Shown here: piece after piece, positions 1-64,000 of the stretch
Position numbering within the stretch: position 1 is the stretch's first letter
Layout: each line of letters opens with the position of its first letter
Source: a virus
Virus record (IMG/VR): IMGVR_UViG_3300031787_008043
Coordinates: 1 to 64,000 of that record
Length of the DNA stretch: 64,000 bases
Reading direction: 5' to 3' (one strand)
Notes under the pieces: model-generated
What the model saw: the letters and a program-made list of their open reading frames with translations, nothing else
The model's database searches: none
Told to the model about the DNA's origin: nothing
Translations under genes and position numbers: made by a program

Positions 1-136
1 CTTCAAGTTCTTAACTGGTCTCGGACTGCAACTTTGATACCGTGTTTACTGATTGTGCAGTACTGTTCAAGTTAAACAACTTACACAATGTTCAACGCGG
101 CTTTTCTAGCCCCTCGGAAAACAGTGATTATATTAA

Positions 137-212
137 TGGTGGACCCTGCCGGGATCGAACCGGCGACATTATGCTTGCAAAGCATACGCTCTCCCAACTG
201 AGCTAAGAGCCC
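137..212 (-). tRNA. tRNA-Ala (TGC)
   Basis: Folds as a full cloverleaf on the minus strand: 7-bp acceptor GGGCTCT/AGGGTCC with G-U pairs, T-loop TTCGATC, anticodon loop TTTGCAA giving anticodon TGC, discriminator A and an encoded CCA at 137-139. First of three closely spaced tRNAs (gaps of 6-7 nt). Confidence 0.96.
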
Positions 213-218
213 GTATAT

Positions 219-306
219 TGGCGGAGCGTCTGGGAGTCGAACCCAGTCTACCCTTGCGGGTAGTGCAGATTAGCAATCTGGTGCCTTACCGTCCGGCCCA
301 CGCTCC
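219..306 (-). tRNA. tRNA-Ser (GCT)
   Basis: Class II tRNA with a long variable arm. Acceptor GGAGCGT/ACGCTCC, anticodon stem CAGAT with anticodon GCT, discriminator G as expected for serine, and an encoded CCA at 219-221. Confidence 0.96.
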
Positions 307-313
307 GTATATT

Positions 314-389
314 TGGCTCCTCGTGCTGGGCTCGAACCAGCGACACTTTGATTAACAGTCAAATACTCTACCAACTGAGCTAACGAGGA
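314..389 (-). tRNA. tRNA-Asn (GTT)
   Basis: Cloverleaf with acceptor TCCTCGT/ACGAGGA, anticodon loop containing GTT, T-loop TTCGAGC, discriminator G and encoded CCA at 314-316. Confidence 0.96.
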
Positions 390-394
390 ACACT

Positions 395-660
395 AACTCT
401 ACTTACAGCTACACAGAAACTTAGCATAACGACCTCCGGACGGCCCTCTGCGAGTATATCTGTGTATGTGTAAATAAACTCTACTTACAACTGCTAACGT
501 GTAGGATTTGCACCTACAAGCGGACCGCCGTCCTATTTGCTACACCGCGTAGTTAAGCTGACTCGAACAGCACACCGCAACCCAACGGACCACGGACTCG
601 AACCGTGTTTACTTCTATTCATTAGCATGTGTAAGTAGAGTCATTCTCTACTTACCCCAC
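395..660 (-). other. Degenerate tRNA-like remnants with decamer repeats
   Basis: Read on the minus strand this interval holds at least two T-arm-like hairpins (CACGG-TTCGAGT-CCGTG near 590-607 and GTAGG-TGCAAAT-CCTAC near 500-517) and a D-arm-like stretch, but no complete cloverleaf: the anticodon arm next to the second T-arm looks shortened. The decamer CTCTACTTAC occurs on the plus strand at 397-406, 479-488 and 646-655, and inverted at 631-640. The last two form a perfect 10-bp hairpin with a 5-nt loop. An 8-bp inverted repeat TACACAGA/TCTGTGTA encloses the sequence near 412-465. Decayed tRNA genes with processing hairpins are the simplest reading; small structured RNAs are possible. Confidence 0.5.
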
Positions 661-912
661 AATTATCGACTTTCGTCTATGTAGGTGTTGTTTGAAGTTT
701 CTAAACGAAACAAAACAACTGATCTAAATTTTCAAAGAGCGTGTAACTTGCGTTACTGTTTGTTTAGTTAACATAGCGTATATTTTTTACTGTGTCAACT
801 GTTTTTTTCTTTTTTATTTTCGGAGCATCTAAACTGTTGTTCTTTGCGTCCTATGTATGTGTTATATAGTGTGTGCCTGTACTTGTCAACCGTCTTTTTG
901 AACTACTAATGA
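661..912. other. Gene-free leader upstream of the first tRNA cluster
   Basis: About 250 nt without a convincing gene. It is AT-rich and lies between the tRNA region and the terminator of the next upstream minus-strand operon, so it should hold the promoter for tRNAs 137-389. I could not single out one clear promoter. Confidence 0.5.
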
Positions 913-913
913 A

Positions 914-944
914 AAAACCCTCCCAGTTTTGCTAGGAGGGTTTT
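914..944 (-). terminator. Rho-independent terminator
   Basis: Perfect 10-bp stem AAAACCCTCC/GGAGGGTTTT with an 11-nt loop. The minus-strand transcript ends in a T-run. It closes the minus-strand operon ending at 1121; the A/T-flanked stem could also work in the other direction. Confidence 0.85.
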
Positions 945-1120
945 GAAACTTTGCGAACTCGGTTTGTTCTTAGTCTCGTACCCCTCCAGAGCATAGGTCA
1001 ACGCCTGGATTACTTGATCCGGCTGTCCATAACTGCACTGTTGTGGTCGAGAGTTTCATTGAACTTCTTTGTCCTTTGTTGTATTATATTTATCTCTTTG
1101 AGACAAAAACTCAAATTTGG

Positions 1121-1504
1121 TTAACGCTTGTCTAGAGACTTTTGTACCAGTTGTTGATAGATAGCATGTAACACATCACTGTTGTCTTTGATTTCATCTT
1201 TGTTTTGATAATCAACTAATTGGCGTTCTGCTAAGATATGTGTTGTATATTGGTACGGAAAACTTTTATCAGAATCTTCGCCCCAGTAACTGTGTTTATC
1301 TGCTTCGTTCAACAGGACATGTGCAGAAGCATAAATGCCGTCTTTACTGATGTCATATGCTATAGCAATATCACCAGTTGCTGATCCTGTTATTTTTTTC
1401 TTTCTTCCTAAGACACCAATTGCAACACTTACGTTGTGCAGATTTTCTGACTCAACTGTGTTGTGGTCGTATGTAAAAGCGTAAAGTTTAATATTTGCAG
1501 GCAT
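1121..1504 (-). CDS. Unknown protein, 127 aa
   Basis: I do not recognise this protein. It is soluble in appearance, with no signal peptide or membrane segment, and starts at ATG 1504. It is the last gene of a minus-strand run of small genes and is followed by the terminator at 914-944. The spacing and codon use match the neighbouring phage genes, so it is very likely real; no function is proposed. Confidence 0.75.
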   Translation of the reverse strand: MPANIKLYAFTYDHNTVESENLHNVSVAIGVLGRKKKITGSATGDIAIAYDISKDGIYASAHVLLNEADKHSYWGEDSDKSFPYQYTTHILAERQLVDYQNKDEIKDNSDVLHAIYQQLVQKSLDKR

Positions 1505-1559
1505 AGTGTTCCCCTTTAAACTACTTATCCAAGTAAGTCAACAATATTAATAAATTTGA

Positions 1560-1940
1560 TCAACTATAGTTGTAGTGGAAAGAACCAGTCCAATGAAATC
1601 CTGGAGGATTATCATTGCCTTCTGGATCAGTGAGTTTGTAAAGTACTTCTGGTACAAATTTTCCAGCACGGTCAAAAAACTCTACACGATCTAGTACCTC
1701 TGCGCCCATAGCATAATAGTCTCCAAAGTGTTCTTTGAACTCGTTAAGGGCACGTTCCTCCGGTGTGTTTTTAGTAGTTTTGTCAAATTGCCAACGCCCG
1801 TTTTCGTCAATATAACTCTTGTTTACATAGTCGTCCTGACGCGGGCTAGCACGAGTCACCATTGTCATTACAGTGCGACCTTCACCAGTAGCACCATAAT
1901 CACAGAGTACGTATACGTTTGGATCTGTTTTTTCTTGCAT
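1560..1940 (-). CDS. Unknown protein, 126 aa
   Basis: Unrecognised soluble protein beginning at ATG 1940, one base past the stop of the upstream gene. It is rich in aromatic and acidic residues, with a WQF segment mid-protein and a HWTGSFHYNY tail. Part of a compact series of small accessory genes (1560-2947) with overlapping ends, as is usual for early genes of T4-like phages. No function can be given. Confidence 0.75.
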   Translation of the reverse strand: MQEKTDPNVYVLCDYGATGEGRTVMTMVTRASPRQDDYVNKSYIDENGRWQFDKTTKNTPEERALNEFKEHFGDYYAMGAEVLDRVEFFDRAGKFVPEVLYKLTDPEGNDNPPGFHWTGSFHYNYS

Positions 1941-1941
1941 G

Positions 1942-2175
1942 TTATCCTCCAGTAGATGATCCTGTGCTTGGATTGTCGAAGTGTTGTACGCTGGTTAGTT
2001 TGGTTTTCCAATAGCCAAAGCCTGTGCCGGTTGTGCCATCGTCCCAGGTTTCTAGGGCATAGTAGTGTTCTAGCCAAACAGTGTGTCCGTCGTTTAGTTC
2101 AGTAGGACAAAATGCAAAGTACTTTACTACACGTCTGTCGCCTGTTTTTTGTTTGTCAGTTTTCCAACGCATCAT
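1942..2175 (-). CDS. Unknown protein, about 77 aa
   Basis: The open frame extends upstream, but it overlaps the preceding gene heavily there. The likely start is one of three clustered ATGs at 2172-2181, just at the 3' end of the gene above, with GGATG-like sequence upstream. The product contains a CPTELNDGHTVWLEHYYAL stretch and a Gly/Thr/Ser-rich tail. Function unknown. Confidence 0.65.
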   Translation of the reverse strand: MMRWKTDKQKTGDRRVVKYFAFCPTELNDGHTVWLEHYYALETWDDGTTGTGFGYWKTKLTSVQHFDNPSTGSSTGG

Positions 2176-2422
2176 CTTCATCCAATGTAACCCATTTGGT
2201 TTCTTCATAGTAAGACATAAAGAAAGTATCGTTGTGATCAGGTTTTCCGTAAACCATAATCGCAGGGCCATCTGTATCTTCAGTAAGCCAGATGTGATGG
2301 AAGATTAGGTCACTGGGCTGATCCAATTCTTCTGTTAGATGAGCAAGTTCTTGAGCGATCTTTTTACGCTGATTTTCTGTGAACTCAGGGTGTTCACTTT
2401 CCCATTCAATGTTGTGTGTCAT
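2156..2422 (-). CDS. Unknown acidic protein, 88 aa
   Basis: Begins at ATG 2422 overlapping the stop of the upstream gene, and ends in the start region of the downstream one, so translational coupling is likely. The sequence is strongly acidic with a helical N-terminal half and no membrane segment. No family recognised. Confidence 0.75.
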   Translation of the reverse strand: MTHNIEWESEHPEFTENQRKKIAQELAHLTEELDQPSDLIFHHIWLTEDTDGPAIMVYGKPDHNDTFFMSYYEETKWVTLDEDDALEN

Positions 2423-2625
2423 TGTGAATTCTCTGCGGCTTCCATAATAAAGTCAATTGCATCGTTGATTACAAACTCGTTAAAGATGCCGTGATAGTTG
2501 TTCCAAATCTCAGCAGCAACCCAGTCCCATACTACAGCACCATCTTTCATGTAATGTGCTTGATTTTTACCAATAGTGCTGATAATCCAAACTGCAAGAC
2601 GGTGTACGTTTTCAAAATCACTCAT
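2419..2625 (-). CDS. Unknown protein, 68 aa
   Basis: ATG 2625 is chosen because it overlaps the end of the upstream gene (stop at 2618); a longer frame would run far into that gene. The product starts MSDFENVH and carries a Trp-rich centre (VWDWVAAEIW). It overlaps the next gene by 4 nt. Function unknown. Confidence 0.7.
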   Translation of the reverse strand: MSDFENVHRLAVWIISTIGKNQAHYMKDGAVVWDWVAAEIWNNYHGIFNEFVINDAIDFIMEAAENSQ

Positions 2626-2947
2626 TGATATTCTCCACAGTGTGTTCTCCAATTTCAATACGCACAATCTGATCAGGTGCATACCAAGTTTTATCAATTG
2701 TAATGCCTTTAGTAGCACGTTTGTCAAGCCACTCTCGAACGTCATCTTCGAGATGAACTCGCATCATAAAATTGCCAAAACTCGCATCATCAAATTCGAT
2801 AACGCGATTAAACGGCGTGTCCACGCCTTTGATGTAAATACGGAAGTTTTGTGTATAACGACGCAGTGGATCAGTTTCGTAACGTTTCTGATCCTCAGTA
2901 CGAGGATCCCACATCCATTTCAAAGTATCAAGCAGTTTCATCAGCAT
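2618..2947 (-). CDS. Unknown protein, 109 aa
   Basis: Starts at ATG 2947 with a clear AAGGAG ribosome site. No signal peptide; mixed charged sequence including a KGVDTPFNRVIEFDDASFGNF segment. It is the first gene of the overlapping series down to 1560; the 130-nt gap upstream separates it from the SPFH gene and holds a terminator-like hairpin. Not recognised. Confidence 0.75.
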   Translation of the reverse strand: MLMKLLDTLKWMWDPRTEDQKRYETDPLRRYTQNFRIYIKGVDTPFNRVIEFDDASFGNFMMRVHLEDDVREWLDKRATKGITIDKTWYAPDQIVRIEIGEHTVENINE

Positions 2948-3049
2948 TGCTCCTTGTATGTGTTTAATATACAGTATTTGTGTTAGTTGTCAATTAGATT
3001 AAAACGTGTAAGAACAAACATTTGCAATTTTGTTCTACAACCGGTCAAG

Positions 3050-3071
3050 AGAAAAGGGCCCTAAGGCCCTG
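3050..3071 (-). terminator. Terminator-like hairpin after the SPFH gene
   Basis: Minus-strand transcript forms AGGGCC-TTAG-GGCCCT followed by TTTTCTCTT. It sits immediately downstream of the SPFH gene stop at 3078. Confidence 0.65.
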
Positions 3072-3077
3072 ATCTTT

Positions 3078-4490
3078 TTATTGCTTTACAGGAGTAGCAG
3101 CAACAGTTGGATCCACTTGCAGATCTTTGGCAGTCTTGATCATCAACATCTGCATAAAAGTATCTACAGTGCCCAGTGCATTACCTGCCGTTCCACCTTC
3201 GCCGCCAATCACAGTGGCAGGAACATTGATCTTGCTGGCAGCGTCTGCCCAAACTTTTTGTGCTTCTGTCCATGCAGCCAGTTTTTGTGCAAGAGCACCG
3301 TCAGCAAGTAGAATTGCTTCTTTGGCGTAGGCTTCAGCATCGGCAGCAACAGTTACGGCTTCGGCATCGATTCGCGCTCGGTCTAGATTGATTGCAGCCG
3401 TTTGCTTGGCAATTTCTGCTTCTTCACGAACACGTTCTGCTTCAATCAGTGCCAATTTCTTGGTAGTTTCGGCATTAGTGGTCTTTTCAATTTGCTCAAC
3501 TTTTGCTTCTGCTTGACGCTTGGCAATATCAGTTTCACCTTGTTGGATAGCAAGCAAACGCTGTTCTTCCTGTTCAAGACGCTGTTCACGTGCTACAACT
3601 CGACGACTTGCTGCCTTCTTACGCTCGCCAATTTGACGTTCATATTCGTCATCAGGATCAATGTTTTCAAGAATAGCACTTGCTACAGTAACACCAATTT
3701 CAGTAAAGTCGTGCGGTGTGCGAACATCATTACCAGCAGTGTCTGTAATTTTTTCCATCAACACTTTACGAACTTCAGTATCGCCTACGTCGCTGGTATC
3801 CTGTGCTACATCACTGTCACTAGCAGCAGCACGACTACGAATCACACCACCTGCTTGGTTAAGACTGATTTGACGAACTTGGGCACGACCTTTTTCAATT
3901 GCATCTTTGAATTCGCTCTTAAACTGGTCACGCTTACCGCCGCTGTAGTATTCTTCCATGGTAAACATGTTAGACACACTGTCAAGACTTGCAGTAACAG
4001 CAGGCTTTAGAGTAGTGTTAATCAGACGCTCGGGTGTACGGAAGGTACGTGCCATTTCAAGAAACTGTGCAGAGTCTTGCGGAATACCAAAGCGAGTAGT
4101 TTGAGTTACATCACCGGTCCAGTTGTCTGCTAGACGAACACGGTAGGGCTCTGCAATCGAACCTTGGAACACAGTGCCTGCATTTTCACCAGTTGCATCA
4201 AGAGTATGTGCTACAGTAATGTAATGCGGCCACGCAGTGCTAGTACCCCATCCTGCAAAATACCAACCGGTTTCGCAAGTTGAAGTTTCGTTACCAAAAA
4301 TAGTTCGAGTGTGCTGGCAAAAACCAGCGTCGTTATAACCAACAGATCCGCCAAGGCTAAACACACCAGCCAAAGCAAACATTACAACAGATCCAAGCGT
4401 TTTTACTTTGCGTAGCATAGGATCGACTGGAACAAACAGAACTGCAAAAGCACCAAGCAAGAACAGAACTCCAACAAAAATACCGAACAT
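3078..4490 (-). CDS. SPFH/band-7 (flotillin-like) membrane protein
   Basis: 470 aa. Two hydrophobic segments at residues ~2-22 and ~32-52 anchor it in the inner membrane. The middle part has SPFH/band-7 character (residues ~60-290), followed by a long Ala/Glu/Arg-rich coiled coil (~290-410) that fits the oligomerisation region of flotillins and prohibitins. The tail is Gly/Ala-rich. Related SPFH proteins occur in T4-like marine phages and have been proposed to modulate membrane proteases or membrane domains; that role here is inference. It starts at ATG 4490 and is followed by a terminator-like hairpin. The assignment rests on topology and the coiled coil more than on sharp motifs. Confidence 0.75.
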   Translation of the reverse strand: MFGIFVGVLFLLGAFAVLFVPVDPMLRKVKTLGSVVMFALAGVFSLGGSVGYNDAGFCQHTRTIFGNETSTCETGWYFAGWGTSTAWPHYITVAHTLDATGENAGTVFQGSIAEPYRVRLADNWTGDVTQTTRFGIPQDSAQFLEMARTFRTPERLINTTLKPAVTASLDSVSNMFTMEEYYSGGKRDQFKSEFKDAIEKGRAQVRQISLNQAGGVIRSRAAASDSDVAQDTSDVGDTEVRKVLMEKITDTAGNDVRTPHDFTEIGVTVASAILENIDPDDEYERQIGERKKAASRRVVAREQRLEQEEQRLLAIQQGETDIAKRQAEAKVEQIEKTTNAETTKKLALIEAERVREEAEIAKQTAAINLDRARIDAEAVTVAADAEAYAKEAILLADGALAQKLAAWTEAQKVWADAASKINVPATVIGGEGGTAGNALGTVDTFMQMLMIKTAKDLQVDPTVAATPVKQ

Positions 4491-4526
4491 GTATATCTCC
4501 TTTTGTTACGGTGTCGTTTAAGTGTT

Positions 4527-4691
4527 TTATGTATACTTTAGTTTCTTCTTGAAGTCAAGAAGTTTTTGTTGATATTTGTCATAGTTGTCGATATGATCTT
4601 GAACAGCATTTTCAACAACTCGGCAAACAACATAGATGCCACCAAACAGTGCAATGTTAGGCAACACATACCATAGAACGATTTCCAGCAT
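4527..4691 (-). CDS. Small single-pass membrane protein, 54 aa
   Basis: Short gene starting at ATG 4691, whose last base abuts the stop of the metallophosphoesterase gene upstream (4692). The product begins with a hydrophobic stretch (MLEIVLWYVLPNIALFGGIY) and continues as a charged, Lys-rich helix ending in KKLKYT. One membrane span with a cytoplasmic tail is likely. Function unknown. Confidence 0.7.
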   Translation of the reverse strand: MLEIVLWYVLPNIALFGGIYVVCRVVENAVQDHIDNYDKYQQKLLDFKKKLKYT

Positions 4692-5240
4692 TTACTTAAT
4701 CCTCAATTCTTCAATGTTAACGGGCGTGTAGTCAACGGCTTCTACACTCATATTGCGATATGGTCCTTCTGGACTAGGGTTTTGATGGATATGTCCGTGG
4801 ACATTAAGGAATGTCTTTTGAACTGTTCCTACATCACCTTCTGCAACAAAAACCCGTAAGTTGCTAGGATGAACAGGAACGTGTGTTAGTAGCAAGCCAA
4901 ATTCAGAGAACATACGCCACATGTGAACTTTGGAGAAGAATCCGCCGCTGCTCAAATACTTGATGTCATCGTGATTGCCCACAATCAGCCGCTTTTGGCC
5001 ATGCAGTTTAGGCCACAACTTTTGAAAGTATTCACGGTCGCCAAACATCACGTCACCCAAGTGATATACTTTGTCACCGGGTTTCACACGGCTGTTCCAC
5101 TGTTCAACCATGTAGTCATCCATTTCCTTTACAGAGGAGAATCTAGCACCACGGACGAGTTTGCCAGTGGTGCTGTCTGTAAACGTTAGAATATTTGCGT
5201 GATTGAAGTGTGTATCACTGATTACCCAAATATCACTCAT
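4692..5240 (-). CDS. Calcineurin-like metallophosphoesterase
   Basis: 182 aa. It shows the ordered metal-binding motifs of the calcineurin-like superfamily: DTHFNH near residue 9, GDVMFGDRE near 62, GNHDD near 91, a His in THVPVHP near 120 and GHIH near 148. Small phage enzymes of this type hydrolyse phosphodiesters or phosphomonoesters; the natural substrate cannot be read from the sequence. A second, different family member lies at 11565-12215. The gene starts at ATG 5240, one base after the upstream stop. Confidence 0.88.
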   Translation of the reverse strand: MSDIWVISDTHFNHANILTFTDSTTGKLVRGARFSSVKEMDDYMVEQWNSRVKPGDKVYHLGDVMFGDREYFQKLWPKLHGQKRLIVGNHDDIKYLSSGGFFSKVHMWRMFSEFGLLLTHVPVHPSNLRVFVAEGDVGTVQKTFLNVHGHIHQNPSPEGPYRNMSVEAVDYTPVNIEELRIK

Positions 5241-5241
5241 G

Positions 5242-5730
5242 TTAATCTCCTTTTAGTTTGAACACACCAAGTACCAGTCTGCTTTCCGGTTGACGAATAC
5301 CAGCACGAACTACCATTTCGTTGTTTTCGTTGTAGCGAATCAACCAGTTCAAGTAGTCAGTGCTCCACAGAGGAATGTTGGTAATACGCTGCAACATATC
5401 CTTAGGATAGTCATGCATTGCATATTGATCACCCAGATACTTTTTGTTCTTAAGATAAAAGAAAGTTTTTCTACGCTCAAAGTAATCTTTGGTAAGAGGC
5501 TTGAATGAGATCTCGTAATCTTTGCGAATGTCAGCAGGCAACTTTTTAATAGCACTCTCACGAATGATATAGTGCTTCTTGAGTTTGCCTTTGGCACGGC
5601 TTTTGAGATCACTCTTATGAGTCTGTTGCTGTTGATAGGTTAACATAGCAAACTCCTTTCTAATAAAATCTGCTTCTAGTTTCTCGTATTCTTCTTCTAG
5701 CATACTTTCGATATCTTTAAATGTCAACAT
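5242..5730 (-). CDS. Unknown basic protein, 162 aa
   Basis: Soluble, Lys-rich, mainly helical protein starting at ATG 5730 inside the end of the preceding small gene (overlap 5717-5730). Contains a KKHYIIRESAIKKLPADIRK region and several Tyr/Arg-rich segments; nucleic-acid binding is conceivable from the charge but unsupported by a motif. Family not recognised. Confidence 0.75.
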   Translation of the reverse strand: MLTFKDIESMLEEEYEKLEADFIRKEFAMLTYQQQQTHKSDLKSRAKGKLKKHYIIRESAIKKLPADIRKDYEISFKPLTKDYFERRKTFFYLKNKKYLGDQYAMHDYPKDMLQRITNIPLWSTDYLNWLIRYNENNEMVVRAGIRQPESRLVLGVFKLKGD

Positions 5731-5845
5731 CTTTGTACTTTCCTTCTCGACTCCATTCGTCTAATACATCTGCAATTTCTAACATTGCTGCGGCTACTGC
5801 ATGATTATCACCCCAATAACTGTAAACGTGAATGTTAATTCCCAT
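5717..5845 (-). CDS. Unknown small protein, 42 aa
   Basis: ATG 5845 to TAA 5717. The product (MGINIHVYSYWGDNHAVAAA at its start) has a helical acidic second half. It overlaps the next gene by 14 nt, is preceded by an AGAGAGG ribosome site, and is the first gene downstream of the gene-free structured interval. Function unknown. Confidence 0.6.
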   Translation of the reverse strand: MGINIHVYSYWGDNHAVAAAMLEIADVLDEWSREGKYKDVDI

Positions 5846-5879
5846 AAGTATACCTCTCTATGATTCAACATACAACTCA

Positions 5880-6420
5880 ATCACAGTTCTGTCAAGTCAG
5901 AACTTGCCTTAAATCCATTTTGAATTATTATAGTGTGATCAACGTAGTTGATCAGTTAAGTCTTTCGCAGGCTCAATCCTTAACATATTATTCTTTTAGA
6001 GAGATTCTATCTAGATTTGGATTCACACTTAGCCTTCTTACAGGCTAAGGCAAGTAAGACTCTATCTGAGTTCTTTCATCACACTCATATTCAAAAACCT
6101 ACTGTGTAAGGAAAAGGCGGTTGTGCTGTACCTTTTTACTTTGTGCTTAATTACAACGCGGATTCGCAAAACAATAATATGAGCAATTGTTTTGCTGTCT
6201 GTAGGTTCCAAACGTCAGGAGAGCCTACTCATTTTCTCCAGTCACGGAGACACGAATTACGGACTTACAAGGCGTGCGAGAACCACGCCAGGAACACCAC
6301 CAGATCCAACCGCATCTGCGGGCTCAAGGTGACCTTACGGCTAAACTGTGCTGTATATAGCCTTTGCTTGCCTAGTTGTGCCTAATACTAAGACCGGACA
6401 ATCTTAGTCGTTTCTTTTTG
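5880..6420. ncRNA. Candidate structured noncoding RNA region
   Basis: About 530 nt without a credible gene but dense in perfect inverted repeats: GTTCTG/CAGAAC (5886-5903), CTTGCCTTA with TAAGGCAAG (5903-5911/6047-6055), GATCAA/TTGATC (near 5937-5953), AGTGTGA/TCACACT (5932-5938/6023-6029), a 10-bp hairpin GCAAAACAAT/ATTGTTTTGC (6166-6175/6186-6195), GTAGG/CCTAC (6201-6205/6224-6228), TCTCC/GGAGA (6235-6239/6246-6250), GGCGTG/CACGCC (6271-6276/6284-6289), CCGC/GCGG and AAGGT/ACCTT. On the plus strand it ends with an ACTAAGA/TCTTAGT hairpin and a T-rich run. An 80-aa plus-strand frame at 6143-6385 does not look like a protein. Strand and class are unknown. Confidence 0.55.
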
Positions 6421-6766
6421 CCTTACAACGGTTGATGTATTCTTCTGCTTCATCTTTTGTATAGAACCAATGTTCTAGATGATGTTCGTCCTCGCCCGCC
6501 CACTCATCATAGATCTGTCCATCTGGATAGCGGAAATGGTATTCGGTGATACGATCTTCATCAAAACGAACATCGCCTTCTTCGATGTGTGTTACCTTGC
6601 CGCAATATTCGATAACGATGATGTTATATTCCCAATGATCTCGATCATACCGAAACCATTCAACACCATCAATTACAGTTTTGATTTTATTTTTTGTAAA
6701 TGCATTGTTTTTTTCGTCGGCAATATAAACTTTATCGCCAAACTTTAAAGTGTTAAATTTGATCAT
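6404..6766 (-). CDS. Unknown protein, 120 aa
   Basis: Starts at ATG 6766. The N-terminal half (MIKFNTLKFGDKVYIADEKN...) resembles a small beta-barrel and the rest is acidic, with several Trp and His residues (EWAGEDEHHLEHWFYTKDEAEEY). No signal peptide. Its stop lies inside the hairpin that ends the structured interval. Function unknown. Confidence 0.75.
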   Translation of the reverse strand: MIKFNTLKFGDKVYIADEKNNAFTKNKIKTVIDGVEWFRYDRDHWEYNIIVIEYCGKVTHIEEGDVRFDEDRITEYHFRYPDGQIYDEWAGEDEHHLEHWFYTKDEAEEYINRCKAKRND

Positions 6767-6777
6767 TTTAACTCCTA

Positions 6778-7179
6778 CTACTTTGTTTCCTTGGCAATCA
6801 TTTTGTATCCGTTTCCTGTTGGATGTACACCGTCCTTGCTCATTGGATATGCCCTAGTATCTACGACACTGTCACCAAACTGTTTAGCAATGACAAGTGC
6901 AGCATACCTAGATTCTTCGTTGTTTGCACTGAGAATCCAAATAACGTCACCCGAGATAAGTTCACGCAAGGCCAGCATTGGCCCATAGGACTCTACGTAG
7001 CCATCATTGGAACCTAGACTAATAATGGTCTTTTTGGATTCAGTTAACACAAAATGTCTATACAAGCCGTTGGCATAATCCTCGGAATTGATACCCGATT
7101 TAGCCTGCACAACACATTCTGGCCGCATCTGGCCGATGCCAACTGCAATACTATCGCCTAAAATCAAACATTCAATCAT
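6778..7179 (-). CDS. SGNH/GDSL-type hydrolase
   Basis: 133 aa from ATG 7179, which has a TGGAGA ribosome site. Shows the SGNH blocks: GDSIAVG near residue 8 with the nucleophilic Ser, a Gly in the second block (AKSGINSEDY), GSND near 57 with the block III Asn, and DGVHPTG near 118 with the catalytic Asp and His. This family hydrolyses esters, including acetyl groups on polysaccharides. No signal peptide, so an intracellular or virion-associated role is more likely than secretion. Substrate unknown. Confidence 0.8.
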   Translation of the reverse strand: MIECLILGDSIAVGIGQMRPECVVQAKSGINSEDYANGLYRHFVLTESKKTIISLGSNDGYVESYGPMLALRELISGDVIWILSANNEESRYAALVIAKQFGDSVVDTRAYPMSKDGVHPTGNGYKMIAKETK

Positions 7180-7456
7180 TGTTATCTCCAATTAAATTAG
7201 ACTCTTTGACCGTCTTAAATCGTTCATGATATTCTCGGTCATCAAACGTTTTCTTGTATTGCTCTGCACCAAGGTTGATCAAGTATTCAACGTGAGCAAG
7301 ATCACAGTTGGCAGAGGGTTCCTTCAAGTAAGCCAAGTTCCAGCCGTGCCGGTGAACGCAACGACCATAGTAGAGAGCATACCCGTCGCCATGCAGTTCG
7401 ATGGTGTATTGCGGTTCACAAGCACAAGGCTTCAACAGTGTTTCCCAGTCAGTCAT
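7172..7456 (-). CDS. Unknown protein, 94 aa
   Basis: The start at ATG 7456 is supported by an ATGA overlap with the stop of the small membrane-protein gene upstream. The product starts MTDWETLLKPCACEPQYTIEL and has several Cys and His residues in its first half (CAC..., GRCVHRHGW), so metal binding is possible. The tail is charged. Not recognised. Confidence 0.7.
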   Translation of the reverse strand: MTDWETLLKPCACEPQYTIELHGDGYALYYGRCVHRHGWNLAYLKEPSANCDLAHVEYLINLGAEQYKKTFDDREYHERFKTVKESNLIGDNND

Positions 7457-7590
7457 AGCATTACTCCTAATACGATTCCAAAAGCAAACACAAGACCTAT
7501 AGCACTGATCACATACCAAAATGCTGGACCTAAAATCATACCAGCAGCATAGAAAACAAAGTAAGGAAACTCAATAATTTTTTTAATCAT
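7453..7590 (-). CDS. Small membrane protein, 45 aa
   Basis: ATG 7590 overlaps the stop of the cREC gene and its TGA overlaps the ATG of the next gene. After MIKKIIEF the protein is almost wholly hydrophobic, enough for one or two membrane spans. A holin-like or membrane-regulating role is possible but not shown. Confidence 0.65.
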   Translation of the reverse strand: MIKKIIEFPYFVFYAAGMILGPAFWYVISAIGLVFAFGIVLGVML

Positions 7591-7942
7591 GGTCATAAGC
7601 CTTCAAAAAGTTTTCCATATACTTGCGAATGTTCTCTGCTCCTACGGGATTCATACTATGAACATGATATCCAAATCCCACAGGCAACCGTAGTTTGTTA
7701 TCCATCACATGGTCACAAAACCATTTGGCAAAGGTGTAGCCAGTTTTCTCGCCTGTGTCTTTTTCGTAATGTTCGTCTGCCAAGTCATGGTCAAAACTGA
7801 TCATAGTGGGCAAGCCATACTTTTCCACACACCAAACAGCATCATCCATGCTGCGGCAGATCACTACGTTTTTGTAAGGTCCGTAGTTGTAACGCACATC
7901 ACCGGGGAAGCGAATGTCATCTAAAAACAGTGTCCAGGTCAT
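7583..7942 (-). CDS. cREC-type cyclic-phosphate processing receiver domain protein
   Basis: 119 aa from ATG 7942, which overlaps the RNA-ligase stop (7944). The pattern LFLDDIRFP at the start, SFDHDL near 55, a Gly/Trp helix, and HSMNPVGAENI near 97 matches the cyclic-phosphate processing receiver family, which is repeatedly found with RNA-repair genes and lacks classical two-component signalling. It directly follows RNA ligase, 5'-kinase and 3'-phosphatase genes, so a part in processing 2',3'-cyclic phosphate ends is a reasonable inference. Confidence 0.7.
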   Translation of the reverse strand: MTWTLFLDDIRFPGDVRYNYGPYKNVVICRSMDDAVWCVEKYGLPTMISFDHDLADEHYEKDTGEKTGYTFAKWFCDHVMDNKLRLPVGFGYHVHSMNPVGAENIRKYMENFLKAYDHD

Positions 7943-7943
7943 T

Positions 7944-9077
7944 TTACATTCCCATCCAAGCAGCACATTCATCCCAACGAACGTTGGTAGTGATTGACTT
8001 TTCAATGTGATCCAATATCATAGCACGACCGTCACGATCACCAAAACGACCAAACACATACACAGCCGCAAACGGATCGCGGTTCTTGATCGTAGGCATC
8101 CACTCCTGTGCATAACGCTTGCGATCAAGTCCTGACGCAACAACAGTGTTCCAGTAACGATCATACTTTTCCACAGTGTTGTGCAAACGTTCTGCAAATC
8201 TGCGTTCAAAGTCACGCACACGATCTGCCTGCACTTTAGGCAACATAGGAACAACATCATCAACTTCTTCGTTGAGGATCAAGTTCACAATGTTACGATC
8301 AAACACAATACGATCCACAGTCTTGTGAATACGCACGTACCAGTCGTTCTTGATTTTGCACATGTGACCATCTGCAAAGCGGATGATGTCGCCTTCACGA
8401 CCTTCTGCACCACGCTGACGAGCAATGTAGTCAACAAGATTGCCTGCTACACTACCATACTGCGTAACAGTGTTGAACGGACAAGAGATATCCATTGCAT
8501 ATTCGCCAGTCAAGTTGTCACGAGTACCAAGATACACAAGGTCTGCTGCCTCATAAGCCAGCACAATCTGGTTAAATGGGCTTACCCACTCAAACAGCGG
8601 AGTTAATCCAAGATCAACCATAGTGCGAAGCCATTCCTTCAATCTGCGGTCCTGAGCAGCAAGCCACGCCTCGGCATCCATAGCAACCGACGTCACTCCC
8701 ATTTTGGTAGCCAGTCGCAGGTGCCCATCAACCAAGATCGGACGGATCATACTACCATCCATCTTTTCCATGATTACATGAGGCTGCGACATGTCCACAG
8801 TATGAGTTTGAGTCTCTTCACGCTCGTTCACGTTGAAGAACTTGTGGAACGGACGGCTCATAAGAGCACCATCAGGACCAAAGATAAGACCACGGCATTC
8901 ACGACGAATCGCACCGCCCAAGTCGTCTGGGCCAGTCATGTCAAAGGTATCGGCCATAGCCACCACATAGTTGACCACAGTATAGCCTTCACGTTCGGCT
9001 ACGACAAATTCGTCACGGCCTTCTACGTGCGGCAGCACATCACTGATGTGACGGATCAGAGGAAAACGGTAGTTCAT
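7944..9077 (-). CDS. T4 Rnl1-like RNA ligase
   Basis: About 377 aa. ATG 9077 is chosen for its AAGGA ribosome site; the frame extends 7 codons further. Motif I with the adenylated lysine is EKMDGSMI near residue 103. It is followed by RLATKMG (motif Ia-like), FEWVSPFNQIV (motif III), a REGDIIRF region (motif IV) and CKIKNDWYV with the motif V lysine. Rnl1 enzymes seal 5'-phosphate and 3'-OH RNA ends, and in T4 they repair host tRNA cleaved by anticodon nucleases. The kinase and phosphatase needed to heal such ends are encoded just upstream. Confidence 0.9.
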   Translation of the reverse strand: MNYRFPLIRHISDVLPHVEGRDEFVVAEREGYTVVNYVVAMADTFDMTGPDDLGGAIRRECRGLIFGPDGALMSRPFHKFFNVNEREETQTHTVDMSQPHVIMEKMDGSMIRPILVDGHLRLATKMGVTSVAMDAEAWLAAQDRRLKEWLRTMVDLGLTPLFEWVSPFNQIVLAYEAADLVYLGTRDNLTGEYAMDISCPFNTVTQYGSVAGNLVDYIARQRGAEGREGDIIRFADGHMCKIKNDWYVRIHKTVDRIVFDRNIVNLILNEEVDDVVPMLPKVQADRVRDFERRFAERLHNTVEKYDRYWNTVVASGLDRKRYAQEWMPTIKNRDPFAAVYVFGRFGDRDGRAMILDHIEKSITTNVRWDECAAWMGM

Positions 9078-9133
9078 GATTTTATCCTTGTGTATCACCT
9101 ACCCTAGTGTTATAGCACAAGGATAGGCAGTTG

Positions 9134-9637
9134 TCAATCACTGATTCTGTTGCCATACATGTCGTAGCAGCGAACAGCATCGAATCCTTCGTCAACAGTA
9201 GGGCGAACAAAACTATCCATCATTGATTCAATTACATGATCAGGAATAGTTTTGCCTGGACGGCTAGCCATACGGTGCTGCCAATCTTCCCACTGGCTAT
9301 CACCCGCTGGCAAGAGGATGCACTCGCACTCAACACGATAGCCAGCGTTACGCATACGATTAATGATCTTACGACGCTTGCCAACACCAAGGTTGGTCTG
9401 ATCCCAGATGACATCCTTACGAAGAGTAACTATCGAGTTCAACTTCCGTTCGTTGAACTCCGTCGCAGCCTTAATGTTTAAAGAAAACGCCTCGTTATAA
9501 GTGATGCCGTTGTCTTCAGCAACCGTATCGATATACATATCGGTGCTGTAGATCCAAGTGTCTTCAGAGATCATTCTCTGAATGAGAGTGCTCTTACCGG
9601 TAGCGGGTAGACCGACCATCACAGTACAAGTAGGCAT
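9134..9637 (-). CDS. Polynucleotide 5'-kinase (P-loop)
   Basis: 167 aa from ATG 9637, which has a TTGGAGA ribosome site. The Walker A loop VGLPATGKST lies near residue 7, a STDMYID acidic motif near 32, VIWDQTNLG near 75, and arginines follow for phosphate binding (GKRRKIINRMRNAGYRVE). It matches the kinase half of T4 Pnkp without the phosphatase half, which is encoded separately at 10148. It would phosphorylate 5'-OH RNA ends before sealing by the ligase downstream. Confidence 0.87.
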   Translation of the reverse strand: MPTCTVMVGLPATGKSTLIQRMISEDTWIYSTDMYIDTVAEDNGITYNEAFSLNIKAATEFNERKLNSIVTLRKDVIWDQTNLGVGKRRKIINRMRNAGYRVECECILLPAGDSQWEDWQHRMASRPGKTIPDHVIESMMDSFVRPTVDEGFDAVRCYDMYGNRISD

Positions 9638-9648
9638 GTTTTCTCCAA

Positions 9649-9858
9649 TCAATACTTAAAGTTTCCCATCGCTTCGTTATCTTTGAAACCAGCCATATAT
9701 GCTTCGATTTCATCGGATGTCATGCGATCTTCAGGAACTAATTCGCTGGTTCCAGTGCCACCAACGTAGTAGTGAGGAACACATGGACGACGGTAGTAAC
9801 TATCAGCACCACCGCGATCGTAGGGTCCACCATGACGTCTATCGTTAGATTGAGACAT
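9649..9858 (-). CDS. Unknown small protein, 69 aa
   Basis: Starts at ATG 9858. The first 30 residues are rich in Arg, Gly and Tyr (HGGPYDRGGADSYYRRP), suggesting disorder and possible RNA or protein contacts; the rest is acidic and helical. It sits between the kinase and a small gene in the RNA-repair segment. Confidence 0.65.
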   Translation of the reverse strand: MSQSNDRRHGGPYDRGGADSYYRRPCVPHYYVGGTGTSELVPEDRMTSDEIEAYMAGFKDNEAMGNFKY

Positions 9859-9884
9859 TAGGTTATTCCTTTTCTATTTATGTA

Positions 9885-10076
9885 TCAGTGACGAACGAGA
9901 TGAACGCGGCCAAGGAGCGTAGCAAGAGCGTATTCGATCGCCTCCATCGCCTGCGCCTTGGTAATGTTATTCGAGTCGTACTGTGACTCTGCGAGTTTAA
10001 TCAGCTGAGCGAGTTCTTCATTAGTCATACCGCAGATTGCAGTTTTGACTTCTTCGAGGCTATTAAAGGTAGTCAT
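9885..10076 (-). CDS. Unknown small helical protein, 63 aa
   Basis: ATG 10076 preceded by AAAGGAAC. The product (MTTFNSLEEVKTAICGM...) is helical and acidic with repeated Glu/Ala/Leu. It lies between kinase and phosphatase genes. No function. Confidence 0.65.
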   Translation of the reverse strand: MTTFNSLEEVKTAICGMTNEELAQLIKLAESQYDSNNITKAQAMEAIEYALATLLGRVHLVRH

Positions 10077-10147
10077 TGTCGTGTTCCTTTTGTTTCCTAC
10101 AGATATAGAATACACTGATTCTAAACGAATGTAAATAGAAAAGTTGT

Positions 10148-10609
10148 TTAGAAGTCCTCATCACCTTGGTATACGTTGAAAACAAAGATACCTTCTTCAC
10201 GCCACATACGAACAACTCGCGGACGATCGTCAAACACCATGTCAGGCTTACGGCCGTAGTCAGCAATGATCTCGTCAAGGATTTCACGCTTGACAATATC
10301 GTCACCACGGAAGTCGTCTGCCTTACGCATGTACAGTTTGGCAGTGTAGTTCCAAAAGCGGTTGTCCTGCAACCACTTCATAGTAGCATCACGACTACGC
10401 TCGTTGCGTCCGCTTGCAAAGATGATTTCGTTACCAGCAGCCTTCAGCGAGTGAAATGCTTCTGCAACATATGGATTCACAGCATCGTTTGGAATACCAG
10501 CATCAAATGCCTTCCAGTTCTTTGGCTTGCTACGAACGTAGTCCAGCCGGTGTTCGATGTTAGCCAGTGTGCCGTCGATATCAAAAACAACTAGCATTTT
10601 ATCCCTCAT
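10148..10609 (-). CDS. HAD phosphatase, polynucleotide 3'-phosphatase type
   Basis: 153 aa, or 149 from the second ATG at 10597, which also has a GAGGG site. Motif I FDIDGTLA with both catalytic Asp residues, motif II FASGRNE, and an acidic motif MVFDDRP near residue 132. The order and the RSRDATMKWL and LYMRKADDFRGDDIVKREIL segments match the phosphatase half of T4 polynucleotide kinase/phosphatase. It would remove 3'-phosphate or 2',3'-cyclic phosphate ends. With the separate kinase, RNA ligase and cREC genes downstream it forms an RNA-repair set. Confidence 0.87.
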   Translation of the reverse strand: MRDKMLVVFDIDGTLANIEHRLDYVRSKPKNWKAFDAGIPNDAVNPYVAEAFHSLKAAGNEIIFASGRNERSRDATMKWLQDNRFWNYTAKLYMRKADDFRGDDIVKREILDEIIADYGRKPDMVFDDRPRVVRMWREEGIFVFNVYQGDEDF

Positions 10610-10658
10610 TTTATTACCCTATGTGTGTTTATAGCATAAGGTAAACAGTGTGTCAACC

Positions 10659-10757
10659 TCAATGCCGATTCTTATCTTTGTTTTGGTGGATTATTTCTTT
10701 AACTATCCACCAAAACAGTGGAATGTAAGCAACTATCATGGCAATACCGAGTGCCAT
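10659..10757 (-). CDS. Tiny membrane peptide, 32 aa
   Basis: ATG 10757 overlaps the TAA of the secreted-protein gene upstream (TAATG). The product begins MALGIAMIVAYIPLFWW, one membrane span with a basic tail. A perfect 12-bp inverted repeat (679-690 and 706-717 after 10000) lies inside the coding sequence and could form a hairpin in the mRNA. Small size makes the call tentative. Confidence 0.5.
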   Translation of the reverse strand: MALGIAMIVAYIPLFWWIVKEIIHQNKDKNRH

Positions 10758-11071
10758 TATTCTACACGAACCTTGTTTTCGTTGGTAGGAACAAAGTCAA
10801 AAGTTTCCGGAGAACTCCAACGACCCATACCAAACAGGCCTGCAACGCTACCCCATTGGCCTACAAAGCCAGTGTACTTGCCTGATTCATCGCGGCAAAG
10901 CAAATCTACCTGATTGATAGTAGAGTCACCATTGCCCGAACTAAATTCCCAAGACACAATCTCTTTGCAGGGCTTCGCTGGGTAATAAATGGTTTCTGCT
11001 GAAACACCCGAATACATTAGAATCAGTGCCAGCGTAACAGCAACACGGTGAAGTTTGGTTTTCAGTTTCAT
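10757..11071 (-). CDS. Secreted unknown protein, 104 aa
   Basis: Starts at ATG 11071 with a basic N-region and a hydrophobic core followed by a likely signal-peptidase site after GVSA (~residue 25). The mature part is about 80 aa with two Cys that could form a disulfide (PCKE and LLCRD), and Gly/Ser-rich segments. A periplasmic or cell-surface function in the host is likely; no family recognised. Confidence 0.75.
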   Translation of the reverse strand: MKLKTKLHRVAVTLALILMYSGVSAETIYYPAKPCKEIVSWEFSSGNGDSTINQVDLLCRDESGKYTGFVGQWGSVAGLFGMGRWSSPETFDFVPTNENKVRVE

Positions 11072-11130
11072 GTTAGTGCCTTTCTATTGCCTATGTATTA
11101 ATATACGACAGTTTAGGATTTTGTCAACTT

Positions 11131-11505
11131 CTATTTGTGCAGTGCAAATTGACGCATGTATTCCAGTTCTTCTTCTTTATAAACAAACACCCACATGCAG
11201 GTAACTTCACTACGAGTAAACACATCACCGTAGTAGTTGCGGTATGGATATGTAGGATCTGTAGTAAATCCCCAGTGTGCAACATTCATTGAGATCTTGC
11301 TCATGACATCCATGGGCTCGTGCAAAACTAGTGTAGTACCGAAGTTGCGATCTTCACGCCATGCTATTACAGCATCACGAAATTCAAAAACGTCGGGAAT
11401 CTGTGAGTCGAAGTCTGCCTGAGCATGGGCAGCCTGTGCCATAGCCTTACCTGGGTTCATATCCCACAGGTCGCGACGCATAACGATGTAAAATCTTGGT
11501 TCCAT
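11131..11505 (-). CDS. Peptidyl-tRNA hydrolase 2 (PTH2)-like protein
   Basis: 124 aa. The start FYIVMRRDLWDMNPGKAMAQAAHA carries the hallmark of the PTH2 fold: the conserved hydrophobic strand followed by a MxxGKxxAQxxHA helix. PTH2 enzymes release peptidyl-tRNA in archaea and eukaryotes and are found in some phages. The C-terminal half is less typical, so the activity is inferred, not certain. A terminator-like hairpin lies just upstream (11515-11554). Confidence 0.7.
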   Translation of the reverse strand: MEPRFYIVMRRDLWDMNPGKAMAQAAHAQADFDSQIPDVFEFRDAVIAWREDRNFGTTLVLHEPMDVMSKISMNVAHWGFTTDPTYPYRNYYGDVFTRSEVTCMWVFVYKEEELEYMRQFALHK

Positions 11506-11514
11506 TTTGTCCTC

Positions 11515-11554
11515 AATAAAAAACCTACACTAACAATATACTGCTAGTGTAGGT
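11515..11554 (-). terminator. Rho-independent terminator
   Basis: Stem CCTACACTA/TAGTGTAGG with a 12-nt loop and, on the minus strand, a T-rich run. It closes the metallophosphoesterase gene 11565-12215. Confidence 0.8.
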
Positions 11555-11564
11555 GTTTGTCAAG

Positions 11565-12215
11565 TTAAAGTTCTACATCCACATAGTCAAGAATGCCAAT
11601 ACAATGGAAATGGGTACGTCCGTACTTGTACTGCATGGTTTTGTGCCAATGTCCAAAGTACCATTCTTCAGGCTGATGAATAGCCAACATACGTGTAAAT
11701 GCAGCACTGGTACGGTTAGGATATTCGGGTCCTTTGAGCAAACCACTGTTGAAGAACATTTCTCGACTGACAGTGTTTGGACAATCGTGTGTGATCATCA
11801 CACGTGGCCGAACAGTGCTGTAAATGTCAATCATACGCTCTAGTTCTTCTTGGCTGAGTTCTTCCTCAGGCCACCAATCATAACCAGCAGTACGCTTGTA
11901 CCAACCAGGAGGTGCATCGGGGTTATCAATGCTCCAAGCACCACCGATGAACATTACATCGTTTTCAACAGTACCGTCTTTGATCCAACCGCTCATCTCC
12001 TTACACTTAGAAGGATTGTCGTGGTTGCCACGGATAAAGCGATGATTGCCAGCAGTGTGATAGTCGTTGATGCTTTCGTGCCAGTAGTCACTTTGACCAA
12101 AACCTACACCGAAGTCGCCGATTTGGATTGTAGGACCTTCGAACCGGTCGATGGCATAGGTTTTATAATCGTTAACCAGTCCATGAATGTCGCCAATTAG
12201 TCTTGTCAGTGTCAT
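11565..12215 (-). CDS. Calcineurin-like metallophosphoesterase
   Basis: 216 aa. Superfamily motifs in order: GDIHG near residue 8, GDFGVGFG near 33, RGNHDNP near 59, THDCP near 142 and FGHWH near 187. It differs in spacing from the enzyme at 4692-5240, so the two are not simple duplicates. Substrate unknown. Transcribed downstream of the small gene at 12226 and ended by the hairpin at 11515-11554. Confidence 0.88.
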   Translation of the reverse strand: MTLTRLIGDIHGLVNDYKTYAIDRFEGPTIQIGDFGVGFGQSDYWHESINDYHTAGNHRFIRGNHDNPSKCKEMSGWIKDGTVENDVMFIGGAWSIDNPDAPPGWYKRTAGYDWWPEEELSQEELERMIDIYSTVRPRVMITHDCPNTVSREMFFNSGLLKGPEYPNRTSAAFTRMLAIHQPEEWYFGHWHKTMQYKYGRTHFHCIGILDYVDVEL

Positions 12216-12225
12216 TTTTATGCCC

Positions 12226-12444
12226 TTATGCGGCTTTGCGTATTTTTTTTGATTTTGTTTCTTTTTTTACAAAATCGTCTCGTGTGATTAGTTCTGCATC
12301 AAGTTCAGGCAATGAAAAAATCATTGCTCTTGCAGTTTTATAATCAAATGCAGTATATGTTCCTCCACCACCAGTTTCGGCCTTTTCGCGCCACGAAACT
12401 AGAATTCGAGTAGGAATAGGTTTTAGATACTCTGACTTTTTCAT
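12226..12444 (-). CDS. Unknown basic protein, 72 aa
   Basis: Starts at ATG 12444 with AAGAGGAAAG upstream, just after the tRNA-Arg(TCG) gene. Lys-rich ends and a central YTAFDYKTARAMIFSLPEL segment. Not recognised. Confidence 0.65.
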   Translation of the reverse strand: MKKSEYLKPIPTRILVSWREKAETGGGGTYTAFDYKTARAMIFSLPELDAELITRDDFVKKETKSKKIRKAA

Positions 12445-12459
12445 TTCTTTCCTCTTGTA

Positions 12460-12535
12460 TGGAGCTCCCGGAAGGATTCGAACCCTCGACCACCACGTTC
12501 GAAGCGTGGCACTCTGACCGCTGAGTTACGGAAGC
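12460..12535 (-). tRNA. tRNA-Arg (TCG)
   Basis: Cloverleaf with acceptor GCTTCCG/CGGGAGC, anticodon stem CCACG/CGTGG around loop CTTCGAA (anticodon TCG), T-loop TTCGAAT and encoded CCA at 12460-12462. Confidence 0.95.
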
Positions 12536-12547
12536 GTAGTATTTATT

Positions 12548-12623
12548 TGGTGCCCCCGGCAGGAGTCGAACCCACAACCTAGGGAGTAGAAATCCCTTGC
12601 TCTTCCAGTTGAGCTACGAAGGC
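12548..12623 (-). tRNA. tRNA-Arg (TCT)
   Basis: Acceptor GCCTTCG/CGGGGGC, anticodon stem AGGGA/TCCCT with loop TTTCTAC (anticodon TCT), T-loop TTCGACT, discriminator A, encoded CCA at 12548-12550. Decodes AGA, frequent in AT-rich phage genes. Confidence 0.95.
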
Positions 12624-12645
12624 TAAATTTCTGACAACTGACAAA

Positions 12646-12735
12646 GTGCAAAGGGACTCGAACCCTTGTCTCCGACTCCACGCCGGCGTCCTATCCTCTA
12701 GACGATACACACGATCATTGCAGCACTTTTCTATA
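12646..12735 (-). tRNA. tRNA-like element, probably degenerate
   Basis: A clear T-arm (AAGGG-TTCGAGT-CCCTT) and a D-arm of tRNA-Glu type (GTCTAGAGGATAGGAC) are present, but the anticodon stem holds only four pairs with a loop CGTGGAG lacking U33, the acceptor pairing is imperfect in every register, and no CCA is encoded. It looks like a decayed tRNA gene; isotype cannot be given. Confidence 0.5.
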
Positions 12736-12739
12736 TCTC

Positions 12740-12989
12740 GACAACGACATCGAAGTTACTGCAACAAAAGGTCAGTTGCCACGGTGGTTGCCGCCACCTA
12801 TTCTTTATCTCTTATTTATTTCTTGTGTATACTATACATGATCTTTTCACGCATGTCAACGCATATACAGCACCAGCAGCTTATATGTTTAGTTTTCTTG
12901 CCACGCATGTTGACGTTTGCCGAGGCGGCGCGGTGGGGCGGGCCGATGATCTGCTGGAACAGTTTATCTCGAGAAACACTGAACTCAGC
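12740..12989. other. Gene-free interval with a GC-rich island
   Basis: No credible gene. A hairpin GGTGG/CCACC lies near 12780-12795, an AATAAATA-type late-promoter-like sequence on the minus strand near 12817, and an unusually GC-rich stretch at about 12915-12955 stands out from the AT-rich surroundings. Confidence 0.45.
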
Positions 12990-13508
12990 CTATTCTAATT
13001 CGTCTTCGAATGGGTATCTTCTCACTGCTAGCAATTTTCTAACAGGATATGCACTAAAGTTAACACTGTTATCTTGATTTCCACCAAGCACCAAATAGTA
13101 TTCTTGACCATTGTGATAGGTTGAAGTTACAAAGAATCCAACATGACCTTTCCAATTGGCATTGCCACGCTTAAACACAACAACATCACCTGATTCTGGT
13201 TCGTCTACTTCTACGCCCCAATCAAGAAAACTTCTTGCCAGTAGAGGATGTTCTGCATATTCATCAGACCCAGGTAATCCAGTTTCTGCAAGCACTGCAT
13301 TTACAAATGCAGCACACCATTCAGTGGCAACTGGATCAACACCGATAAAATCTTTTATTTCTGCTCTATGACTCTTTTCACTCCACCCTAGTTTTTCTGT
13401 TGCAGCAACCAATGGTTCTGGCGGTGTCGGTGAAGTAGTAAACAATTGAATTTTTGCACAAGCAGATACTGATAGTAACAGTACTGTTAGTAACATAGCC
13501 CTCATCAT
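12990..13508 (-). CDS. Lipoprotein peptidoglycan hydrolase, NlpC/P60-CHAP-like
   Basis: 172 aa. The N-terminus has an Arg, a Leu-rich core and a lipobox LSVSAC with the lipidated Cys at ~17, so an outer-membrane lipoprotein is predicted. The catalytic part fits the TIGR02594-type CHAP/NlpC-P60 fold: Cys in WCAAFVNAVL near residue 64, a GDVVVFKR turn near 108 and His in GHVGFF near 120. Such enzymes cleave peptidoglycan amide bonds. An exact TATAAATA lies at 13514-13521, leaving almost no leader, so either the mRNA is near-leaderless or a downstream ATG is used. It sits between tRNA genes. Confidence 0.8.
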   Translation of the reverse strand: MMRAMLLTVLLLSVSACAKIQLFTTSPTPPEPLVAATEKLGWSEKSHRAEIKDFIGVDPVATEWCAAFVNAVLAETGLPGSDEYAEHPLLARSFLDWGVEVDEPESGDVVVFKRGNANWKGHVGFFVTSTYHNGQEYYLVLGGNQDNSVNFSAYPVRKLLAVRRYPFEDELE

Positions 13509-13513
13509 AAAAA

Positions 13514-13521
13514 TATTTATA
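13514..13521 (-). promoter_or_regulatory. T4-type late promoter (TATAAATA)
   Basis: Exact TATAAATA on the minus strand 6 nt upstream of the lipoprotein gene start. Confidence 0.6.
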
Positions 13522-13556
13522 GAATAGGTCTAGATAGAAATAGTACAGTTTAACTT

Positions 13557-13632
13557 TGGCACTCCCGGCAGGACTCGAACCTGCAACAATCACCTTCGTA
13601 GGGTGGCGCTCTTCCAGTTGAGCTACGGAAGT
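13557..13632 (-). tRNA. tRNA-Arg (ACG)
   Basis: Acceptor ACTTCCG/CGGGAGT, anticodon loop CTACGAA (anticodon ACG, normally edited to ICG), T-loop TTCGAGT, encoded CCA at 13557-13559. One C-A mismatch closes the anticodon stem. Confidence 0.92.
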
Positions 13633-13638
13633 ATCGTT

Positions 13639-13713
13639 TGGTACCGTGTATAGGATTTGAACCTATTCCGACGCAGTCACAGTGCGGTATGCTACCCTTA
13701 CACCAAGCACGGC
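13639..13713 (-). tRNA. tRNA-His (GTG)
   Basis: Anticodon stem CGCA/TGCG with loop CTGTGAC (anticodon GTG), T-loop TTCAAAT, encoded CCA at 13639-13641. The discriminator is A and no template G pairs with it at position -1, a combination known from alphaproteobacterial tRNA-His. The acceptor has a G-U pair at the first position and a mismatch at the seventh. Confidence 0.92.
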
Positions 13714-13720
13714 ATTATTC

Positions 13721-13795
13721 TGGTTGCCCCTACTAGATTTGAACTAGTGACCTATCCCTTATCAGGGGATTGCTCTACCACTGAGCTAAGAGGCA
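13721..13795 (-). tRNA. tRNA-Ile (GAT)
   Basis: Acceptor TGCCTCT/AGGGGCA, anticodon loop CTGATAA (anticodon GAT), T-loop TTCAAAT, discriminator A, encoded CCA at 13721-13723. Confidence 0.95.
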
Positions 13796-13896
13796 ATATT
13801 CATTGTTTAGAAGATACACTGACCAATACCATTTCTGGTCCGATAGGTTTATTTTATGTGGCGGCCTAAATGCCACTCAGTGTATCATCAAACCAA

Positions 13897-13972
13897 TGGT
13901 GAACCGGGTGGGATTCGAACCCACGTACTCCGATTAAAAGTCGGGTGCTAAAACCACCTCAGCTACCGGTCC
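13897..13972 (-). tRNA. tRNA-Lys (TTT)
   Basis: Acceptor GGACCGG/CCGGTTC, anticodon stem CCGA/TCGG around CTTTTAA (anticodon TTT), T-loop TTCGAAT, encoded CCA at 13897-13899. Confidence 0.95.
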
Positions 13973-14031
13973 ACGTTTCGTTTGTCGCTTTCTTCTTTGT
14001 TACGTTTTCGTTTCATTTTTGTTCCTTGAAT

Positions 14032-14109
14032 TGGTGTACCGGGTGGGAGTTGAACCCACGACCTTCGGATTAAGAGTCCGCGGCTCTAACCTGGCTGAGC
14101 TACCGGTGC
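14032..14109 (-). tRNA. tRNA-Lys (CTT)
   Basis: Anticodon stem CGGA/TCCG with loop CTCTTAA (anticodon CTT), T-loop TTCAACT, encoded CCA at 14032-14034. The acceptor stem has one C-A mismatch at its second pair. Confidence 0.93.
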
Positions 14110-14128
14110 ATTAATAGTTGTATGTTTG

Positions 14129-14572
14129 TTAGTTACACCACGACTGCTTTTTGTCGCCGTAGTATTCTCTAGCATAACCTTGTTCAATAAGCATCTGTGT
14201 TAGGCTCTTACCGTCGATAAGAACATCACCTAGCACTCTGCCGCCGAACTTGTCCCACTCATAAAATACAATTTGAGTAGTCTTGGCTTTTGCAACTAAA
14301 TCTTTTGTAAATTTACTTGCAGCATCACCCATGTCGCCTTCTTTTTTACATTCTGCTCTGCCACCTTTTTCAGGTGTATCTACGCCCCATACACGAAGTG
14401 ATAGTTTCTTCGGAAGTGGATCTAGCAAGAACTTTGCTTCAAATTCAACTGTATCACCATCTACTACACGTAGAATTTTTAAGTCGTGTGCTACACCAGT
14501 TGGCTTTTTTACTTCAGCAAATGCAGTGGATGCAGCAACAATCAGTGCTACAGTTAAAAGTATTTTTTTCAT
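14129..14572 (-). CDS. Secreted thermonuclease (SNase family)
   Basis: 147 aa. Signal peptide with cleavage near AFA (~residue 19). The SNase domain shows VVDGDTVEFEA near residue 36 (metal-binding Asp), LRVWGVDTPEKG near 61 (Asp plus catalytic Glu region), a Lys/Ala helix, and GGRVLGDVLIDGKSLTQMLIEQGYAREYYG near 108 with the catalytic Arg. It should degrade DNA or RNA in the host periplasm, for example to recycle nucleotides or exclude competitors (inference). Preceded by AGGAGA and an exact TATAAATA at 14595-14602. Confidence 0.9.
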   Translation of the reverse strand: MKKILLTVALIVAASTAFAEVKKPTGVAHDLKILRVVDGDTVEFEAKFLLDPLPKKLSLRVWGVDTPEKGGRAECKKEGDMGDAASKFTKDLVAKAKTTQIVFYEWDKFGGRVLGDVLIDGKSLTQMLIEQGYAREYYGDKKQSWCN

Positions 14573-14594
14573 TATGTTCTCCTAAATACTAGAA

Positions 14595-14602
14595 TATTTA
14601 TA
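14595..14602 (-). promoter_or_regulatory. T4-type late promoter (TATAAATA)
   Basis: Exact TATAAATA 23 nt upstream of the thermonuclease start. Confidence 0.65.
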
Positions 14603-14617
14603 ACAAAAAAACAATTA

Positions 14618-14693
<76 letters not shown>

Positions 14694-14699
14694 ATATTT

Positions 14700-14784
14700 T
14701 GGTGGGAGAGGAGGGAATCGAACCCGTCCGTGCGTTGCCGCGATGGAGTTACAGTCCACTGCCTCACCTTGAGGCGTCTCTCCC
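14700..14784 (-). tRNA. tRNA-Tyr (GTA)
   Basis: Class II tRNA: acceptor GGGAGAG/CTCTCCC, anticodon loop CTGTAAC (anticodon GTA), long variable arm, discriminator A, encoded CCA at 14700-14702. Confidence 0.95.
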
Positions 14785-14790
14785 TTATTT

Positions 14791-14867
14791 TGGTAGGACA
14801 TACGGGTTTCGAACCCGTTTCTCCGCCTTGAAAGGGCGGCGACCTTCGCCAAGAAGTCCAATGTCCC
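14791..14867 (-). tRNA. tRNA-Glu (TTC)
   Basis: Acceptor GGGACAT/ATGTCCT with a terminal G-U pair, anticodon stem CCGCC/GGCGG around CTTTCAA (anticodon TTC), T-loop TTCGAAA, encoded CCA at 14791-14793. Confidence 0.93.
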
Positions 14868-14873
14868 ATAGTT

Positions 14874-14948
14874 TGGTGATGTAGGCTGGATTCGAACCAG
14901 CAACCTACGGCGTATGAGACCGTTGCACTACCGTTGTGCTACCACATC
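14874..14948 (-). tRNA. tRNA with CAT anticodon (Met, or Ile2)
   Basis: Acceptor GATGTGG/CTACATC, anticodon stem ACGGT/GCCGT with loop CTCATAC (anticodon CAT), encoded CCA at 14874-14876. It lacks initiator features. The acceptor matches neither typical elongator Met nor Ile2 identity pairs well, so whether the TilS-like enzyme encoded here modifies it is open. Confidence 0.9.
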
Positions 14949-14954
14949 ATTGTT

Positions 14955-15038
14955 TGGAGGTCGGTATGTGAATCGAACACATTACTTTGCAGTGCTATGG
15001 AGTTGCAGTCCATCCCCTTACCATCCGGGCCACCGACC
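14955..15038 (-). tRNA. tRNA-Cys (GCA)
   Basis: Acceptor GGTCGGT/ACCGACC, anticodon loop CTGCAAC (anticodon GCA), U73 discriminator as expected for Cys, and an unusually extended variable region. Encoded CCA at 14955-14957. Confidence 0.92.
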
Positions 15039-15142
15039 AATTCTATTTTCAACTCCACAACCCCAAGTTAGGAGACCCACCACGTAAGTGAGATCCGAGC
15101 CGGATTTACACCAATTCTGCTTGTGCATGTGAAAATAGAATT
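15039..15142 (-). repeat. 13-bp inverted repeat enclosing a 78-nt element
   Basis: AATTCTATTTTCA at 15039-15051 and its exact complement TGAAAATAGAATT at 15130-15142 bracket a 78-nt sequence directly upstream of tRNA-Cys. The inside has an ATCCG/CGGAT hairpin but no tRNA cloverleaf. Precursor processing stem, degenerate tRNA or a small RNA are all possible. Confidence 0.55.
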
Positions 15143-15261
15143 TGCTACGCTAGATTTTTACTCCGCCGTTACCACCAGTCGTTTCATCCTCAAGCACGCC
15201 CATTTGAGTTTGTTTATAGTGGTTACTCGCAGTCTCGTTCCGCATTTCCACTTTGATCATT
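15143..15261. other. Gene-free leader of the tRNA cluster
   Basis: Short noncoding stretch between the inverted-repeat element and the terminator at 15262; likely contains the promoter of the downstream tRNA cluster, not individually recognised. Confidence 0.4.
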
Positions 15262-15294
15262 AAAAAACCCTCCTACCTTTTGGGTGGAGGGTGT
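15262..15294 (-). terminator. Rho-independent terminator
   Basis: Stem ACCCTCC/GGAGGGT, 12-nt loop, with a minus-strand T-run. The stem sequence is the same as in the terminator at 914-944; both stand immediately before tRNA clusters. Confidence 0.85.
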
Positions 15295-15532
15295 TTCGGA
15301 AACTTGTGTATATACTACACGTTAGTTTCGCAAACCCTCCGAGACGCCAAAGCGATACTCGCGGCATTTTTCAATGCTTCTAATCTCAAACATATGTTTA
15401 ATAACGAGTTTCATAGTTCAGTGTCTTTCTTGTTTGTTTAACTTATATTGTAGTTATACTAGTTTATTTATCTCTTGTCAACAACTTTTTTTCAGTTTTG
15501 AACAATTTTATTTATCTTTTTGTTTCAACAAC
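15295..15532. other. AT-rich gene-free interval
   Basis: About 240 nt of T-rich sequence between the terminator and the next gene. Two short plus-strand frames here have no protein-like character. I see no further element. Confidence 0.4.
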
Positions 15533-15757
15533 TTAGGGTGTAAACGGTTGATTGTCTTTCCACTTTTTGTAAAGTGAGTAAGCAAACCACACCGGGCCGC
15601 CGAGTACAAAAACAACAAAATTTAGTACAAATTCGATAATAAAGTTACCAGTTGAAAGAACATCTTTTGCTTCTCGCAAACTGTCTTCGCCTTTGAACCA
15701 ATCATACACAAAATGTCCTACACCCGTAAGTGCCCACAACCAAATTAAAACTTCCAT
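15533..15757 (-). CDS. Small membrane protein, 74 aa
   Basis: Hydrophobic N-terminus (MEVLIWLWALTGVGHFVYDW) and a second hydrophobic segment (FIIEFVLNFVVFVLGGPVWF), separated by a charged loop with EDSLREAKDV. Two membrane spans predicted. It follows the decarboxylase gene without a gap. Function unknown. Confidence 0.7.
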   Translation of the reverse strand: MEVLIWLWALTGVGHFVYDWFKGEDSLREAKDVLSTGNFIIEFVLNFVVFVLGGPVWFAYSLYKKWKDNQPFTP

Positions 15758-16885
15758 TTATACTACCTTTACTTCTAGAGGCGGAAAGCCGTTAAATGCT
15801 ATAGTGCTGTATGTGCTTGTGTAAGCACCGCAACTGTTAATTACTAACACATCTCCACTCTCAATGTCAATTGGTAATTGTACTTTGTTTCTTTCATACA
15901 TTACATCGGCACTATCACAGGTTGGACCAGCAAGTATACAAGGACCTGTTGGAGAATTTTCTTTGCCTAGCACAGTAAATTGATACTTGATTGCTTCGCC
16001 TTCTGTTTCTGCAAGACCACTAAATCTACCTACGTTTAGGTATACCCAACGAACCACATCCATTGATGACTTCTTACTTGCCAACAATACTTCTGAGGCA
16101 ATGCAACCTGCGCTGCCTACTAAGCCGCGACCAGGTTCTACCATAATGTAGTTGGCTCCTGGAAACTGCTTACGAACACGATCCATTAGTTTTTTGCCGT
16201 ATTCTTCAGGAGGTGTAATTTCTACACCGTAGTAGGCAGGAAAGCCTCCGCCGATGTTTACCAGTGTAAGTTCGTAACCGCACTGAGAGATTTCGTCCCA
16301 AAGATTACCCATCAACTCTAGTGTGTCATACCACATCTCAGGATGTTTGGTTTGCGAACCAATGTGCCAACTGATACCAACTGGTTCAAGTCCTAGTTCT
16401 TTTGCATAGCCCATAAGGCCTAATGCCATAGCAGGATCACAACCGAACTTGCGTGACAGTGGCCATTCTGCTTCGGTTTGCCCAATCAGCACACGAATAA
16501 ACACACGTGAGTTGGGTGCATGACGTGCAATTTTTTCCAGTTCTTCTTCAGCATCTGCAGAAAACAATGTAATATCGTTTCTGTATGCGTATTCGATATC
16601 TTGCCAACGTTTTACAGTATTACCAAAACTAATGTGTTCTGGTTCTGCACCGGCAGCAAGACACATTTCAATCTCACCCATACTAGCAGCATCAAATCTA
16701 CAACCTAGTTCGACAAGACGTTGTAGAATAGCAGGATGCGGATTGCTCTTTACTGCATAATGCACATGAGCATCTGGCATACCTGCTTTTAGGTTTAGAT
16801 AATTTTCTTCTACAAGATCAATGTCAAGAATCAGTGTCGGACGTTCGAATGTATTGTTGCGAATGTACTGATAAATTGCGTCCAC
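15758..16885 (-). CDS. PLP-dependent ornithine/diaminopimelate-type decarboxylase
   Basis: 375 aa, fold-type III group IV decarboxylase, close in length to eukaryotic-type ornithine decarboxylases. The PLP lysine lies in HYAVKSNPHP near residue 45, the substrate-side His in SWHIGSQT near 173, the phosphate-binding glycines in NIGGGFP near 212 and EPGRG near 248, and the catalytic Cys-Asp in GPTCDSADV near 321. This last motif favours ornithine/lysine decarboxylase over diaminopimelate decarboxylase. It would make putrescine or cadaverine, which neutralise packaged DNA and aid translation. Start is GTG 16885 with an AGGAGAG ribosome site. Confidence 0.87.
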   Translation of the reverse strand: MDAIYQYIRNNTFERPTLILDIDLVEENYLNLKAGMPDAHVHYAVKSNPHPAILQRLVELGCRFDAASMGEIEMCLAAGAEPEHISFGNTVKRWQDIEYAYRNDITLFSADAEEELEKIARHAPNSRVFIRVLIGQTEAEWPLSRKFGCDPAMALGLMGYAKELGLEPVGISWHIGSQTKHPEMWYDTLELMGNLWDEISQCGYELTLVNIGGGFPAYYGVEITPPEEYGKKLMDRVRKQFPGANYIMVEPGRGLVGSAGCIASEVLLASKKSSMDVVRWVYLNVGRFSGLAETEGEAIKYQFTVLGKENSPTGPCILAGPTCDSADVMYERNKVQLPIDIESGDVLVINSCGAYTSTYSTIAFNGFPPLEVKVV

Positions 16886-17079
16886 TAATCTCTCCTAAAA
16901 TCTACTACGTTTTCGTCTTTGGTTTTTACAATAGAAAGTGCTGGTTTTTCTACCTGCTTGATCGGTTCAACGCCGGAAAAAAACTTTACATCTTCTCCCG
17001 ACAGTTTACGTTCTATACGATCGAGGCGCATTAAAACTTCGTCCATCATGGCGATCAGTGTATCGACTTTGTAACTCAT
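16885..17079 (-). CDS. Unknown small protein, 64 aa
   Basis: ATG 17079. Begins with a helical, coiled-coil-prone segment (DTLIAMMDEVLMRLDRIERK) followed by an extended basic/hydrophobic tail. It touches the decarboxylase start (16885), suggesting co-translation. No function known. Confidence 0.7.
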   Translation of the reverse strand: MSYKVDTLIAMMDEVLMRLDRIERKLSGEDVKFFSGVEPIKQVEKPALSIVKTKDENVVDFRRD

Positions 17080-17094
17080 AATTTTGAGACCTTG

Positions 17095-17583
17095 TTAGCG
17101 GAAAGTAATTTGAATACGTTGACCAACTTTGTAACGACGATCTGTCATTACAGAGCCAACATGATCGCCGTAGCGATAATAAACAATGTAGCCATCTACT
17201 ACCTGTTCATCCTGATACTCGGTATGATACTTGCACTGAACTTCGGTACGATATCCTACCACTGCTTGACGATTGCCTTGGCGACCTGCTACATCAGCAC
17301 CAACAATAGCGCCAAGTACAGTCATAGCATCTTTACCAGAACCGCCGCCAAATTGATTACCAATTGCACCGCCAATTAGCGCACCAGCAAGAACGTCACC
17401 AGTGCTTCCACCTTGTACACGACCATATACCGGCACTTCCACATCGTAGCAGTATTCTACTTCGACAGGATGCGAAATATAGGTATAGTTTGTAATGACT
17501 TCGGTAACACGAGCATTAACTGTTTCAGCAGTTGCTGAAGATGCAGTGGCAATAAGAGCAGCAGAAAGAAGTAGTGTTTTCAT
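17095..17583 (-). CDS. Glycine-zipper periplasmic/outer-membrane protein
   Basis: 162 aa from ATG 17583. A signal peptide is cleaved near ATA/ETV (~residue 19). The centre holds a Gly-rich helix pair (GDVLAGALIGGAIGNQFGGGSG...VLGAIVGADVAGRQG), the pattern of glycine-zipper 2TM domains of the 17-kDa surface antigen type; the C-terminal half is a Tyr- and Cys-containing beta region. Probably inserted in or attached to the host outer membrane. The exact TATAAATA at 17603-17610 and a GAGG site fix the start. Confidence 0.78.
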   Translation of the reverse strand: MKTLLLSAALIATASSATAETVNARVTEVITNYTYISHPVEVEYCYDVEVPVYGRVQGGSTGDVLAGALIGGAIGNQFGGGSGKDAMTVLGAIVGADVAGRQGNRQAVVGYRTEVQCKYHTEYQDEQVVDGYIVYYRYGDHVGSVMTDRRYKVGQRIQITFR

Positions 17584-17602
17584 GATAGCCTCGCTTTCGA
17601 TA

Positions 17603-17610
17603 TATTTATA
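17603..17610 (-). promoter_or_regulatory. T4-type late promoter (TATAAATA)
   Basis: Exact TATAAATA 20 nt upstream of the glycine-zipper gene start. Confidence 0.65.
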
Positions 17611-17639
17611 CAGCAAGTCTAAAGCATTGTCAAGAGAAA

Positions 17640-18146
17640 TTATCTCTTGGTTCCAGTAAGTTGAATAGCGTATCTATCGTGCATACTTAGATTGTAAACA
17701 GCATGTGGATCATCGCTGTCCCACTGTATCCAATCACCTGCACACCACTCGCCAAATGTTTTTCCGCAGGCCTGCGATACCTGTCCCGGCTGGCTGTCTT
17801 CAAGCATGATGATAATACGAGTAACTTCTTCGTTGTTGAGTTTGTTGACTTGCTTGTATCTGCCAAACAAATCAACGTGCATAGGAAGATACTGTCCGGG
17901 CTTGAACAAGTTAATTGCTATTGCAATATGATCCAAATGATCAAATGCAGGAATGATATAATTGTCAACAGACTCGGGCATAGGATTTGGTTGGAAATAG
18001 TTCCACAGAGTCATATACATTTTGCTATGCCCGTGGCTGGCATACTCATTGAGTAATCTGTCGTCCTTGTGTGTATCGAACTTGTAATTGAGAGTTTTAA
18101 AGTCCTCAATATTCCAATTTGGTTCGATATGTCCGGTGTTAAGCAT
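17640..18146 (-). CDS. 2-oxoglutarate/Fe(II) oxygenase-like protein
   Basis: 168 aa. The double-stranded beta-helix signature is visible: an H-x-D pair in LPMHVDLFGRY near residue 90, a second His in DDPHAVYNLS near 150, and a following Arg (HDRYAIQL) where 2-oxoglutarate binds in this superfamily. T4-like marine phages carry many small members with unknown substrates. Assignment is from motif spacing, so moderate. A TATAAATA late promoter (18164-18171) and an AGGAG ribosome site precede it. Confidence 0.65.
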   Translation of the reverse strand: MLNTGHIEPNWNIEDFKTLNYKFDTHKDDRLLNEYASHGHSKMYMTLWNYFQPNPMPESVDNYIIPAFDHLDHIAIAINLFKPGQYLPMHVDLFGRYKQVNKLNNEEVTRIIIMLEDSQPGQVSQACGKTFGEWCAGDWIQWDSDDPHAVYNLSMHDRYAIQLTGTKR

Positions 18147-18162
18147 TTCAATCTCCTTCGGT

Positions 18163-18573
18163 TTATTTATAAGTTAATTCCGCTAGGAGTTTGTAATTTT
18201 CCCATGCTTTTTTAGCAGCTAGGTTTGTTTCTAGATTCTCAGGTGTTAACATTACATCATACCAGTAGTGATTCATACGAGGCGGATGAGCACCATACTG
18301 TCGCGGTTGATGCATCTTCCCTTCGTTTTTCAAACTAATACAAATATCACGAACAGCCTGTTCATCCTCTGCAGGAATGTTGCTCCATTCGGGCTGACTG
18401 TACATACTTCCAAGACCATTACCGCCAGCATAACCTTCCCAAATACCAGTCCATTGTTTGTCGTCTTCTGGATCAAAATCTGTACGGGCGATGACTACTA
18501 ATACTTCATCAATGTGTACAGTGTCTTCGTAAATATCCTTTACGCAACGGCTAAGACTGGTTCCGATTTTCAT
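18163..18573 (-). CDS. Unknown protein, 136 aa
   Basis: Starts at ATG 18573 overlapping the upstream stop by 4 nt. Soluble, with a Gly/Trp-rich middle (WTGIWEGYAGGNGLGSMY) and a conserved-looking HPPRMNHYWYDVML segment. Its stop overlaps the late promoter of the next gene. Family unknown. Confidence 0.7.
   Translation of the reverse strand: MKIGTSLSRCVKDIYEDTVHIDEVLVVIARTDFDPEDDKQWTGIWEGYAGGNGLGSMYSQPEWSNIPAEDEQAVRDICISLKNEGKMHQPRQYGAHPPRMNHYWYDVMLTPENLETNLAAKKAWENYKLLAELTYK
18164..18171 (-). promoter_or_regulatory. T4-type late promoter (TATAAATA)
   Basis: Exact TATAAATA, 18 nt upstream of the oxygenase-like gene start at 18146. Confidence 0.6.
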
Positions 18574-18812
18574 TTACGTTTCTCCAATTGATAGTTAAGG
18601 ACAAAGTTTTCTACAAGTAGTTTTGTAATAGTTGCCATAGCAACAGTCAGCATGTCGCTGTCGTTGATGTCGTTAAACTGCTCTACAACACTGTTAGCCA
18701 TCAAGCGATAAGCCGCAGACTCTTCAATTGGCAACATACCCCAATCAATAGGGTCTTTGAATTCTGCTTCTTGTGCTAGATCTGCAAGTTGTTCAACTGT
18801 TAATTTTGACAA
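18570..18812 (-). CDS. Unknown acidic protein, 80 aa
   Basis: Helical acidic protein with probable TTG start at 18812, overlapping the end of the upstream gene by 20 nt. Sequence MSKLTVEQLADLAQEAEF... No motif recognised. Confidence 0.65.
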   Translation of the reverse strand: MSKLTVEQLADLAQEAEFKDPIDWGMLPIEESAAYRLMANSVVEQFNDINDSDMLTVAMATITKLLVENFVLNYQLEKRK

Positions 18813-19509
18813 TTTTATAATCCGGTGTTAATCTATAATGTAATGCGTCGTGAGCAGGATGCTTGTTATACGCAACAGTGGCTTCGATCTCGATACTACG
18901 TCCAGCAGCAATCAAGTAGTCCCACACAGGAATTGCTGGACTATAAGACTCCAAGTTTAGTACCATAAGGTGATTGTGACGATCTTTAAAGTAGTAACGC
19001 CACATGTTTTCACGCTTTGCAGTTCTGTGTACTTTACCTACAAACTCAATTTCGCCGGCAAAGTAACCAGGGATACTATGCGGATTGATTGATTGTACAT
19101 TTTTAAAAATCTCAACAGTAGCAACACTCTCGTCATGAAAGCCAGGAAGTGTGATCAGCGGAGCCAGCCATTCTTTTTTGATCTTACGTGGCGAGTACAG
19201 TGCTTGATCAACAGTTTTCATCCACTCGCTCATGTGTTGATTTTTAAGTCTACGTAACATGAAATTGTTTTGAAAGTGTTTACGAACTTGATCAGCACGT
19301 TCATATGATTCTGAAGAAATTTCAAAATTTGCTGGGTAATTTCCACTCAAGATGTTTGTGTAAATTTCAGTGCCGTATGTGGTTTTTGAAAGTTGAACAA
19401 CAGCCGCAAGAGTATCGTACGGAGTATCCACAGGGTCTGTTTCAATTTTTTTGACAGTCTCAAAGTCGTCAACGGAAAATACCACGTTAAAGGGTTGTGC
19501 TATATTCAT
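18793..19509 (-). CDS. Unknown protein, about 238 aa
   Basis: ATG 19509 is preferred to an earlier TTG; it overlaps the preceding gene by 4 nt. Soluble mixed alpha/beta protein with a CDS-typical codon pattern and no recognisable motif; the second half contains HRTAKRENMWRYYFKDRHNH. Unknown function in a block of phage-specific genes. Confidence 0.7.
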   Translation of the reverse strand: MNIAQPFNVVFSVDDFETVKKIETDPVDTPYDTLAAVVQLSKTTYGTEIYTNILSGNYPANFEISSESYERADQVRKHFQNNFMLRRLKNQHMSEWMKTVDQALYSPRKIKKEWLAPLITLPGFHDESVATVEIFKNVQSINPHSIPGYFAGEIEFVGKVHRTAKRENMWRYYFKDRHNHLMVLNLESYSPAIPVWDYLIAAGRSIEIEATVAYNKHPAHDALHYRLTPDYKIVKINS

Positions 19510-20315
19510 GTCCAAAGACTCGCTCTAATTTTAATAAGACGGATCAGCATTTCGGTATCTTCGTCCTCGTAAGCCTTTTCCATTTCACGCATCGTGTCGT
19601 GCATTTTTGCAGTATCCCACTTGTCTGCTTCGGGATCTTCGTCGAGTAGGTCGATGCCACGTTCACGCTGATTGTCACAGTAGTTGCTCCAACCGCTTGC
19701 ATCCATAGGTTCGGGACGATTAGGATATACTTCAGTCCACCAACGGTAAAGTGCAACAATCTCTTGTGCAGTTTCTGCTTGGTAAGTGGGTTTTGCTTGG
19801 CTTTTATCGTCAATCCATTCTTCGTCAGTAAGAGTCATTTCCCACGCAAGATGAGCAAGTCCTGCTTCGGCACTGCGCCAAGTTCTAGTGCGCCAACGAC
19901 CTACTTGCCACCAACGCATATCTTTGGATTTTTCTTCACTCCAGCGATAGCCGCTATATGCTTTTTCGATTTCAACAAAGTCTACAAGTTCATCAAACAG
20001 GCAGTAAAGTATACGTGTATCCATATCACGATACTCACCAGGCTTAATGTGCTTAGGATGAGCAACAAGTGCGTGAGTTTGATCAATCCAACGATTTACA
20101 ATGTAATACTTTACACTGTATAAACGATCGGTAGGCCAGCAAACAAAGTTTTGCAGTTTATCCAGACCTTCTTCGGCAATCCAATAACGGATAGGATGTG
20201 ATGCACGAGCAAGATTTTTCCACTGCTTCCAACCCGGGCTGGTTTCGAAGTTGGGTTTAGCAGTGCCGCGAAGCCAATCGGCAAAACGGCTGCAACTCCA
20301 GTAATTAGATCTCAT
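19506..20315 (-). CDS. Unknown Trp/Arg-rich protein, 269 aa
   Basis: Starts at ATG 20315 within the end of the upstream membrane-protein gene. Very rich in Trp, Arg, Tyr and Glu (for example DMRWWQVGRWRTRTWRSAEAG), helical, no signal or membrane segment. I do not recognise a family. Confidence 0.72.
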   Translation of the reverse strand: MRSNYWSCSRFADWLRGTAKPNFETSPGWKQWKNLARASHPIRYWIAEEGLDKLQNFVCWPTDRLYSVKYYIVNRWIDQTHALVAHPKHIKPGEYRDMDTRILYCLFDELVDFVEIEKAYSGYRWSEEKSKDMRWWQVGRWRTRTWRSAEAGLAHLAWEMTLTDEEWIDDKSQAKPTYQAETAQEIVALYRWWTEVYPNRPEPMDASGWSNYCDNQRERGIDLLDEDPEADKWDTAKMHDTMREMEKAYEDEDTEMLIRLIKIRASLWT

Positions 20316-20541
20316 CTTCTTTGTACTCTTTTCGATTTTTGCTATAGTTTACAGTTGCGTTCCAGAACCCGATCAATCCATGACACGCAATAGCAAGGAA
20401 AGTTGAAAAAATTTGAACTGCTCCAATGATCAGAACAGCAATAAGTGCAGTCATAATCAAGTCAACTTCGTGTGCAGTATTATAATACGCTAGACCGAAT
20501 ATAATAGCGTAGAATCCCAAATCCCAGAGATGCTTTTTCAT
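20305..20541 (-). CDS. Small membrane protein, 78 aa
   Basis: Two to three hydrophobic helices (residues ~7-20, ~28-55) followed by a basic, acidic-ended tail (NRKEYKEDEI). Overlaps genes on both sides, so it belongs to a translationally coupled set. Function unknown. Confidence 0.68.
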   Translation of the reverse strand: MKKHLWDLGFYAIIFGLAYYNTAHEVDLIMTALIAVLIIGAVQIFSTFLAIACHGLIGFWNATVNYSKNRKEYKEDEI

Positions 20542-20891
20542 TTTGCTTCCTTTTTAGCACGATAGTCGGCTTTGAACTGTTTTACGTCAGTGACTGCACT
20601 GGTAAGTGCGGCTGCATAGTTAATTGCAGTCTGCTCATCCAGCACAATAGTAGTATCCATTTCGGCATAGCCTTTGATGAGAATTTGCCAAATTTGCTGC
20701 CAGCGGTTCATTTTCCACCATTTAGTATGGTTCTTTGCATAGATATGAACACTAACATCAACTTCGTCTGCTTCTACATTCAGTTCATGTGAGCAATCAT
20801 CATTGCCGCAACTGCAACGAATATGATACCATTTGCTATCACCCCACTCGCTGGTTTTTAAAATACCCTGTGCAGGTTGTTGTGCGTTCAT
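20538..20891 (-). CDS. Unknown protein with Cys/His cluster, 117 aa
   Basis: Start at ATG 20891 with GAGGAGA ribosome site; a longer frame would overlap the upstream gene. Residues ~25-42 carry HIRCSCGNDDCSH, a compact Cys/His group that could bind a metal. The rest is a mixed helical domain with a Lys/Ala-rich tail. No family assigned. Confidence 0.7.
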   Translation of the reverse strand: MNAQQPAQGILKTSEWGDSKWYHIRCSCGNDDCSHELNVEADEVDVSVHIYAKNHTKWWKMNRWQQIWQILIKGYAEMDTTIVLDEQTAINYAAALTSAVTDVKQFKADYRAKKEAK

Positions 20892-20901
20892 AATCTTCTC
20901 C

Positions 20902-21108
20902 TCAATGAATTGTATTATAGTTGGATTCGTCGTTAGGGTCAAGTCCAAAATACTCAATACACATTCTTGCAATAGTGTTTGGTACTTCTTTTAAATGTTC
21001 TTCGCCGCGTGGAACCCATATACCTTTGAGACTGCCGTCTTTGCCAACAACCAACCCATAGTCATCGTCTTCTAGTGTTTCGCTCAGTTCTAAATAATCA
21101 TGCCTCAT
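20902..21108 (-). CDS. Unknown small acidic protein, 68 aa
   Basis: ATG 21108 overlaps the stop of the next upstream gene (21098). Acidic with a Gly-rich turn (YGLVVGKDGSLKGIWVPRGEE) that may be a small beta domain. Function unknown. Confidence 0.65.
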   Translation of the reverse strand: MRHDYLELSETLEDDDYGLVVGKDGSLKGIWVPRGEEHLKEVPNTIARMCIEYFGLDPNDESNYNTIH

Positions 21109-21592
21109 TGCTCTCGCCTTTTAGAGTCTCTAACATACGGTATTTGTCCAGTTGACAATGATACTCGTCTGCCGCAGATTTTAGTTTAGGATATTTGGTT
21201 TCTAGATCAAAGTCTCTGTTGATTACAACTTTTAGACTCTTGCTTATTTCGTCAAGAGATTTTTGATACTGAAGAATAGGATCTAGTTTTTCACGCTCAA
21301 TGTCATCGATCTTAACATAGTGTTGGCTTTGACTAGGATGATAACTATCCTTAGGAACAACGCCGGCATCAATCCAGTTGGCTCGGGCCTTTTCTATGCC
21401 TTCGTGATCGACGTGTATATAGGGTCTGTCGTCACTAAACTTGCGTTCGCCACAGTTGCATTTGTAAAACCGTATCTGCCAATGCTTGGTTTTTTTGGTA
21501 TCAGTATAAGTTGTATGATACTTGTCGTTGACTGCTACTAGTTCCCAATCATGCTCGTGCCGCGGAGCAAAAAGTCGTGCAATAAAGTTCAT
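21098..21592 (-). CDS. Unknown protein with zinc-ribbon-like pair, 164 aa
   Basis: Starts at ATG 21592. The N-terminal part has H-E-H-D-W-E-L followed by YKCNCGERKF, resembling half a zinc ribbon; the C-terminal part is helical and charged. It overlaps neighbours at both ends. No assignment possible. Confidence 0.68.
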   Translation of the reverse strand: MNFIARLFAPRHEHDWELVAVNDKYHTTYTDTKKTKHWQIRFYKCNCGERKFSDDRPYIHVDHEGIEKARANWIDAGVVPKDSYHPSQSQHYVKIDDIEREKLDPILQYQKSLDEISKSLKVVINRDFDLETKYPKLKSAADEYHCQLDKYRMLETLKGESNEA

Positions 21593-21837
21593 CGTTTACC
21601 CTGATAACGTAGATCAAAAATTTTATCTCTTACACGATTATTATACCAATTACGGTCTTGCTTGTCAAGCAGTGTAAGTAGATATTCAAGATCTTCGTCG
21701 CTTAACGCCACATCAACTGCGGATTCTGCTAACACAGTATAACCTCGGTTTTTTAATTCTTCCACTATTTCGTTGTCGTCGAACTCATCGAGATCTACGT
21801 CAACGTCTACATATGTTTCAATTGTTTTAACAGCCAT
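21589..21837 (-). CDS. Unknown acidic protein, 82 aa
   Basis: ATG 21837 with AAGG upstream, overlapping the end of the TilS-like gene by 11 nt. Strongly acidic first half (YVDVDVDLDEFDDNEIVEEL), helical second half. Function unknown. Confidence 0.68.
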   Translation of the reverse strand: MAVKTIETYVDVDVDLDEFDDNEIVEELKNRGYTVLAESAVDVALSDEDLEYLLTLLDKQDRNWYNNRVRDKIFDLRYQGKR

Positions 21838-22426
21838 TTTCAATTACCTTCTTTTTGATGGTTTTGTATAATCCTGGGTTTACTTTTAATGCGTGTGGCA
21901 TTAGTTCATGTCTAATATAGTTTCTTGTGTACTTGATATCCGCATTGCTAGGATCTTCAACATACGGTACCGTGTGCATATTAGACCACAAGGCAATATC
22001 ACGTTTCATATTTAATCTAAACGGACGGATAACGTTCTTTCTACGATACGGTACAATTTTACCAGTACCGTGCAGCGAACTAAAGATCCAAGTTTCCACG
22101 CAGTCATCCAAGTGATGTCCTGTAATCACAGGTGCGTCTGTAAATAGGTCCAAGAACTCGTAGCGTTTTTCTCGCCAAAATTCTTCATGACTCATATCTT
22201 TTGGCTTGTCTTCACGAATCTTACCGCCGATAAATTTGATATCGTTTTTAATACAGTAGTCATCAACAAAGTCTAGAGTGTACATAGAATTGCTGGTTCT
22301 ATGATCAAAATGTAATACAGTTACATCATGATTGTTTTGTAGAAAATTTAAAATTGCCATACTATCAATGCCGCCGGAGCAGGCAAGATATACTTTGCGG
22401 GGGAGTTTGCCTTGGATCTTAATCAT
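21827..22426 (-). CDS. tilS: TilS-like PP-loop ATPase (tRNA-Ile lysidine synthase family)
   Basis: 199 aa from ATG 22426. The PP-loop SGGIDSM lies near residue 18, followed by HFDHRTSN, a GHHLDDCVET motif near 104 and IRPFRLNMKRDI near 135, which together place it in the TilS N-terminal domain family that adenylates C34 of tRNA-Ile2(CAU). Bacterial TilS proteins are usually ~320-440 aa; this one is only the catalytic domain and lacks the C-terminal tRNA-binding domains, so it could be a minimal enzyme or another N-type ATP pyrophosphatase. A consensus sigma-70 promoter ends only a few bases upstream, implying a leaderless mRNA. Confidence 0.78.
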   Translation of the reverse strand: MIKIQGKLPRKVYLACSGGIDSMAILNFLQNNHDVTVLHFDHRTSNSMYTLDFVDDYCIKNDIKFIGGKIREDKPKDMSHEEFWREKRYEFLDLFTDAPVITGHHLDDCVETWIFSSLHGTGKIVPYRRKNVIRPFRLNMKRDIALWSNMHTVPYVEDPSNADIKYTRNYIRHELMPHALKVNPGLYKTIKKKVIENGC

Positions 22427-22433
22427 ATTTTTT

Positions 22434-22462
22434 ATTATAAGGCATAGACCGCAATTGGACAA
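22434..22462 (-). promoter_or_regulatory. Sigma-70 promoter of the TilS-like gene
   Basis: Minus-strand -35 TTGTCC (22457-22462), 17-nt spacer and a perfect -10 TATAAT (22434-22439). Transcription should begin around 22427, at the ATG itself. Confidence 0.75.
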
Positions 22463-22563
22463 GAAAAAACTATTTCATATCCACTGGAGTCATTGTGCCT
22501 GTTTCCCTATGTTTAGTAAATGATACTGTACCGTCTGACTTTAGTCGCTAAAACGGCTCTAAC

Positions 22564-22776
22564 TCAAGTGGCTTGGTCATCTTTGTCATCGTGTTTAAGA
22601 ATAATCATATTGTCACCGCTGCCAACTGTTTTAAGATAGCCATCTTTAGCAAGGCTATCAATGGTAGTAGAAACAGACTGTTCAACCAGATCGTAGTTTG
22701 CTTTTGTACGACCCACTGAATATCCAAACAGTGTAAACACAACTGCGGTACCGAAGATGAAAGATTCAACAACCAT
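22564..22776 (-). CDS. Small membrane-anchored protein, 70 aa
   Basis: ATG 22776 touches the stop of the upstream gene. Hydrophobic N-terminal helix (FIFGTAVVFTLFGYSVG) and a soluble charged C-terminal part ending in HDDKDDQAT. One membrane span. Unknown role. Confidence 0.68.
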   Translation of the reverse strand: MVVESFIFGTAVVFTLFGYSVGRTKANYDLVEQSVSTTIDSLAKDGYLKTVGSGDNMIILKHDDKDDQAT

Positions 22777-23480
22777 TATTTTTCCTCAATATATGAAAGT
22801 TTAACGTAATTCAATTTAGTCATCGGCAACCGAGTGTCATACTCGATCTCATGCTTTTTGGCTTTTGCCCTTATACTATATTTACTGCCGATTTCGTATT
22901 TTTTGTCTTTGTTAAAATGCACAAGATTGCCGCCAACACCAGCAATATAACTGTAAAGATTGTAGTCTTTGAGATAAAACGAACGAAGGATTTCCAGTTC
23001 GCCTGAGATTGAACTGTCAACGTTATAATGCACAGAATCAACAAAATCAGTTTTGAGACGACGACGGTAAGCAAGATCGTGCAGTTCTCGTTGAATCATT
23101 GCAGGAACATAAGCAACAAAGCCTACATTCTTAGGTGTACATTCTTCGCTGCTAAACGCAGCAAACGTATCACGCTGAAACTGACTGAGATCGTTGCCAA
23201 TCATAAGAAACGTGTAACGCTTGAAATGACTGCGGGCAGATTCTAGAGCAGCAACATCTTCATTCGTAACTTCAACAGGCTCGAACTGTTCAGGAACCCA
23301 GTGATTCTTGCTGCCTTCGCTGATGGCCTTGAGAGCAAACATAAACTTGATAGCATCCTTGTTGCCCCAAAAGGAAACATTGCCATCCTTATCGTATACA
23401 GTTTCTTTGTAGTAGTTTTTGTTGATACGATAGATAGCAAATGATAGTTTAAGTGCTTCATCAGTTGAAAACGTATCCAT
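22776..23480 (-). CDS. Unknown protein, 234 aa
   Basis: Starts at ATG 23480 with GAGGCGG upstream. Soluble mixed protein with several Tyr- and Lys-rich strands; contains EFRSFYLKDYNLYSYIAGVGGNLVHF-like beta segments late in the sequence. I find no catalytic motif. It precedes the membrane-anchored protein gene directly. Confidence 0.7.
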   Translation of the reverse strand: MDTFSTDEALKLSFAIYRINKNYYKETVYDKDGNVSFWGNKDAIKFMFALKAISEGSKNHWVPEQFEPVEVTNEDVAALESARSHFKRYTFLMIGNDLSQFQRDTFAAFSSEECTPKNVGFVAYVPAMIQRELHDLAYRRRLKTDFVDSVHYNVDSSISGELEILRSFYLKDYNLYSYIAGVGGNLVHFNKDKKYEIGSKYSIRAKAKKHEIEYDTRLPMTKLNYVKLSYIEEK

Positions 23481-23540
23481 AGCCGCCTCGTTGTGTGCCT
23501 ACATGTTCAACATACAACAAGACGCACGGGTTGTCAATCT

Positions 23541-24425
23541 TTATTTTTTTTTGTTAACTTCGAACAATTTAGGATCTAGTTCTTTTTTCTTTTTTCTGTC
23601 TTTGCGCCAGCCTTCGCGCATTTTTTCTCTCTTGGCAAGTTCTTCTGCTTCTGGACTCTTTGGAGTAGGATCTGGCAAAGCCTTGACTGAGTCCAGTGTA
23701 GGAACAAATGCATCATAGGCATTTTTATTCATCTCAAACCCAACAAATTTTCTTCCATAGCGTAGTGCGGTTCTGGCTGTGGTAAATCCTCCGCAGAACG
23801 GATCCATCACAACATCGCCTCTGTTGCTGCTGTAAAGAACAAATTTTTCAATAAACGATTCGTTGAGTTGATTCTTGTTTTTCAATTGTCCAGGATTATG
23901 AGCCCGAGGCATGTCCTGCACTGTAAGACGGTCGTGATAACTGTCTTTTTGATCTGTGAAATAAACATTACTGTTGAATGTTCTTGTTTGCTTGCCCTTA
24001 TCGGGCTTTTGCCAAAACAGAATGTGATAGTGACTGCTGACCCACTTGTTTTTTGTACTCACACCAAAACTGTATTTTGCAATGATATGATTGACTTCTT
24101 TCAAGTCAGTGCTGTGCAATGCATTTAGAATATGATGAAGGTTTGTATAACCACTTACAATATAGATACTGCCGCCCGGACGTAGTACTCTAGCACATTC
24201 GCCGATCCAGTCTTTGCTAAACTGTGCATAGGTTTCTAAAGGAACGTCCACATACCCAGGTACAACAAAACTTTCGTCACGATGATAGTGAGCGTCCAGT
24301 TTGTCGCCGTCAATACCGTAAGGCGGATCTGTAAAAATAAGATCCACGTTGCCATCGGCAACGTGGTCTTTGATTCCTGTAATGCAGTCTTGATTATAGA
24401 CCTGGAATGTCATTGCGAATTGCAT
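23541..24425 (-). CDS. DNA methyltransferase (N4-cytosine/N6-adenine type)
   Basis: 294 aa. Motif IV DPPYGIDG lies near residue 36 and motif I DPFCGGFTTA near 216, so the catalytic block precedes the SAM-binding block, the beta-type order of the N6_N4_Mtase family. The region between is the target-recognition part. The C-terminal 50 residues are very basic. The gene overlaps the start of the nuclease-like gene partner upstream (24394-24954) by 32 nt. It would methylate phage DNA at a specific site, either for self-protection or as half of a restriction-modification pair. Confidence 0.88.
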   Translation of the reverse strand: MQFAMTFQVYNQDCITGIKDHVADGNVDLIFTDPPYGIDGDKLDAHYHRDESFVVPGYVDVPLETYAQFSKDWIGECARVLRPGGSIYIVSGYTNLHHILNALHSTDLKEVNHIIAKYSFGVSTKNKWVSSHYHILFWQKPDKGKQTRTFNSNVYFTDQKDSYHDRLTVQDMPRAHNPGQLKNKNQLNESFIEKFVLYSSNRGDVVMDPFCGGFTTARTALRYGRKFVGFEMNKNAYDAFVPTLDSVKALPDPTPKSPEAEELAKREKMREGWRKDRKKKKELDPKLFEVNKKK

Positions 24426-24954
24426 CCATAATTAGTTGCTTTAGATTATTATTATACGTGTTTTCACAAAGGATACGACCAGAAACTTCCGTAATTGCTG
24501 CTTTGGGTACTTTAACAACAACACCGTCGCCTTGAACTTTGGCATGTTTCAACACTGTCTTTTTGTCGAGAACAAAAGCACCGTCGTTGCGTACTACAAT
24601 CACACAATCTGCTACATGTGATTCGGGCAAGGTTTTGTTCTTGTTGGTGCCATTTGTGTTGCTTAGTTTTACTTCGTAGTTTTTACGTAGACTACCATCT
24701 TTTTTGTACATATTATCGCTGAGTTGACTTTTTAATTCAACGTCGATGTTGTGTTTTGGCCAAACGTAATCTCTGTGATCTTCACCGACATATTTTAGAT
24801 TATTGTTTGAGTGTGTTTCTACTGTTAGTTCTGCAATCAGACCTTTGAGAAATCTCCATTGTGCATCATTAAAGTCTTCAAGAGAGTTTCCATATTCAAC
24901 AATTCCTTGCCAATTAAACGCCTTTAGATCTGTTAGGATTTCTGTGTTTAGCAT
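24394..24954 (-). CDS. Possible PD-(D/E)XK restriction endonuclease
   Basis: 186 aa. Residues ~67-78 read PKHNIDVELKSQ, compatible with a PD...(D/E)XK active site (Asp-x-Glu-x-Lys), followed by a Lys/Asn-rich region (KLSNTNGTNKNKT) typical of DNA-contacting loops. It directly precedes and overlaps a DNA methyltransferase gene, the usual arrangement for type II restriction-modification. No family is recognised with certainty; it could instead be an unrelated protein. Confidence 0.45.
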   Translation of the reverse strand: MLNTEILTDLKAFNWQGIVEYGNSLEDFNDAQWRFLKGLIAELTVETHSNNNLKYVGEDHRDYVWPKHNIDVELKSQLSDNMYKKDGSLRKNYEVKLSNTNGTNKNKTLPESHVADCVIVVRNDGAFVLDKKTVLKHAKVQGDGVVVKVPKAAITEVSGRILCENTYNNNLKQLIMDAIRNDIPGL

Positions 24955-25003
24955 TGTATGTTCCTTTAAATTTTAATAAGTATAACATCAATTTATCATG
25001 GTG

Positions 25004-25549
25004 TCAAGACAAAAACAACCTAAAGTGATCTGCTAGGGTCATAGTTGTGTCTACTGATACACCGTCGTGAGTTACAAACAGATTTGCTGTATCAAAGCAA
25101 TACTGATAGCGGCACCAAAAGTTATAGATATCTGGTGTGCGGCTAGCCCAACCCTTTTCACGTAGCAGTGTGTCTTTTTCTACGCTGATACGTGCTGTGG
25201 GCATATTGCAAGCCTGTGTAGGAGTAATTACACCAGCCAACAATAGATCTCGAACGGTGCTGTTAGGAACCATGTGTTCAAAAATTCCGTTGCCTTCGAG
25301 CCCTACTTCAACGTAGTGTGCGCCAAAGTTTTCTTTGATGCAGTAGCCATGATAACGCCGCAGTGCATTGTCGATATCATCACGAATCAAACGATAAGTC
25401 TGTTCATCGTTTTTGGTATTATGATACAGGTAAACAAGACGAGTAAGATTGTTAGTAACGTATGCTGCCGTAGCAGCATACGATTCTAGGTTACGTTTAG
25501 TGCGAACATATACAGGTTCGCGAAAACGTTCAATTGCTTCTTTGAGCAT
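25004..25549 (-). CDS. Unknown protein, 181 aa
   Basis: ATG 25549 immediately follows the stop of the ParB-like gene (25550), so the two are probably co-translated. Helical, with many Tyr and Arg residues, Cys pairs (GYCIKEN; TQACNMP; YQYCFD) and no membrane segment. A functional link to the ParB-like protein is likely from position only. Confidence 0.68.
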   Translation of the reverse strand: MLKEAIERFREPVYVRTKRNLESYAATAAYVTNNLTRLVYLYHNTKNDEQTYRLIRDDIDNALRRYHGYCIKENFGAHYVEVGLEGNGIFEHMVPNSTVRDLLLAGVITPTQACNMPTARISVEKDTLLREKGWASRTPDIYNFWCRYQYCFDTANLFVTHDGVSVDTTMTLADHFRLFLS

Positions 25550-26608
25550 TTAAGCAGCCTTTTTAGGAAACAGTCCAGGAGCAGGATTTTCAGCAAGTTG
25601 AAGTTTTGCACCGTCGCCGTGGTAAGGAAGGTTGAGTTTGCCGCCGTTGATTATGTACAGTTCACGAATGAAGTTAGACATAATGTTTGGTGCATCCCAA
25701 CCGCGACCCGGCGAAACATAACTCACTTGCAGTTTTGCTTTTTCTTTGAACAAAGAACCATTAACCGAAGTACTGCGATTGAATGTTTGTGCAATGGTTT
25801 GCAGAACTTCTAGCATCCAACCATCAGGCAGTTCCTGACGACTATCAAGACGGCTCAGTTCATATAGCCCGATGTACAAGTCTTGGTTAACTTCTTCGTC
25901 GTGTTTGTACACAGTTACAATTGCATTGAGAATACTGTCAAGGGTTTTGCCGCTCTTGTCAACGTCGATGCCTTTGTAGGCATATGCAAAGTGTGAAAAG
26001 AAGTAATCGTTGGATCCGCGCAATTTAACACTACGACGAGTGCCTTTGTCTTCAAGATCAATTCCGTTCTCATCAAATTGATCCTGCATAGTACGAGCCT
26101 TGAAGTTCTTTTCTTCGGTACTGCCAAGTTTGTAACGAGTAAGAGCGTTACGATGCAGATCGCCGGGGCTCAGTTTCTTAACACCAGACTCGTTGAGTTC
26201 TTCAAATGCATAACTAGGAAATGCAGGGTCGTCGGTGTTTACAACAGTGCAAGGAACATGTTCGTAGCCAAGCAATGCAGTTGCAATAGTACGGTGTTGC
26301 CCGTCATAGGTTAGAATTTGTTTTGCACCATTCACACGGCAAGCAGATGCAGGTGTGCAAAGACGAGGATCATATTTTTTAAGAATGGTAATGATGTGTT
26401 TGATGATTACATCACGTTGAACTTCGTAGTCAATCCAAAGTTCGTTGATTGGAACAAGTTTTCCACCTTCGGGAAATTTATGTCCGTTGACATCTACACG
26501 ATTACGAAAGATCGCAAGATTTTCATCTTTGATAGCAAAATTGGCAGCAAGATCGACTTTGACGTCGGCAATTATATCCGTAAGTTTACGGGTCGCACGT
26601 TTGTTCAT
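25550..26608 (-). CDS. ParB/DGQHR-like protein, 352 aa
   Basis: The N-terminal ~140 residues resemble the ParB/sulfiredoxin nuclease-like fold: an INELWIDYEVQRD strand-helix region near residue 48 and the motif ILTYDGQHRTIATALLGY near 92, equivalent to the GxxRxxA box of ParB-like domains. In that superfamily the domain binds CTP or acts as a nuclease or NTP-binding switch. The C-terminal 200 residues are helical and unrecognised. Starts at ATG 26608 with a GGAG site. Role in this phage unknown. Confidence 0.7.
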   Translation of the reverse strand: MNKRATRKLTDIIADVKVDLAANFAIKDENLAIFRNRVDVNGHKFPEGGKLVPINELWIDYEVQRDVIIKHIITILKKYDPRLCTPASACRVNGAKQILTYDGQHRTIATALLGYEHVPCTVVNTDDPAFPSYAFEELNESGVKKLSPGDLHRNALTRYKLGSTEEKNFKARTMQDQFDENGIDLEDKGTRRSVKLRGSNDYFFSHFAYAYKGIDVDKSGKTLDSILNAIVTVYKHDEEVNQDLYIGLYELSRLDSRQELPDGWMLEVLQTIAQTFNRSTSVNGSLFKEKAKLQVSYVSPGRGWDAPNIMSNFIRELYIINGGKLNLPYHGDGAKLQLAENPAPGLFPKKAA

Positions 26609-26695
26609 TTATTTTCTCCATTGAACAATTCAACTGCTAGGAGCACAATGCCCTTCGCTTTAGTTAATATAAACGATGATTAGTCTGTTGTCAAG

Positions 26696-26911
26696 TTAAA
26701 TTCTAAACATAATTCTGCCTTTGTCAAGATCGTATGGTGTCATTTCAATTTTAACACGATCACCTTGTACCAGGCGAATTTTGAACTGGCGCATTTTGCC
26801 TCCAGTATAACAGGTTACTCTATGCCCGTTTTCTAATTCAACACGAAATGTTTGATTGGGCAGTACCTCTATGATACTGCCTTCTAATTCTAATATATCT
26901 TCTTTAGCCAT
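26696..26911 (-). CDS. infA: Translation initiation factor IF-1
   Basis: 71 aa, the normal length of bacterial IF-1 (72). It aligns along its whole length with the family: [50 protein letters not shown] and PYDLDKGRI. The single OB-fold binds the ribosomal A site with IF-2 and IF-3 at initiation. Residues at ~35-40 (TCYTGG instead of the usual AHISG) differ at a loop near 16S rRNA. It overlaps the AbrB-like gene upstream by 8 nt. A phage copy could bias initiation to phage mRNAs together with the bS21 encoded at 42704. Confidence 0.93.
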
Positions 26912-27086
26912 TCTCTACCTTGGATATAGCGACGCCACCTTCTTCTAACACTTCAATCTTTAAGACGTCGCCTGGTTTCCAGCCCAACTGTTCAGCAATT
27001 TCCTGAGGAATATTCATTAACACGTTCTCAGGGTCGCCGTTGATGTCTTGAAACACTTCTTCAACTGAATACGTTTTATTTACCAA
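26904..27086 (-). CDS. AbrB/MazE-type DNA-binding protein
   Basis: 60 aa with probable TTG start at 27086 after a GGAG site. The segment [32 protein letters not shown] is a SpoVT-AbrB swapped-hairpin domain, as in AbrB and MazE/VapB antitoxins. No toxin partner is adjacent; overlapping genes are IF-1 and a small unknown protein. A transcription regulator is the likelier role. Confidence 0.82.
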
Positions 27087-27258
27087 AACGTTCTCTCCAT
27101 TTGCCTTGTAGAGTATCTACCAAGTTCTTTGGCATTAATTTAACACTTTTCAATGTACTGTTGTCTTTCTTTTTTTCTTTAACATGTGCAACAGCATTGC
27201 CGCTGCTGGTAGCACTAACTATATATCTATTTTTTTCTGTTACTATTTCCCAGCGCAT
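27076..27258 (-). CDS. Unknown small basic protein, 60 aa
   Basis: First minus-strand gene left of a divergent intergenic region. Starts at ATG 27258 with AAGGAAG. Lys-rich, with a small beta-like start (RWEIVTEKNRYIVSAT). Function unknown. Confidence 0.65.
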   Translation of the reverse strand: MRWEIVTEKNRYIVSATSSGNAVAHVKEKKKDNSTLKSVKLMPKNLVDTLQGKWRERFGK

Positions 27259-27274
27259 TGTTCTTCCTTGTTTG

Positions 27275-27460
27275 GCGATCCGTTAGCCACACACTGTTGG
27301 ACGAGTGCTTGTGACCCTTAACTAACTTTGAGATTCGTAGTCATAGATTTCGTTAGTTAAGATTTATGGTTTCGGCAGTAGGCCGCGACGGACCAAGCGC
27401 GGCACTCTACTGCTGTTACTAGACTACGATAGATCTTAGCACTTGTCAAGTGCTATTTTA
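27275..27460 (+). ncRNA. Candidate structured RNA in divergent intergenic region
   Basis: The 250-nt gap between divergent genes is packed with perfect stems: CTTAACTAAC (27317-27326) with GTTAGTTAAG (27352-27361); GCAGTAG (27375-27381) with CTACTGC (27407-27413), enclosing CCGCG (27383-27387) with CGCGG (27398-27402); and a final AGCACTT (27438-27444)/AAGTGCT (27448-27454) hairpin followed by ATTTTAAAA. The last could terminate a plus-strand RNA. No known RNA family recognised; it could also be the 5' regulatory leader of the plus-strand operon. Confidence 0.5.
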
Positions 27461-27511
27461 AAAAGTCGTTGACTGCGCTAAATACAATACGCAAGGCGTG
27501 AGGGCGCACTT

Positions 27512-27790
27512 ATGGATTTTTTATCACTTGTTGGCGAAGTAGGCTTTCCTATAGCCGGGGCATTAGCAGCCGGGGGATTTGTTTTCTTAACACTAAAGTT
27601 TATTCTAGCAGGAGTAACTGGAAGTGTTACAACTCTAAAGAATATTATTGCACAACTGGATAACCGTGTGCAAACTATGAATAATGATTTAGTTAAAATT
27701 GATGCATTATTGAGTTATGCATTGAGTGTTAAGCCTAACATAGATCGTATTGCTGCAAACGAAGGTAAAAATGATGCGAGACGTGACTAA
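27512..27790 (+). CDS. Membrane protein, 92 aa (holin-like candidate)
   Basis: First gene of the plus-strand island; GAGGG ribosome site upstream of ATG 27512. The N-terminal 45 residues are hydrophobic with Gly/Ala (VGFPIAGALAAGGFVFLTLKFILAGV), followed by a helical coiled-coil-like part (TLKNIIAQLDNRVQTMNNDLVKIDALL). The next gene has the same layout, suggesting duplication. A holin or membrane-sensor role is a guess. Confidence 0.7.
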   Translation: MDFLSLVGEVGFPIAGALAAGGFVFLTLKFILAGVTGSVTTLKNIIAQLDNRVQTMNNDLVKIDALLSYALSVKPNIDRIAANEGKNDARRD

Positions 27791-28134
27791 TGGAATTTGA
27801 CATAGCAGGTGCAATTAAAGACTTTGGATTTCCTATCATTGCAGCAATGGGCATGGGCTACTTTGTTTTCTTTATATGGAAATGGGTAACCGAAGAAATT
27901 GATCCAGTTGTTGGCGAAACAATGGGTACATTGATTAAACTTGTTGATCGTGTACGCATGTTAGACAACGACATGATACGTCTAAACAGCAAACTAACAA
28001 TGGTATTAGAATATCGCCAGCACCTAGATATGTTACCACAGGATAAAAAAGATGATCTTGATGAAATAATCAACAAGTATCAAAGTCGAAGTCAAGTGTT
28101 CAACAGCACTGGCAGAGAAGATAAAAAAAAATAA
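27790..28134 (+). CDS. Membrane protein, 114 aa, paralogue of the gene before
   Basis: ATG 27790 overlaps the previous stop. Same architecture: FGFPIIAAMGMGYFVFFIWKW near the start, then a heptad-like helix (MGTLIKLVDRVRMLDNDMIRLNSKLTMVL) and a charged tail ending in KKK. Both parts align with the preceding protein (GFPI, ...LDN..., ND...), so the pair arose by duplication. Function unknown. Confidence 0.7.
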   Translation: MEFDIAGAIKDFGFPIIAAMGMGYFVFFIWKWVTEEIDPVVGETMGTLIKLVDRVRMLDNDMIRLNSKLTMVLEYRQHLDMLPQDKKDDLDEIINKYQSRSQVFNSTGREDKKK

Positions 28135-28151
28135 TAGAGGGAGAACCAGAA

Positions 28152-28487
28152 ATGGCAAGAACACCAAGAACACCAAAAACACTACAAGAAGACAGTCAGT
28201 TCAACAAGTTTGACACAGACGGCGACGGAGTTGTTTCCGACGACGAACTTGCAAAAGCAGAACGTATTGTTGACTTAGAAAACAAGGATCAAAAAGAAGA
28301 CCAACTTAGAAGAATGGCATGGGTAGCCATGTTAAGTATGGTTGTCTTTACAGTACTATTGTTTTTACCTTTTATTGGAATTGAAAGATTGGCAGCATTG
28401 GATAATATCCTAAGCATGTTCTACATTGCACAAGCAGGCGTAGTAGCATCATTCTTCGGATCCAGTGCTTATATGAGTCGTTCATAA
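28152..28487 (+). CDS. EF-hand protein with two membrane segments, 111 aa
   Basis: Residues ~20-33 read FDTDGDGVVSDDELA, a complete EF-hand Ca2+ loop (D-x-D-x-D-G-x-x-x-x-D-E). A charged linker is followed by two hydrophobic helices (MAWVAMLSMVVFTVLLFLPF and ILSMFYIAQAGVVASFFG). The two-span topology is holin-like; the EF-hand would lie in the cytoplasm or periplasm as a Ca2+ sensor. AGAGGGAGAA ribosome site. It ends the island's main operon at the terminator 28511. Confidence 0.78.
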   Translation: MARTPRTPKTLQEDSQFNKFDTDGDGVVSDDELAKAERIVDLENKDQKEDQLRRMAWVAMLSMVVFTVLLFLPFIGIERLAALDNILSMFYIAQAGVVASFFGSSAYMSRS

Positions 28488-28510
28488 CGAACGTTTTATT
28501 TGAATAATAA

Positions 28511-28543
28511 CAAGGAGCCTGTGGGCTCCTTGTCTGCTTTTTT
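28511..28543 (+). terminator. Rho-independent terminator
   Basis: Perfect 9-bp stem CAAGGAGCC/GGCTCCTTG with a 4-nt loop followed by a T-rich tract on the plus strand; closes the plus-strand operon. Confidence 0.9.
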
Positions 28544-28596
28544 ATTTTGTATCTGATATATATGTATAAGACATAGAACAAAAAGGCAAAACTAGC

Positions 28597-28836
28597 ATGA
28601 TTTGGATAGATTATAATATAACTCAAGCCGGCGGCAATTTTAGAGTCGAAGGTGAATGGCCTGGAGAAGTTATGGGGCTCGACAGACAGGGCAATCCCGG
28701 AAACAAGAAACGTCCGTTGTATCAACCCGGTGATGTTTTTATAGTTAACAAGGATGGGTGGCTTGTTAAACAAGAAGAATTGACATCACTGATGTTAACA
28801 TATGAGAGTAAAAAATCTACTTTGTCAGGGCAATAA
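28597..28836 (+). CDS. Unknown protein, 79 aa
   Basis: Plus-strand gene between the terminator and the convergent cyclase gene, with which it overlaps by 20 nt at the 3' ends. Contains a Gly/Pro-rich start (TQAGGNFRVEGEWPGEVMGLDRQGNPG) that looks like a small beta domain. AAAAAGGC serves as a weak ribosome site. Codon use is phage-like; function unknown. Confidence 0.6.
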   Translation: MIWIDYNITQAGGNFRVEGEWPGEVMGLDRQGNPGNKKRPLYQPGDVFIVNKDGWLVKQEELTSLMLTYESKKSTLSGQ

Positions 28837-30859
28837 ACACGCCATTCCAATCTGCTGGCAATGTTTGCGTTTTCATGTATTCACAACGTTCAATCCACAT
28901 ATCGTAGTATTTTTCCATTTTGCCGTCAAATGCTCTGCGAATTAAATTACACTGTTCTATTGCTTCATCAAACTGTTTCATACGATATAGTTTGTGCATT
29001 TGATCATGATGTTTTTTACTGGTTTTCCATGTTGGTTTAACATCGTCTAATACAGTATAGATAGCAACACCTACAGTTTTACCTTTAACTGCTAAGTCAT
29101 CTACTTTGAGGAAGAAGAATTCGTCTTTGCACTGTTCTACTGTAGCGCCACCCACGAGTAATAAGCAGCCGTATTCTTTACATTTTGATTCGATTCTTGC
29201 GGCGGTGCTGACTGCGTCTCCAAGTACGTCGTAACTGTGACGTTTGGTTGACCCCATTTCTCCGATGTATCCGAGACCTGTGTTGATTCCGGCGCCCATG
29301 CCAACTGGTGGTCTTCCTTGGGGTATGATGACTGTTTCATTAAAATTCTCTACTGCTCGTAACATTTTTAAACCAGTAGCAACTGCTGTCTTTGCATGTT
29401 CAGGATCGTCTACTGGTGCATTGTGTATATGCATACTTGCATCACCGATATATTTAATAATCATACCGTTTGCATCTAGCACAGGCTGTGTGATAGCATC
29501 CATGTATCCATTCATTATTTTAGTAAGTCCTGCAACATCGTCGCCGAAACTTTCACCTAATGGTGTAAAGCCACGTAAATCGCTAAACAGTATGCTTACT
29601 TCTTTCTTCATGCCTTTCTTGACAAGATCTGGGTTTGTTTGCAATAACTTAACTACGGCAGGTGATGCATATCCTTCGAACTGTTTCTTGATTGCTTGCT
29701 TTTGTAAGAACTCACTTACAAATTTGATTACATAACGTATAATACCTACAAGCAATAGAAACGCCGCAGGTAAAAATCCATCAATCAAGAAGTTGTAGGT
29801 AGCAAAGGCATAGATGCTACCACCGATTGACCCACCTACAAGTATTACAAAAATGCCAATGCCCGCATAAGTCCAACGTGCAGCAACTATTAGTGCTAAT
29901 CCGGCAAGTACAAATGCTAATAATTCGGCACCTGGTGACCATGCAGGGCGTTCTATGTTACTTGCATTAAACACTGTGCCTAACATCATAGCCTGTAGTT
30001 CATGTGGCCACACGCCGCCTTTGGCTGTTGCAATTGGTTGTGTAATGCCAGCCGCAGTAGGACCTACAAATACTATACCTCCGGCAAAGTCTGCAGGTAG
30101 TTCTGCTGCACTGTGACTGCTAAAGCCTTGACTCCAGTCTAACCATACTCTACCAAGTCCATCAGTTTGTAGTACACCGTATTGCGGAATTCGTAATTTG
30201 TCAACTCCCAACGGTGATAATTTGATTTGGAAACTAGGATCCCCTGCTAGAACTCTAAGCACTTCCATAGTAACGTTAGGGTATAGTATTCCTCCACTTT
30301 CTAGTACTAGCGGAGCACGTCTGACAACTCCATCAATTTCTGGAAAGGTATTGATAATTCCTGACCCAACTGCTGCATTTTCAATGGCAGGCACGTTTGC
30401 TGTGATGCCAGGCACGGCAGGGATAAGATCAATAAAGTCACTATTAATGATACTAGCACCAGGGTTGATTGGTTCATTTTTATTTTCCTCAGTTCCTAAC
30501 ATTGTAACTACAACAGGATAATTACCCATAGTAGTTGATAGTATCCTGTCTTGTCCTGCTCTGTCTGTTTCGCTCATCAACACGTTAAACACAACTAGTC
30601 CTGCGCCACGTGCATATAGATCCTCTATTAGTTTAGCATAATCGCCTCTTGGCCAAGGCCACTGACCGCGAGCAGTAATACTTGCTTCATCTATATTAAC
30701 TGTATAAATGTTATTTTCTACAGGTGCTTGATTTACTATCAACTGATCAAAATATCGTAAACGTAGACTTTCCAAAAAATCAGGGTTACTGAACTGTAAC
30801 CAGCCCAACAACCCTAAAATTACAATGCTCCAAACAGGTGATAATAACAGTTTTTTCAC
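28817..30859 (-). CDS. CHASE2-domain class III adenylate/guanylate cyclase
   Basis: 680 aa. N-terminal membrane helix (~8-25), a large extracytoplasmic CHASE2 sensor domain (~27-290) with the typical FDQLI...VNIDEASI...GQWPWPR start, three membrane helices (~305-385), and a cytoplasmic class III cyclase domain (~410-620). Metal-binding Asp residues sit in LFSDLRGFT and YIGDASMH; the Lys in IKYIGD favours ATP. At the transition-state position the usual Asn is Ser (DAVSTAARIES) while the Arg is kept, so activity may be altered. Such proteins make cAMP in response to an outside signal. GTG start 30859, overlapping the small gene upstream. It ends the block with FecR and curli-type genes. Confidence 0.9.
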   Translation of the reverse strand: MKKLLLSPVWSIVILGLLGWLQFSNPDFLESLRLRYFDQLIVNQAPVENNIYTVNIDEASITARGQWPWPRGDYAKLIEDLYARGAGLVVFNVLMSETDRAGQDRILSTTMGNYPVVVTMLGTEENKNEPINPGASIINSDFIDLIPAVPGITANVPAIENAAVGSGIINTFPEIDGVVRRAPLVLESGGILYPNVTMEVLRVLAGDPSFQIKLSPLGVDKLRIPQYGVLQTDGLGRVWLDWSQGFSSHSAAELPADFAGGIVFVGPTAAGITQPIATAKGGVWPHELQAMMLGTVFNASNIERPAWSPGAELLAFVLAGLALIVAARWTYAGIGIFVILVGGSIGGSIYAFATYNFLIDGFLPAAFLLLVGIIRYVIKFVSEFLQKQAIKKQFEGYASPAVVKLLQTNPDLVKKGMKKEVSILFSDLRGFTPLGESFGDDVAGLTKIMNGYMDAITQPVLDANGMIIKYIGDASMHIHNAPVDDPEHAKTAVATGLKMLRAVENFNETVIIPQGRPPVGMGAGINTGLGYIGEMGSTKRHSYDVLGDAVSTAARIESKCKEYGCLLLVGGATVEQCKDEFFFLKVDDLAVKGKTVGVAIYTVLDDVKPTWKTSKKHHDQMHKLYRMKQFDEAIEQCNLIRRAFDGKMEKYYDMWIERCEYMKTQTLPADWNGVFIALTK

Positions 30860-31107
30860 AATTTTTTTCCTAACAGTTTTGCTTTTAGTGCATCCATTTC
30901 TTGAGATTTATTTTTTACCGGGTGTTTTTCTTCCGCCACCACATACTGGGATTGTGCTTTAGAATTTTTATAGGGTTCTTGGTCCCATCCATTGCGGCTT
31001 CTAATAGCGGCGATGCGGGCCTGAATTTCAGCAACTCTAACAGAGATTTCTGATGCTCCGGGGTTTTCATTTGCTTCTTTCAAGAATAGATTTCTAAACC
31101 AGTTCAT
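30856..31107 (-). CDS. Unknown small charged protein, 83 aa
   Basis: ATG 31107 to a stop overlapping the cyclase GTG. A short amphipathic N-terminus (MNWFRNLFLKEAN) is followed by Arg/Ala-rich helix and a Lys-rich tail. Coupled to the cyclase gene; possibly a small partner of it, by position only. Confidence 0.62.
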   Translation of the reverse strand: MNWFRNLFLKEANENPGASEISVRVAEIQARIAAIRSRNGWDQEPYKNSKAQSQYVVAEEKHPVKNKSQEMDALKAKLLGKKL

Positions 31108-31160
31108 TTAGTATATTTATTTTATAAACTCTATAATTTTAAATTATAGTTAGTTAGAAA

Positions 31161-31186
31161 GATAGGCTCCGAAGAGCCTATCTTGT
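31161..31186. terminator. Hairpin between the outer-membrane gene and the cyclase pair
   Basis: Perfect 9-bp stem GATAGGCTC/GAGCCTATC with a 4-nt loop. T-tracts are weak on the minus strand and better on the plus strand, so attenuation or mRNA 3'-end protection of the minus-strand operon is as likely as full termination. Confidence 0.65.
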
Positions 31187-31193
31187 TTTTACA

Positions 31194-33203
31194 TTAGAAC
31201 TTTAGTGAAAGACCAGCACTGATTGATGTGCTGCTTGATGTTTCTGTTCCAAACTGTGTTGCTGAAACATTTACATTTGCTTTTCCTATGTCTTTGTTAA
31301 CGCCAATCCCTAGCTTTGTGCTACCATCAGTGTTATAAATTGCACTCAAATTTACCAATCCTACATCTACGTCAGCACCAATAGTTGCATAGCCGTAGGT
31401 TTCTTCAGAACCGGTGTTGACCAGTTTGGCTTGTATGCTTCCTATTTCGCCATACCCATCAGTTGATTTTTTGCCAACAGTATACCCTAATATTGGATGT
31501 ACAACATTTGTATTTGGACGTAGTTCAATGCTTGCCCAATTATCAGTTGCCGATGTTAATCCGTGTGCAGAAAAGTATGGACTAAAAAGTACACAGCAAG
31601 GACCAATAGTTCTACTGTACGCTAGATCAGTTGACGCAGTGTTAGCAGTACCGGTGATTGTAAATTTTTCCATTTCTTTGCCAACTGTTATACCAATTTT
31701 AGTTGTTCTTGACGCACCAGTTGAATTGTTACCTGACAACTCCGATGACATGCTAACAAGGCCGCCGCCTATTATTAAACCACTGTCAGTTGTGGTATTT
31801 ACACCTAGTGAGAAGTACTGTGTATCAGCAGTGTATCCGGTGTCTGTTTCACTGCTGATGCGTCCGGCGTTAACACCAGAACCGAATCCAATGTTATGTG
31901 CTAGATTTAGGTCTAACATTGCATTTATTTGGTCCATACGTCCTATAAATGGTAGAGGGAAAGTAATTGCTGTAGTGATGTCATTGCGTAATACTGTTGT
32001 GACTGTTGGTGTTCCATCTGTTACAACAACACTGCTGTCACTGTAAGTATCTGTAGTACGCACAAATGATGTGGTAGTTACATCAACTGGTGTTGTTGTA
32101 GTTGTTGTGGTTTCACGAGCAATTGTTTGCACGCCATCTGCTACACTGCTGTCGTGTGTTGTAATACTTGCTGTTAGCACAGGAAGTGTTGTACTCGGTG
32201 CTTCGGTTGTTGAAGTTATTGTAGCAGTTGTAGTAGAAGTAATAGTAGGTGTGCCGCCACCGCTTGCTGCATCAGTTGCACTTCCCACGTCGGTTAGTGT
32301 CCATCCAGTTGGTAACACGCCGGGTGTTCCGCCGCCAGCACCACCGTCAATTGCAGAATCTGCTGCATCAAACGCACTTGGTCCAAATATATAAGCATAA
32401 CTTGCTGTGAGAATATCGCCTGCGCTAACACTTAACCAATTCCACGAAAGACCAATTGTATCATCTGCATTACAATATAGTACGCCTGCGCCGCAAGATG
32501 CATCTGCATTTATGTATGAATCTGCTTCTGAGCTCCAACTGTTGATGCCTGCTGCTACGTTTGTATCTGTTGAATATAAACCTAGTGCATAACGTGAAAC
32601 AGTTGCTTCGCTGAATGCAACGTTAGTTGATGGGATACCTGAGTAACCTAATACGTTGTCTGTGCTTGAGCTATCGCCGGCCATACCTTGGCTATCCGGA
32701 TCGATAAATTTACCAAACCAAACACTTGATGCTGCACTACCAGCAACAATTGTTGTTGTCACATCAACAAATGATGCAGTTGTACCCAATGTAAATGTAT
32801 TTGTAACATTCCATGTTGAACTGCCAAATGCTCTATCGCCGCTCCATGTTAACGTGTTAGTACCGTCAGTTAATCCGTCTGCATCAACAAATGATGTAGA
32901 ACCGGTATTGTTGTTTGCAGCATTGACGCCGTCAACCTTAAGAGAGAATCCGTCAAACGGTGCTCCTGGTGTTAGATAATCAAAGCCAGCGTTGAATGTT
33001 CCTGTTCCAGTTGGATCGAATAGTAGGCCAGGACTGGTTCCGCCACCGCTTCCAAATGTACCGGAGTTTTTGTTTACACCAGCCTTAACCCAATTATTTT
33101 CAAGTACACCCATGCTGGATGTGCCATTAATGCTACTGGTATCAGCAAATGCTGTTGTGCTTAGTAAAAGAGCCAGCACAGTGCCCCCTATTATTCGTCT
33201 CAT
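31194..33203 (-). CDS. Large autotransporter-like outer-membrane protein, 669 aa
   Basis: Signal peptide (cleavage after AFA, ~residue 20). The first ~310 residues are Gly/Ser/Thr/Asn-rich with a beta-sandwich look; residues ~315-400 are an extreme Thr/Ser/Val-rich linker (TTTTTTTPVDVTTT); the last ~250 residues alternate polar and hydrophobic strands and end in SAGLSLKF with the C-terminal Phe of outer-membrane barrels. This fits a surface-exposed passenger plus a beta-barrel. It has two adjacent Cys (CC) in the barrel part. Located in the operon with FecR and curli-type genes. The exact family is not recognised. Confidence 0.7.
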   Translation of the reverse strand: MRRIIGGTVLALLLSTTAFADTSSINGTSSMGVLENNWVKAGVNKNSGTFGSGGGTSPGLLFDPTGTGTFNAGFDYLTPGAPFDGFSLKVDGVNAANNNTGSTSFVDADGLTDGTNTLTWSGDRAFGSSTWNVTNTFTLGTTASFVDVTTTIVAGSAASSVWFGKFIDPDSQGMAGDSSSTDNVLGYSGIPSTNVAFSEATVSRYALGLYSTDTNVAAGINSWSSEADSYINADASCGAGVLYCNADDTIGLSWNWLSVSAGDILTASYAYIFGPSAFDAADSAIDGGAGGGTPGVLPTGWTLTDVGSATDAASGGGTPTITSTTTATITSTTEAPSTTLPVLTASITTHDSSVADGVQTIARETTTTTTTPVDVTTTSFVRTTDTYSDSSVVVTDGTPTVTTVLRNDITTAITFPLPFIGRMDQINAMLDLNLAHNIGFGSGVNAGRISSETDTGYTADTQYFSLGVNTTTDSGLIIGGGLVSMSSELSGNNSTGASRTTKIGITVGKEMEKFTITGTANTASTDLAYSRTIGPCCVLFSPYFSAHGLTSATDNWASIELRPNTNVVHPILGYTVGKKSTDGYGEIGSIQAKLVNTGSEETYGYATIGADVDVGLVNLSAIYNTDGSTKLGIGVNKDIGKANVNVSATQFGTETSSSTSISAGLSLKF

Positions 33204-33231
33204 TTTTTGCCCTCCATGAGATCTTGTTATG

Positions 33232-33582
33232 TTATTTAAGTTGTAGTTCTATTCCTAAAACCACGCCTATATTAGTTTCGTCGTTGTTTTTTTCAAAACC
33301 TGGCGCAACAAAAAATCTTGCCTTTCCCATATCGTAAGTGCCTCTAGCATACGGAGTAATTGCACCAAGTTCTTCATAGCCTGTTGCTATAGTAAACTCG
33401 ATACCTGTTTTTTCAGTTGGTTCTAGTCTATAACCTCCGTAAAGACTAATCCTTTCTTCGCTGTTGTAGTATGCGCCTGCGATAAAATTATTTTCTTGTA
33501 ATCTTAAATGCGGATGTAGACTATTGTAATCTCCCTCCATTCCTAAATGACTGCTTAATGCCATTGCCCATATTAAATCCAT
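33232..33582 (-). CDS. Outer-membrane-like beta protein, 116 aa
   Basis: No classical signal peptide, but the sequence is a series of short alternating strands (FIAGAYYNSEERISLYGGYR; GIEFTIATGYEEL; ARFFVAPGFE) ending in ELQLK, like half a small beta-barrel. It sits between FecR (3 nt upstream) and the large outer-membrane protein. Either a fragment of a barrel or a small partner of the neighbours. Confidence 0.6.
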   Translation of the reverse strand: MDLIWAMALSSHLGMEGDYNSLHPHLRLQENNFIAGAYYNSEERISLYGGYRLEPTEKTGIEFTIATGYEELGAITPYARGTYDMGKARFFVAPGFEKNNDETNIGVVLGIELQLK

Positions 33583-33585
33583 TTG

Positions 33586-34680
33586 TTACTCCTGTTGATT
33601 GATATTAATTGTATTATTTCCTACACCTATCCTATATCCGTATATACTAAATCCATTTTGAACCACACCCAGTGTATACCCATATCCTTGACTTAACATT
33701 AAATCAATCATATGAGAATTTTCGCTTCTTCTAAAAATATTATTAGGCGGAACCTCGTCATAAAATATTCCTGTTTCAGGATCCAATCCTAAAAACTTTT
33801 CTTCAAAAAACGCAGTATTTTGTGTGTCTAGTTCGCTTAATAACTTTTGCATCACTTCTTTCATCACTGCTGTCAGTTGATCTACAAACACTTCGTTGAG
33901 ATATGTGTTTGTATCCAAGTCTGTTACCCATATATTTTTAATACCCTCCACAAGCGGATCCTTGTCTAATTCATCAAAAGCCAAAAAGTCTATGTCTAGT
34001 AAATCAACTGCTGGCTGTGCATCTTCTGCTGCTTCGTCATAAGGATCAACTCGTCTAACAATCAGCATACTACGAAGCATGTCTTCGGGCAGTTCTAATA
34101 TTACAGGTGGTTTAGGTACCATACCGTTATGAGCAACCACTGTGGTCTGAAAGGCTTGATTCATTATAACTATACCTTCGTCTGTTTCAACAGTTATTTC
34201 GCCAACCACGCACATGCCAGCAGTGTTGCAACTTGGCAACAGTGTAACCATACTGCCGCCGATTTCGTCTACAATCATCATAAAGTCTGTTCCACGTACA
34301 CCGATAGTTGCACTTGGTGTTTCGATATTAACATTTTGTCTGCTGTTCTTAGCAATAGCGCCACTGGCATAACGAACAGCACCTAGCGTTGCTCGCATAC
34401 TCAATTCACCAGTACCACTGTTAGGATCATACACAAACTCATCAATGACCATGCGGCTGTGTTCAGTAACATCAACACGAGTATCGTCCGCAAACTGTAA
34501 TTGCATACGACCGTTGGCAGTAGCAATTGTATCTTGCATTTCGAGTCCTACACCTTGTTCTCCGAGTATCTCTGTGGACTCACGCTTAACAATACCACTG
34601 CCATCGATGGTTGCTATTTCGCCTACATTGGCATATGCGGTATTAGCTATCAACAGCAATGGTATAATATATTTCAGCAT
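33586..34680 (-). CDS. FecR-domain periplasmic protein
   Basis: 364 aa with a signal peptide cleaved near AYA (~residue 18). Residues ~25-150 form a FecR domain: GEIATIDGSGIVKRES, LEMQDTIATANGRMQLQFADDTRVDV, LSMRATLGAVRYASG and TPSATIGVRGTDFMM, the last being the signature of the family. The remaining 200 residues are acidic and helical. FecR domains relay or scaffold signals in the periplasm and often occur beside CHASE2 cyclases in proteobacteria, as here. ATG 34680 overlaps the curlin-like stop. Confidence 0.87.
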   Translation of the reverse strand: MLKYIIPLLLIANTAYANVGEIATIDGSGIVKRESTEILGEQGVGLEMQDTIATANGRMQLQFADDTRVDVTEHSRMVIDEFVYDPNSGTGELSMRATLGAVRYASGAIAKNSRQNVNIETPSATIGVRGTDFMMIVDEIGGSMVTLLPSCNTAGMCVVGEITVETDEGIVIMNQAFQTTVVAHNGMVPKPPVILELPEDMLRSMLIVRRVDPYDEAAEDAQPAVDLLDIDFLAFDELDKDPLVEGIKNIWVTDLDTNTYLNEVFVDQLTAVMKEVMQKLLSELDTQNTAFFEEKFLGLDPETGIFYDEVPPNNIFRRSENSHMIDLMLSQGYGYTLGVVQNGFSIYGYRIGVGNNTININQQE

Positions 34681-35372
34681 TAATCAGTCTGTGTAATTGT
34701 TACAGTCCCGTCGTTGGCCGTTGATGTTACATTAACGGTCTTGTCCGTTAATCCGCTTTGTGTTATGTTGATATTATTTCCGCCACCTGTTAAATCATAG
34801 GTAATACTGTGTCCGTTTACACCGCCTGCATCATCTTGATCTATGGTAACAGTGTTGCCGCTGGCTGCTAAACTATTGTCAATGGTAAATGTAACATCAG
34901 CATTGGTTGCATCCAAGTTGGCTAAAATAACGTTGCCGTCGCCGTCGATGGTAAATTCTGCTACAAGGTTATCTGTAACTTTATTTTCACCAATATATAC
35001 GCTAAAGTCGTTGCTGTTTCCATTAACTGTAATGTCAACTGTTACAATTTCGCAGTTTGCGCCGTTTGTTATATCGCAGGTTAAATCAACTGTGTTGCTG
35101 TCCCCGTTGAATATCCAGTCACCTGTATATGTATTGCCCTTAATAGTTGCTGCTATAACGTTATAATCGCCGTTTTGTGTAATATCAAATGTCATATCAT
35201 CACCTGAAAGCAAGGCAGGTGCAGTTGTTGACAGGTCGCCGATCTTGTTGCCAGAACCGGTTTGACTAACAGTCAATGCAAGGTTGTCCCCTATTTGTTG
35301 TATGTAGATTTCGTTAGCCAAGGCCGCAGAACTAACTAGTACAAACAAGGCCCCTATTATTATTTTTTTCAT
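34680..35372 (-). CDS. Curlin-like repeat protein
   Basis: 230 aa with signal peptide (after ALA, ~residue 19). The mature part consists of imperfect Asn/Gly/Gln/Asp-rich repeats with the curlin pattern (IQQIGDN...SQTGSGN; ITQNGDYN; NGDSNTV; VNGNSNDF; DGDGNV; GGGNNINITQSG), which build beta-helical amyloid subunits such as CsgA. Acidic and without aromatic-rich regions. It should be exported through the CsgG pore encoded just upstream. One Cys pair (LTCDITNGANCE) is unusual for curlins. Confidence 0.82.
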   Translation of the reverse strand: MKKIIIGALFVLVSSAALANEIYIQQIGDNLALTVSQTGSGNKIGDLSTTAPALLSGDDMTFDITQNGDYNVIAATIKGNTYTGDWIFNGDSNTVDLTCDITNGANCEIVTVDITVNGNSNDFSVYIGENKVTDNLVAEFTIDGDGNVILANLDATNADVTFTIDNSLAASGNTVTIDQDDAGGVNGHSITYDLTGGGNNINITQSGLTDKTVNVTSTANDGTVTITQTD

Positions 35373-35384
35373 TTTTTATTGCCC

Positions 35385-36164
35385 TCATTTAAAACTCCAC
35401 AGCTCTCTACGAGCTCCTTCGTATATTAGTTCTATTATTCCTGCCTCTATTGCTGCCCTCACAGCATAGTTGGTAGGTTCGTTGACACTAAATCCACTCT
35501 CGATTTCCAGTGCCTTGGTGCTCATGTCTAAGAACTTAAATACATCTGCACCAGTTTTGTGACTAGCTATAGTTTTCTCAGTAGCCACACTTATTAGCAC
35601 TCTTCCTGTGCTAACACTTACTAAACGCATTGCAACTGTTACAGTATCTACTCTGTACTCCGATCCTGCGCCTATTCCAAAGTAACGTGCTCCGGTTCCT
35701 CCTGTTGCTACGTTACTGTCATATCCCACTATTCCGCCTTCTAGTATCAACCCTGCAAATTGCATAGGATTCAATGGATCAGGATTGTCTAAATAATTTT
35801 CTCTTGTTTGACGTATAAGTTGACGTTCTGCAATTACATTGTCCATGCCTACACGTTCTACAACTTCAAACCAACTGCCGTTGCCTACCTGCATCAGTGC
35901 ATCTATTACCCAAACTTCTGCACCTTGTGTTACTGCACTACTCAAACTGCTAAAGTTATCTGCTGGCTCTCGTTGCCCGGTTTTGTCTGTGAAACTGTAA
36001 ACACCGATAGTCATCTTAGGTCCATTTAGTGCAGGAACATTTGCAAGTTCTACACGCAAGGGATTATCTTGAATTCTCGGTTCTTCTATGATTTCACTGG
36101 CTTGTTCTTCTATCGACACACATCCAGTTAGAAATAACAATCCTACTAATGCTGCTTTAATCAA
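35385..36164 (-). CDS. csgG: CsgG-like curli secretion lipoprotein
   Basis: 259 aa, close to E. coli CsgG (277). Lipobox LFLTGC with Cys at ~15. The mature sequence follows CsgG: PALNGPKMTIGVYSFTDKTGQ, ...ALMQVGNGSWFEVVERVGMDNVIAERQLIRQTR, GLILEGGIVGYDSN, ARYFGIGAGSEYRVDTVTVAMRLVSVSTGRVL, TNYAVRAAIEAGIIELIYEG. CsgG forms the nonameric outer-membrane pore that exports curlin. Start is TTG 36164 overlapping the CsgF stop (TTGA), showing coupling. A phage copy suggests export of the curlin-like protein or reuse as a pore. Confidence 0.92.
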   Translation of the reverse strand: MIKAALVGLLFLTGCVSIEEQASEIIEEPRIQDNPLRVELANVPALNGPKMTIGVYSFTDKTGQREPADNFSSLSSAVTQGAEVWVIDALMQVGNGSWFEVVERVGMDNVIAERQLIRQTRENYLDNPDPLNPMQFAGLILEGGIVGYDSNVATGGTGARYFGIGAGSEYRVDTVTVAMRLVSVSTGRVLISVATEKTIASHKTGADVFKFLDMSTKALEIESGFSVNEPTNYAVRAAIEAGIIELIYEGARRELWSFK

Positions 36165-36625
36165 AAGTTAAACTCCCCTGCGCCAGGTATAGTAATAGTG
36201 GTTGTTCCTTCATCGCTTACAACCTCCAAAGTAATACTACCGGTAACAGTGTCTTTGCTCCAACTAATAGTACTGCCTTCTATTTCAGTTGTACCACTGG
36301 TCGGACAAGTTGCTCCTGTTTCATCAGCACAAGACTCGAACATAGCATCCACCATCTGCTTGGATAGTGTAGCATATATTCTACTTTCTATGTTGCGTAA
36401 AAATTTGTTGAGTGTTGAGTTTTCTAATTCTCGCTCTATGCGTTCTTGTTCAGCAGCAATAGCATCGTCAATATCTTTTTGTCTATTGAACCCTAGTTGT
36501 TCAATACCCAACACATGATTACTATACCCTTCACCGCTAAAACTTGGATTTTTAAATGTATGAACTAATTCTGCATTTGCAAATGTCGGTAATAGCATCA
36601 ACATGACTATCGAGATTTTTTTCAT
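36161..36625 (-). CDS. csgF: CsgF-like curli assembly factor
   Basis: 154 aa with signal peptide (cleavage after ANA, ~residue 18). The mature N-terminus LVHTFKNPSFSGEGYSNHVLG matches the CsgF segment that inserts in the CsgG pore (NPSF...). A charged helix and a C-terminal beta part follow. CsgF couples curlin secretion to nucleation at the cell surface. It is the first gene of the csgF-csgG-curlin-fecR run, with a GAGGCG ribosome site. Confidence 0.87.
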   Translation of the reverse strand: MKKISIVMLMLLPTFANAELVHTFKNPSFSGEGYSNHVLGIEQLGFNRQKDIDDAIAAEQERIERELENSTLNKFLRNIESRIYATLSKQMVDAMFESCADETGATCPTSGTTEIEGSTISWSKDTVTGSITLEVVSDEGTTTITIPGAGEFNF

Positions 36626-36723
36626 TAAGACAGCGCCTCCACTATATATTTACTGTAAGAGGCAAAAAAATTTTGTAGTCGTATTATAGATCGGGTAATA
36701 AATACCGTATAGAGGAGAATGTT

Positions 36724-36846
36724 GTGAAAGCACCTAAACCTAAATGCAAAAATTGCGGACACGAATGTCACTGTCACGAAGACTGCAAACATTGTCGTAA
36801 CGATGTTTGCCACAGGTGCGAACACGACGAGAAGGCAGTAAAATAA
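36724..36846 (+). CDS. Tiny Cys/His-rich metal-binding protein, 40 aa
   Basis: Plus-strand gene between minus-strand genes. GTG 36724 follows an excellent GAGGAGA site and an AATAAATA-type late promoter. The product has seven Cys and several His in pairs (CKNCGHECHCH, CKHC, CHRCEH) and a Lys-rich end, enough for two zinc sites. It ends just before the stop of the next minus-strand gene. Short, but the Cys/His pattern and regulatory signals argue it is real. Confidence 0.6.
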   Translation: MKAPKPKCKNCGHECHCHEDCKHCRNDVCHRCEHDEKAVK

Positions 36847-38316
36847 TTAAGTTACGCTGAAACTTAATTTGGCTTTGCCAGGATCTGTAGAACTTGCTTT
36901 ACTATAAAGTTCTATTTTACCTGTGGCCATTTCTTTATTTGGCCACAATACATCAAATGTAAGTTTGCCGTTTTTGGGTCTAGCAAAAATTTGAATAAAG
37001 TTTTTTTGCAATATTTCTCTTGCCATTGGTTCAAAATTTGGTAATGCATTATTTTTATTTACTGCTTCAATTATTGCTTTAGTAAACAAATAATGAATTA
37101 TACCTCCCGGAGTGGCTTCGAGTTTAATTCTTTCAAAGTTTGATCGTCCAACAATTTTTCTAAATTTATCAGATAATTCACTTACATCTCTCTTGTTGTA
37201 AAGGCGACTGTTAGTAAATTGTTTTATTAGTGCTAGATCTTCGGTTGTAATCGGTAAGGCTTGTCTAAACAATGGATCAATTGCATCTGGATTATATTCA
37301 AAAATTTTATTCAACCCTAGGAACGGCTGCTTTAATGCATCCGAAGATTGTAAAGTTTTGATTACATCAACTTCTACTCTATATTCGTTGCTTTTTTCTA
37401 GATTTTCAGGAATTTTTAAATTGTTTAAACTAGGTGGAGCGCCCTTGCTGCCGCCCTTGCTGCTGATTAAGATCATATTTCCGGTGTTGGCATTTTCAAA
37501 ACTACCTATGCTATCACCTAGAGCAAAGTTGCTTTGCTGTGGAAAGTTTATATAAATTCCTTCTAAGTTGTTTACACCTAAATGCTCAAACCATTGATCT
37601 CTTGTGGGAAAGTTAGCAATACCTTTAATTAAGGCTAACACACCTAGATATTCTCCTGCATAATCTCTAATTGCAGTTTGAAATTCATCAGGAACGTTGT
37701 TTAGACTTGGAAACTTTCCTGCTTGAATTTCTTTTGCCATTTCGATAATATACTTTCCGATATCAGATTGTGACAAAGTTTTATTTTGTGTTACTTCATT
37801 GAAAACCTGTGACGCAGGAAATCTCTCGTCATTAAAAATTTGACTGGGTTTAATTTGATACTTTTCTTTATCGGATACACTTTTTCCAGCGGCTAGTTTT
37901 ATTTCATCTGATTTAAACAGTGTACTAACTAGAACAGAAATTTTTCTAGCTTTAAGTTCCTGTTGTGCAGGTTGACTTGCGTTAGGAATGTTTGCGTCTG
38001 CGATCTGCATAAGTGTAATAGGAACCTGTTTTTTTAGTTCTGCTTGAACCTGTTCAGGAGCTAGGTCCTTTAGAGATTGAAGATACGCATCACTTATTTT
38101 TTGATCCGTATTTTGGACCATATAACCAACTATTTTATCTTGTCTAGAAGACACTTGCTGTCCTGGCAAAGGCATCAACGAGCCCTTTTCGCCCGACTTT
38201 CCTACTGGAAATTTGTGATTTGGATCTTTGAGTAATTGGTTTACCGCTGGAAGGTATTTGTCGTCGGTGGGTTTTCCCAGTAGGCCTTCAACTAATTTAA
38301 AATCACTATAACGCAT
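36847..38316 (-). CDS. Unknown large protein, 489 aa
   Basis: Soluble, no signal peptide. Begins MRYSDFKLVEG, a start style shared with the virion-region proteins at 60664 (MQLREFAKP) and 62147 (MRADEFIKE). Mostly helical with a Lys/Gln-rich N-terminal third, and a beta-rich C-terminus (KLTFDVLWPNKEMATGKIELYSKA). No family recognised; a structural or ejected virion protein is one possibility. Confidence 0.72.
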   Translation of the reverse strand: MRYSDFKLVEGLLGKPTDDKYLPAVNQLLKDPNHKFPVGKSGEKGSLMPLPGQQVSSRQDKIVGYMVQNTDQKISDAYLQSLKDLAPEQVQAELKKQVPITLMQIADANIPNASQPAQQELKARKISVLVSTLFKSDEIKLAAGKSVSDKEKYQIKPSQIFNDERFPASQVFNEVTQNKTLSQSDIGKYIIEMAKEIQAGKFPSLNNVPDEFQTAIRDYAGEYLGVLALIKGIANFPTRDQWFEHLGVNNLEGIYINFPQQSNFALGDSIGSFENANTGNMILISSKGGSKGAPPSLNNLKIPENLEKSNEYRVEVDVIKTLQSSDALKQPFLGLNKIFEYNPDAIDPLFRQALPITTEDLALIKQFTNSRLYNKRDVSELSDKFRKIVGRSNFERIKLEATPGGIIHYLFTKAIIEAVNKNNALPNFEPMAREILQKNFIQIFARPKNGKLTFDVLWPNKEMATGKIELYSKASSTDPGKAKLSFSVT

Positions 38317-38340
38317 AAATTTATTTCCTATTTAGTATAT

Positions 38341-39024
38341 TTATTCAATGTCTGGAAACAAACATTCTTGTACGAATGCTCTTACATCTTCTTCGTTGAG
38401 CCCTAATGCTGTCATAGTACGTGGTGTATGTGGATTTTGTTTTTGATAATATGCATAGCGATTTTGTGCAGTCTTACCCAATTCTGCTGTGCAAGTGCCT
38501 GCATACTTTTGTATTTCAGTACCGTAATCTTCTAGATTAGCCCACGACAATTGTAGAAGTTTAAGCAGTTCTTCTTCGGTGTTAACATTGCCCACTGCCA
38601 ACATGTGTTTGCTAAAAATTGCCTGCGCCCATTCAGGTAACTCGCGTTCTTTCTTCCAAGAGTGATCTTTTAGAACATCACCAAACTGTTCAATCATAGC
38701 ATGGTTGTTGTCGACAGTAGGAGATAGATCGTGAAAGAATCCAGTGACTTTGTTTTTGCCTGCAATTACATCAAGCCCGTAGATTGGTCCAGAATTGTCC
38801 AGGTGTGGAAAAATACAAAAGTGCATCATCCAGAGACCTTTTGTTTCTCTGGCATCGACTACATCTAGATGTATGCGTCTTGCCCAGCCACTTTCCCAAA
38901 CAAGATTGATCCAGCCGGGTTGATTGAATCTGTCCATCCCAGGTTCATTAACACGTTCTGCGACTGAGTCTAAGTTATCAACAACTTCTTCTTGCCAGTC
39001 AATTAAGTAATTCCATACTGTCAT
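38341..39024 (-). CDS. Ferredoxin-dependent bilin reductase (PcyX/PebS-type)
   Basis: 227 aa from ATG 39024 (GGGA site). The HY2/FDBR signature covers residues ~35-110: WINLVWESGWARRIHLDVVDARETKGLWMMHF..., then FPHLDNSGPIYGLDVIAG with the catalytic-type Asp, and GFFHDLSP. Members reduce biliverdin to phycobilins using ferredoxin. Phage versions such as PebS and PcyX make phycoerythrobilin in four electrons; which product forms here cannot be told. A heme oxygenase that would supply biliverdin is encoded one gene upstream (40186). Confidence 0.85.
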   Translation of the reverse strand: MTVWNYLIDWQEEVVDNLDSVAERVNEPGMDRFNQPGWINLVWESGWARRIHLDVVDARETKGLWMMHFCIFPHLDNSGPIYGLDVIAGKNKVTGFFHDLSPTVDNNHAMIEQFGDVLKDHSWKKERELPEWAQAIFSKHMLAVGNVNTEEELLKLLQLSWANLEDYGTEIQKYAGTCTAELGKTAQNRYAYYQKQNPHTPRTMTALGLNEEDVRAFVQECLFPDIE

Positions 39025-40193
39025 CTGATATCCCAATAATAATAAATTATACTTTTTTTTCCGTTTACAACGTCTTCTACAGTAGATACCTCAGCATCGG
39101 CCCCGAAGACATGGCCGAAGTGAAAAAGATCATAAAGTAGAATGTCACAAATTTTATCCCCGTCATTGAATTTTAATTTTTTAATTAGTTGTTTTTGCTC
39201 ATTTACAACACTATTAAATAAAACATTGTAATTGTGATTTACATCGTCGTTTATTCTCTCAAAATCTAAATTTTTCCAGTTTTCTCTTATATGACAAATG
39301 TTTTTAAATGCTGCTTCGAATCGATGTTCGTTGGAAGTTATGTTGTCATAATTTATTGGAAAACAATATTCAAATGTTTTAAATCCTTGAGATCTTAAGT
39401 GTTCTTCTGATCCGGGTTGACCAAACAATATAAACGGATGTCTATTTATTATGGCTCTATATGTTTTTTCAGTAATCCATAAGACAGATCTGTTTGCTCC
39501 TGTTTCGGAAATTAGTGACCATGAAGTATCCGAATATAGATTCTGACTGTAGGGAAATCCATCATAACTAAAAAGATTTCCGTACTGTGAAACTTTGATG
39601 TTGTCTGGATTTCTTGAAGCAGAAGAAACAAAGTGTTGCAATTCGCCATTGTTGATATTTAAAAATCTCTTAATATCTACTGCATATTCTTTATAATAAA
39701 AGAAACTCCATTCCATGTCAATTTCATTTAACAAGTTATTATCTAATAAAAATTTTAATGGTATTAGTCTTTGAGGCTTATGCGCTTTTCCTGTAAGTAA
39801 CAATCCTCTAAACTTGGATTTATCCCATTTTTTTGCTGTTTGTTGATTGTTGATGGTTGTTGCATGTACTGTCTTGCTTTGGAAAAAATTGTATTTTATA
39901 ATATTTTTTGGAAGATCATCTTGATCATCTGCACATACACTATATAAAATAAAAAAATCTACATTGTAATTTTTGAGTTTGTTTTTAAAAAAGTTGTGTA
40001 AAAAGTTTAAATCTTTAACAAATGTTATTTCCCACATATGATTTAAAACAAATACAATTTGTTCATTTATTCCACGAGACTTTATGTTTTTTAAAAATAT
40101 TTGCATGTCAGAAAAGCATTCTTCATATTGTGGTGCATCATCCATTACATCACTAAAGTACGGTAATCTAACATGAACAAAAAGTTTACTCAT
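39021..40193 (-). CDS. Probable glycosyltransferase-like protein, 390 aa
   Basis: Markedly more AT-rich than its neighbours and inserted between the heme oxygenase and bilin reductase genes, overlapping both (by 8 and 4 nt). The segment WITEKTYRAIINRHPFILFGQPGSEEHLRSQGFKTF (written here only as WITEKTYRAI...GFKTF) resembles the nucleotide-sugar site region of glycosyltransferases of the fucosyltransferase-like group. Many Asn, Lys, Phe and Tyr residues. The function is uncertain; its codon bias suggests separate acquisition. Confidence 0.55.
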   Translation of the reverse strand: MSKLFVHVRLPYFSDVMDDAPQYEECFSDMQIFLKNIKSRGINEQIVFVLNHMWEITFVKDLNFLHNFFKNKLKNYNVDFFILYSVCADDQDDLPKNIIKYNFFQSKTVHATTINNQQTAKKWDKSKFRGLLLTGKAHKPQRLIPLKFLLDNNLLNEIDMEWSFFYYKEYAVDIKRFLNINNGELQHFVSSASRNPDNIKVSQYGNLFSYDGFPYSQNLYSDTSWSLISETGANRSVLWITEKTYRAIINRHPFILFGQPGSEEHLRSQGFKTFEYCFPINYDNITSNEHRFEAAFKNICHIRENWKNLDFERINDDVNHNYNVLFNSVVNEQKQLIKKLKFNDGDKICDILLYDLFHFGHVFGADAEVSTVEDVVNGKKSIIYYYWDIR

Positions 40194-40713
40194 CTAACTC
40201 AACAAACAACTGCATTGCAAATTCAAAACAACGATTTGCTTCCTCTGCCATTGAGTCGTTTAACATAGATCTAACAGTTGCTTTGAGTTCTTCTACGTTA
40301 TCAAAATCGTACATGGTGCCCGAACCAGGATTGCGTTTTCTAATCATTTGCCCGCCGTACATATCGCCAAAATGACGAACATATATGTGTGCAAGTATTC
40401 CTTGCCTGTCTAAAGTTATAACATGACGTTCATATTCACGTACAACCGGCATCAGTAGTGCAGATGTTGTGCCGATAGCATATTCTTTTTCAATTTCTCT
40501 AAGATCGGCGTAGATTCGTTCTGCTCTGTTTATACTCTTGAGTTCGGGTACTAATGATTTAGCAGCATCTTCCAGTATTGAATAAATCATATATTGATTG
40601 TAGAGATATTTGTGATACTCTTCAGGGGTTAGACCTTTAAGTAGTTTGCAAGCGAACTCAGTACGCTCTGCTCGTTGATGTACTTCCCAAGTGAGTTCTT
40701 TTAGTTTGCTCAT
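40186..40713 (-). CDS. ho1: Heme oxygenase
   Basis: 175 aa. The heme-ligating His is in WEVHQRAE near residue 12; the distal helix HIYVRHFGDMYGGQMI near 110 contains the conserved glycine-rich GDMYGGQ. The enzyme opens heme to biliverdin, iron and CO using ferredoxin. With the bilin reductase downstream it forms a two-step bilin pathway, as in cyanophages (ho1-pebS). ATG 40713 overlaps the ClpS stop (40710), so it is coupled to the proteostasis genes upstream. Phage length is slightly short of bacterial enzymes (~200-240). Confidence 0.9.
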   Translation of the reverse strand: MSKLKELTWEVHQRAERTEFACKLLKGLTPEEYHKYLYNQYMIYSILEDAAKSLVPELKSINRAERIYADLREIEKEYAIGTTSALLMPVVREYERHVITLDRQGILAHIYVRHFGDMYGGQMIRKRNPGSGTMYDFDNVEELKATVRSMLNDSMAEEANRCFEFAMQLFVELDE

Positions 40714-41018
40714 AGTTCCTCTTCAACTCTAATGCGTAGAGGAAATCCGTTGTCTCTGCATAGGCTAGTTGCTTCGAGAGATTTTTGTTCTGCAATTTCG
40801 TAACTATAAACACCTACTACTCCACTACCTTCTTCGTGAATTTTCATTGTTAGTGTTTGTGCAGTGTTTTCAGAATGTTTAAATAGTTCGATCAATAAAC
40901 TAACAACAAACTCCATTGGTGTTTTGTCATCGTTTAGAAAAATAACTTTGTATAAACTAGGTTCTTTAACTTCTACTTTAATTTTTTCATCAATTTTTAT
41001 GTCAACTGCGGTGCTCAT
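40710..41018 (-). CDS. clpS: ClpS adaptor protein
   Basis: 102 aa. The ClpS core YKVIFLNDDKTPMEFVVSLLIELFKHSENTAQTLTMKIHEEGSGVVGVYSYEIAEQK (quoted in part: FLNDDKTPMEFV, KIHEEGSGVVGVY) includes the ND and HxxG elements that bind N-degron side chains and the ClpA docking region. ClpS delivers N-end-rule substrates to ClpAP and can block SsrA-tagged substrate entry. A phage copy could redirect host proteolysis, which is notable beside the phage tmRNA. Confidence 0.92.
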   Translation of the reverse strand: MSTAVDIKIDEKIKVEVKEPSLYKVIFLNDDKTPMEFVVSLLIELFKHSENTAQTLTMKIHEEGSGVVGVYSYEIAEQKSLEATSLCRDNGFPLRIRVEEEL

Positions 41019-41037
41019 ATTTCTTTCCTTTGTTGAT

Positions 41038-41058
41038 GGGGGAGCTCATCACTCCCCC
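41038..41058 (-). terminator. GC-rich hairpin between hsp20 and clpS
   Basis: Perfect 7-bp stem GGGGGAG/CTCCCCC with a 7-nt loop, lying between the Hsp20 stop and the ClpS start. No T-run on the minus strand, so it may stabilise or process mRNA more than terminate. Confidence 0.5.
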
Positions 41059-41066
41059 TAGACTTT

Positions 41067-41516
41067 TTAGCCTTGAATTAGATTTGGTATTTCAATAGCA
41101 ATCTTCTTAGGCTGCAATGCTTCTGGAACATTTCGCACTAGATGAATGTTTAACATACCAAGTTCGAGTGTTGCATTGGCAACTTCGACATGCTCGGCTA
41201 GTGTAAAGGCTCTACGGAATACGCGACCAGCAATTCCTTTGTGTAGATACTTTACTTCCTCGTCACCCTTTGGTGGTGTACCCTCAACAGTCAACGTGTT
41301 CTTATCAAGAACAATGTCGAGGTTGTCCATACCAAATCCCGCAACTGCAATAGAGATCATCCATTCGTTCTCATTGATTTCTGCAACGTTGTATGGAGGA
41401 TAGTTACTTGTGCTTTGTGAGTTAGCAAATTGACGTTCTAAATCATGAAAGATTCTATCAAAGCCAACTGTGGCACGGTGAAATGAAGGTAAGTCTAGAG
41501 TTGTAAGTCTTGTCAT
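41067..41516 (-). CDS. Small heat-shock protein (Hsp20/IbpA family)
   Basis: 149 aa. Central alpha-crystallin domain (~35-130) with NEWMISIAVAGFGMDNLDIVLDKNTLTVEG, a loop KGIAGRVFRRAFTLAEHVEVANATLELGMLNIHLVR and the C-terminal I-x-I-like KKIAIEIP (quoted in part). The alphaproteobacterial/phage GIAxRxFxRxFxLAE pattern is clear. It holds unfolded proteins for refolding; T4-like marine phages often carry one, possibly for capsid assembly. Confidence 0.93.
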   Translation of the reverse strand: MTRLTTLDLPSFHRATVGFDRIFHDLERQFANSQSTSNYPPYNVAEINENEWMISIAVAGFGMDNLDIVLDKNTLTVEGTPPKGDEEVKYLHKGIAGRVFRRAFTLAEHVEVANATLELGMLNIHLVRNVPEALQPKKIAIEIPNLIQG

Positions 41517-41569
41517 TTTTTATCTCCTTTTAAAGCAAGATCTTCTGGAACCCAAGTGGCGTTCCACTT

Positions 41570-42694
41570 TTATTTACCATTGTTCGCATACACACCGTTA
41601 AATTGTTGTGTTACACGAACAAAGGTTGTGCATTTGCTAAGTTGTTTTAATGTCTTAGCGCCTGCATATGTGCAGGTAGATCTAATACCGCCAAGCAGTT
41701 CCTGTACTGTGTTGTTCACAGGACCTCTGTAAGGCACTAACACCTCCCTGCCTTCTGACGCTCGATAATCTTTCAAGCCGCCAAAATGTTTGTCGTTTGC
41801 TGCTTTACTGCTCATACCATAGAACTTGACAAACCGTTTTTCTTCTACAACAAGATTTACACCATCGTGCTGTAGTTGATTTGTTCGGTAGTATTTGGCA
41901 ATGACTTCACCACCGCCTTCATCATGTCCGGCCAGCATCCCGCCCAGCATCACAAAGTCAGCACCAGCAGCAAAGGCTTTAGCAACATCGCCAGGGCAAG
42001 TACAACCGCCATCGGCAATAACATGACCACCAAGACCATGAGCAGCATCCGCACACTCGATGATGGCGGATAGTTGGGGATAGCCGACCCCAGTTTGTAT
42101 ACGAGTAGTACAAACACTGCCAGGACCAATGCCGACTTTAACAATATCTGCTCCAGCAAGAATTAATTCCTCTGTCATTTCGCCAGTAACAACATTACCA
42201 GCAATGATTACAATATGTGGATAACGTTCGCGAATATTTCGTACATGATTTACAAATGTTTCTGTGTAACCATTTGCAACGTCAATACACAGATACTTTA
42301 GTTGTTCGCTAACATTAAGATAAACCTTGCAAAATTTGTCGTAGTCTGCATTGCTAACGCCAATGCTCATAGCAACATGTTCAGTACGAATGCTGTTGCC
42401 TTTAAAGAAATCTATAAGTTCTTGAGCACTGTATGTTTTAACAAGGCAAGTAAATGTACCGGATTTTGCTAGTGTGTCAGCCATGTCAAATGTGCCAACA
42501 CCGTCCATGTTAGCGGCCATAATAGGAACGCCACGATAGTGGTAATCTTCGATGTTATCTGGAAATCTCGGAACGTAATTTCTAAAACTAAATCTACGTT
42601 CTAGGTCTACTTCACTACGACTGCCTAGTGTGCTTCTTTTAGGACGAATAAGAACGTCCTTATAATCTAATTTAACGTCGGTTTCTAACCGCAT
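41570..42694 (-). CDS. guaC: GMP reductase
   Basis: 374 aa, IMP dehydrogenase/GMP reductase TIM barrel without CBS domains. The region [21 protein letters not shown] near residue 190 contains the catalytic Cys loop in GMP-reductase form, followed by [35 protein letters not shown]. It converts GMP to IMP with NADPH and so links RNA-derived GMP to the adenine pool, useful with the phage ribonucleotide reductase for balancing AT-rich dNTP needs. ATG 42694. Confidence 0.93.
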
Positions 42695-42703
42695 GTTTGT
42701 ATA

Positions 42704-42931
42704 TCAAACCTCTCGGTTTGCTTGTGCTTTTTTATAGCGGCGCTTTGCGGCTTCTTTTGCTTTGCGACGCTTGGTGCCTTTGCTTTCAAAGGCTTCGCGA
42801 TTACGGAGTTCTTGAAAAATGCCATCATCGGCTAATTTCTTTTTAAGTTTACGCAATGCTTTTGAAATATCATTGCCATAGACCTCAACTCGAAATCCTT
42901 TTGCACTGTCAGTAGATTGATGTTTACTCAT
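42704..42931 (-). CDS. rpsU: Ribosomal protein bS21
   Basis: 75 aa. After a short extension the sequence follows bS21: VEVYGNDISKALRKLKKKLADDGIFQELRNREAFES then KGTKRRKAKEAAKRRYKKAQ (split here). bS21 sits by the anti-Shine-Dalgarno end of 16S rRNA and affects initiation. It is among the commonest ribosomal proteins in marine phages, notably pelagiphages. Together with IF-1 (26696) it could steer ribosomes to phage messages. Overlaps the upstream gene by 8 nt. Confidence 0.94.
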   Translation of the reverse strand: MSKHQSTDSAKGFRVEVYGNDISKALRKLKKKLADDGIFQELRNREAFESKGTKRRKAKEAAKRRYKKAQANREV

Positions 42932-43313
42932 TATTTCCTCTGTTTAAAACTGTTTCTAACCAAGACAAATCGTAAATTCTGTTCTTGCTTAATAAATTAT
43001 ATGGTGTAATATTGTCACTTGTCAAGTAAAAAGTATTTGGCTGTGCAATAATATAAGATGCGAATTCGTATGTAAATGGTTCTGTACTATCTAAATCTAG
43101 AACAACTACATCACATCTTTTAACCTGTGCCAATAACCATTCAATATCGTGATCGGCTTTTAATTCGTATAAAAACAAATTAACTGGTTCTACAGCGTTT
43201 ATTAAAATGTTGTTGAGTATAGATTTAAGTTCATCTCTAGGATGTATTACTAATATTGATAATACATCATTGTATAACACATCCGGAGGTGTAATTACAG
43301 TAATTTCATTCAT
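42924..43313 (-). CDS. Unknown receiver-like protein, 129 aa
   Basis: Alternating beta/alpha pattern with DVLYNDVLSILVIHPRDELKSIL, RCDVVVLDLDSTEPFTYEF and FYLTSDNITP, suggesting a flavodoxin/receiver-like fold with an acidic VVLDLDS strand end. It has no clear phosphorylation site or DNA-binding domain. Coupled to genes on both sides (8-nt overlaps). Confidence 0.6.
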   Translation of the reverse strand: MNEITVITPPDVLYNDVLSILVIHPRDELKSILNNILINAVEPVNLFLYELKADHDIEWLLAQVKRCDVVVLDLDSTEPFTYEFASYIIAQPNTFYLTSDNITPYNLLSKNRIYDLSWLETVLNRGNNE

Positions 43314-45075
43314 CTTTGTTTCTTATTTTACGCCAGATGCTGTTTTCACTTTGCTCGGAGTTTTGAGAATACCCTTCCCAAGGTAGACTATCTATCTCAC
43401 CATTTATATATGCTTCTTTAAACTCTTTGATGGTCAAGTCTGGATGATCTTGTTTCCACTGTATCTTGGCAAGTTTAGTGTCTGCTTGATTTTCAATAGC
43501 AACTAGTTCGTCTATTCGCTTTTGTCTATCTGCATCAATTGGTACTTCACTCGATTCCAATCCTGCATCATCTTCAATTGCGGTGGTAGCAGGGTCTTCT
43601 GCACGAAGTTCTCCCAGGCCTGCATCTGCATCAGCGTTAATTTTCTGTATAGGTCCATCATCGATTAGTCCTCCGTTTTGAGATCTTGTTCCAGACATGG
43701 TATCATCCGTCTCAGATCCTTTATCGTCGGTGCTGGCGTTCTCTGAGGTGGTGCTGGCAGTACTATCGCTTGTTGTACTGGCTGCGGGTGTTTTACTATC
43801 TGATTGTTCATTATCAGGTCTATCAGATACATCATTGTTTACATCCTTGTTTGTATCAACACTGTTTTGCCGAAGAGACTCCTTGCGAAGTTCTCTTTGA
43901 AAATTAAATGTGTGCTGACTTGCAATTAGAAGTAACACAGCCAATGGATCAAACACAAAAATAATTAAAATAATTACCCAACGGACTGCTTCTTCTAAAA
44001 GATCTTTATCTTCAGATTTGCCGTATACAAATTCTGCAAGATACTTGATAGGACCTACTTCTGCTTCTAGTTTTCTATATTCAGACTCAAGTCCATATTT
44101 CTGTTCTGTTAAGGCAGATACAACAGTTTCAGCCTCGACAATAATCTTATTTTGTTTTTCTACTTGAGCAGCAACTTTTGCTTCGTCGGTTACACCTAGT
44201 TGCTGTCTAAGTCTGTTGATTAATTCGTTGGAGTTTGCAATCTCTGTTTCGGCTAAACTGCGTAGTCTTTGAATCTCTGCTCGAGCAGTATCAATTACAG
44301 GTGATGATAGTTTACTGCTTTCTTGTGCAATTAATTCTGCTAGACGTTGTTTTTCAGCAGTCTGTGCAGTTCTGTATGAGTCAATTGCTTGTGTAGTTGC
44401 AGGACCTAATTGACCATCTGCACGAACACCTACCAATGCTTGTAATGCTTTGATGTTGTCAATTGCAATGTATTGTTCTATGCTTTGTAGATTGCCAGTG
44501 ATTGTGTTTAGTTGGTCTTCATACAAAGATAGTCCACCGCCAAGGCGTTGTTCTTCTTTGGTGATAATAACGTTTTGTTCATCAATTGCTGGTTGAATAC
44601 GAGTGTATGCACTGTCGATACGTTCTTGTTCTTTGTCAATCTGTGCTTGTATTTCTGTGTCGCGATCTGTGCCGGCTACTTCAAGTTGTTCGATTTCTTG
44701 CTCTGCCTTGGCAATGACGTCTTGTTGTCTAAGTATTTGACTGTCTATCTGTTCTAATCTTGCTAGACCGTCTTTGGCACTGGCAGTTTGATCGATGTGT
44801 GCTTTGGACAAAAATCCAAAAATACCCATCGATGTGATCAACATCAGAACAGCAACAGATATGGTTAGATAAGTTTTTAACCACCATACTGCATGTTCCC
44901 AATAATAGTGTAACCACACTACGGTAACTAATTTTGCTATTTCAAGTATACTGCCCATTATGATGATAGGCACTGCTGCCGCAGCAAATATTGCTACGAG
45001 ACCTGCAACAGAATAGTATATTGCAACAGCACTGATACTCAATGCTGTTAGCATTGTAAGAATTCCTAAACCCAT
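43306..45075 (-). CDS. Large coiled-coil membrane protein with peptidoglycan-binding-like motif
   Basis: 589 aa. Three membrane helices at residues ~4-22, ~24-50 and ~68-90, long coiled coil (~95-340) with Glu/Gln/Ile heptads, a segment ALVGVRADGQLGPATTQAIDSYR (in part) at ~200 that resembles a peptidoglycan-binding repeat, another membrane helix near 365-385 (VIILIIFVFDPLAVLLLIAS), and a disordered Ser/Thr/Asp/Asn-rich C-terminal region. Topology suggests an envelope-spanning protein; a role in cell-envelope remodelling or lysis control is inference. Confidence 0.7.
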   Translation of the reverse strand: MGLGILTMLTALSISAVAIYYSVAGLVAIFAAAAVPIIIMGSILEIAKLVTVVWLHYYWEHAVWWLKTYLTISVAVLMLITSMGIFGFLSKAHIDQTASAKDGLARLEQIDSQILRQQDVIAKAEQEIEQLEVAGTDRDTEIQAQIDKEQERIDSAYTRIQPAIDEQNVIITKEEQRLGGGLSLYEDQLNTITGNLQSIEQYIAIDNIKALQALVGVRADGQLGPATTQAIDSYRTAQTAEKQRLAELIAQESSKLSSPVIDTARAEIQRLRSLAETEIANSNELINRLRQQLGVTDEAKVAAQVEKQNKIIVEAETVVSALTEQKYGLESEYRKLEAEVGPIKYLAEFVYGKSEDKDLLEEAVRWVIILIIFVFDPLAVLLLIASQHTFNFQRELRKESLRQNSVDTNKDVNNDVSDRPDNEQSDSKTPAASTTSDSTASTTSENASTDDKGSETDDTMSGTRSQNGGLIDDGPIQKINADADAGLGELRAEDPATTAIEDDAGLESSEVPIDADRQKRIDELVAIENQADTKLAKIQWKQDHPDLTIKEFKEAYINGEIDSLPWEGYSQNSEQSENSIWRKIRNKDE

Positions 45076-45115
45076 GTAATATTTATCCTACCATTTTTAG
45101 CAATATAGCAGTAGA

Positions 45116-45493
45116 TTAATTTCTACGCATTTGTGCAATATCTGTTGCATCTTGTTTCTTGTCTGCAAAGATAGGAACCATATTGCTTTTATGCATTGTA
45201 GCGACACCAAGCAGTTGACGTTCTCCGCTATAAACCATAGGTTCTTTAGCAGGCCCGTGACCTGCTACACGATCGCTGGTCATTCTAGGACCAGTTGAAT
45301 AATCAGGAATATCGTAAATGCCTACACGTTGACCTTTTTTGTCCACAGGCAATTTTGCTTTGCCTACACCCATTTTCTTAAGCCACGTTTCATGATCTGC
45401 TTTTGCGGCTTCTAACTTTTTACTGTTAGAAGTCTTCTTCTTTGAATTGTATTTTGTAGTAGTAAGGTATGGTCCCACAAGGTGCATACTCAT
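45116..45493 (-). CDS. Unknown basic protein, 125 aa
   Basis: ATG 45493 is preferred since GGAG lies 8 nt upstream. Lys-rich, low-complexity start (TTTKYNSKKKTSNSKKLEAAK), then MGVGKAKLPVDKKGQRVGIYDIPDY and further turns, with a conserved-looking SGERQLLGVATMHKSN part. Likely nucleic-acid- or virion-associated; not recognised. Confidence 0.68.
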   Translation of the reverse strand: MSMHLVGPYLTTTKYNSKKKTSNSKKLEAAKADHETWLKKMGVGKAKLPVDKKGQRVGIYDIPDYSTGPRMTSDRVAGHGPAKEPMVYSGERQLLGVATMHKSNMVPIFADKKQDATDIAQMRRN

Positions 45494-45549
45494 AGAAAGG
45501 CTCCATAGTTGATACAAATACTGTAACACATATGGAGCCCGATGTCAAC

Positions 45550-45807
45550 TTAAGATTGAAACTTCTTTGGAGAACCCCAATAGTCAAATGCTTTGACTTT
45601 GATAAATCGCTTGTTAGTTTCGTTCTTGTTTGGATTTTCGATAGTAAGAACTACATTCTTGTTCTTTTTCCAGGCCTGTAATTGATTTATTACACGCTCG
45701 CTAGATGCAAGATACTCGCTTCTTAACTGATTTGTAATTCTTGCTGAAACATTGCTGTGAAGTCCTTGAGATGTAAAACCCGAACTCTTTCCGCCTTTTT
45801 TGGCCAT
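45550..45807 (-). CDS. Unknown basic protein, 85 aa
   Basis: Starts MAKKGGKSSGFTSQGLHSN; overall basic with a central helix (RSEYLASSERVINQLQAWKKNKN). GGAGGAT ribosome site. Preceded by an AATAAATA late-promoter-like sequence (45828-45835), suggesting a late gene. Unknown function. Confidence 0.68.
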   Translation of the reverse strand: MAKKGGKSSGFTSQGLHSNVSARITNQLRSEYLASSERVINQLQAWKKNKNVVLTIENPNKNETNKRFIKVKAFDYWGSPKKFQS

Positions 45808-45843
45808 TGCCGATCCTCCATTATGTAGGTATTTATTGAATAC

Positions 45844-45880
45844 AAAAAAAAAAGGGTTCTATTTTATAGGACCCTTTTTG
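45844..45880 (-). terminator. Rho-independent terminator of the porin gene
   Basis: Minus-strand stem AAAAGGGTCCTAT.../...AGAACCCTTT followed by a 10-nt T-run, right after the porin-like gene stop at 45901. Confidence 0.85.
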
Positions 45881-45900
45881 ACTTTGTATTTTAGCGTAGA

Positions 45901-46692
45901 TTAGAAGTTAAATGATACGCCAATTGCAGGAGTAGTTTCTTCAGTGTCTAGATTGTAACCAACTTCAGCAAATGCACTTAGGCTATCCTTGGTGTAGACA
46001 ACGCCAGCACCGATGTTCTGTGCCATGTCGGTTTCGTCACCGTTGATGAAAGCAGAAACGTCTAGTGCGTCCATTGCACCGTAAGTACCCATTGCTTCAT
46101 AAGCAAATTCATCAGCATAAGTAACAGTTACGTTAGCATAAAGTGCTTCGCTAACATCAACACCAGTTGCTACTGCAACAGTAGTGTCCTCGGTGTCAAG
46201 ATTGTAGTCAAGTGCTCCGGCTACATCAATCTTACCGTAGTCGTTGCTATAAGCAATCTGAACGTTTTCAATGTCGCCTACATTGGTGCTGATGTCAGTT
46301 AAACCAACAAGAACTTCAACTGCACCGTGGCTAACAATCACACTCTCGTGATCGTCTGCTGGATCAGCAAGAGTATCGCCGCCAACAACTTCTAAGCCGC
46401 CAAAGCCAAACAAGTCGCCTTGATCGCCAAAACTAACACTAGTGCCGCCAAATGCTACACCAACATGCCACGAGTCAACAACAAGATCGCTGCCGTCTGC
46501 TTCTACGCCAACAGCGCCAAATGCAGTTGCGCCTTCGGCTTTGTGACCAAATGACAATTCAACAGTTGGAGTTGCAACAAAATTGCCAGCAACGTTTTTG
46601 GTGAATTCAGCGCCAACAGTGCCGCCAAAATCAGCAGCAAATGCAGCACCAGCAAATGCAATGGCTGCAACAGTAGTAAGTAATAGTTTCAT
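45901..46692 (-). CDS. Porin-like outer-membrane beta-barrel protein
   Basis: 263 aa with a classical signal peptide (cleavage after AFA/ADF, ~residue 20). The mature chain is acidic, made of alternating beta strands with Gly/Asp turns, and ends GVSFNF with the C-terminal Phe required for barrel assembly. Length is near that of small alphaproteobacterial porins (~14-16 strands). A phage-encoded porin could replace the host receptor, block superinfection or alter permeability. It has its own promoter and terminator and Ala-rich, host-like codon choice. Confidence 0.82.
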   Translation of the reverse strand: MKLLLTTVAAIAFAGAAFAADFGGTVGAEFTKNVAGNFVATPTVELSFGHKAEGATAFGAVGVEADGSDLVVDSWHVGVAFGGTSVSFGDQGDLFGFGGLEVVGGDTLADPADDHESVIVSHGAVEVLVGLTDISTNVGDIENVQIAYSNDYGKIDVAGALDYNLDTEDTTVAVATGVDVSEALYANVTVTYADEFAYEAMGTYGAMDALDVSAFINGDETDMAQNIGAGVVYTKDSLSAFAEVGYNLDTEETTPAIGVSFNF

Positions 46693-46747
46693 AAAGTTTT
46701 TCCCTTTGTTATTATAATGGCAAATTTCTTGCTCATTCGTAATATTA

Positions 46748-46775
46748 GTTATAACAGATATTCTGTAAAATACAA
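46748..46775 (-). promoter_or_regulatory. Sigma-70-like promoter of the porin gene
   Basis: Minus-strand -35 TTGTAT (46770-46775), 16-nt spacer, -10 TATAAC (46748-46753). Between them lies a short palindrome ACAGA/TCTGT (46754-46766) that could be an operator. Confidence 0.55.
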
Positions 46776-46841
46776 CTAGTTTGAACAGATATCTAGGGTT
46801 TTTTGAAAATGCTTTTTAAATGTGTGTTCAATGTGCAACAG

Positions 46842-47045
46842 TTACATAACACCTTGCATTTTTTCAATTACTGGTACCAGTCTTTCAAGTATGACAGTAA
46901 TCAGTATGAATGCAAGTAAACCAAATAAAACCCAATTTTTCTTTTTGCTTTGACTCAGCAGTGCCATAGCAATGATTTCATTGCCCAACAGTCTTAGGCT
47001 GATTTCAAATTTTTCTTCTGGTGCTGGGTTATCGTTGTCGTCCAT
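46842..47045 (-). CDS. Tail-anchored membrane protein, 67 aa
   Basis: Acidic N-terminal part, a basic KKK stretch and then a hydrophobic helix (NWVLFGLLAFILITVILERL) near the C-terminus. ATG 47045. Function unknown. Confidence 0.65.
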   Translation of the reverse strand: MDDNDNPAPEEKFEISLRLLGNEIIAMALLSQSKKKNWVLFGLLAFILITVILERLVPVIEKMQGVM

Positions 47046-47049
47046 ACAA

Positions 47050-47205
47050 CTATTTAGTTTTACGACGAGTGTTTTTCTTTGGCTGTTCCACTGTTGGCTT
47101 TAGAGTGACGTGACGTTCTTTATATCTTCCACAACGACCTTTGCCTACATAGTAGGGAGTGCCATCTTCTCGCAGGTATTCGTAAACATAGTAATCTGTG
47201 TGCAT
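47050..47205 (-). CDS. Truncated GIY-YIG-domain protein, 51 aa
   Basis: ATG 47205. Residues 4-30 read DYYVYEYLREDGTPYYVGKG (part), the two-strand start of a GIY-YIG nuclease domain with the YVGKG motif, followed by RCGRYKERH with a catalytic-type Arg. It then ends in a Lys/Arg tail, so the rest of the domain, including the metal-binding Glu, is missing. It lies immediately downstream of the tmRNA coding piece behind a CATAAATA late-type promoter. Short GIY-YIG proteins are common in phages and may bind rather than cut nucleic acid. Confidence 0.6.
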   Translation of the reverse strand: MHTDYYVYEYLREDGTPYYVGKGRCGRYKERHVTLKPTVEQPKKNTRRKTK

Positions 47206-47214
47206 AATAGTATT

Positions 47215-47388
47215 TATGAGGAGATTCTGTTGCTACGCTCTCCCCGGGCGCCCTGTAGTTATGCTGCTAGAGCAAACTCAGAAGGTGCAAAATTTTCATT
47301 TGCAGTTGTCATTTTCTTCGCGGTAACGGCGCTTAGATCCCGGTGACTCCATCCTGCCTAGTTCGTTGATCGATCCTATGTCAGGCCC
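47215..47388 (-). ncRNA. ssrA: tmRNA coding piece (permuted ssrA)
   Basis: The 5' end GGGCCTG (47382-47388) pairs over 7 bp, with one G-U, to the acceptor-piece strand CAGGTCC at 47567-47573. A D-arm-like segment, a short stem region and then the reading frame follow: resume codon GCA at 47301-47303 through TAA at 47259-47261 encodes the tag ANENFAPSEFALAA, closely matching alphaproteobacterial tags (Caulobacter AANDNFAEEFAVAA type). After the stop, GC-rich hairpin sequence GGGCGCCCGG and a GGAGA/TCTCC helix end the piece near 47215-47225. The exact 3' end is uncertain. Confidence 0.9.
47259..47303 (-). other. tmRNA proteolysis tag reading frame
   Basis: Fourteen codons plus TAA encoding ANENFAPSEFALAA. 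The hydrophobic ALAA end is what ClpXP and ClpAP recognise. Charged/polar ANENF start is the usual SspB-binding type. Confidence 0.92.
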
Positions 47389-47389
47389 A

Positions 47390-47551
47390 TCATAAAAATA
47401 CTGCGATTAATCCTAATACTAAAACAAATATAATACTTACATTACCCCAAAAGATCTGTTCTTGCTCAGTCGGTACCTGTTCATCACAGTACTTTTTCCA
47501 ATCAAGATCTTCGCTTCTGTCTTTACTCTCATCGTAATATACATACATCAT
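47390..47551 (-). CDS. Small membrane protein encoded in the tmRNA spacer, 53 aa
   Basis: ATG 47551 to TGA 47390, lying entirely inside the 174-nt intervening segment between the two tmRNA pieces and filling all but 12 nt of it. The first 35 residues are hydrophilic and acidic (DESKDRSEDLDWKKYCDE), the last 18 form one membrane helix (NVSIIFVLVLGLIAVFL). Codon use is phage-like and the protein resembles the many one-span small proteins in this genome, but a ribosome site is weak (AGAAGA). Translation and maturation of the RNA would compete if both occur on one transcript. Confidence 0.65.
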   Translation of the reverse strand: MMYVYYDESKDRSEDLDWKKYCDEQVPTEQEQIFWGNVSIIFVLVLGLIAVFL

Positions 47552-47562
47552 CAGTCTTCTTA

Positions 47563-47622
47563 TGGTGGACCTGCCGGGTGCCGCCCCCGGGTCTCATCCG
47601 TGTTCAGTGAACTTCAACATCA
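47563..47622 (-). ncRNA. ssrA: tmRNA acceptor piece (permuted ssrA)
   Basis: Minus-strand 3' end carries discriminator A and encoded CCA (47563-47565 on the plus strand as TGG). T-arm stem CCGGG/CCCGG (47574-47578/47586-47590) encloses a 7-nt loop GGCGGCA, the altered T-loop seen in alphaproteobacterial tmRNA. The acceptor strand CAGGTCC pairs with the 5' end of the coding piece. Preceding ACACGGATGAGAC fits the P2 side. In the gene this piece comes first, the order found in alphaproteobacterial two-piece tmRNA. Confidence 0.9.
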
Positions 47623-47627
47623 CAAGT

Positions 47628-47658
47628 TATTTATATGCTAAAACAGTCAACCAGTCAA
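47628..47658 (-). promoter_or_regulatory. tmRNA promoter, sigma-70 overlapping a late promoter
   Basis: -35 TTGACT (47653-47658), 17-nt spacer and -10 TATAAA (47630-47635); a second TTGACT lies at 47645-47650. The -10 also forms an exact TATAAATA (47628-47635), so host and late phage transcription could both use it. Predicted start near 47622. Confidence 0.8.
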
Positions 47659-47672
47659 GAACTTTTTTGTGT

Positions 47673-47685
47673 ATGCTTGTTCGTC
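47673..47685 (-). pseudogene. First codons of a formate dehydrogenase delta-subunit gene (fragment)
   Basis: An ATG overlaps the fdsA stop (ATGA) and reads M-T-N-K before running into phage-like sequence and a stop. In Rhodobacterales operons fdsD starts at this place. Only the start remains. Confidence 0.5.
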
Positions 47686-50563
47686 ATTTCGCTGCTGCAA
47701 TACGACGTGAGAGAGTGGCTTGAGCGTTGTATTCCTCTTGCCATTTCGACGGGCCGTTGGAGGGCGACACCTGAACTGCCGTAACCTTGTATTCTGGACA
47801 GTTGGTAGCCCAATCGCTGAAATCGGTGGTGATAACATTGGCTTGGGTGTCGGGGTGGTGGAAGGTGGTGTAGACCACGCCCGGATTGACTTTGTCGGTC
47901 AGTGTTGCTCGCAGGGTGGTTTCCCCGGCACGTGAGGCCAGACGCACCCAATCACCCTCTTTGACACCGCGCACTTCAGCATCGTGGGGATGGATTTCCA
48001 ACAAATCTTCAGTATGCCATATACTGTTCGCTGTGCGGCGTGTTTGGGCGCCCACGTTGTACTGCGACAGGATACGGCCCGTGGTGAGTAGCAGCGGGAA
48101 ACGCGGGCCAGTGCGTTCATCAGTGGCAATATATTCGGTGTTGATGAACCGACCTTTGCCACGCACGAAGGCATCGACGTGCATCAAAGGCGTGCCTTCA
48201 GGCGCTTTTTCGTTGCAGGGCCACTGGACCGAGCCCATCTCTTCGATCTTGTCATAGCTGACACCGGCGAAGGACGGCGTGGTCATGGCAATCTCTTCCA
48301 TGATCTGCACCGGGTGGGTGTAGTTCCAGTTGGCACCCATTGCGTTAGCGAACAACTGGGTGACTTCCCAATCGGCATAACCCGGCTTCGGAGCCATTAC
48401 CTTGCGTACCATGTTGATGCGGCGCTCAGTGTTGGTAAAGGTGCCGTCCTTTTCCAAGAAACTCGATCCAGGGAAGAACACATGGGCGTAGTTTGCGGTC
48501 TCGTTCAGGAACAGGTCATGCACGATCACGCATTCCATCGCTGCCAGACCTGCCGCAACGTGCTTGGTGTCCGGGTCAGATTGCAGGATGTCTTCGCCTT
48601 GGCAGTACAACCCCTTGAAGGTGCCCTCCACGGCGGCATCCAGCATGTTGGGGATACGCAGGCCCGGCTCATTATCGATCTTCACGCCCCAGAGGTTTTC
48701 ATAGATTGCCCGTACATCGTCGTTCTTCACATGGCGGTAACCCGGCAGTTCGTGCGGGAAGGATCCCATGTCGCACGAGCCTTGCACGTTGTTTTGGCCA
48801 CGCAGCGGGTTCACACCCACGCCCGGACGGCCAATGTTGCCGGTCATCATCGCCAAGTTTGCAATGCCGATCACGGTGGTCGAGCCTTGCGAATGTTCCG
48901 TCACGCCCAGACCGTAGTAGATCGAGCCGTTGCCGCCGGTGGCATAGGTGCGGGCCGCGGCGCGGACATCCTCGGCCTTGACGCCGGTTAGGATTTCCAC
49001 CGCTTCGGGCGAATGGTTCGGGCGGCTGACAAACTCGGCATAGTCTTGGAATTCATCCCAGTCGCAGCGGGTGCGGATGAACTCTTCGTTGTAGAGCTTT
49101 TCGGTCACGATCACATGCGCCAGTGCGGTGACCATGGCCACGTTGGTGCCTGGTGTAAGTGCAAGGTGATGTACTGCTTTGATATGCGGGCTTACTACAA
49201 TTTCAGTGCGGCGAGGGTCAATGACTATCAGTTTCGCTCCTTTACGCAGGCGTTTTTTTAGACGGCTTGCAAAGACCGGGTGACCTACAGCAGGATTGGC
49301 TCCAATCACAATGGCCACATCTGTATATTCTACCGAATCAAAGTCTTGCGTTCCAGCACTGGTACCAAGAGTCTGACCCAAGCCATAACCGGTGGGCGAA
49401 TGGCAGACGCGGGCGCAGGTGTCAGTGTTGTTGTTCAGGAACACTGCTCGAGTCAGTTTCTGCACCAGATAGGTTTCTTCATTGGTGCAGCGCGACGAGG
49501 TGATCACACCCACGGACTTTTGCCCGTATTTGGAAATTATGCCCTTCATGCGGTTCGCGGCGAATTCCATCGCCTCGGCCCACGAGACTTCTTTCCACGG
49601 GTCGTTGATGCTGTCGCGGATCATCGGCGACAGGATGCGGTCTTGGTGGGAGGCATAGCCATAGGCAAAGCGGCCCTTGACGCAGGAATGGCCACGGTTG
49701 GCCTTGCCGTGCTTGTAAGGGACCATCCGCACCAGCTCGTCGCCGCGCAGTTCAGCTTTAAACTGGCAACCCACACCGCAATAGGCGCAGGTGGTGATGA
49801 CAGAGCGTTCCGGTGTGCCGATTTCGATGATCGACTTTTCCTGCAAGGTCGCTGTCGGGCAGGCTTGTACGCAGGCACCGCAGGACACGCAATCCGAGGC
49901 CAGCGCATCATCGGTTTTTGCACCGAACGACACACGGCTGTCAAAGCCTCGACCTTCGATGGTCAGCGCAAAGGTGCCCTGCACCTCTTCACAAGCCCGC
50001 ACACAGCGCGAGCAGACGATGCATTTCGCCGGGTCATAGGTGAAGTAGGGGTTGCTCTCGTCCTTGGCTTTCCACTGCGGATTGGCCTCGCCAGAGTTGT
50101 TCTTGGCGCGGAAGTGGGTGTCGATCGCCTCATAGCGCACATCGCGCAGGCCGACGGCACCAGCCATGTCCTGCAACTCGCAATCGCCATTGGCCGAGCA
50201 GGTCAGGCAGTCCAGCGGGTGGTCCGAGATATACAACTCCATTACGCCGCGACGCAGTTGTTTCAGATTGCCGGTTTGGGTTTTCACCCGGATGCCGGGG
50301 GCAACGGGCGTGGTGCAAGAGGCGGGCGTGCCATTGCGGCCTTCGATTTCCACAAGGCACAGGCGGCAGGAGCCAAAGGCCTCAAGGTTGTCGGTCGCGC
50401 ACAGCTTTGGCACTGTGATGCCAATCTCGGCGGCGGCTCGCATTATGCTGGTGTCTTTGGGCACGGTCACATCGAACCCGTCGATGTTCAGGGTCACCGT
50501 AGCGGTCGAACGCACATAGGGCGTGCCAAAATCGCGGTCCGAGGGAATAATGAAGTCTTTCAT
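47684..50563 (-). CDS. fdsA: NAD-dependent formate dehydrogenase alpha subunit
   Basis: 959 aa from ATG 50563, matching the length of Rhodobacter FdsA (about 958). N-terminal 2Fe-2S domain (CRLCLVEIEGR near 60), His/Cys cluster (HPLDCLTCSANGDCELQ near 115), two 4Fe-4S ferredoxin motifs (CIVCSRCVRACEE and CVSCGACVQACP), the CAYCGVGC 4Fe-4S site near 252, and the Mo/W active-site Cys-His in RVCHSPTG near 381, then the molybdopterin-binding C-terminal domain. Oxidises formate to CO2. Mostly far more GC-rich than the phage genes around it, with an AT-richer patch at ~49145-49395. The beta, gamma and delta subunits are absent apart from fragments at the ends. Confidence 0.93.
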   Translation of the reverse strand: MKDFIIPSDRDFGTPYVRSTATVTLNIDGFDVTVPKDTSIMRAAAEIGITVPKLCATDNLEAFGSCRLCLVEIEGRNGTPASCTTPVAPGIRVKTQTGNLKQLRRGVMELYISDHPLDCLTCSANGDCELQDMAGAVGLRDVRYEAIDTHFRAKNNSGEANPQWKAKDESNPYFTYDPAKCIVCSRCVRACEEVQGTFALTIEGRGFDSRVSFGAKTDDALASDCVSCGACVQACPTATLQEKSIIEIGTPERSVITTCAYCGVGCQFKAELRGDELVRMVPYKHGKANRGHSCVKGRFAYGYASHQDRILSPMIRDSINDPWKEVSWAEAMEFAANRMKGIISKYGQKSVGVITSSRCTNEETYLVQKLTRAVFLNNNTDTCARVCHSPTGYGLGQTLGTSAGTQDFDSVEYTDVAIVIGANPAVGHPVFASRLKKRLRKGAKLIVIDPRRTEIVVSPHIKAVHHLALTPGTNVAMVTALAHVIVTEKLYNEEFIRTRCDWDEFQDYAEFVSRPNHSPEAVEILTGVKAEDVRAAARTYATGGNGSIYYGLGVTEHSQGSTTVIGIANLAMMTGNIGRPGVGVNPLRGQNNVQGSCDMGSFPHELPGYRHVKNDDVRAIYENLWGVKIDNEPGLRIPNMLDAAVEGTFKGLYCQGEDILQSDPDTKHVAAGLAAMECVIVHDLFLNETANYAHVFFPGSSFLEKDGTFTNTERRINMVRKVMAPKPGYADWEVTQLFANAMGANWNYTHPVQIMEEIAMTTPSFAGVSYDKIEEMGSVQWPCNEKAPEGTPLMHVDAFVRGKGRFINTEYIATDERTGPRFPLLLTTGRILSQYNVGAQTRRTANSIWHTEDLLEIHPHDAEVRGVKEGDWVRLASRAGETTLRATLTDKVNPGVVYTTFHHPDTQANVITTDFSDWATNCPEYKVTAVQVSPSNGPSKWQEEYNAQATLSRRIAAAK

Positions 50564-50590
50564 TCGGCGGCGTCCATCTGGGCTATTTGA
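50562..50590 (-). pseudogene. Last codons of a formate dehydrogenase beta-subunit gene (fragment)
   Basis: In the frame upstream of fdsA the sequence reads ...QIAQMDAAE-stop, with its TGA overlapping the fdsA ATG, as at an fdsB-fdsA junction. Nothing further of fdsB is present. Confidence 0.5.
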
Positions 50591-50594
50591 GTGC

Positions 50595-50786
50595 TTACCA
50601 TGTTTTTTTGCTCCATGCTTCTTCGAACCCGTCTTCGTGAACAACGTTTTCATGATTACCCCAGATACGTTCAAAGTAACCGTTGTACACACTCATGATG
50701 TCTTTTTCACTCCATGCATCTGGAATCAGGTGTCCTTTGACAATCCAATAATATCTATTGGCTTCTTTGTGTTCGTATGCTGTCAC
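50595..50786 (-). CDS. Unknown small protein, 63 aa
   Basis: Probable GTG start at 50786, just downstream of an AATAAATA late-type promoter (50791-50798). Aromatic-rich start (YEHKEANRYYWIVKGH) and an acidic helical end FEEAWSKKTW. Its stop lies only a few bases from the fdsB remnant, so it seems to end intact at the boundary of the inserted segment. Confidence 0.6.
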   Translation of the reverse strand: MTAYEHKEANRYYWIVKGHLIPDAWSEKDIMSVYNGYFERIWGNHENVVHEDGFEEAWSKKTW

Positions 50787-50800
50787 AGAGTATTTATTTT

Positions 50801-51010
50801 TTAATTCCCAAAAGAGTAGCAGGATTCAAGATCCACCCACTCATCTTCCATTTCTAGGCTTTCGGTGTAATCATAAACACCAATGCCTTTTAACCGTAGG
50901 TATGTAATGTCAATGGGTCGCATCAATACAGGAAGGGCGATTTCTCTGCAAGGATTGCTAATTTTGATTGGCCAGTCCACATCTACTAGATGTGCTTTAA
51001 CTTTCGTCAT
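50801..51010 (-). CDS. Unknown small protein, 69 aa
   Basis: ATG 51010 overlaps the end of the upstream gene by 14 nt (stop 50997). Product MTKVKAHLVDVDWPIKISN... with a Cys near residue 23 and 65; probably a compact beta domain. Unknown. Confidence 0.65.
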   Translation of the reverse strand: MTKVKAHLVDVDWPIKISNPCREIALPVLMRPIDITYLRLKGIGVYDYTESLEMEDEWVDLESCYSFGN

Positions 51011-51209
51011 CGCTGACTTCAACTTCAACTTCAATTTCAACATCTTCAACAACGACCTTTTTTTTCTTTCTGCCGTAGAATCCAGAAGTATATTCAATTT
51101 CTTCTGTTCTTTCACCTGTTGAACAAACTTTAACTTTGCCGCCTCGGTTGAGAAACTCCTCAATTAGTTCCTTTGGAGTATTATGGTGCATACGACCGAT
51201 TGTGTTCAT
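50997..51209 (-). CDS. Unknown acidic-tailed protein, 70 aa
   Basis: ATG 51209 after AAAGG. Basic centre (GFYGRKKKKVVVED) followed by an alternating Glu/Val tail (VEIEVEVEVSDDES). Overlaps both neighbours. Unknown function. Confidence 0.65.
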   Translation of the reverse strand: MNTIGRMHHNTPKELIEEFLNRGGKVKVCSTGERTEEIEYTSGFYGRKKKKVVVEDVEIEVEVEVSDDES

Positions 51210-51420
51210 TGTCAAACCTTTCTAAAATTTCTGTGACGTGTTTGCATTTTCCATAGAAAGTAAATCCAGTGCAACTGCACTCGAATCCGTTTTCAGTAAC
51301 TGTAATGGAATATGTGTTGTTTTTGCTGCCTTTGGCAGTCCATTCTAAACCAAGCAGCAAAGAGTTTTTAAACGGTCCCCAACCTTCGGGCTTGTAGTAG
51401 CGTTTAGAAAACTTTTTCAT
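51181..51420 (-). CDS. SWIM-type zinc-finger protein, 79 aa
   Basis: Residues ~48-66 read CSCTGFTFYGKCKHV, the CxCx(n)CxH pattern of SWIM zinc fingers, which bind DNA or proteins. The rest is a small basic beta domain (GLEWTAKGSKNNTYSITVTENGFE in part). ATG 51420. The partner or target is unknown. Confidence 0.75.
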   Translation of the reverse strand: MKKFSKRYYKPEGWGPFKNSLLLGLEWTAKGSKNNTYSITVTENGFECSCTGFTFYGKCKHVTEILERFDNEHNRSYAP

Positions 51421-51467
51421 TGCTTGCTCCGTGTTGCTATTGAGTTATAGCATACAATAGATATCTG

Positions 51468-51800
51468 TCAAGTGTTTTTTCTGGAACGTTCCACCATGAT
51501 GTCTAGAATTTCTTCAAGAGTCAAGTGATGCTGTTCCGGGTGCAGTCGCATTATTGTATTGCTAAATTCAGCATCGTCCTTGGCAATTAAACCAAAATTT
51601 ACCAGCAGGTTTTCTTCTGTTAAATCATCGTTTAATTGATGTGCAGCCCAAATTGCAGACATTAACAGTACGTTAACTGATAGATCCTTACTGTTGATTT
51701 TATTATTGAGCAAGTATGAAATTGCTTTTTTTCTTACATTATAATAAAACGTTACCTTACGTGCAATTCCGTAAAGGTAATCAATGTTTTCTTTGTCCAT
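51468..51800 (-). CDS. Unknown helical protein, 110 aa
   Basis: ATG 51800 overlaps the upstream stop by one base. Almost entirely helical (KKAISYLLNNKINSKDLSVNVLL..., EEILDIMVERSRKNT). No motif recognised. Confidence 0.68.
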   Translation of the reverse strand: MDKENIDYLYGIARKVTFYYNVRKKAISYLLNNKINSKDLSVNVLLMSAIWAAHQLNDDLTEENLLVNFGLIAKDDAEFSNTIMRLHPEQHHLTLEEILDIMVERSRKNT

Positions 51801-52075
51801 TAAATCCTCGATTTGGGCATAAAAAAGTATAGCAAACTACCGCCAGGATTTACTGCCAATTTTAATTCTTCAGTGCGGAAATAGTCAATGCTGTGTCCAG
51901 TACGTTTCACGGTCCACATATCGCTGACTTTTTGATTCTGCACCATAATACTGGGTAGGTTGCGTTCAAAGGAAATTGCACGATAACGCAACACTTTGCC
52001 GTCAAATTGAGTGGGCTCAACTCCGTATTCAACTTGAATATATTTTTTTAAATCGTTAAGTGTATCCATCGTCAT
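51800..52075 (-). CDS. Unknown protein, 91 aa
   Basis: ATG 52075 with GAGGTAAATG upstream and an AATAAATA late-type promoter near 52091. Mixed alpha/beta, FERNLPSIMVQNQKVSDMW near the middle. Function unknown. Confidence 0.66.
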   Translation of the reverse strand: MTMDTLNDLKKYIQVEYGVEPTQFDGKVLRYRAISFERNLPSIMVQNQKVSDMWTVKRTGHSIDYFRTEELKLAVNPGGSLLYFFMPKSRI

Positions 52076-52095
52076 TTACCTCTATAGTGTATTTA

Positions 52096-52275
52096 TTATA
52101 GGTCAGTTTTCTTTTCTTGTATCTCTTTGCGACGTTGAATGATTAGATCCTTCATTTCGTGTAGTGCTTGTCTTGCTCGAACAGCACTCGCCTTTACACC
52201 TTTTTGCTCGAACTTTTCAGTTTCCTGCAAATAGATAGCAAAGGCAAGTTTTAACTGTTCGTGCGTGTCACTCAC
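52096..52275 (-). CDS. Histone H1-like (Hc1-type) small basic protein, 59 aa
   Basis: GTG 52275 overlaps the stop of the HAD gene. The sequence is one long basic helix; FEQKGVKASAVRARQALHEM followed by KDLIIQRRKEIQEKK matches the Hc1/H1-like pattern seen in bacteria (FYEKGNKAAGTRARKALQEIK). Such proteins bind and compact DNA. Short and low in Lys-repeat content, so DNA binding is an inference from the family. Confidence 0.65.
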   Translation of the reverse strand: MSDTHEQLKLAFAIYLQETEKFEQKGVKASAVRARQALHEMKDLIIQRRKEIQEKKTDL

Positions 52276-52837
52276 CGAGAATTACCTCACATACTTCTTG
52301 CCAGTTGTTTACGCGAACAACCGCTGGGTTTTGATACCATTGATTGTGTGGATGATCAATAAGGATTGGACGGTGACCGTATTTCAAACCAGTGTCGCAG
52401 TTTTCTGGTTTGTCTTCGATCCACCAATGTCCCTGCTCGTACTTGTCTAAGGCGTCATCTTTGTCTGCACCAGTATCAAGGCAGATGAGATCGTCAAACG
52501 CAGCACTGCCGATAGTACGGTTAAGGTTGATCCAACGCAGTTCTTTGGCATATGGATCGAGGCTCAAACTGGTAATTACGTCAAAGCGGTAGCCCTCTGC
52601 AAACAATCGAGCAACACCTGTGTCTGCATCTCGCAGCACTGGCAAGCAACACATCCAAGCACTTTCGTTGAATTCACGTACAACGTCATGCTTGTCTTCT
52701 TTGGGGATACCGTATGCTTCAGCAAGGTTGTAGATACCGTGCTTGATCTTGGTATAGCCTTTTTTAATCATCCACTCGTGGAATGGACCTTCCCAGTCCA
52801 GCAACACGCCGTCACAGTCCGTTAGAATCTTTTTCAT
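52268..52837 (-). CDS. HAD-superfamily 5'-nucleotidase-like phosphatase
   Basis: 189 aa. Motif I TDCDGVLLDWE near residue 6 supplies the nucleophile and acid/base Asp residues; VITSLS near 88 is motif II; WWIEDKPENC near 140 contains the motif IV acid. Overall similar to NT5C-type 5'-nucleotidases of phages. It may dephosphorylate nucleotides in the dNTP pathway with the reductase genes that follow. ATG 52837. Confidence 0.8.
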   Translation of the reverse strand: MKKILTDCDGVLLDWEGPFHEWMIKKGYTKIKHGIYNLAEAYGIPKEDKHDVVREFNESAWMCCLPVLRDADTGVARLFAEGYRFDVITSLSLDPYAKELRWINLNRTIGSAAFDDLICLDTGADKDDALDKYEQGHWWIEDKPENCDTGLKYGHRPILIDHPHNQWYQNPAVVRVNNWQEVCEVILGE

Positions 52838-52885
52838 GTTTCACCTTTGTTTCACAACTTACTATAGCAGTAACTTTAAGGTTTG

Positions 52886-53176
52886 TCAACCAACCTTGAC
52901 CGTAGACTGACCTGTTACAACTGTAGTTGCTCCACATTTACGTAAATCACCATTTCGGTGTACAGGTGCACCGTAACAAAAAACAGTTCCGGATCCTTCG
53001 GCAGTGTCAGTTGGTGGCACAGGATGTAAGAAGCCATCTGGTTCTGCTGTGCTTTCGTGTACTATAATAGGTTTACCGTTTATTTTAACAGTTTGCGGAC
53101 TAGAATCTCCGTCGGCATTTAACTCGCCGCCGCCGTGTGAATTTTGATCTCCTTCGACTGCCCACAACTCTGCCAT
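52886..53176 (-). CDS. PAAR-like spike-tip protein
   Basis: 96 aa. The C-terminal half (GSGTVFCYGAPVHRNGDLRKCG...TVVTGQSTVKVG) has the PAAR pattern: Gly-rich turns with conserved His/Cys ligands for the metal at the tip, ending in TVKVG. PAAR proteins cap the central baseplate spike (gp5.4 in T4) and pierce the outer membrane. The N-terminal part is hydrophilic. The gene stands among non-structural genes. Confidence 0.75.
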   Translation of the reverse strand: MAELWAVEGDQNSHGGGELNADGDSSPQTVKINGKPIIVHESTAEPDGFLHPVPPTDTAEGSGTVFCYGAPVHRNGDLRKCGATTVVTGQSTVKVG

Positions 53177-53185
53177 AATAACTCC

Positions 53186-53476
53186 TTATATCATCTTAAT
53201 GCCGCTGGTACTGCTGATATACTGCTTGGCCATTTCGCTGTCAGTCTTAGCAATAAAGATCACTGCATTTTTGTTAATCTCGATCTTGGAATCTGGATTA
53301 ACTGTAAATGTGTAAGGACCTAGACCCAGTCCTTGCTGTGTTGCCATAATTGCCAATGGCTTGGACACCACATAGGTATTTGTTTTGGTTTCAACAAGTC
53401 TAGCAATCAGTTCATCGCCGTTGAATGTTTTAATAGTAACGGTATCGCCGTCCTTCATTGGTGCTTCAATAAGCAT
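53186..53476 (-). CDS. LSm-like small protein, 96 aa
   Basis: ATG 53476 with GGAG upstream; it overlaps the glutaredoxin stop (TAATG). The first 60 residues follow a small beta-barrel (MKDGDTVTIKTFNGDELIARLVETKTNTYVVSKP in part), as in LSm-like proteins found in T4-like marine phages. Role unknown. Confidence 0.65.
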   Translation of the reverse strand: MLIEAPMKDGDTVTIKTFNGDELIARLVETKTNTYVVSKPLAIMATQQGLGLGPYTFTVNPDSKIEINKNAVIFIAKTDSEMAKQYISSTSGIKMI

Positions 53477-53727
53477 TAATCGTTTCTCCACATGTCATGA
53501 TCTTCAAAGTATTTTTCCAGTGCGTCTGATCCGCCAATGTAATTTCCATGTAGGAAAATTTGTGGAACAGTTCTAGCATTAGGTGCTGCTTCTAACAACT
53601 GTTCCTTGGTCCAAGGCCCAGCAGTAATATTTCTTTCTTCGTAGCGTATACCTTTACCATCAAGCATACGCTTTGCTTTAACGCAATAGGGGCAGTTGTC
53701 CTTGCTCCATACAATAGTTTCGCTCAT
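53476..53727 (-). CDS. Glutaredoxin
   Basis: 83 aa thioredoxin-fold protein. The redox site is CPYCVKAK near residue 12; TVPQIFLHGNYIGGSD near 55 contains the cis-Pro and glutathione-binding GG-S/D. It lies next to nrdB and nrdA and is the likely electron donor of the phage ribonucleotide reductase. ATG 53727 overlaps the NrdB stop (53724). Confidence 0.94.
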   Translation of the reverse strand: MSETIVWSKDNCPYCVKAKRMLDGKGIRYEERNITAGPWTKEQLLEAAPNARTVPQIFLHGNYIGGSDALEKYFEDHDMWRND

Positions 53728-54854
53728 AATGATAATCCTTTAAATGTATCTGTGCCTACATCCTGTTTGATAGCGCCCACAGTGTATGAACTGATCTCAG
53801 TTTCTTGTGGCGCAACTTGAACTTCCGAACCGGAAATCCATTTTTGTGTCCACGGCAATGGATTGTTCTTTACAGTGTAAGGGCTCTTGAGACCAACCAT
53901 GTTCATACGCTTGGTAGCAATCCACTCGATGTATTCAGTTAGCAGTTGAGTGTTGAGACCAATCATACTGCCACCTTTGAACAGATAGTCTGCCCAAGTT
54001 TTTTCTTGATCAACTGCATCAACAAACATCTTGATAGAATCTGCTTCTGTTTCTTTTGCAATCTTGGCGTAATCAGGATCGTCTTTTTGCAATAGTTTTA
54101 GCAGCATCTGCGTTGATGCAAGATGCAGGTTCTCATCACGTGCAATAAATTTGATGATTTTAGCATTGCCTTCCATCTTCTTCAGTTCAGCAAATGCCCA
54201 CGAACAAGCAAAACTAACATAGAAGCGAACACCTTCTAGAATGTTAACACTCATCAGTGCAAGCCATAGTTTCTTCTTTAGTTCGTACAACTCAACTGCA
54301 ACTTCTTTACCGTTAACTGTGTGAGTGCCTGCGCCAAGCAAATTATACCAAGTTGCAAGTTCAATCAGTTCGTCATAATTTTTGCTGATATCTTCTGCAC
54401 AATCGATAATTTCTTCAATGTCCATCATCTCGTCAAAGATCTTGCTCGGATTGGCATAGACGTTGCGAATGATGTGTGTATAACTGCGGCTGTGAATTGA
54501 TTCAGAAAATGTCCAAGTCAGGATCCAGTTTTCAAGTTCTGGCAAACTTACAATAGGACTAAATGCTTCTACAGGAGCACGACCTTGTACACTATCAAGT
54601 AGAATTTGACGCTTTAGATTGCTGGTAAAAATATGTTGTTCATGTGCTGTTAGAGCCTTGAAGTCTGTTGCGTCTTTGTAAACGTCGATCTCTTCAGGAC
54701 GCCAAAAGAAACCAAGTTGTTTATCAGTGAGTTGATCAAACTGTTTGTACTTCAGCGTGTCATAACGCTGGATAGTAGGACCACCTGTTGGGTCGAGAAA
54801 TGCCATTACCTGTGTATGATCTGCACGGTTTTCTAAATCAAATACGCTGCTCAT
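53724..54854 (-). CDS. nrdB: Ribonucleotide reductase class Ia, beta subunit
   Basis: 376 aa. Four-helix ferritin-like fold. Iron ligands and radical site: E in LTAHEQHIF region, SESIHSRSYTHI near 117-128 (Glu, His and radical Tyr as in E. coli E115-H118-Y122), E in EEIIDCAEDI, and the second ExxH in RDENLHLAS near 232. The C-terminus (DTFKGLSL) should dock with NrdA. Together with nrdA and glutaredoxin it provides dNTPs for phage DNA synthesis under aerobic conditions. Confidence 0.95.
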   Translation of the reverse strand: MSSVFDLENRADHTQVMAFLDPTGGPTIQRYDTLKYKQFDQLTDKQLGFFWRPEEIDVYKDATDFKALTAHEQHIFTSNLKRQILLDSVQGRAPVEAFSPIVSLPELENWILTWTFSESIHSRSYTHIIRNVYANPSKIFDEMMDIEEIIDCAEDISKNYDELIELATWYNLLGAGTHTVNGKEVAVELYELKKKLWLALMSVNILEGVRFYVSFACSWAFAELKKMEGNAKIIKFIARDENLHLASTQMLLKLLQKDDPDYAKIAKETEADSIKMFVDAVDQEKTWADYLFKGGSMIGLNTQLLTEYIEWIATKRMNMVGLKSPYTVKNNPLPWTQKWISGSEVQVAPQETEISSYTVGAIKQDVGTDTFKGLSL

Positions 54855-54886
54855 TTTTATCCTTTGTTAAATGCTATAAGAGTGTA

Positions 54887-54906
54887 ACAGAGCCCTCGGG
54901 CTCTGT
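54887..54906 (-). terminator. Hairpin between nrdA and nrdB
   Basis: Perfect 9-bp stem ACAGAGCCC/GGGCTCTGT with a 2-nt loop (effectively 4 nt). Little T-run on the minus strand; likely attenuation or mRNA 3'-end stabilisation between the two subunits. Confidence 0.6.
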
Positions 54907-54909
54907 CAA

Positions 54910-57216
54910 TTAAATTGTGCAACTTTCACAAGCGGCTTCGTCACTGATTTGTATTTCGGGCTCAAATGCGTCTTCTTTGACCATCTTGGCTACGTCTAGT
55001 TCGCCAGCGCCGTCGTTGGTGTTGAAGTAATACAACTGCTTGCCGCCGTATTTGTAGAACATTACCATGTGCTGTAGCATCACACTCATAGGAATCTTTT
55101 CATCTTCAAAGTAGATTGGATTGTAACTGGTATTAACACTAATGCCTTGGTCAATGTATTTTTGCAACACTGACATGATCTTTAGATAACCTTCTGGTGA
55201 CTTTTGATCCCATAGTAGATCGTACTTGTTCTTTAGACGCTTGTATTCAGGAACAACCTGCTTTAGTACGCCGTGCTTGCTTTGCTTAACACTGATATAT
55301 GCACGTGGCGGCTCAATTCCGTTTGTAGCATTTGCAATCTGTGCTGAAGTTTCGCTGGGCATCAATGCCATCAGTGTACTGTTGCGAATGCCAGTTTCTT
55401 TCAACTGTTTGCGAAGTTCTGCCCAGTCCATGCGTTCAACGTGTGGCACAAGATCGTCAACATCCTTCTTGTAGGTTTGGTTAGGTGTGATGCCGTGTCC
55501 GTACTTGGTTTCTAAGTTGCCGCTAGGGGCACCCTGTTCCGTTGCTAGATCAGCACTGGCTTTAATCAAATAGTAACTCCAGGCTTCTGCCCACTCGTCA
55601 ATCAGTGCAAGTCCTTCTGCATCTATATGTTGATAACTAAGTCCATGCTTGGCCATCCAGTATGCAAAGTTGATAATGCCAACACCTAGCGGACGGCGCT
55701 TTTCAGTTGACAATCTTGCTGCAAGAACTGGATAGTCTTGATAGGATAGCAGTGCATCAAGACCTCTAACTGCCAGTGTGCAGACACGCTTGAAGTCTGC
55801 AGGTGTACGAATGTTACCCCAATTAATGGCGGAAAGGGTGCAAAGGCTGATTTCACCTTCCGCATCGTTTAGATCACTTAATGGCTTGGTTGGCAAGTCA
55901 ATTTCTGCACAGAGATTGCTTTGACGAATAGGTGCAAGTTCAGGCAAGAAACTGCCGTGATCGTTTGCATTGTCCACGTTTTGTAAATAGATACGGCCTG
56001 TTGATTTGCGCTCTTCCATGAATGAGCCAAATATTTCAAGTGCTGTTACAGTTTTTTTACGTATCTTTGGATTGCGTTCTGCTGCTTCATACAGTTCTCT
56101 AAACCGTGCTTGATCTGCAAAGAACGCATCATACAAGCCAGGAACATCGCTTGGAGAAAACAGAGTAATATTACCGCCGGTGATTAGGCGTTCGTACATC
56201 AGTTTATTAAACTGTACACCGTAGTCCATGTGGCGTACACGAGTTTCTTCTGTGCCCTTGTTATTCTTTAGAACCAGCAGTTCTTCTACTTCGAGATGCC
56301 ACAGTGGATAGTAGATAGTTGCTGCACCACCTCTGACGCCACCTTGGCTGCAACTTTTAACGGCTGCTTGGAACATTTTATAGAAAGGAATAATGCCTGT
56401 GTGATATGCATCGCCTCTGCGAACTGGCGAACCAATAGCACGTATCTTGCCGCCGCCGATGCCAATGCCTGCTTTTTGACTTACATATTTAACAATGGCA
56501 CTGGTAGTAGCATTGATACTGTCGAGGCTATCATCAGACTCAATAAGGACACAACTACTAAACTGTCTTTGCGGAGTACGAACACCGGCCATAACAGGAG
56601 TAGGTAGGCTAATGTCGTGAAGACTAATAGCATCATAATAATCTTTGACCCATTGTAGTCTTGTTTCTTTTGAATAACTCTGGAACAGTGTTGCAGCAAT
56701 TAAAATATAGCACATCTGCGGAGTTTCGAATATCTCGCCGGATACACGATTCTGTACTAGGTACTTGCCTCTTAGTTGTTCCATTGCAACGTAGGTTAGG
56801 TCCTCGTCTCTGTCGTGTTTGACGAAACTGTTGATTTTCTCCCATTCGTCTTCGTTGTAGTAGTTGATTAGATCAGGATCATAAAAGCCGTTTTCAATGT
56901 TACGAATTACTAGTTCTTTAACTGTGCAAGGTGTGTATTGTCCGTATACTTCTTTGCGTAAACCATAGTTGATTAGTCTGCCACCTACATATTGATAATT
57001 TGGAGTTTCTTCTGAGATAAGATCTGCTGCTGCCTTGATTAATGTTTCTTGAATGTCGTCGGTCTTGATGCCGTTATAGAATTGGATTTGACTCTTGATT
57101 TCTACTTCGCTTGGACTAACCCCTGTGATGCCTTCGCAGGCATGAAATACTACTTTGTGTAACTTTTCTATGTCAAGGGGTTCTTTTTTCCCATTGCGTT
57201 TCGTAACTTGAATCAT
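54910..57216 (-). CDS. nrdA: Ribonucleotide reductase class Ia, alpha subunit
   Basis: 768 aa, full length. N-terminal ATP-cone (VTKRNGKKEPLDIEKLHKVVFHACEG), then the ten-stranded barrel with the Cys in QFSSCVL near 216, the NLCAEIDLPTKPL loop containing the thiyl Cys near 424 and Glu, the partner Cys in EISLCTLSAINW near 447, and radical-transfer tyrosines near the end (KQLYYFNT). The C-terminal redox pair is CESC. It reduces ribonucleoside diphosphates. Downstream follow nrdB and glutaredoxin. A complete ATP-cone suggests dATP feedback is kept, unusual for T4-like enzymes that resist it; this needs structural comparison. Confidence 0.95.
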   Translation of the reverse strand: MIQVTKRNGKKEPLDIEKLHKVVFHACEGITGVSPSEVEIKSQIQFYNGIKTDDIQETLIKAAADLISEETPNYQYVGGRLINYGLRKEVYGQYTPCTVKELVIRNIENGFYDPDLINYYNEDEWEKINSFVKHDRDEDLTYVAMEQLRGKYLVQNRVSGEIFETPQMCYILIAATLFQSYSKETRLQWVKDYYDAISLHDISLPTPVMAGVRTPQRQFSSCVLIESDDSLDSINATTSAIVKYVSQKAGIGIGGGKIRAIGSPVRRGDAYHTGIIPFYKMFQAAVKSCSQGGVRGGAATIYYPLWHLEVEELLVLKNNKGTEETRVRHMDYGVQFNKLMYERLITGGNITLFSPSDVPGLYDAFFADQARFRELYEAAERNPKIRKKTVTALEIFGSFMEERKSTGRIYLQNVDNANDHGSFLPELAPIRQSNLCAEIDLPTKPLSDLNDAEGEISLCTLSAINWGNIRTPADFKRVCTLAVRGLDALLSYQDYPVLAARLSTEKRRPLGVGIINFAYWMAKHGLSYQHIDAEGLALIDEWAEAWSYYLIKASADLATEQGAPSGNLETKYGHGITPNQTYKKDVDDLVPHVERMDWAELRKQLKETGIRNSTLMALMPSETSAQIANATNGIEPPRAYISVKQSKHGVLKQVVPEYKRLKNKYDLLWDQKSPEGYLKIMSVLQKYIDQGISVNTSYNPIYFEDEKIPMSVMLQHMVMFYKYGGKQLYYFNTNDGAGELDVAKMVKEDAFEPEIQISDEAACESCTI

Positions 57217-57262
57217 TTTTTATTGTTTCCTCTTTATCAAATGTTTAGGTTTGGACAGATAT

Positions 57263-57688
57263 TTATTGCAAGGGTGGCAAGCAATATTTTTTCTCGATCT
57301 TTAAATTTTTGGGTATAGATTCAGCATCTACCGCTCTATCTCTAAGATAGCCAATTACGTCGTTGTCAATATAAAGCAGGTATTTCACTTCTGACATTTC
57401 CTTATTGGTACAGATATGTATCTCAAACTGACACTGGGAAAAGCGTGTAGTTAACTGCAAACTATAGGCAATACCTAATAAACATGCAAACTCGCAGTAG
57501 GTATTTTCATAGATTAGAGTCCAAGGATCCAACCACGATTCTTCGTCGTAGGGATCAACGGATATGGTCACCAACGGTGCTCGATTATAAAAATCAATAG
57601 CATCTTGCAACGGTGTGTGAGAAGTTTCCAGTTGACTTCTAAGATCAACCCAGGCTCTTAACCTGTCTTCGTATTTTTTATCAAACAT
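57263..57688 (-). CDS. Unknown protein, 141 aa
   Basis: ATG 57688, three bases past the upstream stop. Soluble mixed protein, with an acidic DPYDEESWLDPWTL segment, Cys residues near 78, 82, 99 and 107 and a basic C-terminus. Sits between the tail fibre and nrdA genes. Not recognised. Confidence 0.68.
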   Translation of the reverse strand: MFDKKYEDRLRAWVDLRSQLETSHTPLQDAIDFYNRAPLVTISVDPYDEESWLDPWTLIYENTYCEFACLLGIAYSLQLTTRFSQCQFEIHICTNKEMSEVKYLLYIDNDVIGYLRDRAVDAESIPKNLKIEKKYCLPPLQ

Positions 57689-57691
57689 ATG

Positions 57692-59275
57692 TTATGACTT
57701 GACTCTTATTGTGTAATAAAGATTGTCGTTGCTTACCGGAATACTATTAACTGCCGATAAGTTAACGATAGTAGTAGTTGCTGCACTAGGTACTGTAACA
57801 GTTTCTAAAGCGGCAGAGAACACCAACGATGATGCATAACCGCTGTCGCCCATGAAATTATAATTGTCGTTTAAAACTACGCTGTTATTGGATAGATTAA
57901 TTACCAACTCAATTGTACCTTCTCTAACAATGTCTTCTGAGTCTTCTGTATACACATAGTCAACAAAGATTGTTCCATTGTCTACCACAGGAAACTTTAG
58001 TATTGACGTGCTTGTTGCTAGCAAACCAATTGTAGTATTGTTACCGTAGAGATTGCTGTAGTTTATTCTACCTAGTACTTCAGGAGTATAAAACTTTGTA
58101 GCAGCACTATCAGCAGGACCTGCTACGGTTTTATTTTGTGTGCGTTCAAAGAAGTCTGAACTACTCAAGTTTGTGTCTGTGGTAAATCTAATCACAGGCG
58201 ATCTTGAAGTGTTGGCTTGATCATTACCTACGTTAAAGAATTTATTATTAGTACTTAGATTGTAGTTGCCTTCTCTGACGAAGATAGCTTCTTCGTCAAT
58301 TCTATCAAAGAAAGAACCTTCAATCAAATTGTAGGATGGGCCGTCTGACATACCCAACAATCCAATTGAAGTATCTGTTCCGAAAGCGATTCCTTTGAGC
58401 ATTGATTCTAAACGTAAATTTCTAAATGTATTATTTTTAATGTAGTAATCACTATAAATGCCGTAGTTGAAATTGTCAATCTCTATTCCATCAAATACGT
58501 TATTTTCTGATAGTTTTACATCAGAGTAAGAAATAATATCAATTGCTCTATGTATATCTGCTACATCACCAAATGTCCAAAAACCTTTGATTTTCAAATT
58601 CTTAAAAATGCTGCGTTGGCACGAGTCTACAATCATACCTTTTTTAGTTAAACTGTTTACTTCGATTGAGCAATCAGAAATTTCTACATACTTGGCTAGA
58701 TACTCATCACTAACTTCGTCAATTGTTTCAGTTGGGTCCGCAGGATTGTAGTGTACAGTTTTAAATACGTCTGCGGTGCTGGATCTAAATATTGTTTTTT
58801 CTTTGCCTGCACCTCTGATAACAGCATACGGAGGTACTTCAATAGTACTGGATACCACATATACACCTGCTGGAAACCAAAGTATAACTCTATTCTCTGT
58901 ACTGCTGTTTAAAAATAGAGTATCAATGGCCAATTGTATTTCGTCTGTTTGATCTGATCCATTGCCAGTTGCACCAAAAGAAAACACACTAACAGTTTCG
59001 TCTAGTCTGTCTTGTAGACTTCTTGATACTGGAACATTTATACCCCAAATGTTGTTATCGGATTTGTATGAGTACTGATCTGCTAGTTCAAATATGTTGC
59101 TGTGTTCAGTTAATAGTTCGGTATTGCCCACATATGGAGCACCTTCACTGACTGCACCATTACCAATGTATAGACGTTGGTTGTCAATGCTCCATGCAAT
59201 TTCACCAGATGCTAGTTGTGGTGGGTTACCTCTACCTCTACGGTGCTGAATTCGGCTGATTTGAACAATTGCCAC
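57692..59275 (-). CDS. Tail fibre-like protein: tropism-determinant N-domain plus beta-helix
   Basis: 527 aa. Residues ~5-45 (RIQHRRGRGNPPQLASGEIAWSIDNQRLYIGNG in part) match the N-terminal domain of major tropism determinant-type fibres. From ~95 (VSVFSFGATGNGSDQTDEIQLAID) a pectate-lyase-3-type right-handed beta-helix begins, with FPAGVYVVSSTIEVPPYAVIRGAG and many Asn-rich rungs to ~400. A C-terminal beta domain follows. It probably binds or degrades a surface polysaccharide. GTG start at 59275. No variable-repeat/reverse-transcriptase system is nearby. Confidence 0.78.
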   Translation of the reverse strand: MAIVQISRIQHRRGRGNPPQLASGEIAWSIDNQRLYIGNGAVSEGAPYVGNTELLTEHSNIFELADQYSYKSDNNIWGINVPVSRSLQDRLDETVSVFSFGATGNGSDQTDEIQLAIDTLFLNSSTENRVILWFPAGVYVVSSTIEVPPYAVIRGAGKEKTIFRSSTADVFKTVHYNPADPTETIDEVSDEYLAKYVEISDCSIEVNSLTKKGMIVDSCQRSIFKNLKIKGFWTFGDVADIHRAIDIISYSDVKLSENNVFDGIEIDNFNYGIYSDYYIKNNTFRNLRLESMLKGIAFGTDTSIGLLGMSDGPSYNLIEGSFFDRIDEEAIFVREGNYNLSTNNKFFNVGNDQANTSRSPVIRFTTDTNLSSSDFFERTQNKTVAGPADSAATKFYTPEVLGRINYSNLYGNNTTIGLLATSTSILKFPVVDNGTIFVDYVYTEDSEDIVREGTIELVINLSNNSVVLNDNYNFMGDSGYASSLVFSAALETVTVPSAATTTIVNLSAVNSIPVSNDNLYYTIRVKS

Positions 59276-59298
59276 GATCGTTACTCCTACGCTTTTTA

Positions 59299-59982
59299 TT
59301 ATTTAGCGTACTTTTCGTAATAGGAGTATACTCGATCCCACCATCGGTTTGACCACTCGTCAAACTCGTCCGGCCACAAGTCAAATTGCAAATACTGCTC
59401 GTCTCTGGTACACATGAACACATGACCTTCACGTATATTAGTCCCGTGTATTTCGTTGTGAGCAAGTGCATATGCCGTCATTTGAAGATAGTAGTCTTCA
59501 ATCCACTCTTTCTTCTTAACTTTGTTGCTTTGTTTAAAGTCCATAATACAGGCATTGCCTTTGTATACACCAACCAAGTCAGTTGTTCCTGCATACAAAC
59601 TTGGCATGTACAGAGGCACTTCGCTGCCCCATATTTCAGTTACATCATCCAGTGCATGAACTCGTATACGAGTAGCCATTGCGTGTGCTTTTTGTGCATA
59701 CGGATTTGTTCCTGCCGATGGCCACTCACCTGTAGCAATATAGTCTTCGAGATACTTGTGCATACGAGTTCCTACGCCCGCAGCCTCTGTGGTAATTTCT
59801 TTTGCTTTGGTCTCACCTACCCGTTTGCGCCATTCAATCAAGTGTGTTTGATCTTTGGTTTCGCCAAGGATAGTAGTAACGCTGGCAACAGCACTACCGT
59901 CAGGAGTCAAGTATCTTCGTTTGCCTTCTACTTCTGTTCTAGGAATCTTTGTGTATTCAAACTTATTAACTATTAGTGTCAC
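59299..59982 (-). CDS. PD-(D/E)XK exonuclease (RecB/MGME1-like)
   Basis: About 227 aa from GTG 59982, with GGGGAT upstream. Conserved blocks of the PDDEXK_1 superfamily in order: VGTRMHKYLEDYI (His and Glu) near residue 73, YAGTTDLVGVYKG with the metal-binding Asp near 130, IMDFKQS near 146 with the D..K pair, and YLQMTAYALAHN near 165 (Gln-Tyr motif). Phages use such enzymes in DNA end processing and recombination, like lambda Exo or Cas4 relatives. It overlaps the Nfu-like gene by 17 nt. Confidence 0.82.
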   Translation of the reverse strand: MTLIVNKFEYTKIPRTEVEGKRRYLTPDGSAVASVTTILGETKDQTHLIEWRKRVGETKAKEITTEAAGVGTRMHKYLEDYIATGEWPSAGTNPYAQKAHAMATRIRVHALDDVTEIWGSEVPLYMPSLYAGTTDLVGVYKGNACIMDFKQSNKVKKKEWIEDYYLQMTAYALAHNEIHGTNIREGHVFMCTRDEQYLQFDLWPDEFDEWSNRWWDRVYSYYEKYAK

Positions 59983-60313
59983 TATCAGATCCCCAGTTAG
60001 TGACTTCGGCAATGTCTTCGTCGTAATACGGGCTCATCATATAAGGAGCAACATTGCTATATGGGTCGTCGAAACCTTCTATTTCATTTACTTCTGGGAC
60101 TAGATTGGTTAATAGATTTTTAATACCAAATTGAAGTGTTGCTGTGCTACCTGAGCAACCAGAACATGCACCACTCATTTCTAGTTTCACTCGGCCGTTG
60201 TCGTACTCTACAAAACGAACTTCGCCGCCGTGTTGTTCCACATATGGTTGTACATACTCATTTAAAATTTGTTTGATGTTTTCACTAATTACTTCTTTTG
60301 TTCTTTCAGTCAT
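59966..60313 (-). CDS. NifU C-terminal (Nfu)-like Fe-S scaffold protein
   Basis: 115 aa. Residues ~12-75 match the Nfu domain: IKQILNEYVQPYVEQHGGEVRFVEYDNGRVKLEMSGACSGCSGSTATLQFGIKN (in part), with the cluster-binding CxxC in GACSGCSG. The C-terminal 40 residues are acidic and phage-specific. Nfu proteins carry and transfer 4Fe-4S clusters; a phage copy may maintain Fe-S enzymes during infection. GAGAGACC ribosome site, ATG 60313. Confidence 0.88.
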   Translation of the reverse strand: MTERTKEVISENIKQILNEYVQPYVEQHGGEVRFVEYDNGRVKLEMSGACSGCSGSTATLQFGIKNLLTNLVPEVNEIEGFDDPYSNVAPYMMSPYYDEDIAEVTNWGSDSDTNS

Positions 60314-60358
60314 GGGTCTCTCCAGTTTGACTTAATATAACATTTTTTTCTAAAGAAG

Positions 60359-60640
60359 TCAAGAGCCTATTTTGGTAGCACGTTTGGCCATTTGGCCAAC
60401 GACATCTTTTTTAGACGCAGTACCACCGCCAACATCATCAAGTTCACGTGTCTTTAGTGTAATAGAATCTTGATTGAAATCTTTTATTAGACCACGGATC
60501 TTGTCATCTGAGTCATATGCTGCTTTGAACACATCGTAAGAGAACTGTTGTCCGCCTACGTTTTGCATATATCTATCTAATTGTTGGATGTTAAATTTTG
60601 TTAACCCTTTGTTTTTCAAAAGGGTTAACACCTGATACAA
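60359..60640 (-). CDS. Unknown protein, 93 aa
   Basis: Probable TTG start at 60640, shortly after the upstream stop. Soluble, helical. A perfect 11-bp inverted repeat GTTAACCCTTT/AAAGGGTTAAC (60600-60629) lies within its first codons and could form a hairpin that controls translation. Function unknown. Confidence 0.6.
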   Translation of the reverse strand: MYQVLTLLKNKGLTKFNIQQLDRYMQNVGGQQFSYDVFKAAYDSDDKIRGLIKDFNQDSITLKTRELDDVGGGTASKKDVVGQMAKRATKIGS

Positions 60641-60663
60641 CTTGTCTGTATCGATATTCTCAG

Positions 60664-61494
60664 TTACTTTTTTTTTGAAAGGATACTTGCTAAACGAGTT
60701 GGGTTAACAGTTTCGTTTGCTTTGACACGTCCAAGAATCTTACTCATGTTGTAACTTTTTGATTCCCGCTTGGCACGACCTGCTGGCTCTTCACCGCCGG
60801 TTGCTGGCTCTGCTGCACCGAACTCGTCATCTGCAGGTTCATCCATGTCCATGCCTGCATCCATGTCGTCTGTGGGCATCTCGTCGTCCACAGTTGGTTC
60901 CATGCTCATGTCCATGTCATCTTCTCCGCCCATTGGCATTGGACCACCTTCGCCTGTTAGTGTGCCAACACCGCCAGTTAGTGCTGTGCGAGTTGATTCC
61001 AATGCAGCATAAAGGCTTTCCAGTGCAGGTCTAACTGCATTGGTGAAACTGTCTGCTGACTCTTGACCCATTTCGTCACGAATAGCGTCTGCAAGTTCTA
61101 ACATGCTTTCTGTTTGCATTTCTGCTGTATCTTCCATCCAACTGGTGATACGATCGACCATTTCTTTTGCAGCCATGACCAATTCGGCTGTGTCCTCTGC
61201 GCCCTCACGCAATGTGCTTTCTTCTAATGATTCGTCATCCACATGTCCACGTTCACTGATTGCTGCATTTAATACATCTAACATTAGTTTTGACTTTTGA
61301 TAAGTTTCGTTGTGTACTGAATCAAATGATTCATTGGTTTCAACTTGACTTAACTGTGTACGTATTCTGTTACGAACATCTTGAAGTTGCTCTAGCGTGA
61401 AACGCTCTAGATTGATTTTTTGTCCAAAACGTGCGGCTAGGCTTTCGTTTAATGACTTGGCAGTGACTGGTTTTGCGAATTCTCTAAGTTGCAT
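60664..61494 (-). CDS. Unknown acidic protein, 276 aa, possibly virion scaffold
   Basis: Begins MQLREFAKPVTAKSLNE; N-terminal helical part, then acidic helices (residues ~95-160), a Gly/Met/Asp-rich low-complexity middle (GGVGTLTGEGGPMPMGGEDDMDMSMEPT in part, ~185-240), and a basic end SKKK. The strong charge asymmetry and repeated Met-Asp runs resemble phage scaffold or decoration proteins, but no family is assigned. ATG 61494. Confidence 0.66.
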   Translation of the reverse strand: MQLREFAKPVTAKSLNESLAARFGQKINLERFTLEQLQDVRNRIRTQLSQVETNESFDSVHNETYQKSKLMLDVLNAAISERGHVDDESLEESTLREGAEDTAELVMAAKEMVDRITSWMEDTAEMQTESMLELADAIRDEMGQESADSFTNAVRPALESLYAALESTRTALTGGVGTLTGEGGPMPMGGEDDMDMSMEPTVDDEMPTDDMDAGMDMDEPADDEFGAAEPATGGEEPAGRAKRESKSYNMSKILGRVKANETVNPTRLASILSKKK

Positions 61495-61525
61495 AGTTGG
61501 GTTTCCTATAATGCTTTATTTTTAT

Positions 61526-61957
61526 TTATCTAATGTCGGAAAGAATGAACCCGTCTAGAACACGTTTTGCATTATCGATCTTGTCTGTGGATATCTCCAG
61601 CAGAGATTCCATTGCCACACGTCGTGGATGGTTTTCTGTGGTTTCAATAATATGATTATAAAATTGACTATCGTTATAGTTTTTCTCTATCACTCGATCG
61701 TAGTGCATTAATCCACGCCAGGGCTTTGATTTAGCATATGCCTTTGCAACTGCAACGGCACCGATCTTACTAAAGGTTGTAGTAACAGTTTTGTTGTTTT
61801 TTGTATCAACCAAAATGTACCCATGCGTTTTGCTAGGTCTAATAAGAATACTGTCAATACGAATAGTATTACCTTTGTGTTCTGGTATTAAGTAATCTTT
61901 GATTTTAAATTCTATAAGATTTTCTAGTTCTGAAACAGCCTGTTCAAGATTTTTCAT
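61526..61957 (-). CDS. Unknown protein, 143 aa
   Basis: ATG 61957 lies inside the end of the preceding gene (14-nt overlap). Soluble mixed alpha/beta; HKGNTIRIDSILIRPSKTHGYILVDTKNNKTV-like strands, then helices. No recognisable motif; member of the overlapping series 61526-63176. Confidence 0.67.
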   Translation of the reverse strand: MKNLEQAVSELENLIEFKIKDYLIPEHKGNTIRIDSILIRPSKTHGYILVDTKNNKTVTTTFSKIGAVAVAKAYAKSKPWRGLMHYDRVIEKNYNDSQFYNHIIETTENHPRRVAMESLLEISTDKIDNAKRVLDGFILSDIR

Positions 61958-62150
61958 TTGGAAGTACCACCATTGATCCTTTATGATACACCTTGGAAAG
62001 AAGACTTTTGCGTATTAAGTTTTCGATAACGAACTTTTCTCTTTCGGTGAATGTCTCAATATAGCACGGAGATTTTATCTTGTCAAGCATTGAACGTTCT
62101 TCATTGCTGGTATGAATATCAAAATCTTTTAATAATTCGTTTAATTTCAT
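61944..62150 (-). CDS. Unknown protein, 68 aa
   Basis: Helical N-terminus MKLNELLKDFDIHTSNEERS followed by a basic second half (REKFVIENLIRKSLLSKVYHKGS). A winged-helix-like end (NLIRKSLLSKVYHKGSMVVLPN) is possible. Overlaps both neighbours. Confidence 0.66.
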   Translation of the reverse strand: MKLNELLKDFDIHTSNEERSMLDKIKSPCYIETFTEREKFVIENLIRKSLLSKVYHKGSMVVLPNEKS

Positions 62151-62608
62151 ATTGCTATCGACCTTTTTAGATCTTGCTTCTTATAAACGACTTTTTTAGG
62201 TGCAGTTGGGTCTTTTAGTGCGTCAGGGTTTTCGATTTCTACATCGTCACCTTGTACTTTGGTTACTTTATAATTTTGTACGCCACCTTTGGCTGTGTTG
62301 GGCAGTGGAATTTGTTTACCCGGTTGAATCAATTTATCTTTTGCTTGTTCAATATCGCGATTTTGTGCTTGATTGGGCTGTTGAGGAGGATTAGAAACTG
62401 TGGTGGATCCTGTGCTGCCCAAGGCTTGCCCTACTTTAGATGTTGTTGAACCCACTGCCTTTGCTACCTGCCCGCCGATCTTTGATGCTGCGCCAACAGC
62501 CTTAGCACCTAGTTTAGCACCTGCTGCTAAACCTCTTGCAGCACCGATTACCAATGGGAGTATTTCGTCTAGTTTTGTATCTTCTTTGATAAACTCGTCG
62601 GCTCTCAT
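62147..62608 (-). CDS. Unknown protein, 153 aa, with Gly/Ala-rich N-terminus
   Basis: Starts MRADEFIKEDTKLDEILPLVIG; residues ~20-60 are Gly/Ala/Val-rich and amphipathic, followed by a disordered Gln/Asn/Pro-rich region and a small C-terminal beta domain (GGVQNYKVTKVQGDDVEIENPD). The start resembles those at 36847 and 60664. Possibly a virion or ejected protein. Confidence 0.66.
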   Translation of the reverse strand: MRADEFIKEDTKLDEILPLVIGAARGLAAGAKLGAKAVGAASKIGGQVAKAVGSTTSKVGQALGSTGSTTVSNPPQQPNQAQNRDIEQAKDKLIQPGKQIPLPNTAKGGVQNYKVTKVQGDDVEIENPDALKDPTAPKKVVYKKQDLKRSIAI

Positions 62609-62901
62609 TTGCGAAGTTTCCTTTTGTACTTTGGTCTTGGCTTGTTAAGTTTTTTAATTCTTTTGCTGGTAGGATGTTTTAATCTAGAAATCTGTTTAAT
62701 TGCTTGTGCTTTGCCCTTGGTTCTACGTGTCTTTTTAAGAGTAGCACTCTTGCTCATAGATACTGCTGTGTTGCAGGTAGCAGGTTTTGCCACCACACGG
62801 CCTTTTTTCTTACCATCTGTGCAACGATAACGACGTACAACGCCCTTCTTACCGCGACCCCAAACTGGCTTCCATCCTTCTACGATCTCTTCTACTAACA
62901 T
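62605..62901 (-). CDS. Basic tandem-paralogue protein A, 98 aa
   Basis: Very basic (C-terminal RPKYKRKLRK). Residues ~13-43 contain VWGRGKKGVVRRYRCTDGKKKGRVVAKPATC (in part), clearly repeated in the next gene. Two Cys flank this motif. Nucleic-acid binding is likely from the charge. Overlaps its neighbours by 4 nt. Confidence 0.7.
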   Translation of the reverse strand: MLVEEIVEGWKPVWGRGKKGVVRRYRCTDGKKKGRVVAKPATCNTAVSMSKSATLKKTRRTKGKAQAIKQISRLKHPTSKRIKKLNKPRPKYKRKLRK

Positions 62902-63176
62902 TATCTATTCATAGCCTTTAATCTACGACTTGCTGGATTGACACGTTTGGTTCGTTTTGCCTTGCGACTCATACGACCACCAATCTTTTGTTTTAGTCTT
63001 TTGAAACGCATACTCTGTTTGATGTCAATTGGTGCATAGCATTGTGCCATCTTGGCCACAACTCTACCGTGTCTACGACCGCCAGTGCAACGGTACTTGC
63101 GAACCACGTTTGTACCGCGGCGCCCCCACACTTGCTTTTCATCTAGTTCTATGTCAAATAATTCACGTAATAACAT
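62901..63176 (-). CDS. Basic tandem-paralogue protein B, 91 aa
   Basis: Shares VWGRRGTNVVRKYRCTGGRRHGRVVAKMAQC (in part) with the preceding protein and is equally basic (KRTKRVNPASRRLKAMNR), showing tandem duplication. ATG 63176 follows a TATTTATCG-type late promoter region. Possibly a DNA-binding or internal-head protein; function unknown. Confidence 0.7.
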   Translation of the reverse strand: MLLRELFDIELDEKQVWGRRGTNVVRKYRCTGGRRHGRVVAKMAQCYAPIDIKQSMRFKRLKQKIGGRMSRKAKRTKRVNPASRRLKAMNR

Positions 63177-63194
63177 AAAGTTATTTATCGTGAT

Positions 63195-63437
63195 TTAAAA
63201 TTGTGTGATCATTACTATAATAGTAGAAAGCAGGCCCGCTACAATGCTGCCTGCTGCACCCACAATAACTTTAATAAGACTGTCGTTGCCGTTCTTCATA
63301 TCAAGGGCAATGCTGTCTAGTTTGTCTTCAACTTTGGTTAAACGCTGATCAAGTTGAGCATATCTTATGGCGCACAGGTCCACGTGTGCTTCTAGACTCT
63401 CTTTTTCAAGATCTGTTGATTGTGCGATAGTCATCAT
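63195..63437 (-). CDS. Small membrane protein with coiled coil, 80 aa
   Basis: Residues ~15-50 form a coiled coil (YAQLDQRLTKVEDKLDSIALDMKNG) and the C-terminal 25 are a Gly/Ala membrane helix (VIVGAAGSIVAGLLSTIIVMITQF). This tail-anchored layout is similar to some phage holin-like proteins. CATAAATA late-type promoter near 63494-63501. Confidence 0.68.
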   Translation of the reverse strand: MMTIAQSTDLEKESLEAHVDLCAIRYAQLDQRLTKVEDKLDSIALDMKNGNDSLIKVIVGAAGSIVAGLLSTIIVMITQF

Positions 63438-63508
63438 ATTCTCCGTTAAACGATAGGAAATAGCCTTTTCGATGTGATGCCTATGATGCCTTTTTAATAT
63501 TTATGAGA

Positions 63509-63928
63509 TCAGTTGAAATCTTCTAGTTTAACAAACACAATGTTTTTATGTTCTGCAGACGTTGTTATAAAGGCTGCATCAGTGAAGTTGATGGTTTCAT
63601 CAAGACTGTCAATGATAGGAACGTAATTAAAATCATGTACAAGATAGTCCAAGTTGTGTTGTTCATCGGATTCAAATCCAAAGTTCAGTTTCCATATACG
63701 TTGCTTGCCAGTGTACTTGGATCCAAAACCCAAATCTTTTATCAACTTCTCTTCTGAGGTTGGTGCTGAATTGATAACAGGATTTGCTCTTAAACTTATA
63801 GTTTGTAATGCTGTAAGATAGTTTTGTTGTTGCTTTTGCAGATAAGGATCGTCGCCGCGTCTTGCATTTGTTCTAGTTATATCAACAAGTGTTAGTAATT
63901 GGAATCTCATAACGTACTTATCAGCCAT
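63509..63928 (-). CDS. Unknown protein, 139 aa
   Basis: ATG 63928 lies within the T-run of an upstream hairpin. Soluble mixed protein; YVMRFQLLTLVDITRTNARRG start and a beta-rich second half (QRIWKLNFGFESDEQHNLDYLVHDFNYVPIIDSL). Small structural protein is possible; not recognised. Confidence 0.68.
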   Translation of the reverse strand: MADKYVMRFQLLTLVDITRTNARRGDDPYLQKQQQNYLTALQTISLRANPVINSAPTSEEKLIKDLGFGSKYTGKQRIWKLNFGFESDEQHNLDYLVHDFNYVPIIDSLDETINFTDAAFITTSAEHKNIVFVKLEDFN

Positions 63929-63959
63929 AAAAAAAGGGTCCGCAAAACGCGAACCCTTT
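63926..63959 (-). terminator. Rho-independent terminator of the gene entering the window
   Basis: Minus-strand hairpin AAGGGT-CGC/GCG-ACCCTT followed by a T-run, overlapping the start of the last gene. It ends a transcript whose gene lies beyond the right edge. Confidence 0.8.
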
Positions 63960-64000
63960 CAAATAGTTATTCAACTATTAGAGAGCTGGTTGAAATACTG

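What the first reader, a model, noticed from the sequence alone, without database searches (positions are those of the whole stretch)
28817..36625. Curli-type secretion genes joined to FecR and a CHASE2 cyclase in one phage block
csgF, csgG, a curlin-repeat protein, fecR, two outer-membrane beta proteins, a small protein and a CHASE2-adenylate cyclase lie in the same direction with overlaps or short gaps. In bacteria FecR and CHASE2 cyclases form envelope-sensing modules, and curli genes have been noted in pelagimyophage genomes, but their combination in a phage would make a complete outside-in system: secreted amyloid or pore, periplasmic relay and cAMP output. Possible uses are sensing host-surface state, blocking superinfection, or changing cell aggregation.
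Basis: partly seen in the sequence, partly recalled or inferred. Interest (0 to 1): 0.85.

Follow-up and report, generated by a model that had tools for sequence, protein, structure and literature searches.

The report
Phage curli–FecR–CHASE2 cyclase module
This aquatic phage carries a compact set of genes for a curli-type protein-fibre exporter together with a sensor protein and a membrane cAMP-making enzyme; the set is already known from ocean phages, is nearly always kept together, and probably lets an infected cell remodel or monitor its own surface.

Summary
At 28817-36625 (minus strand) lie csgF, csgG, a curlin-like gene, fecR, a small outer-membrane-like gene, a 669-aa surface protein, an 83-aa gene and a CHASE2 class III cyclase, with overlaps or gaps of at most 86 nt. 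The combination is not new: csgF-csgG-CsgA/B-FecR-(CsgA/B)-adenylate cyclase in pelagiphages was published in 2022 (PMC9599517), and the order is the same in HTVC008M and Melnitz. Linkage is near-absolute: fecR follows csgG in 105 of 105 distinct viral csgG loci, the cyclase in 54 of 55.

New here: (1) the cyclase is a CHASE2 receptor and the best-conserved core protein (dN/dS about 0.10); (2) phage FecR ends in a beta domain with a conserved curlin-like last strand, absent from the bacterial relative; (3) a Hyphomonas MAG chromosome carries csgF-csgG-curlin-fecR-CHASE2 cyclase in the same order, contrary to the view that FecR and cyclase never join bacterial curli operons; (4) in the window's clade the cyclase has Ser for the transition-state Asn.

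FecR coupling pore or fibre to cyclase is plausible but untested, and no phage or SAR11 cAMP receptor was found.

The parts
36161..36625 (-). csgF homologue (154 aa, signal peptide; N-terminal FKNPSFSG motif)
   Evidence: PF10614 2.6e-11 above cut-off; phrog_35372 1.8e-48
35385..36164 (-). csgG homologue, outer-membrane lipoprotein pore (259 aa; lipobox Cys15 invariant in 23 relatives)
   Evidence: PF03783 1.4e-50; E. coli CsgG structures aligned over 6-258; A2 alignment
34680..35372 (-). curlin-like (CsgA/B-type) repeat protein, 230 aa, signal peptide, two invariant Cys
   Evidence: PF07012 in 55 of 72 relatives at E<=0.1; AF2 all-beta repeat model, pLDDT 87.6; no PDB fold match at E<=0.001
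33586..34680 (-). FecR-domain periplasmic protein (364 aa): FecR domain about 20-182, helix 262-292, C-terminal beta domain about 300-364 ending in a curlin-like strand GNNTININQ
   Evidence: PF04773 2e-10; AF2 model; FecR part matches the PupR signalling domain 6ovk E 4e-4; tail motif in 111/129 relatives
33232..33582 (-). small outer-membrane beta-protein-like gene (116 aa)
   Evidence: PF13505 E 0.04, phrog_3600 7.8e-8; conserved between FecR/second curlin and the cyclase in many relatives
31194..33203 (-). 669-aa secreted surface protein of unknown family, probable C-terminal beta-barrel
   Evidence: no family match; ten relatives 45-58% identical at the same place
31159..31184 (-). 11-bp RNA hairpin with cUUCGg loop between the 669-aa and 83-aa genes (no T-run on this strand)
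   Evidence: fold z-score -5.3 for 31108-31193; sequence
30856..31107 (-). 83-aa small protein overlapping the cyclase start
   Evidence: ORF; relatives next to the cyclase in many loci, either side of it
28817..30859 (-). CHASE2-class III adenylate cyclase (680 aa): TM, CHASE2 15-322, three TMs, cyclase domain 416-595
   Evidence: PF05226 1.6e-37, PF00211 1.1e-17; metal Asp427/Asp473, Lys469, Arg555 invariant, Asp544 in 92 of 95, Ser551 in place of Asn

Best explanation
This is a member of the phage type VIII secretion (curli)-FecR-cyclase module. Shown by sequence: CsgG and CsgF homologues that should form the outer-membrane pore, a secreted curlin-repeat protein as cargo, a periplasmic FecR-domain protein, and an inner-membrane cyclase whose CHASE2 receptor domain faces the periplasm. 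Inferred: on infection the phage gives its host, which in the known SAR11 and OM43 cases lacks curli, a surface amyloid, and FecR is the periplasmic link. Its FecR domain would address the CHASE2 cyclase and its curlin-like C-terminal beta domain would engage the curlin or the CsgG pore, so that the state of export or of the fibre sets cyclase activity and hence cAMP. Who reads the cAMP is unknown; it would have to be a host protein.
For: Families and domain order. Near-absolute linkage and order across viral loci: csgF-csgG 214/214 (not de-duplicated), and de-duplicated csgG-fecR 105/105, csgG-cyclase 54/55, cyclase-csgG 74/76. All measurable genes are under purifying selection; among the five core genes the cyclase has the lowest median dN/dS (0.098; csgG 0.15, fecR 0.14) and the highest mean column identity (66% against 60, 44 and 39%). 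FecR tail motif in 111/129 phage FecRs against 0.35% of other windows of the same proteins and 1.3% of shuffled tails; profile comparison of tail with curlin P 0.009 against 0.25 and 0.53 for the other FecR parts; confident beta domain at the tail. Bacterial precedent for the FecR-CHASE2 logic: in Verrucomicrobia the gene directly upstream of the CHASE2 cyclase fuses FecR, TPR and a TonB-receptor barrel; in an alphaproteobacterium a FecR protein lies directly upstream (L281). In S. meliloti the CHASE2 cyclases CyaK and CyaD1/D2 act with the outer-membrane receptor NsrA (PMC7529298), removing CHASE2 makes CyaD1 constitutive, and a FecR-domain protein, SMc02177, is a Clr target (PMC5498481). In Burkholderia an operon of FecR protein and CHASE2 kinase controls biofilm (PMC5192318). 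The whole five-gene module also lies on a bacterial contig of 705 kb, Hyphomonas TMED17.
Against: Pfam's Curlin_rpt does not hit any of 29 FecRs at E<=1, so the tail's kinship to curlin is suggestive only, and Foldseek found no amyloid match for it. No cNMP_binding protein in ten phage records or in one SAR11 MAG. Ser551 replaces the transition-state Asn, which could lower activity. No TATAAATA late promoter lies upstream of csgF and a hairpin splits the gene string, so co-expression is unproven. No clumping was seen in Melnitz-infected cultures (PMC9004378). The Hyphomonas FecR lacks the curlin-like tail, so the tail is not needed in that relative.
Confidence: 0.42

Rival explanations
1. Surface remodelling without sensing: CsgG/CsgF and curlin make a surface fibre or coat (superinfection block or host aggregation, 'sibling capture'), FecR is a nucleator or anchor (CsgB-like, or like a retention module), and the cyclase independently lifts host cAMP.
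For: FecR tail resembles a curlin strand, as a nucleator would; the FecR domain model also matches the retention domain of a giant RTX adhesin, 5ix9 (26% identity, rmsd 1.1 A over 62 columns, E 9e-3; sequence E 0.05); the window's module lacks the second curlin gene, as do ten of 128 fecR-cyclase loci, leaving FecR as a possible second subunit. Aggregation and superinfection roles proposed in PMC7029224 and PMC9599517.
Against: FecR and CHASE2 proteins are paired in bacteria without any curli gene, which favours a direct FecR-CHASE2 relation. No clumping in Melnitz cultures (PMC9004378).
Confidence: 0.27
2. Lysis pore: CsgGF is repurposed as a gated outer-membrane pore that times lysis (the Melnitz authors' proposal).
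For: PMC9004378: structural model and synteny; no csgE gate gene in these modules; in the basal phage contig L108 a small membrane gene resembling the phrog_18771 genes of the window sits directly upstream of csgF, and two members converge on the window's module.
Against: Curlin and FecR accompany csgG in 184/186 and 154/154 loci, and curlin and cyclase are under purifying selection, which a pore-only role does not explain.
Confidence: 0.1
3. Import pore: an ungated CsgG lets cofactors or siderophores into the infected cell, with FecR as an iron-related regulator.
For: No csgE; FecR is named for ferric citrate signalling; proposed in PMC9599517.
Against: FecR proteins of the ferric citrate type work with a FecI-type sigma factor and a TonB receptor (established knowledge), which I did not find in the module; secreted curlin and a CHASE2 cyclase are not explained.
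Confidence: 0.1
4. Decaying or hitch-hiking bacterial operon without present function.
For: Hosts of the cultured relatives lack curli genes (PMC7029224, PMC9004378); a bacterial counterpart exists.
Against: Module retained in hundreds of viral contigs (at least 595 csgG relatives) with order intact and dN/dS about 0.1-0.15; expressed in ocean metatranscriptomes (PMC9599517).
Confidence: 0.03

Closest known systems
Pelagiphage type VIII secretion (curli) module, PMC9599517 (HTVC023P-type podophages and pelagimyophages); HTVC008M KC465899; Melnitz MZ577095
   Same: csgF-csgG-curlin-FecR-(curlin)-cyclase, same order and strand, no csgC/D/E
   Different: The window lacks the second curlin between FecR and the cyclase, and has a 116-aa outer-membrane-like gene, a 669-aa surface protein and an 83-aa gene there; no histidine kinase was recognised upstream. 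The three papers do not mention CHASE2.
Hyphomonas sp. TMED17 chromosomal cluster (L105)
   Same: csgF-csgG-curlin-fecR-CHASE2 cyclase, same order, one strand; its cyclase groups with the phage ones apart from other bacterial CHASE2 cyclases
   Different: 35% cyclase identity; canonical Asn; 504-aa curlin; FecR without the curlin-like tail; unique among 385 alphaproteobacterial genomes, and 20 other Hyphomonadaceae curli loci lack FecR and cyclase
S. meliloti NsrA / CyaK-CyaD1-CyaD2 (CHASE2 cyclases) / Clr circuit
   Same: Outer-membrane barrel plus inner-membrane CHASE2 cyclase giving cAMP; a FecR-domain protein is a Clr target (PMC5498481, PMC7529298, PMC13001267)
   Different: No curli genes described; the phage encodes no recognised cAMP receptor; the phage barrel is CsgG, not NsrA
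Burkholderia BiofilmReg operon (FecR-LysM protein plus CHASE2 histidine kinase)
   Same: FecR protein next to a CHASE2 receptor, biofilm control (PMC5192318)
   Different: Kinase output, no curli, no cyclase
Verrucomicrobial FecR-TPR-TonB barrel fusion plus CHASE2 cyclase (L121, L126)
   Same: FecR physically joined to an outer-membrane barrel, directly upstream of a CHASE2 cyclase
   Different: One fused receptor protein instead of separate csgG and fecR; no curli

Membership tests
Phage T8SS (curli)-FecR-AC module | csgF, csgG, curlin, fecR in order, cyclase downstream, csgC/D/E absent | tested here: met
Phage T8SS (curli)-FecR-AC module | second CsgA/B copy after fecR (frequent, not universal, so not defining) | tested here: not met
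   absent in the window virus (L004/L084); absent in 10 of 128 fecR-cyclase loci
CsgG pore family | CsgG domain over the full length and lipobox Cys | tested here: met
CsgF | CsgF domain with N-terminal pore-binding motif | tested here: met
   PF10614 44.2 bits against cut-off 25.8; FKNPSFSG motif read from sequence
Curlin (CsgA/CsgB) | curlin repeats above the curated cut-off | tested here: inconclusive
   17.2 against 20.7 bits in the window; best relative 6e-10, 55 of 72 at E<=0.1
Curlin (CsgA/CsgB) | forms amyloid fibres | not testable with these tools
   needs Congo red, thioflavin or EM
FecR/PupR signalling proteins | FecR domain fold | tested here: met
   PF04773; Foldseek PupR 6ovk E 4e-4, probability 1.0
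FecR/PupR signalling proteins | N-terminal cytoplasmic anti-sigma part | tested here: not met
   the protein starts with a signal peptide and the FecR domain begins at about residue 20; so it is not a FecR-type anti-sigma regulator
CHASE2 adenylate cyclases | CHASE2 domain plus class III cyclase domain | tested here: met
CHASE2 adenylate cyclases | complete class III catalytic set | tested here: inconclusive
   two metal Asp, Lys and Arg invariant, Asp544 nearly so; the transition-state Asn is Ser551 in 92 of 95 rows, Asn in the bacterial relatives that could be read and in five of 80 distinct phage cyclases

The most novel reading that the evidence does not exclude
A phage-encoded trans-envelope circuit in which a FecR-curlin chimera physically couples a virus-encoded amyloid pore or fibre to a CHASE2 cyclase, so that the infected cell reports the state of its surface as cAMP; the circuit was taken whole from an alphaproteobacterial curli-FecR-CHASE2 operon of which the Hyphomonas cluster is a surviving relative.
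Probability: 0.28. Interest if true: 0.78.

Novelty: new member of a known kind. Interest (0 to 1): 0.5.

Why it matters
Curli modules are widespread in aquatic phages, yet no function has been shown. Recognising the cyclase as a CHASE2 receptor and FecR as a likely periplasmic linker with a curlin-like tail turns a vague 'auxiliary gene' puzzle into bench questions: does FecR bind CHASE2, does it bind curlin or CsgG, and does cAMP rise on infection? The bacterial Hyphomonas counterpart points to a cell in which the same circuit could be studied without a phage.

Tried and rejected
Chance or misannotation: rejected by profile hits and by linkage. Prophage nature of the Hyphomonas cluster: its neighbours are TonB receptors, a racemase-like protein, an FAA hydrolase-like protein and a 2OG oxygenase-like protein on a 705 kb contig (names read from sequence), so I take it as chromosomal. 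MAG hits L102-L104 and L106-L108 were at first possible bacterial modules; they carry phage-type modules on short contigs or fall inside the phage clade, and I treat them as phage contigs binned into MAGs. T4-type late promoter upstream of csgF: none found. Sigma-70-like sites no more than chance. Pfam Curlin_rpt on FecR: no hit. Fold search of the curlin model: no match at E<=0.001, so its identity rests on sequence repeats and position. Phage cAMP receptor: none found.
Full report
OBSERVATION. The minus strand of 28817-36625 holds the genes described, in the order csgF, csgG, curlin-like, fecR, 116-aa outer-membrane-like gene, 669-aa surface protein, 83-aa gene, CHASE2 cyclase. CsgF, CsgG, FecR, CHASE2 and the cyclase domain pass curated cut-offs; the curlin falls just short alone but its family does not. 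CsgG aligns with the solved E. coli pore over almost its whole length. The longest gap is 86 nt and holds an 11-bp hairpin with a cUUCGg loop (z -5.3). The record is a 68.7 kb viral contig; a 111 kb contig (L004) carries the same module with a 100% identical cyclase. Its closest annotated relatives by DNA are the Kyanoviridae phages Melnitz and HTVC008M, and the window has an alphaproteobacterial-type tmRNA. The host is not known.

ALREADY KNOWN. HTVC008M and Melnitz have the same order. Zaragoza-Solas 2020 (PMC7029224) described the curli cluster in pelagimyophages. The 2022 mSystems paper PMC9599517 described CsgF-CsgG-CsgA/B-FecR-(CsgA/B)-adenylate cyclase in podophage and myophage pelagiphages, its spread over 65 ocean stations and its expression.

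LINKAGE. I fetched viral loci by cyclase, by FecR and twice by CsgG and annotated them with profiles built here. After removing identical proteins, fecR follows csgG within 2.5 kb in 105 of 105 cases, the cyclase within 8 kb on the same strand in 54 of 55, and csgG precedes the cyclase in 74 of 76. The exception L066 has the two halves next to each other on opposite strands; L101 has a cyclase with a 1696-aa FecR protein and no csg genes. Lists were ranked by similarity to the queries, so very distant phages are under-sampled. Among the five core genes the cyclase has the lowest median dN/dS (0.098) and the highest conservation (the 116-aa gene gave 0.056 from only five pairs).

THE CYCLASE. 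TM, periplasmic CHASE2, three TMs and a class III catalytic domain (TMs read from sequence). Both metal Asp, the adenine-type Lys469 and Arg555 are invariant and Asp544 is nearly so, but the transition-state Asn is Ser551 in 92 of 95 rows; bacteria and five of 80 distinct phage cyclases keep Asn. The roles of these residues are established knowledge of class III cyclases. Activity is likely but perhaps altered; this is inference.

FecR. It has a signal peptide, a FecR domain at about 20-182 whose model matches the PupR signalling domain (E 4e-4), a long helix, and a C-terminal beta domain. It lacks the cytoplasmic anti-sigma part, so it is not a FecI/FecR-type regulator. The last strand reads like a curlin strand (for example GGGNSITITQ in relatives; the CsgA comparison is from memory). 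The motif is in 111 of 129 phage FecRs, in 0.35% of other windows and 1.3% of shuffled tails; the tail profile fits the curlin profile at P 0.009 while the other FecR parts do not. Pfam does not see it, so I call it suggestive. The FecR domain also resembles the retention domain of a giant adhesin, 5ix9, which supports an anchoring rival; that 5ix9 is a retention domain is from my own knowledge.

BACTERIAL COUNTERPARTS. A genome-wide pattern scan and genome searches found one bacterial contig, in a Hyphomonas MAG, with csgF-csgG-curlin-fecR-CHASE2 cyclase in order among ordinary bacterial genes. Twenty other Hyphomonadaceae curli loci lack fecR and cyclase; in 385 alphaproteobacterial genomes csgG occurs in 6, a CHASE2 cyclase in 155, linked only in this one. 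Its cyclase falls with the phage cyclases (support 99) and its CsgG lies, with the basal phage contig L108, between the phage clade and other bacterial CsgG. Long branches make the direction of transfer uncertain. FecR next to CHASE2 cyclases without curli is seen in other bacteria, including Verrucomicrobia where FecR is fused to TPRs and a TonB-receptor barrel: evidence that FecR links an outer-membrane barrel to a CHASE2 receptor.

MECHANISM. Best supported: a phage-encoded pore and fibre with a FecR link to a CHASE2 cyclase. The parts and their order are shown; the coupling, cargo export and cAMP output are inferred from domain families and from S. meliloti (PMC5498481, PMC7529298, PMC13001267) and Burkholderia (PMC5192318). 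The weak point is the receiver: no cNMP-binding domain in ten phage records or in one SAR11 MAG, though several viral records and the MAG may be incomplete.

VERDICT. Real, conserved and partly explained, but a new member of a published kind. The additions are the CHASE2 identity, the FecR tail, the Ser551 clade and the Hyphomonas counterpart.

Noticed in passing
47684-50692 (minus): Formate dehydrogenase alpha subunit (TIGR01591, 927 bits against cut-off 666) with GC about 57% in a 40% GC phage; its 3' end abuts an alpha-type permuted tmRNA at 47215-47662, and the contig L004 breaks inside the same gene. Recent acquisition or assembly join; not settled.
   Followed up: partly
38341-39036 and 40186-40713 (minus): PcyA-type bilin reductase and heme oxygenase a little upstream of the curli module, the known phage bilin cassette type (PMC11480375), with an unknown 390-aa gene between them.
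   Followed up: partly
27512-28487 (plus): Two tandem phrog_18771 membrane-protein paralogues and an EF-hand membrane protein converge on the cyclase gene; a similar-looking gene sits directly upstream of csgF in L108. Possible holin-like genes.
   Followed up: no
L101 9989-20340: 137 kb viral contig with a 1696-aa FecR protein and a CHASE2-type cyclase but no csg genes.
   Followed up: no
L121, L123, L126, L130, L132: Verrucomicrobia: FecR ORFs of about 1,200 aa directly upstream of, or overlapping, CHASE2 cyclases; two were scanned and are FecR-TPR-TonB-receptor fusions.
   Followed up: partly
L102, L103, L104, L106, L107, L108: Phage curli modules or phage-type cyclases on short contigs filed as Rhodobacteraceae, Pirellulales, Flavobacteriaceae and Pelagibacter MAGs: probable mis-binned phage contigs.
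   Followed up: partly
15758-16885, 41570-42694, 3078-4490, 54910-57216, 7944-9098, 41067-41516 (minus): Other phage cargo: Orn/Arg/DAP-type decarboxylase, IMPDH/GMPR, Band-7 protein, NrdA, T4 RNA ligase 1-like, Hsp20.
   Followed up: no
12460-15038 and 137-389 (minus): Fifteen tRNA genes by ARAGORN, mostly in one cluster.
   Followed up: no

Follow-up and report, generated by a model that had tools for sequence, protein, structure and literature searches.

Introduction

Heme oxygenase (HO) and the bilin reductase PcyX are already known together from phages other than cyanophages; for PcyX-type reductases, the original prediction had pointed to marine metagenomes and alphaproteobacterial phages. 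An adjacent pair is carried by the Pelagibacter phage Mosig EXVC030M, PcyX has been studied from marine metagenomes (5OWG, EBK42635), and cassettes of the type hemO-pcyA/X-valaS, including that of the freshwater phage CB_2, were described by Wegner et al. 2024 (PMC11480375). In vitro, a homologous phage PcyX makes phycoerythrobilin (PEB) and a phage HO makes biliverdin (PMC11480375). For phages that infect non-photosynthetic hosts, the joint presence of these heme-catabolic genes has been called 'still enigmatic' (Wegner et al. 2024, PMC11480375). Here we analyze such a pair in a T4-like phage, where it lies behind genes for ClpS and a small heat-shock protein.

Results

Layout of the bilin locus

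The window, that is the whole stretch of DNA analyzed here, comprises 64,000 nt taken from a virus record that is 68,682 bases long. Its bilin locus is located on the minus strand and reads, in order of transcription, guaC, hsp20, clpS, hemO, a gene of 390 codons and pcyX. The conserved run begins with guaC (41570..42694), whose 374-aa product scores above the cut-offs of the GMP reductase models TIGR01305 and NF003470. It is followed by hsp20 (41067..41516), encoding a small heat-shock protein of 149 aa (Pfam PF00011; an IbpA-like NCBIfam match stays below cut-off), and by clpS (40710..41018), encoding a Clp protease N-degron adaptor of 102 aa (Pfam PF02617, E 5e-28; PDB ClpS, E 7e-21). The HO of 175 aa is encoded by hemO (40186..40713; Pfam PF01126 Heme_oxygenase, E 1.5e-16), and the run closes with the inserted 390-aa gene (39021..40193) and pcyX (38341..39024), which encodes a phycoerythrobilin synthase-type bilin reductase of 227 aa. 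The last four genes are chained by overlaps of 4 nt (clpS/hemO), 8 nt (hemO/390-aa gene) and 4 nt (390-aa gene/pcyX). For pcyX the listed open reading frame starts at TTG 39036 (231 aa); we favor the ATG at 39024 because of the alignment to relatives and the 4-nt overlap with the preceding gene. An HO and a bilin reductase had been predicted at 38341-40713, the coordinates are right and both families were confirmed by Pfam, but the two genes are not adjacent, being separated by the 390-aa gene.

The locus recurs in a second, 111-kb assembly with 99.96% identity over 48 kb and is therefore no assembly artefact. Among relatives, pcyX is under purifying selection, with dN of 0.03-0.18 against dS of ~0.6-2.9 where calculable; for closer pairs dN/dS lies well below 0.2 where dS could be calculated.

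Searches of Pfam, PHROG and NCBIfam with the 390-aa protein returned no match. Its structure was modeled with low confidence (pLDDT 64), and the best Foldseek matches of this model were mostly glycosyltransferases (best E 6e-4), suggesting a probable GT-B glycosyltransferase. Homologues occupy the same slot between hemO and pcyX in two further loci, L006 (51%) and L144 (34%). Since only these three lineages were seen to have the gene, while other loci fill the slot with an SAHH or a nitrilase-like gene, we treat it as a passenger and rejected it as a member of the pathway.

Identity of the bilin reductase and the heme oxygenase

The pcyX product belongs to the FDBR fold family (Pfam PF05996 Fe_bilin_red, E 5.8e-15, 56 bits against a cut-off of 31). 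In a PDB search, the closest solved structure was PcyX 5OWG (E 2.7e-70), with PcyA matching at E 9e-11. Residues D58, H72 and D89 are invariant in 18 aligned PcyX relatives, and in this alignment H72 and D89 are the equivalents of PcyA His88 and Asp105. D58 aligns to 5OWG chain residue 63, which corresponds to Asp55 if the native Met is chain residue 9. The role of PcyX Asp55 was taken from PMC11480375 and the roles of the PcyA active-site residues from PMC10151467. Where the PcyA references carry the catalytic Glu76, the window reductase has an Asp, and an identity as PcyA was rejected for this reason.

Across 163 phage reductases, the Asp55 position is occupied by Asp in 136 and by Lys in 27, the window enzyme belonging to the Asp group. 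The Lys group forms a separate clade (100/100) in the dereplicated tree and is possibly related to the CB_2 enzyme; reductases of this clade adjoin HO at loci L085, L086, L093, L104, L137 and 22 others. In the PcyX tree, which was built without alphaproteobacterial PcyA, the window reductase falls inside the phage PcyX radiation within its own subclade with starred support, apart from a 100/100 group formed by the PcyA references. The original prediction of a PcyX-type enzyme had been made to hinge on placement among the FDBRs and on intact catalytic residues; both were found, and the 5OWG match and the phylogeny agree with it. By sequence, the window reductase is thus a PcyX and should yield PEB. 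At least 577 PcyX relatives were matched among IMG/VR stretches; PcyX is far more common than named phage records imply.

In the window HO, the proximal His12 and the GDxxGG motif (residues 116-121) are conserved in 15 aligned relatives. Its distal helix reads G116-D117-M-Y-G120-G121, and the residue following GD[LM] varies among phages (S, Y, F, A or N). The assignment of hemO as a canonical heme oxygenase (PF01126) is well supported, and formation of biliverdin is predicted. Family matches and active-site residues of both enzymes hence support the earlier proposal that the pair would take heme to a phycobilin; the identities are well supported, and the activities are those expected from close characterized homologues.

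The N-degron pocket of ClpS is made up of the residues NDDxTPM and a His. Aligned to Caulobacter ClpS 3DNJ, the window protein contains N29-D30-D31, T33-P34-M35 and H61 at these positions.

Pairing of heme oxygenase and PcyX

HO and PcyX are almost inseparable, their order is fixed and the genes often overlap. With HO as bait, PcyX was detected in 70 of 74 loci having enough downstream sequence, and with PcyX as bait, HO was present within the locus in 81 of 86. At the level of whole records, 24 of the 26 records with PcyX also contain HO, the remaining two being fragments of 10-15 kb. HO stands alone, with no bilin reductase recognizable nearby, at four of the 74 loci (L074, L075, L080 and L120), which are useful for testing the iron hypothesis.

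HO is often swapped while PcyX stays. Where two lineages had PcyX at least 80% identical (102 pairs), HO fell below 50% identity in 32, and the median identity among lineages amounts to 56% for PcyX versus 43% for HO. The exchange of HO under a conserved PcyX indicates that the pathway step is kept, not one particular gene copy.

Operon context

Within the T4-like group, the operon (guaC/dnaK)-hsp20-clpS-hemO-pcyX is conserved and closes with the pair. After dereplication into 91 locus groups, a ClpS family was counted in 39, Hsp20 in 37 and GuaC in 24. Of the lineages visible on the PcyX tree, 52 of 82 have ClpS, a distribution that takes at least 5 changes to explain; DnaK and guaC occur in 29 and 27 of 69, respectively. 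When ClpS was used as bait, every locus whose downstream sequence was long enough had HO (77 of 77, from 45 groups/lineages), in 76 of them immediately downstream; this sample consists of the 80 ClpS most similar to the window family and does not represent all phage ClpS. The phage records matched by HO do not include the ClpS-bearing reference jumbo phages. The linkage may reflect shared ancestry inside one phage group instead of shared function.

A full-length DnaK gene stands beside clpS-hemO-pcyX in relatives (L169, 4612-6567; TIGR02350 over cut-off). In another PcyX lineage, a zeta-toxin/AAA-like kinase gene is found upstream of HO (L016, 6474-7376; likewise L015, L020 and L022-L024).

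No paper describing the clpS-hemO linkage was found in a search limited to open-licence papers without their figures, and the main text of PMC11480375 does not mention the clpS-hsp20-dnaK linkage. Its connection to the pair seems not to have been discussed before.

Phage group and host

Contigs with this operon are up to 330-365 kb long. One relative of 330 kb encodes a T4-like capsid, terminase, portal and sheath that match their Mosig counterparts at 30-41%. From these sequence comparisons, the phage is a member of the T4-like group. A classification of the window as a Mosig/HTVC008M-type pelagimyophage was rejected in view of this level of similarity and a differing gene order around the pair.

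The window also contains a full-length formate dehydrogenase alpha subunit with FdsA-type domains (47684-50692, minus strand; TIGR01591, 926.8 bits against a cut-off of 666). The GC content of this gene is ~52-58% compared to ~40% for the phage, its DNA is 71-78% identical to plasmid genes whose listed hosts are all alphaproteobacteria, and part of it is also found in the second assembly. Composition and matches mark it as a recent alphaproteobacterial acquisition, unusual in a phage. The alphaproteobacterial host that had been predicted is therefore suggested and likely, yet unproven; the phage probably infects a non-photosynthetic bacterium.

A stand-alone phage ferredoxin turned up in Mosig, but neither in the window record nor in its other relatives. 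The only Fer2 match in the window falls on the formate dehydrogenase subunit, as its N-terminal domain, and a phage ferredoxin was dismissed as electron donor. A gene for 5-aminolevulinate synthase (AlaS) is present in 3 of 26 records but was not found in the 111-kb assembly of the window phage, for which a three-gene cassette with AlaS was discarded.

Of 398 sampled Pseudomonadota genomes, 397 had no bilin reductase. A bacterial source of PcyX was rejected, as nothing came out of the genome scan beyond two MAG contigs, one of 335 kb with the phage gene order and one of 3.3 kb, and Shewanella surugensis. The latter (DSM 17177), the sole isolate genome obtained, has hemO, a pcyX-like gene cut short after 74 codons (L032 4444-5216, L040 1405-2175), a transposase-like fragment downstream of the shortened gene and a second, divergent bilin reductase.

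Further genes of the window, all on the minus strand, include one that fuses a CHASE2 sensor to an adenylate/guanylate cyclase domain (28817-30859), possibly a phage second-messenger enzyme, and fifteen tRNA genes between positions 137 and 15038. A curli-like operon (33586-36625) encodes a FecR-domain protein, a weak curlin-repeat protein, CsgG and a further small protein; it is present in many relatives of the window phage group and has been reported for pelagimyophages (PMC7029224).

Discussion

Possible functions of the pair

We regard the pair as a two-step heme degradation and lean toward hemoprotein turnover and iron recovery during infection as its likeliest use, a purpose that we infer. 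HO would open heme to biliverdin IXalpha, Fe2+ and CO, and PcyX would convert biliverdin to PEB in a four-electron reduction. Since a stand-alone ferredoxin was found in none of the phages considered except Mosig, the electrons probably come from host ferredoxin or another host donor. ClpS and the chaperones would feed proteolysis of host hemoproteins, HO would dispose of the freed heme and recover its iron in a phage having its own ribonucleotide reductase genes (present in the window), and PcyX would clear biliverdin so that HO keeps turning. The chaperone and ClpS genes ahead of the pair point to turnover of heme and away from light capture. Were iron the sole aim, loci with HO but no reductase should be common, yet their rarity (4/74) counts against this, and as 2OG-Fe(II) oxygenases are scarce among the larger relatives, a special iron demand is not evident. 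More tentatively, and with some doubt, the whole operon may be devoted to hemoprotein turnover, in which DnaK, Hsp20 and ClpS would steer host heme proteins to ClpAP while HO and PcyX destroy the released heme. If true, proteolysis and heme/iron recycling would be coupled during infection of non-photosynthetic bacteria.

The main rival holds that the bilin itself is wanted, PEB serving as chromophore or ligand of a host or unrecognized phage protein, e.g., a light sensor or an antioxidant pigment. The near-constant company of PcyX and HO, the better conservation of PcyX and the PcyX-specific Asp retained in most phage reductases would fit such a role, and the scarcity of HO-only loci suits it as well as heme turnover, provided that the removal of biliverdin requires PcyX. 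On the other hand, no phycobiliprotein over cut-off, PHY domain or photosystem reaction center was detected in the phage records searched (up to 330 kb), and Pseudomonadota hosts, nearly all lacking bilin reductases in our sample, appear to have no native use of PEB. We therefore consider a demand for the bilin rather unlikely. The earlier suggestion that the product feeds a bacteriophytochrome finds no support as far as a phytochrome or phycobiliprotein encoded by the phage is concerned; heme detoxification and iron release, proposed alongside, remain better options than that. Still less probable is a role in lowering or diverting heme, by which the phage would disable host respiration, defense or signaling, or starve bacteriophytochromes of biliverdin, with iron as a by-product. 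Removal of heme by HO and of biliverdin by PcyX would serve this end, and the AlaS genes of some related records indicate that such phages manage heme flux, but these relatives would raise, not lower, the heme supply. Light harvesting in a cyanobacterial host finds a parallel in the enzyme activities, which are of the cyanophage kind. It was rejected as highly improbable: reaction-center genes (P-SSM2 as positive control) and phycobilisome genes were not found in the phage records searched, which agrees with the predicted non-cyanophage, PcyX lies apart from cyanophage PcyA in the tree, the relative Mosig infects Pelagibacter, and the formate dehydrogenase gene is alphaproteobacterial.

Comparison with known systems

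Cyanophages combine HO with PcyA or PebS for comparable reactions on heme and biliverdin, but have photosynthetic hosts and genes, unlike the window phage; among the matches listed, the window reductase aligns with cyanophage PcyA along part of its length at ~24-33% identity. The jumbo phages PA5oct, Atu_ph07 and BF encode a Clp adaptor like the window ClpS (31-44% identity over part), but, unlike the window phage group, did not appear among the matches to HO. The hemO-pcyA/X-valaS cassettes resemble the window in that a heme-catabolic pair is carried by phages whose hosts are non-photosynthetic, and differ in their AlaS. The CB_2 reductase was reported to lack Asp55 and to make PCB (PMC11480375), whereas the window enzyme has the Asp.

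The cassette of Mosig and marine metagenomic PcyX share with the window both enzymes and their order (PcyX 49%, HO 39% identical). In Mosig, hemO and pcyX overlap directly and are flanked by 2OG-Fe(II) oxygenases, ferrochelatase and neck genes, whereas the window has the glycosyltransferase-like gene between them, clpS-hsp20-guaC upstream and a larger T4-like phage group as its background. Beyond these systems, the present analysis adds the T4-like group, the near-obligate pairing, the linkage to clpS-hsp20-(dnaK/guaC) and the replacement of HO under a stable PcyX. Together, the ClpS/Hsp20/DnaK link, the pairing and the HO replacement lead to a testable hypothesis, in which heme/iron turnover would be coupled to proteolysis.
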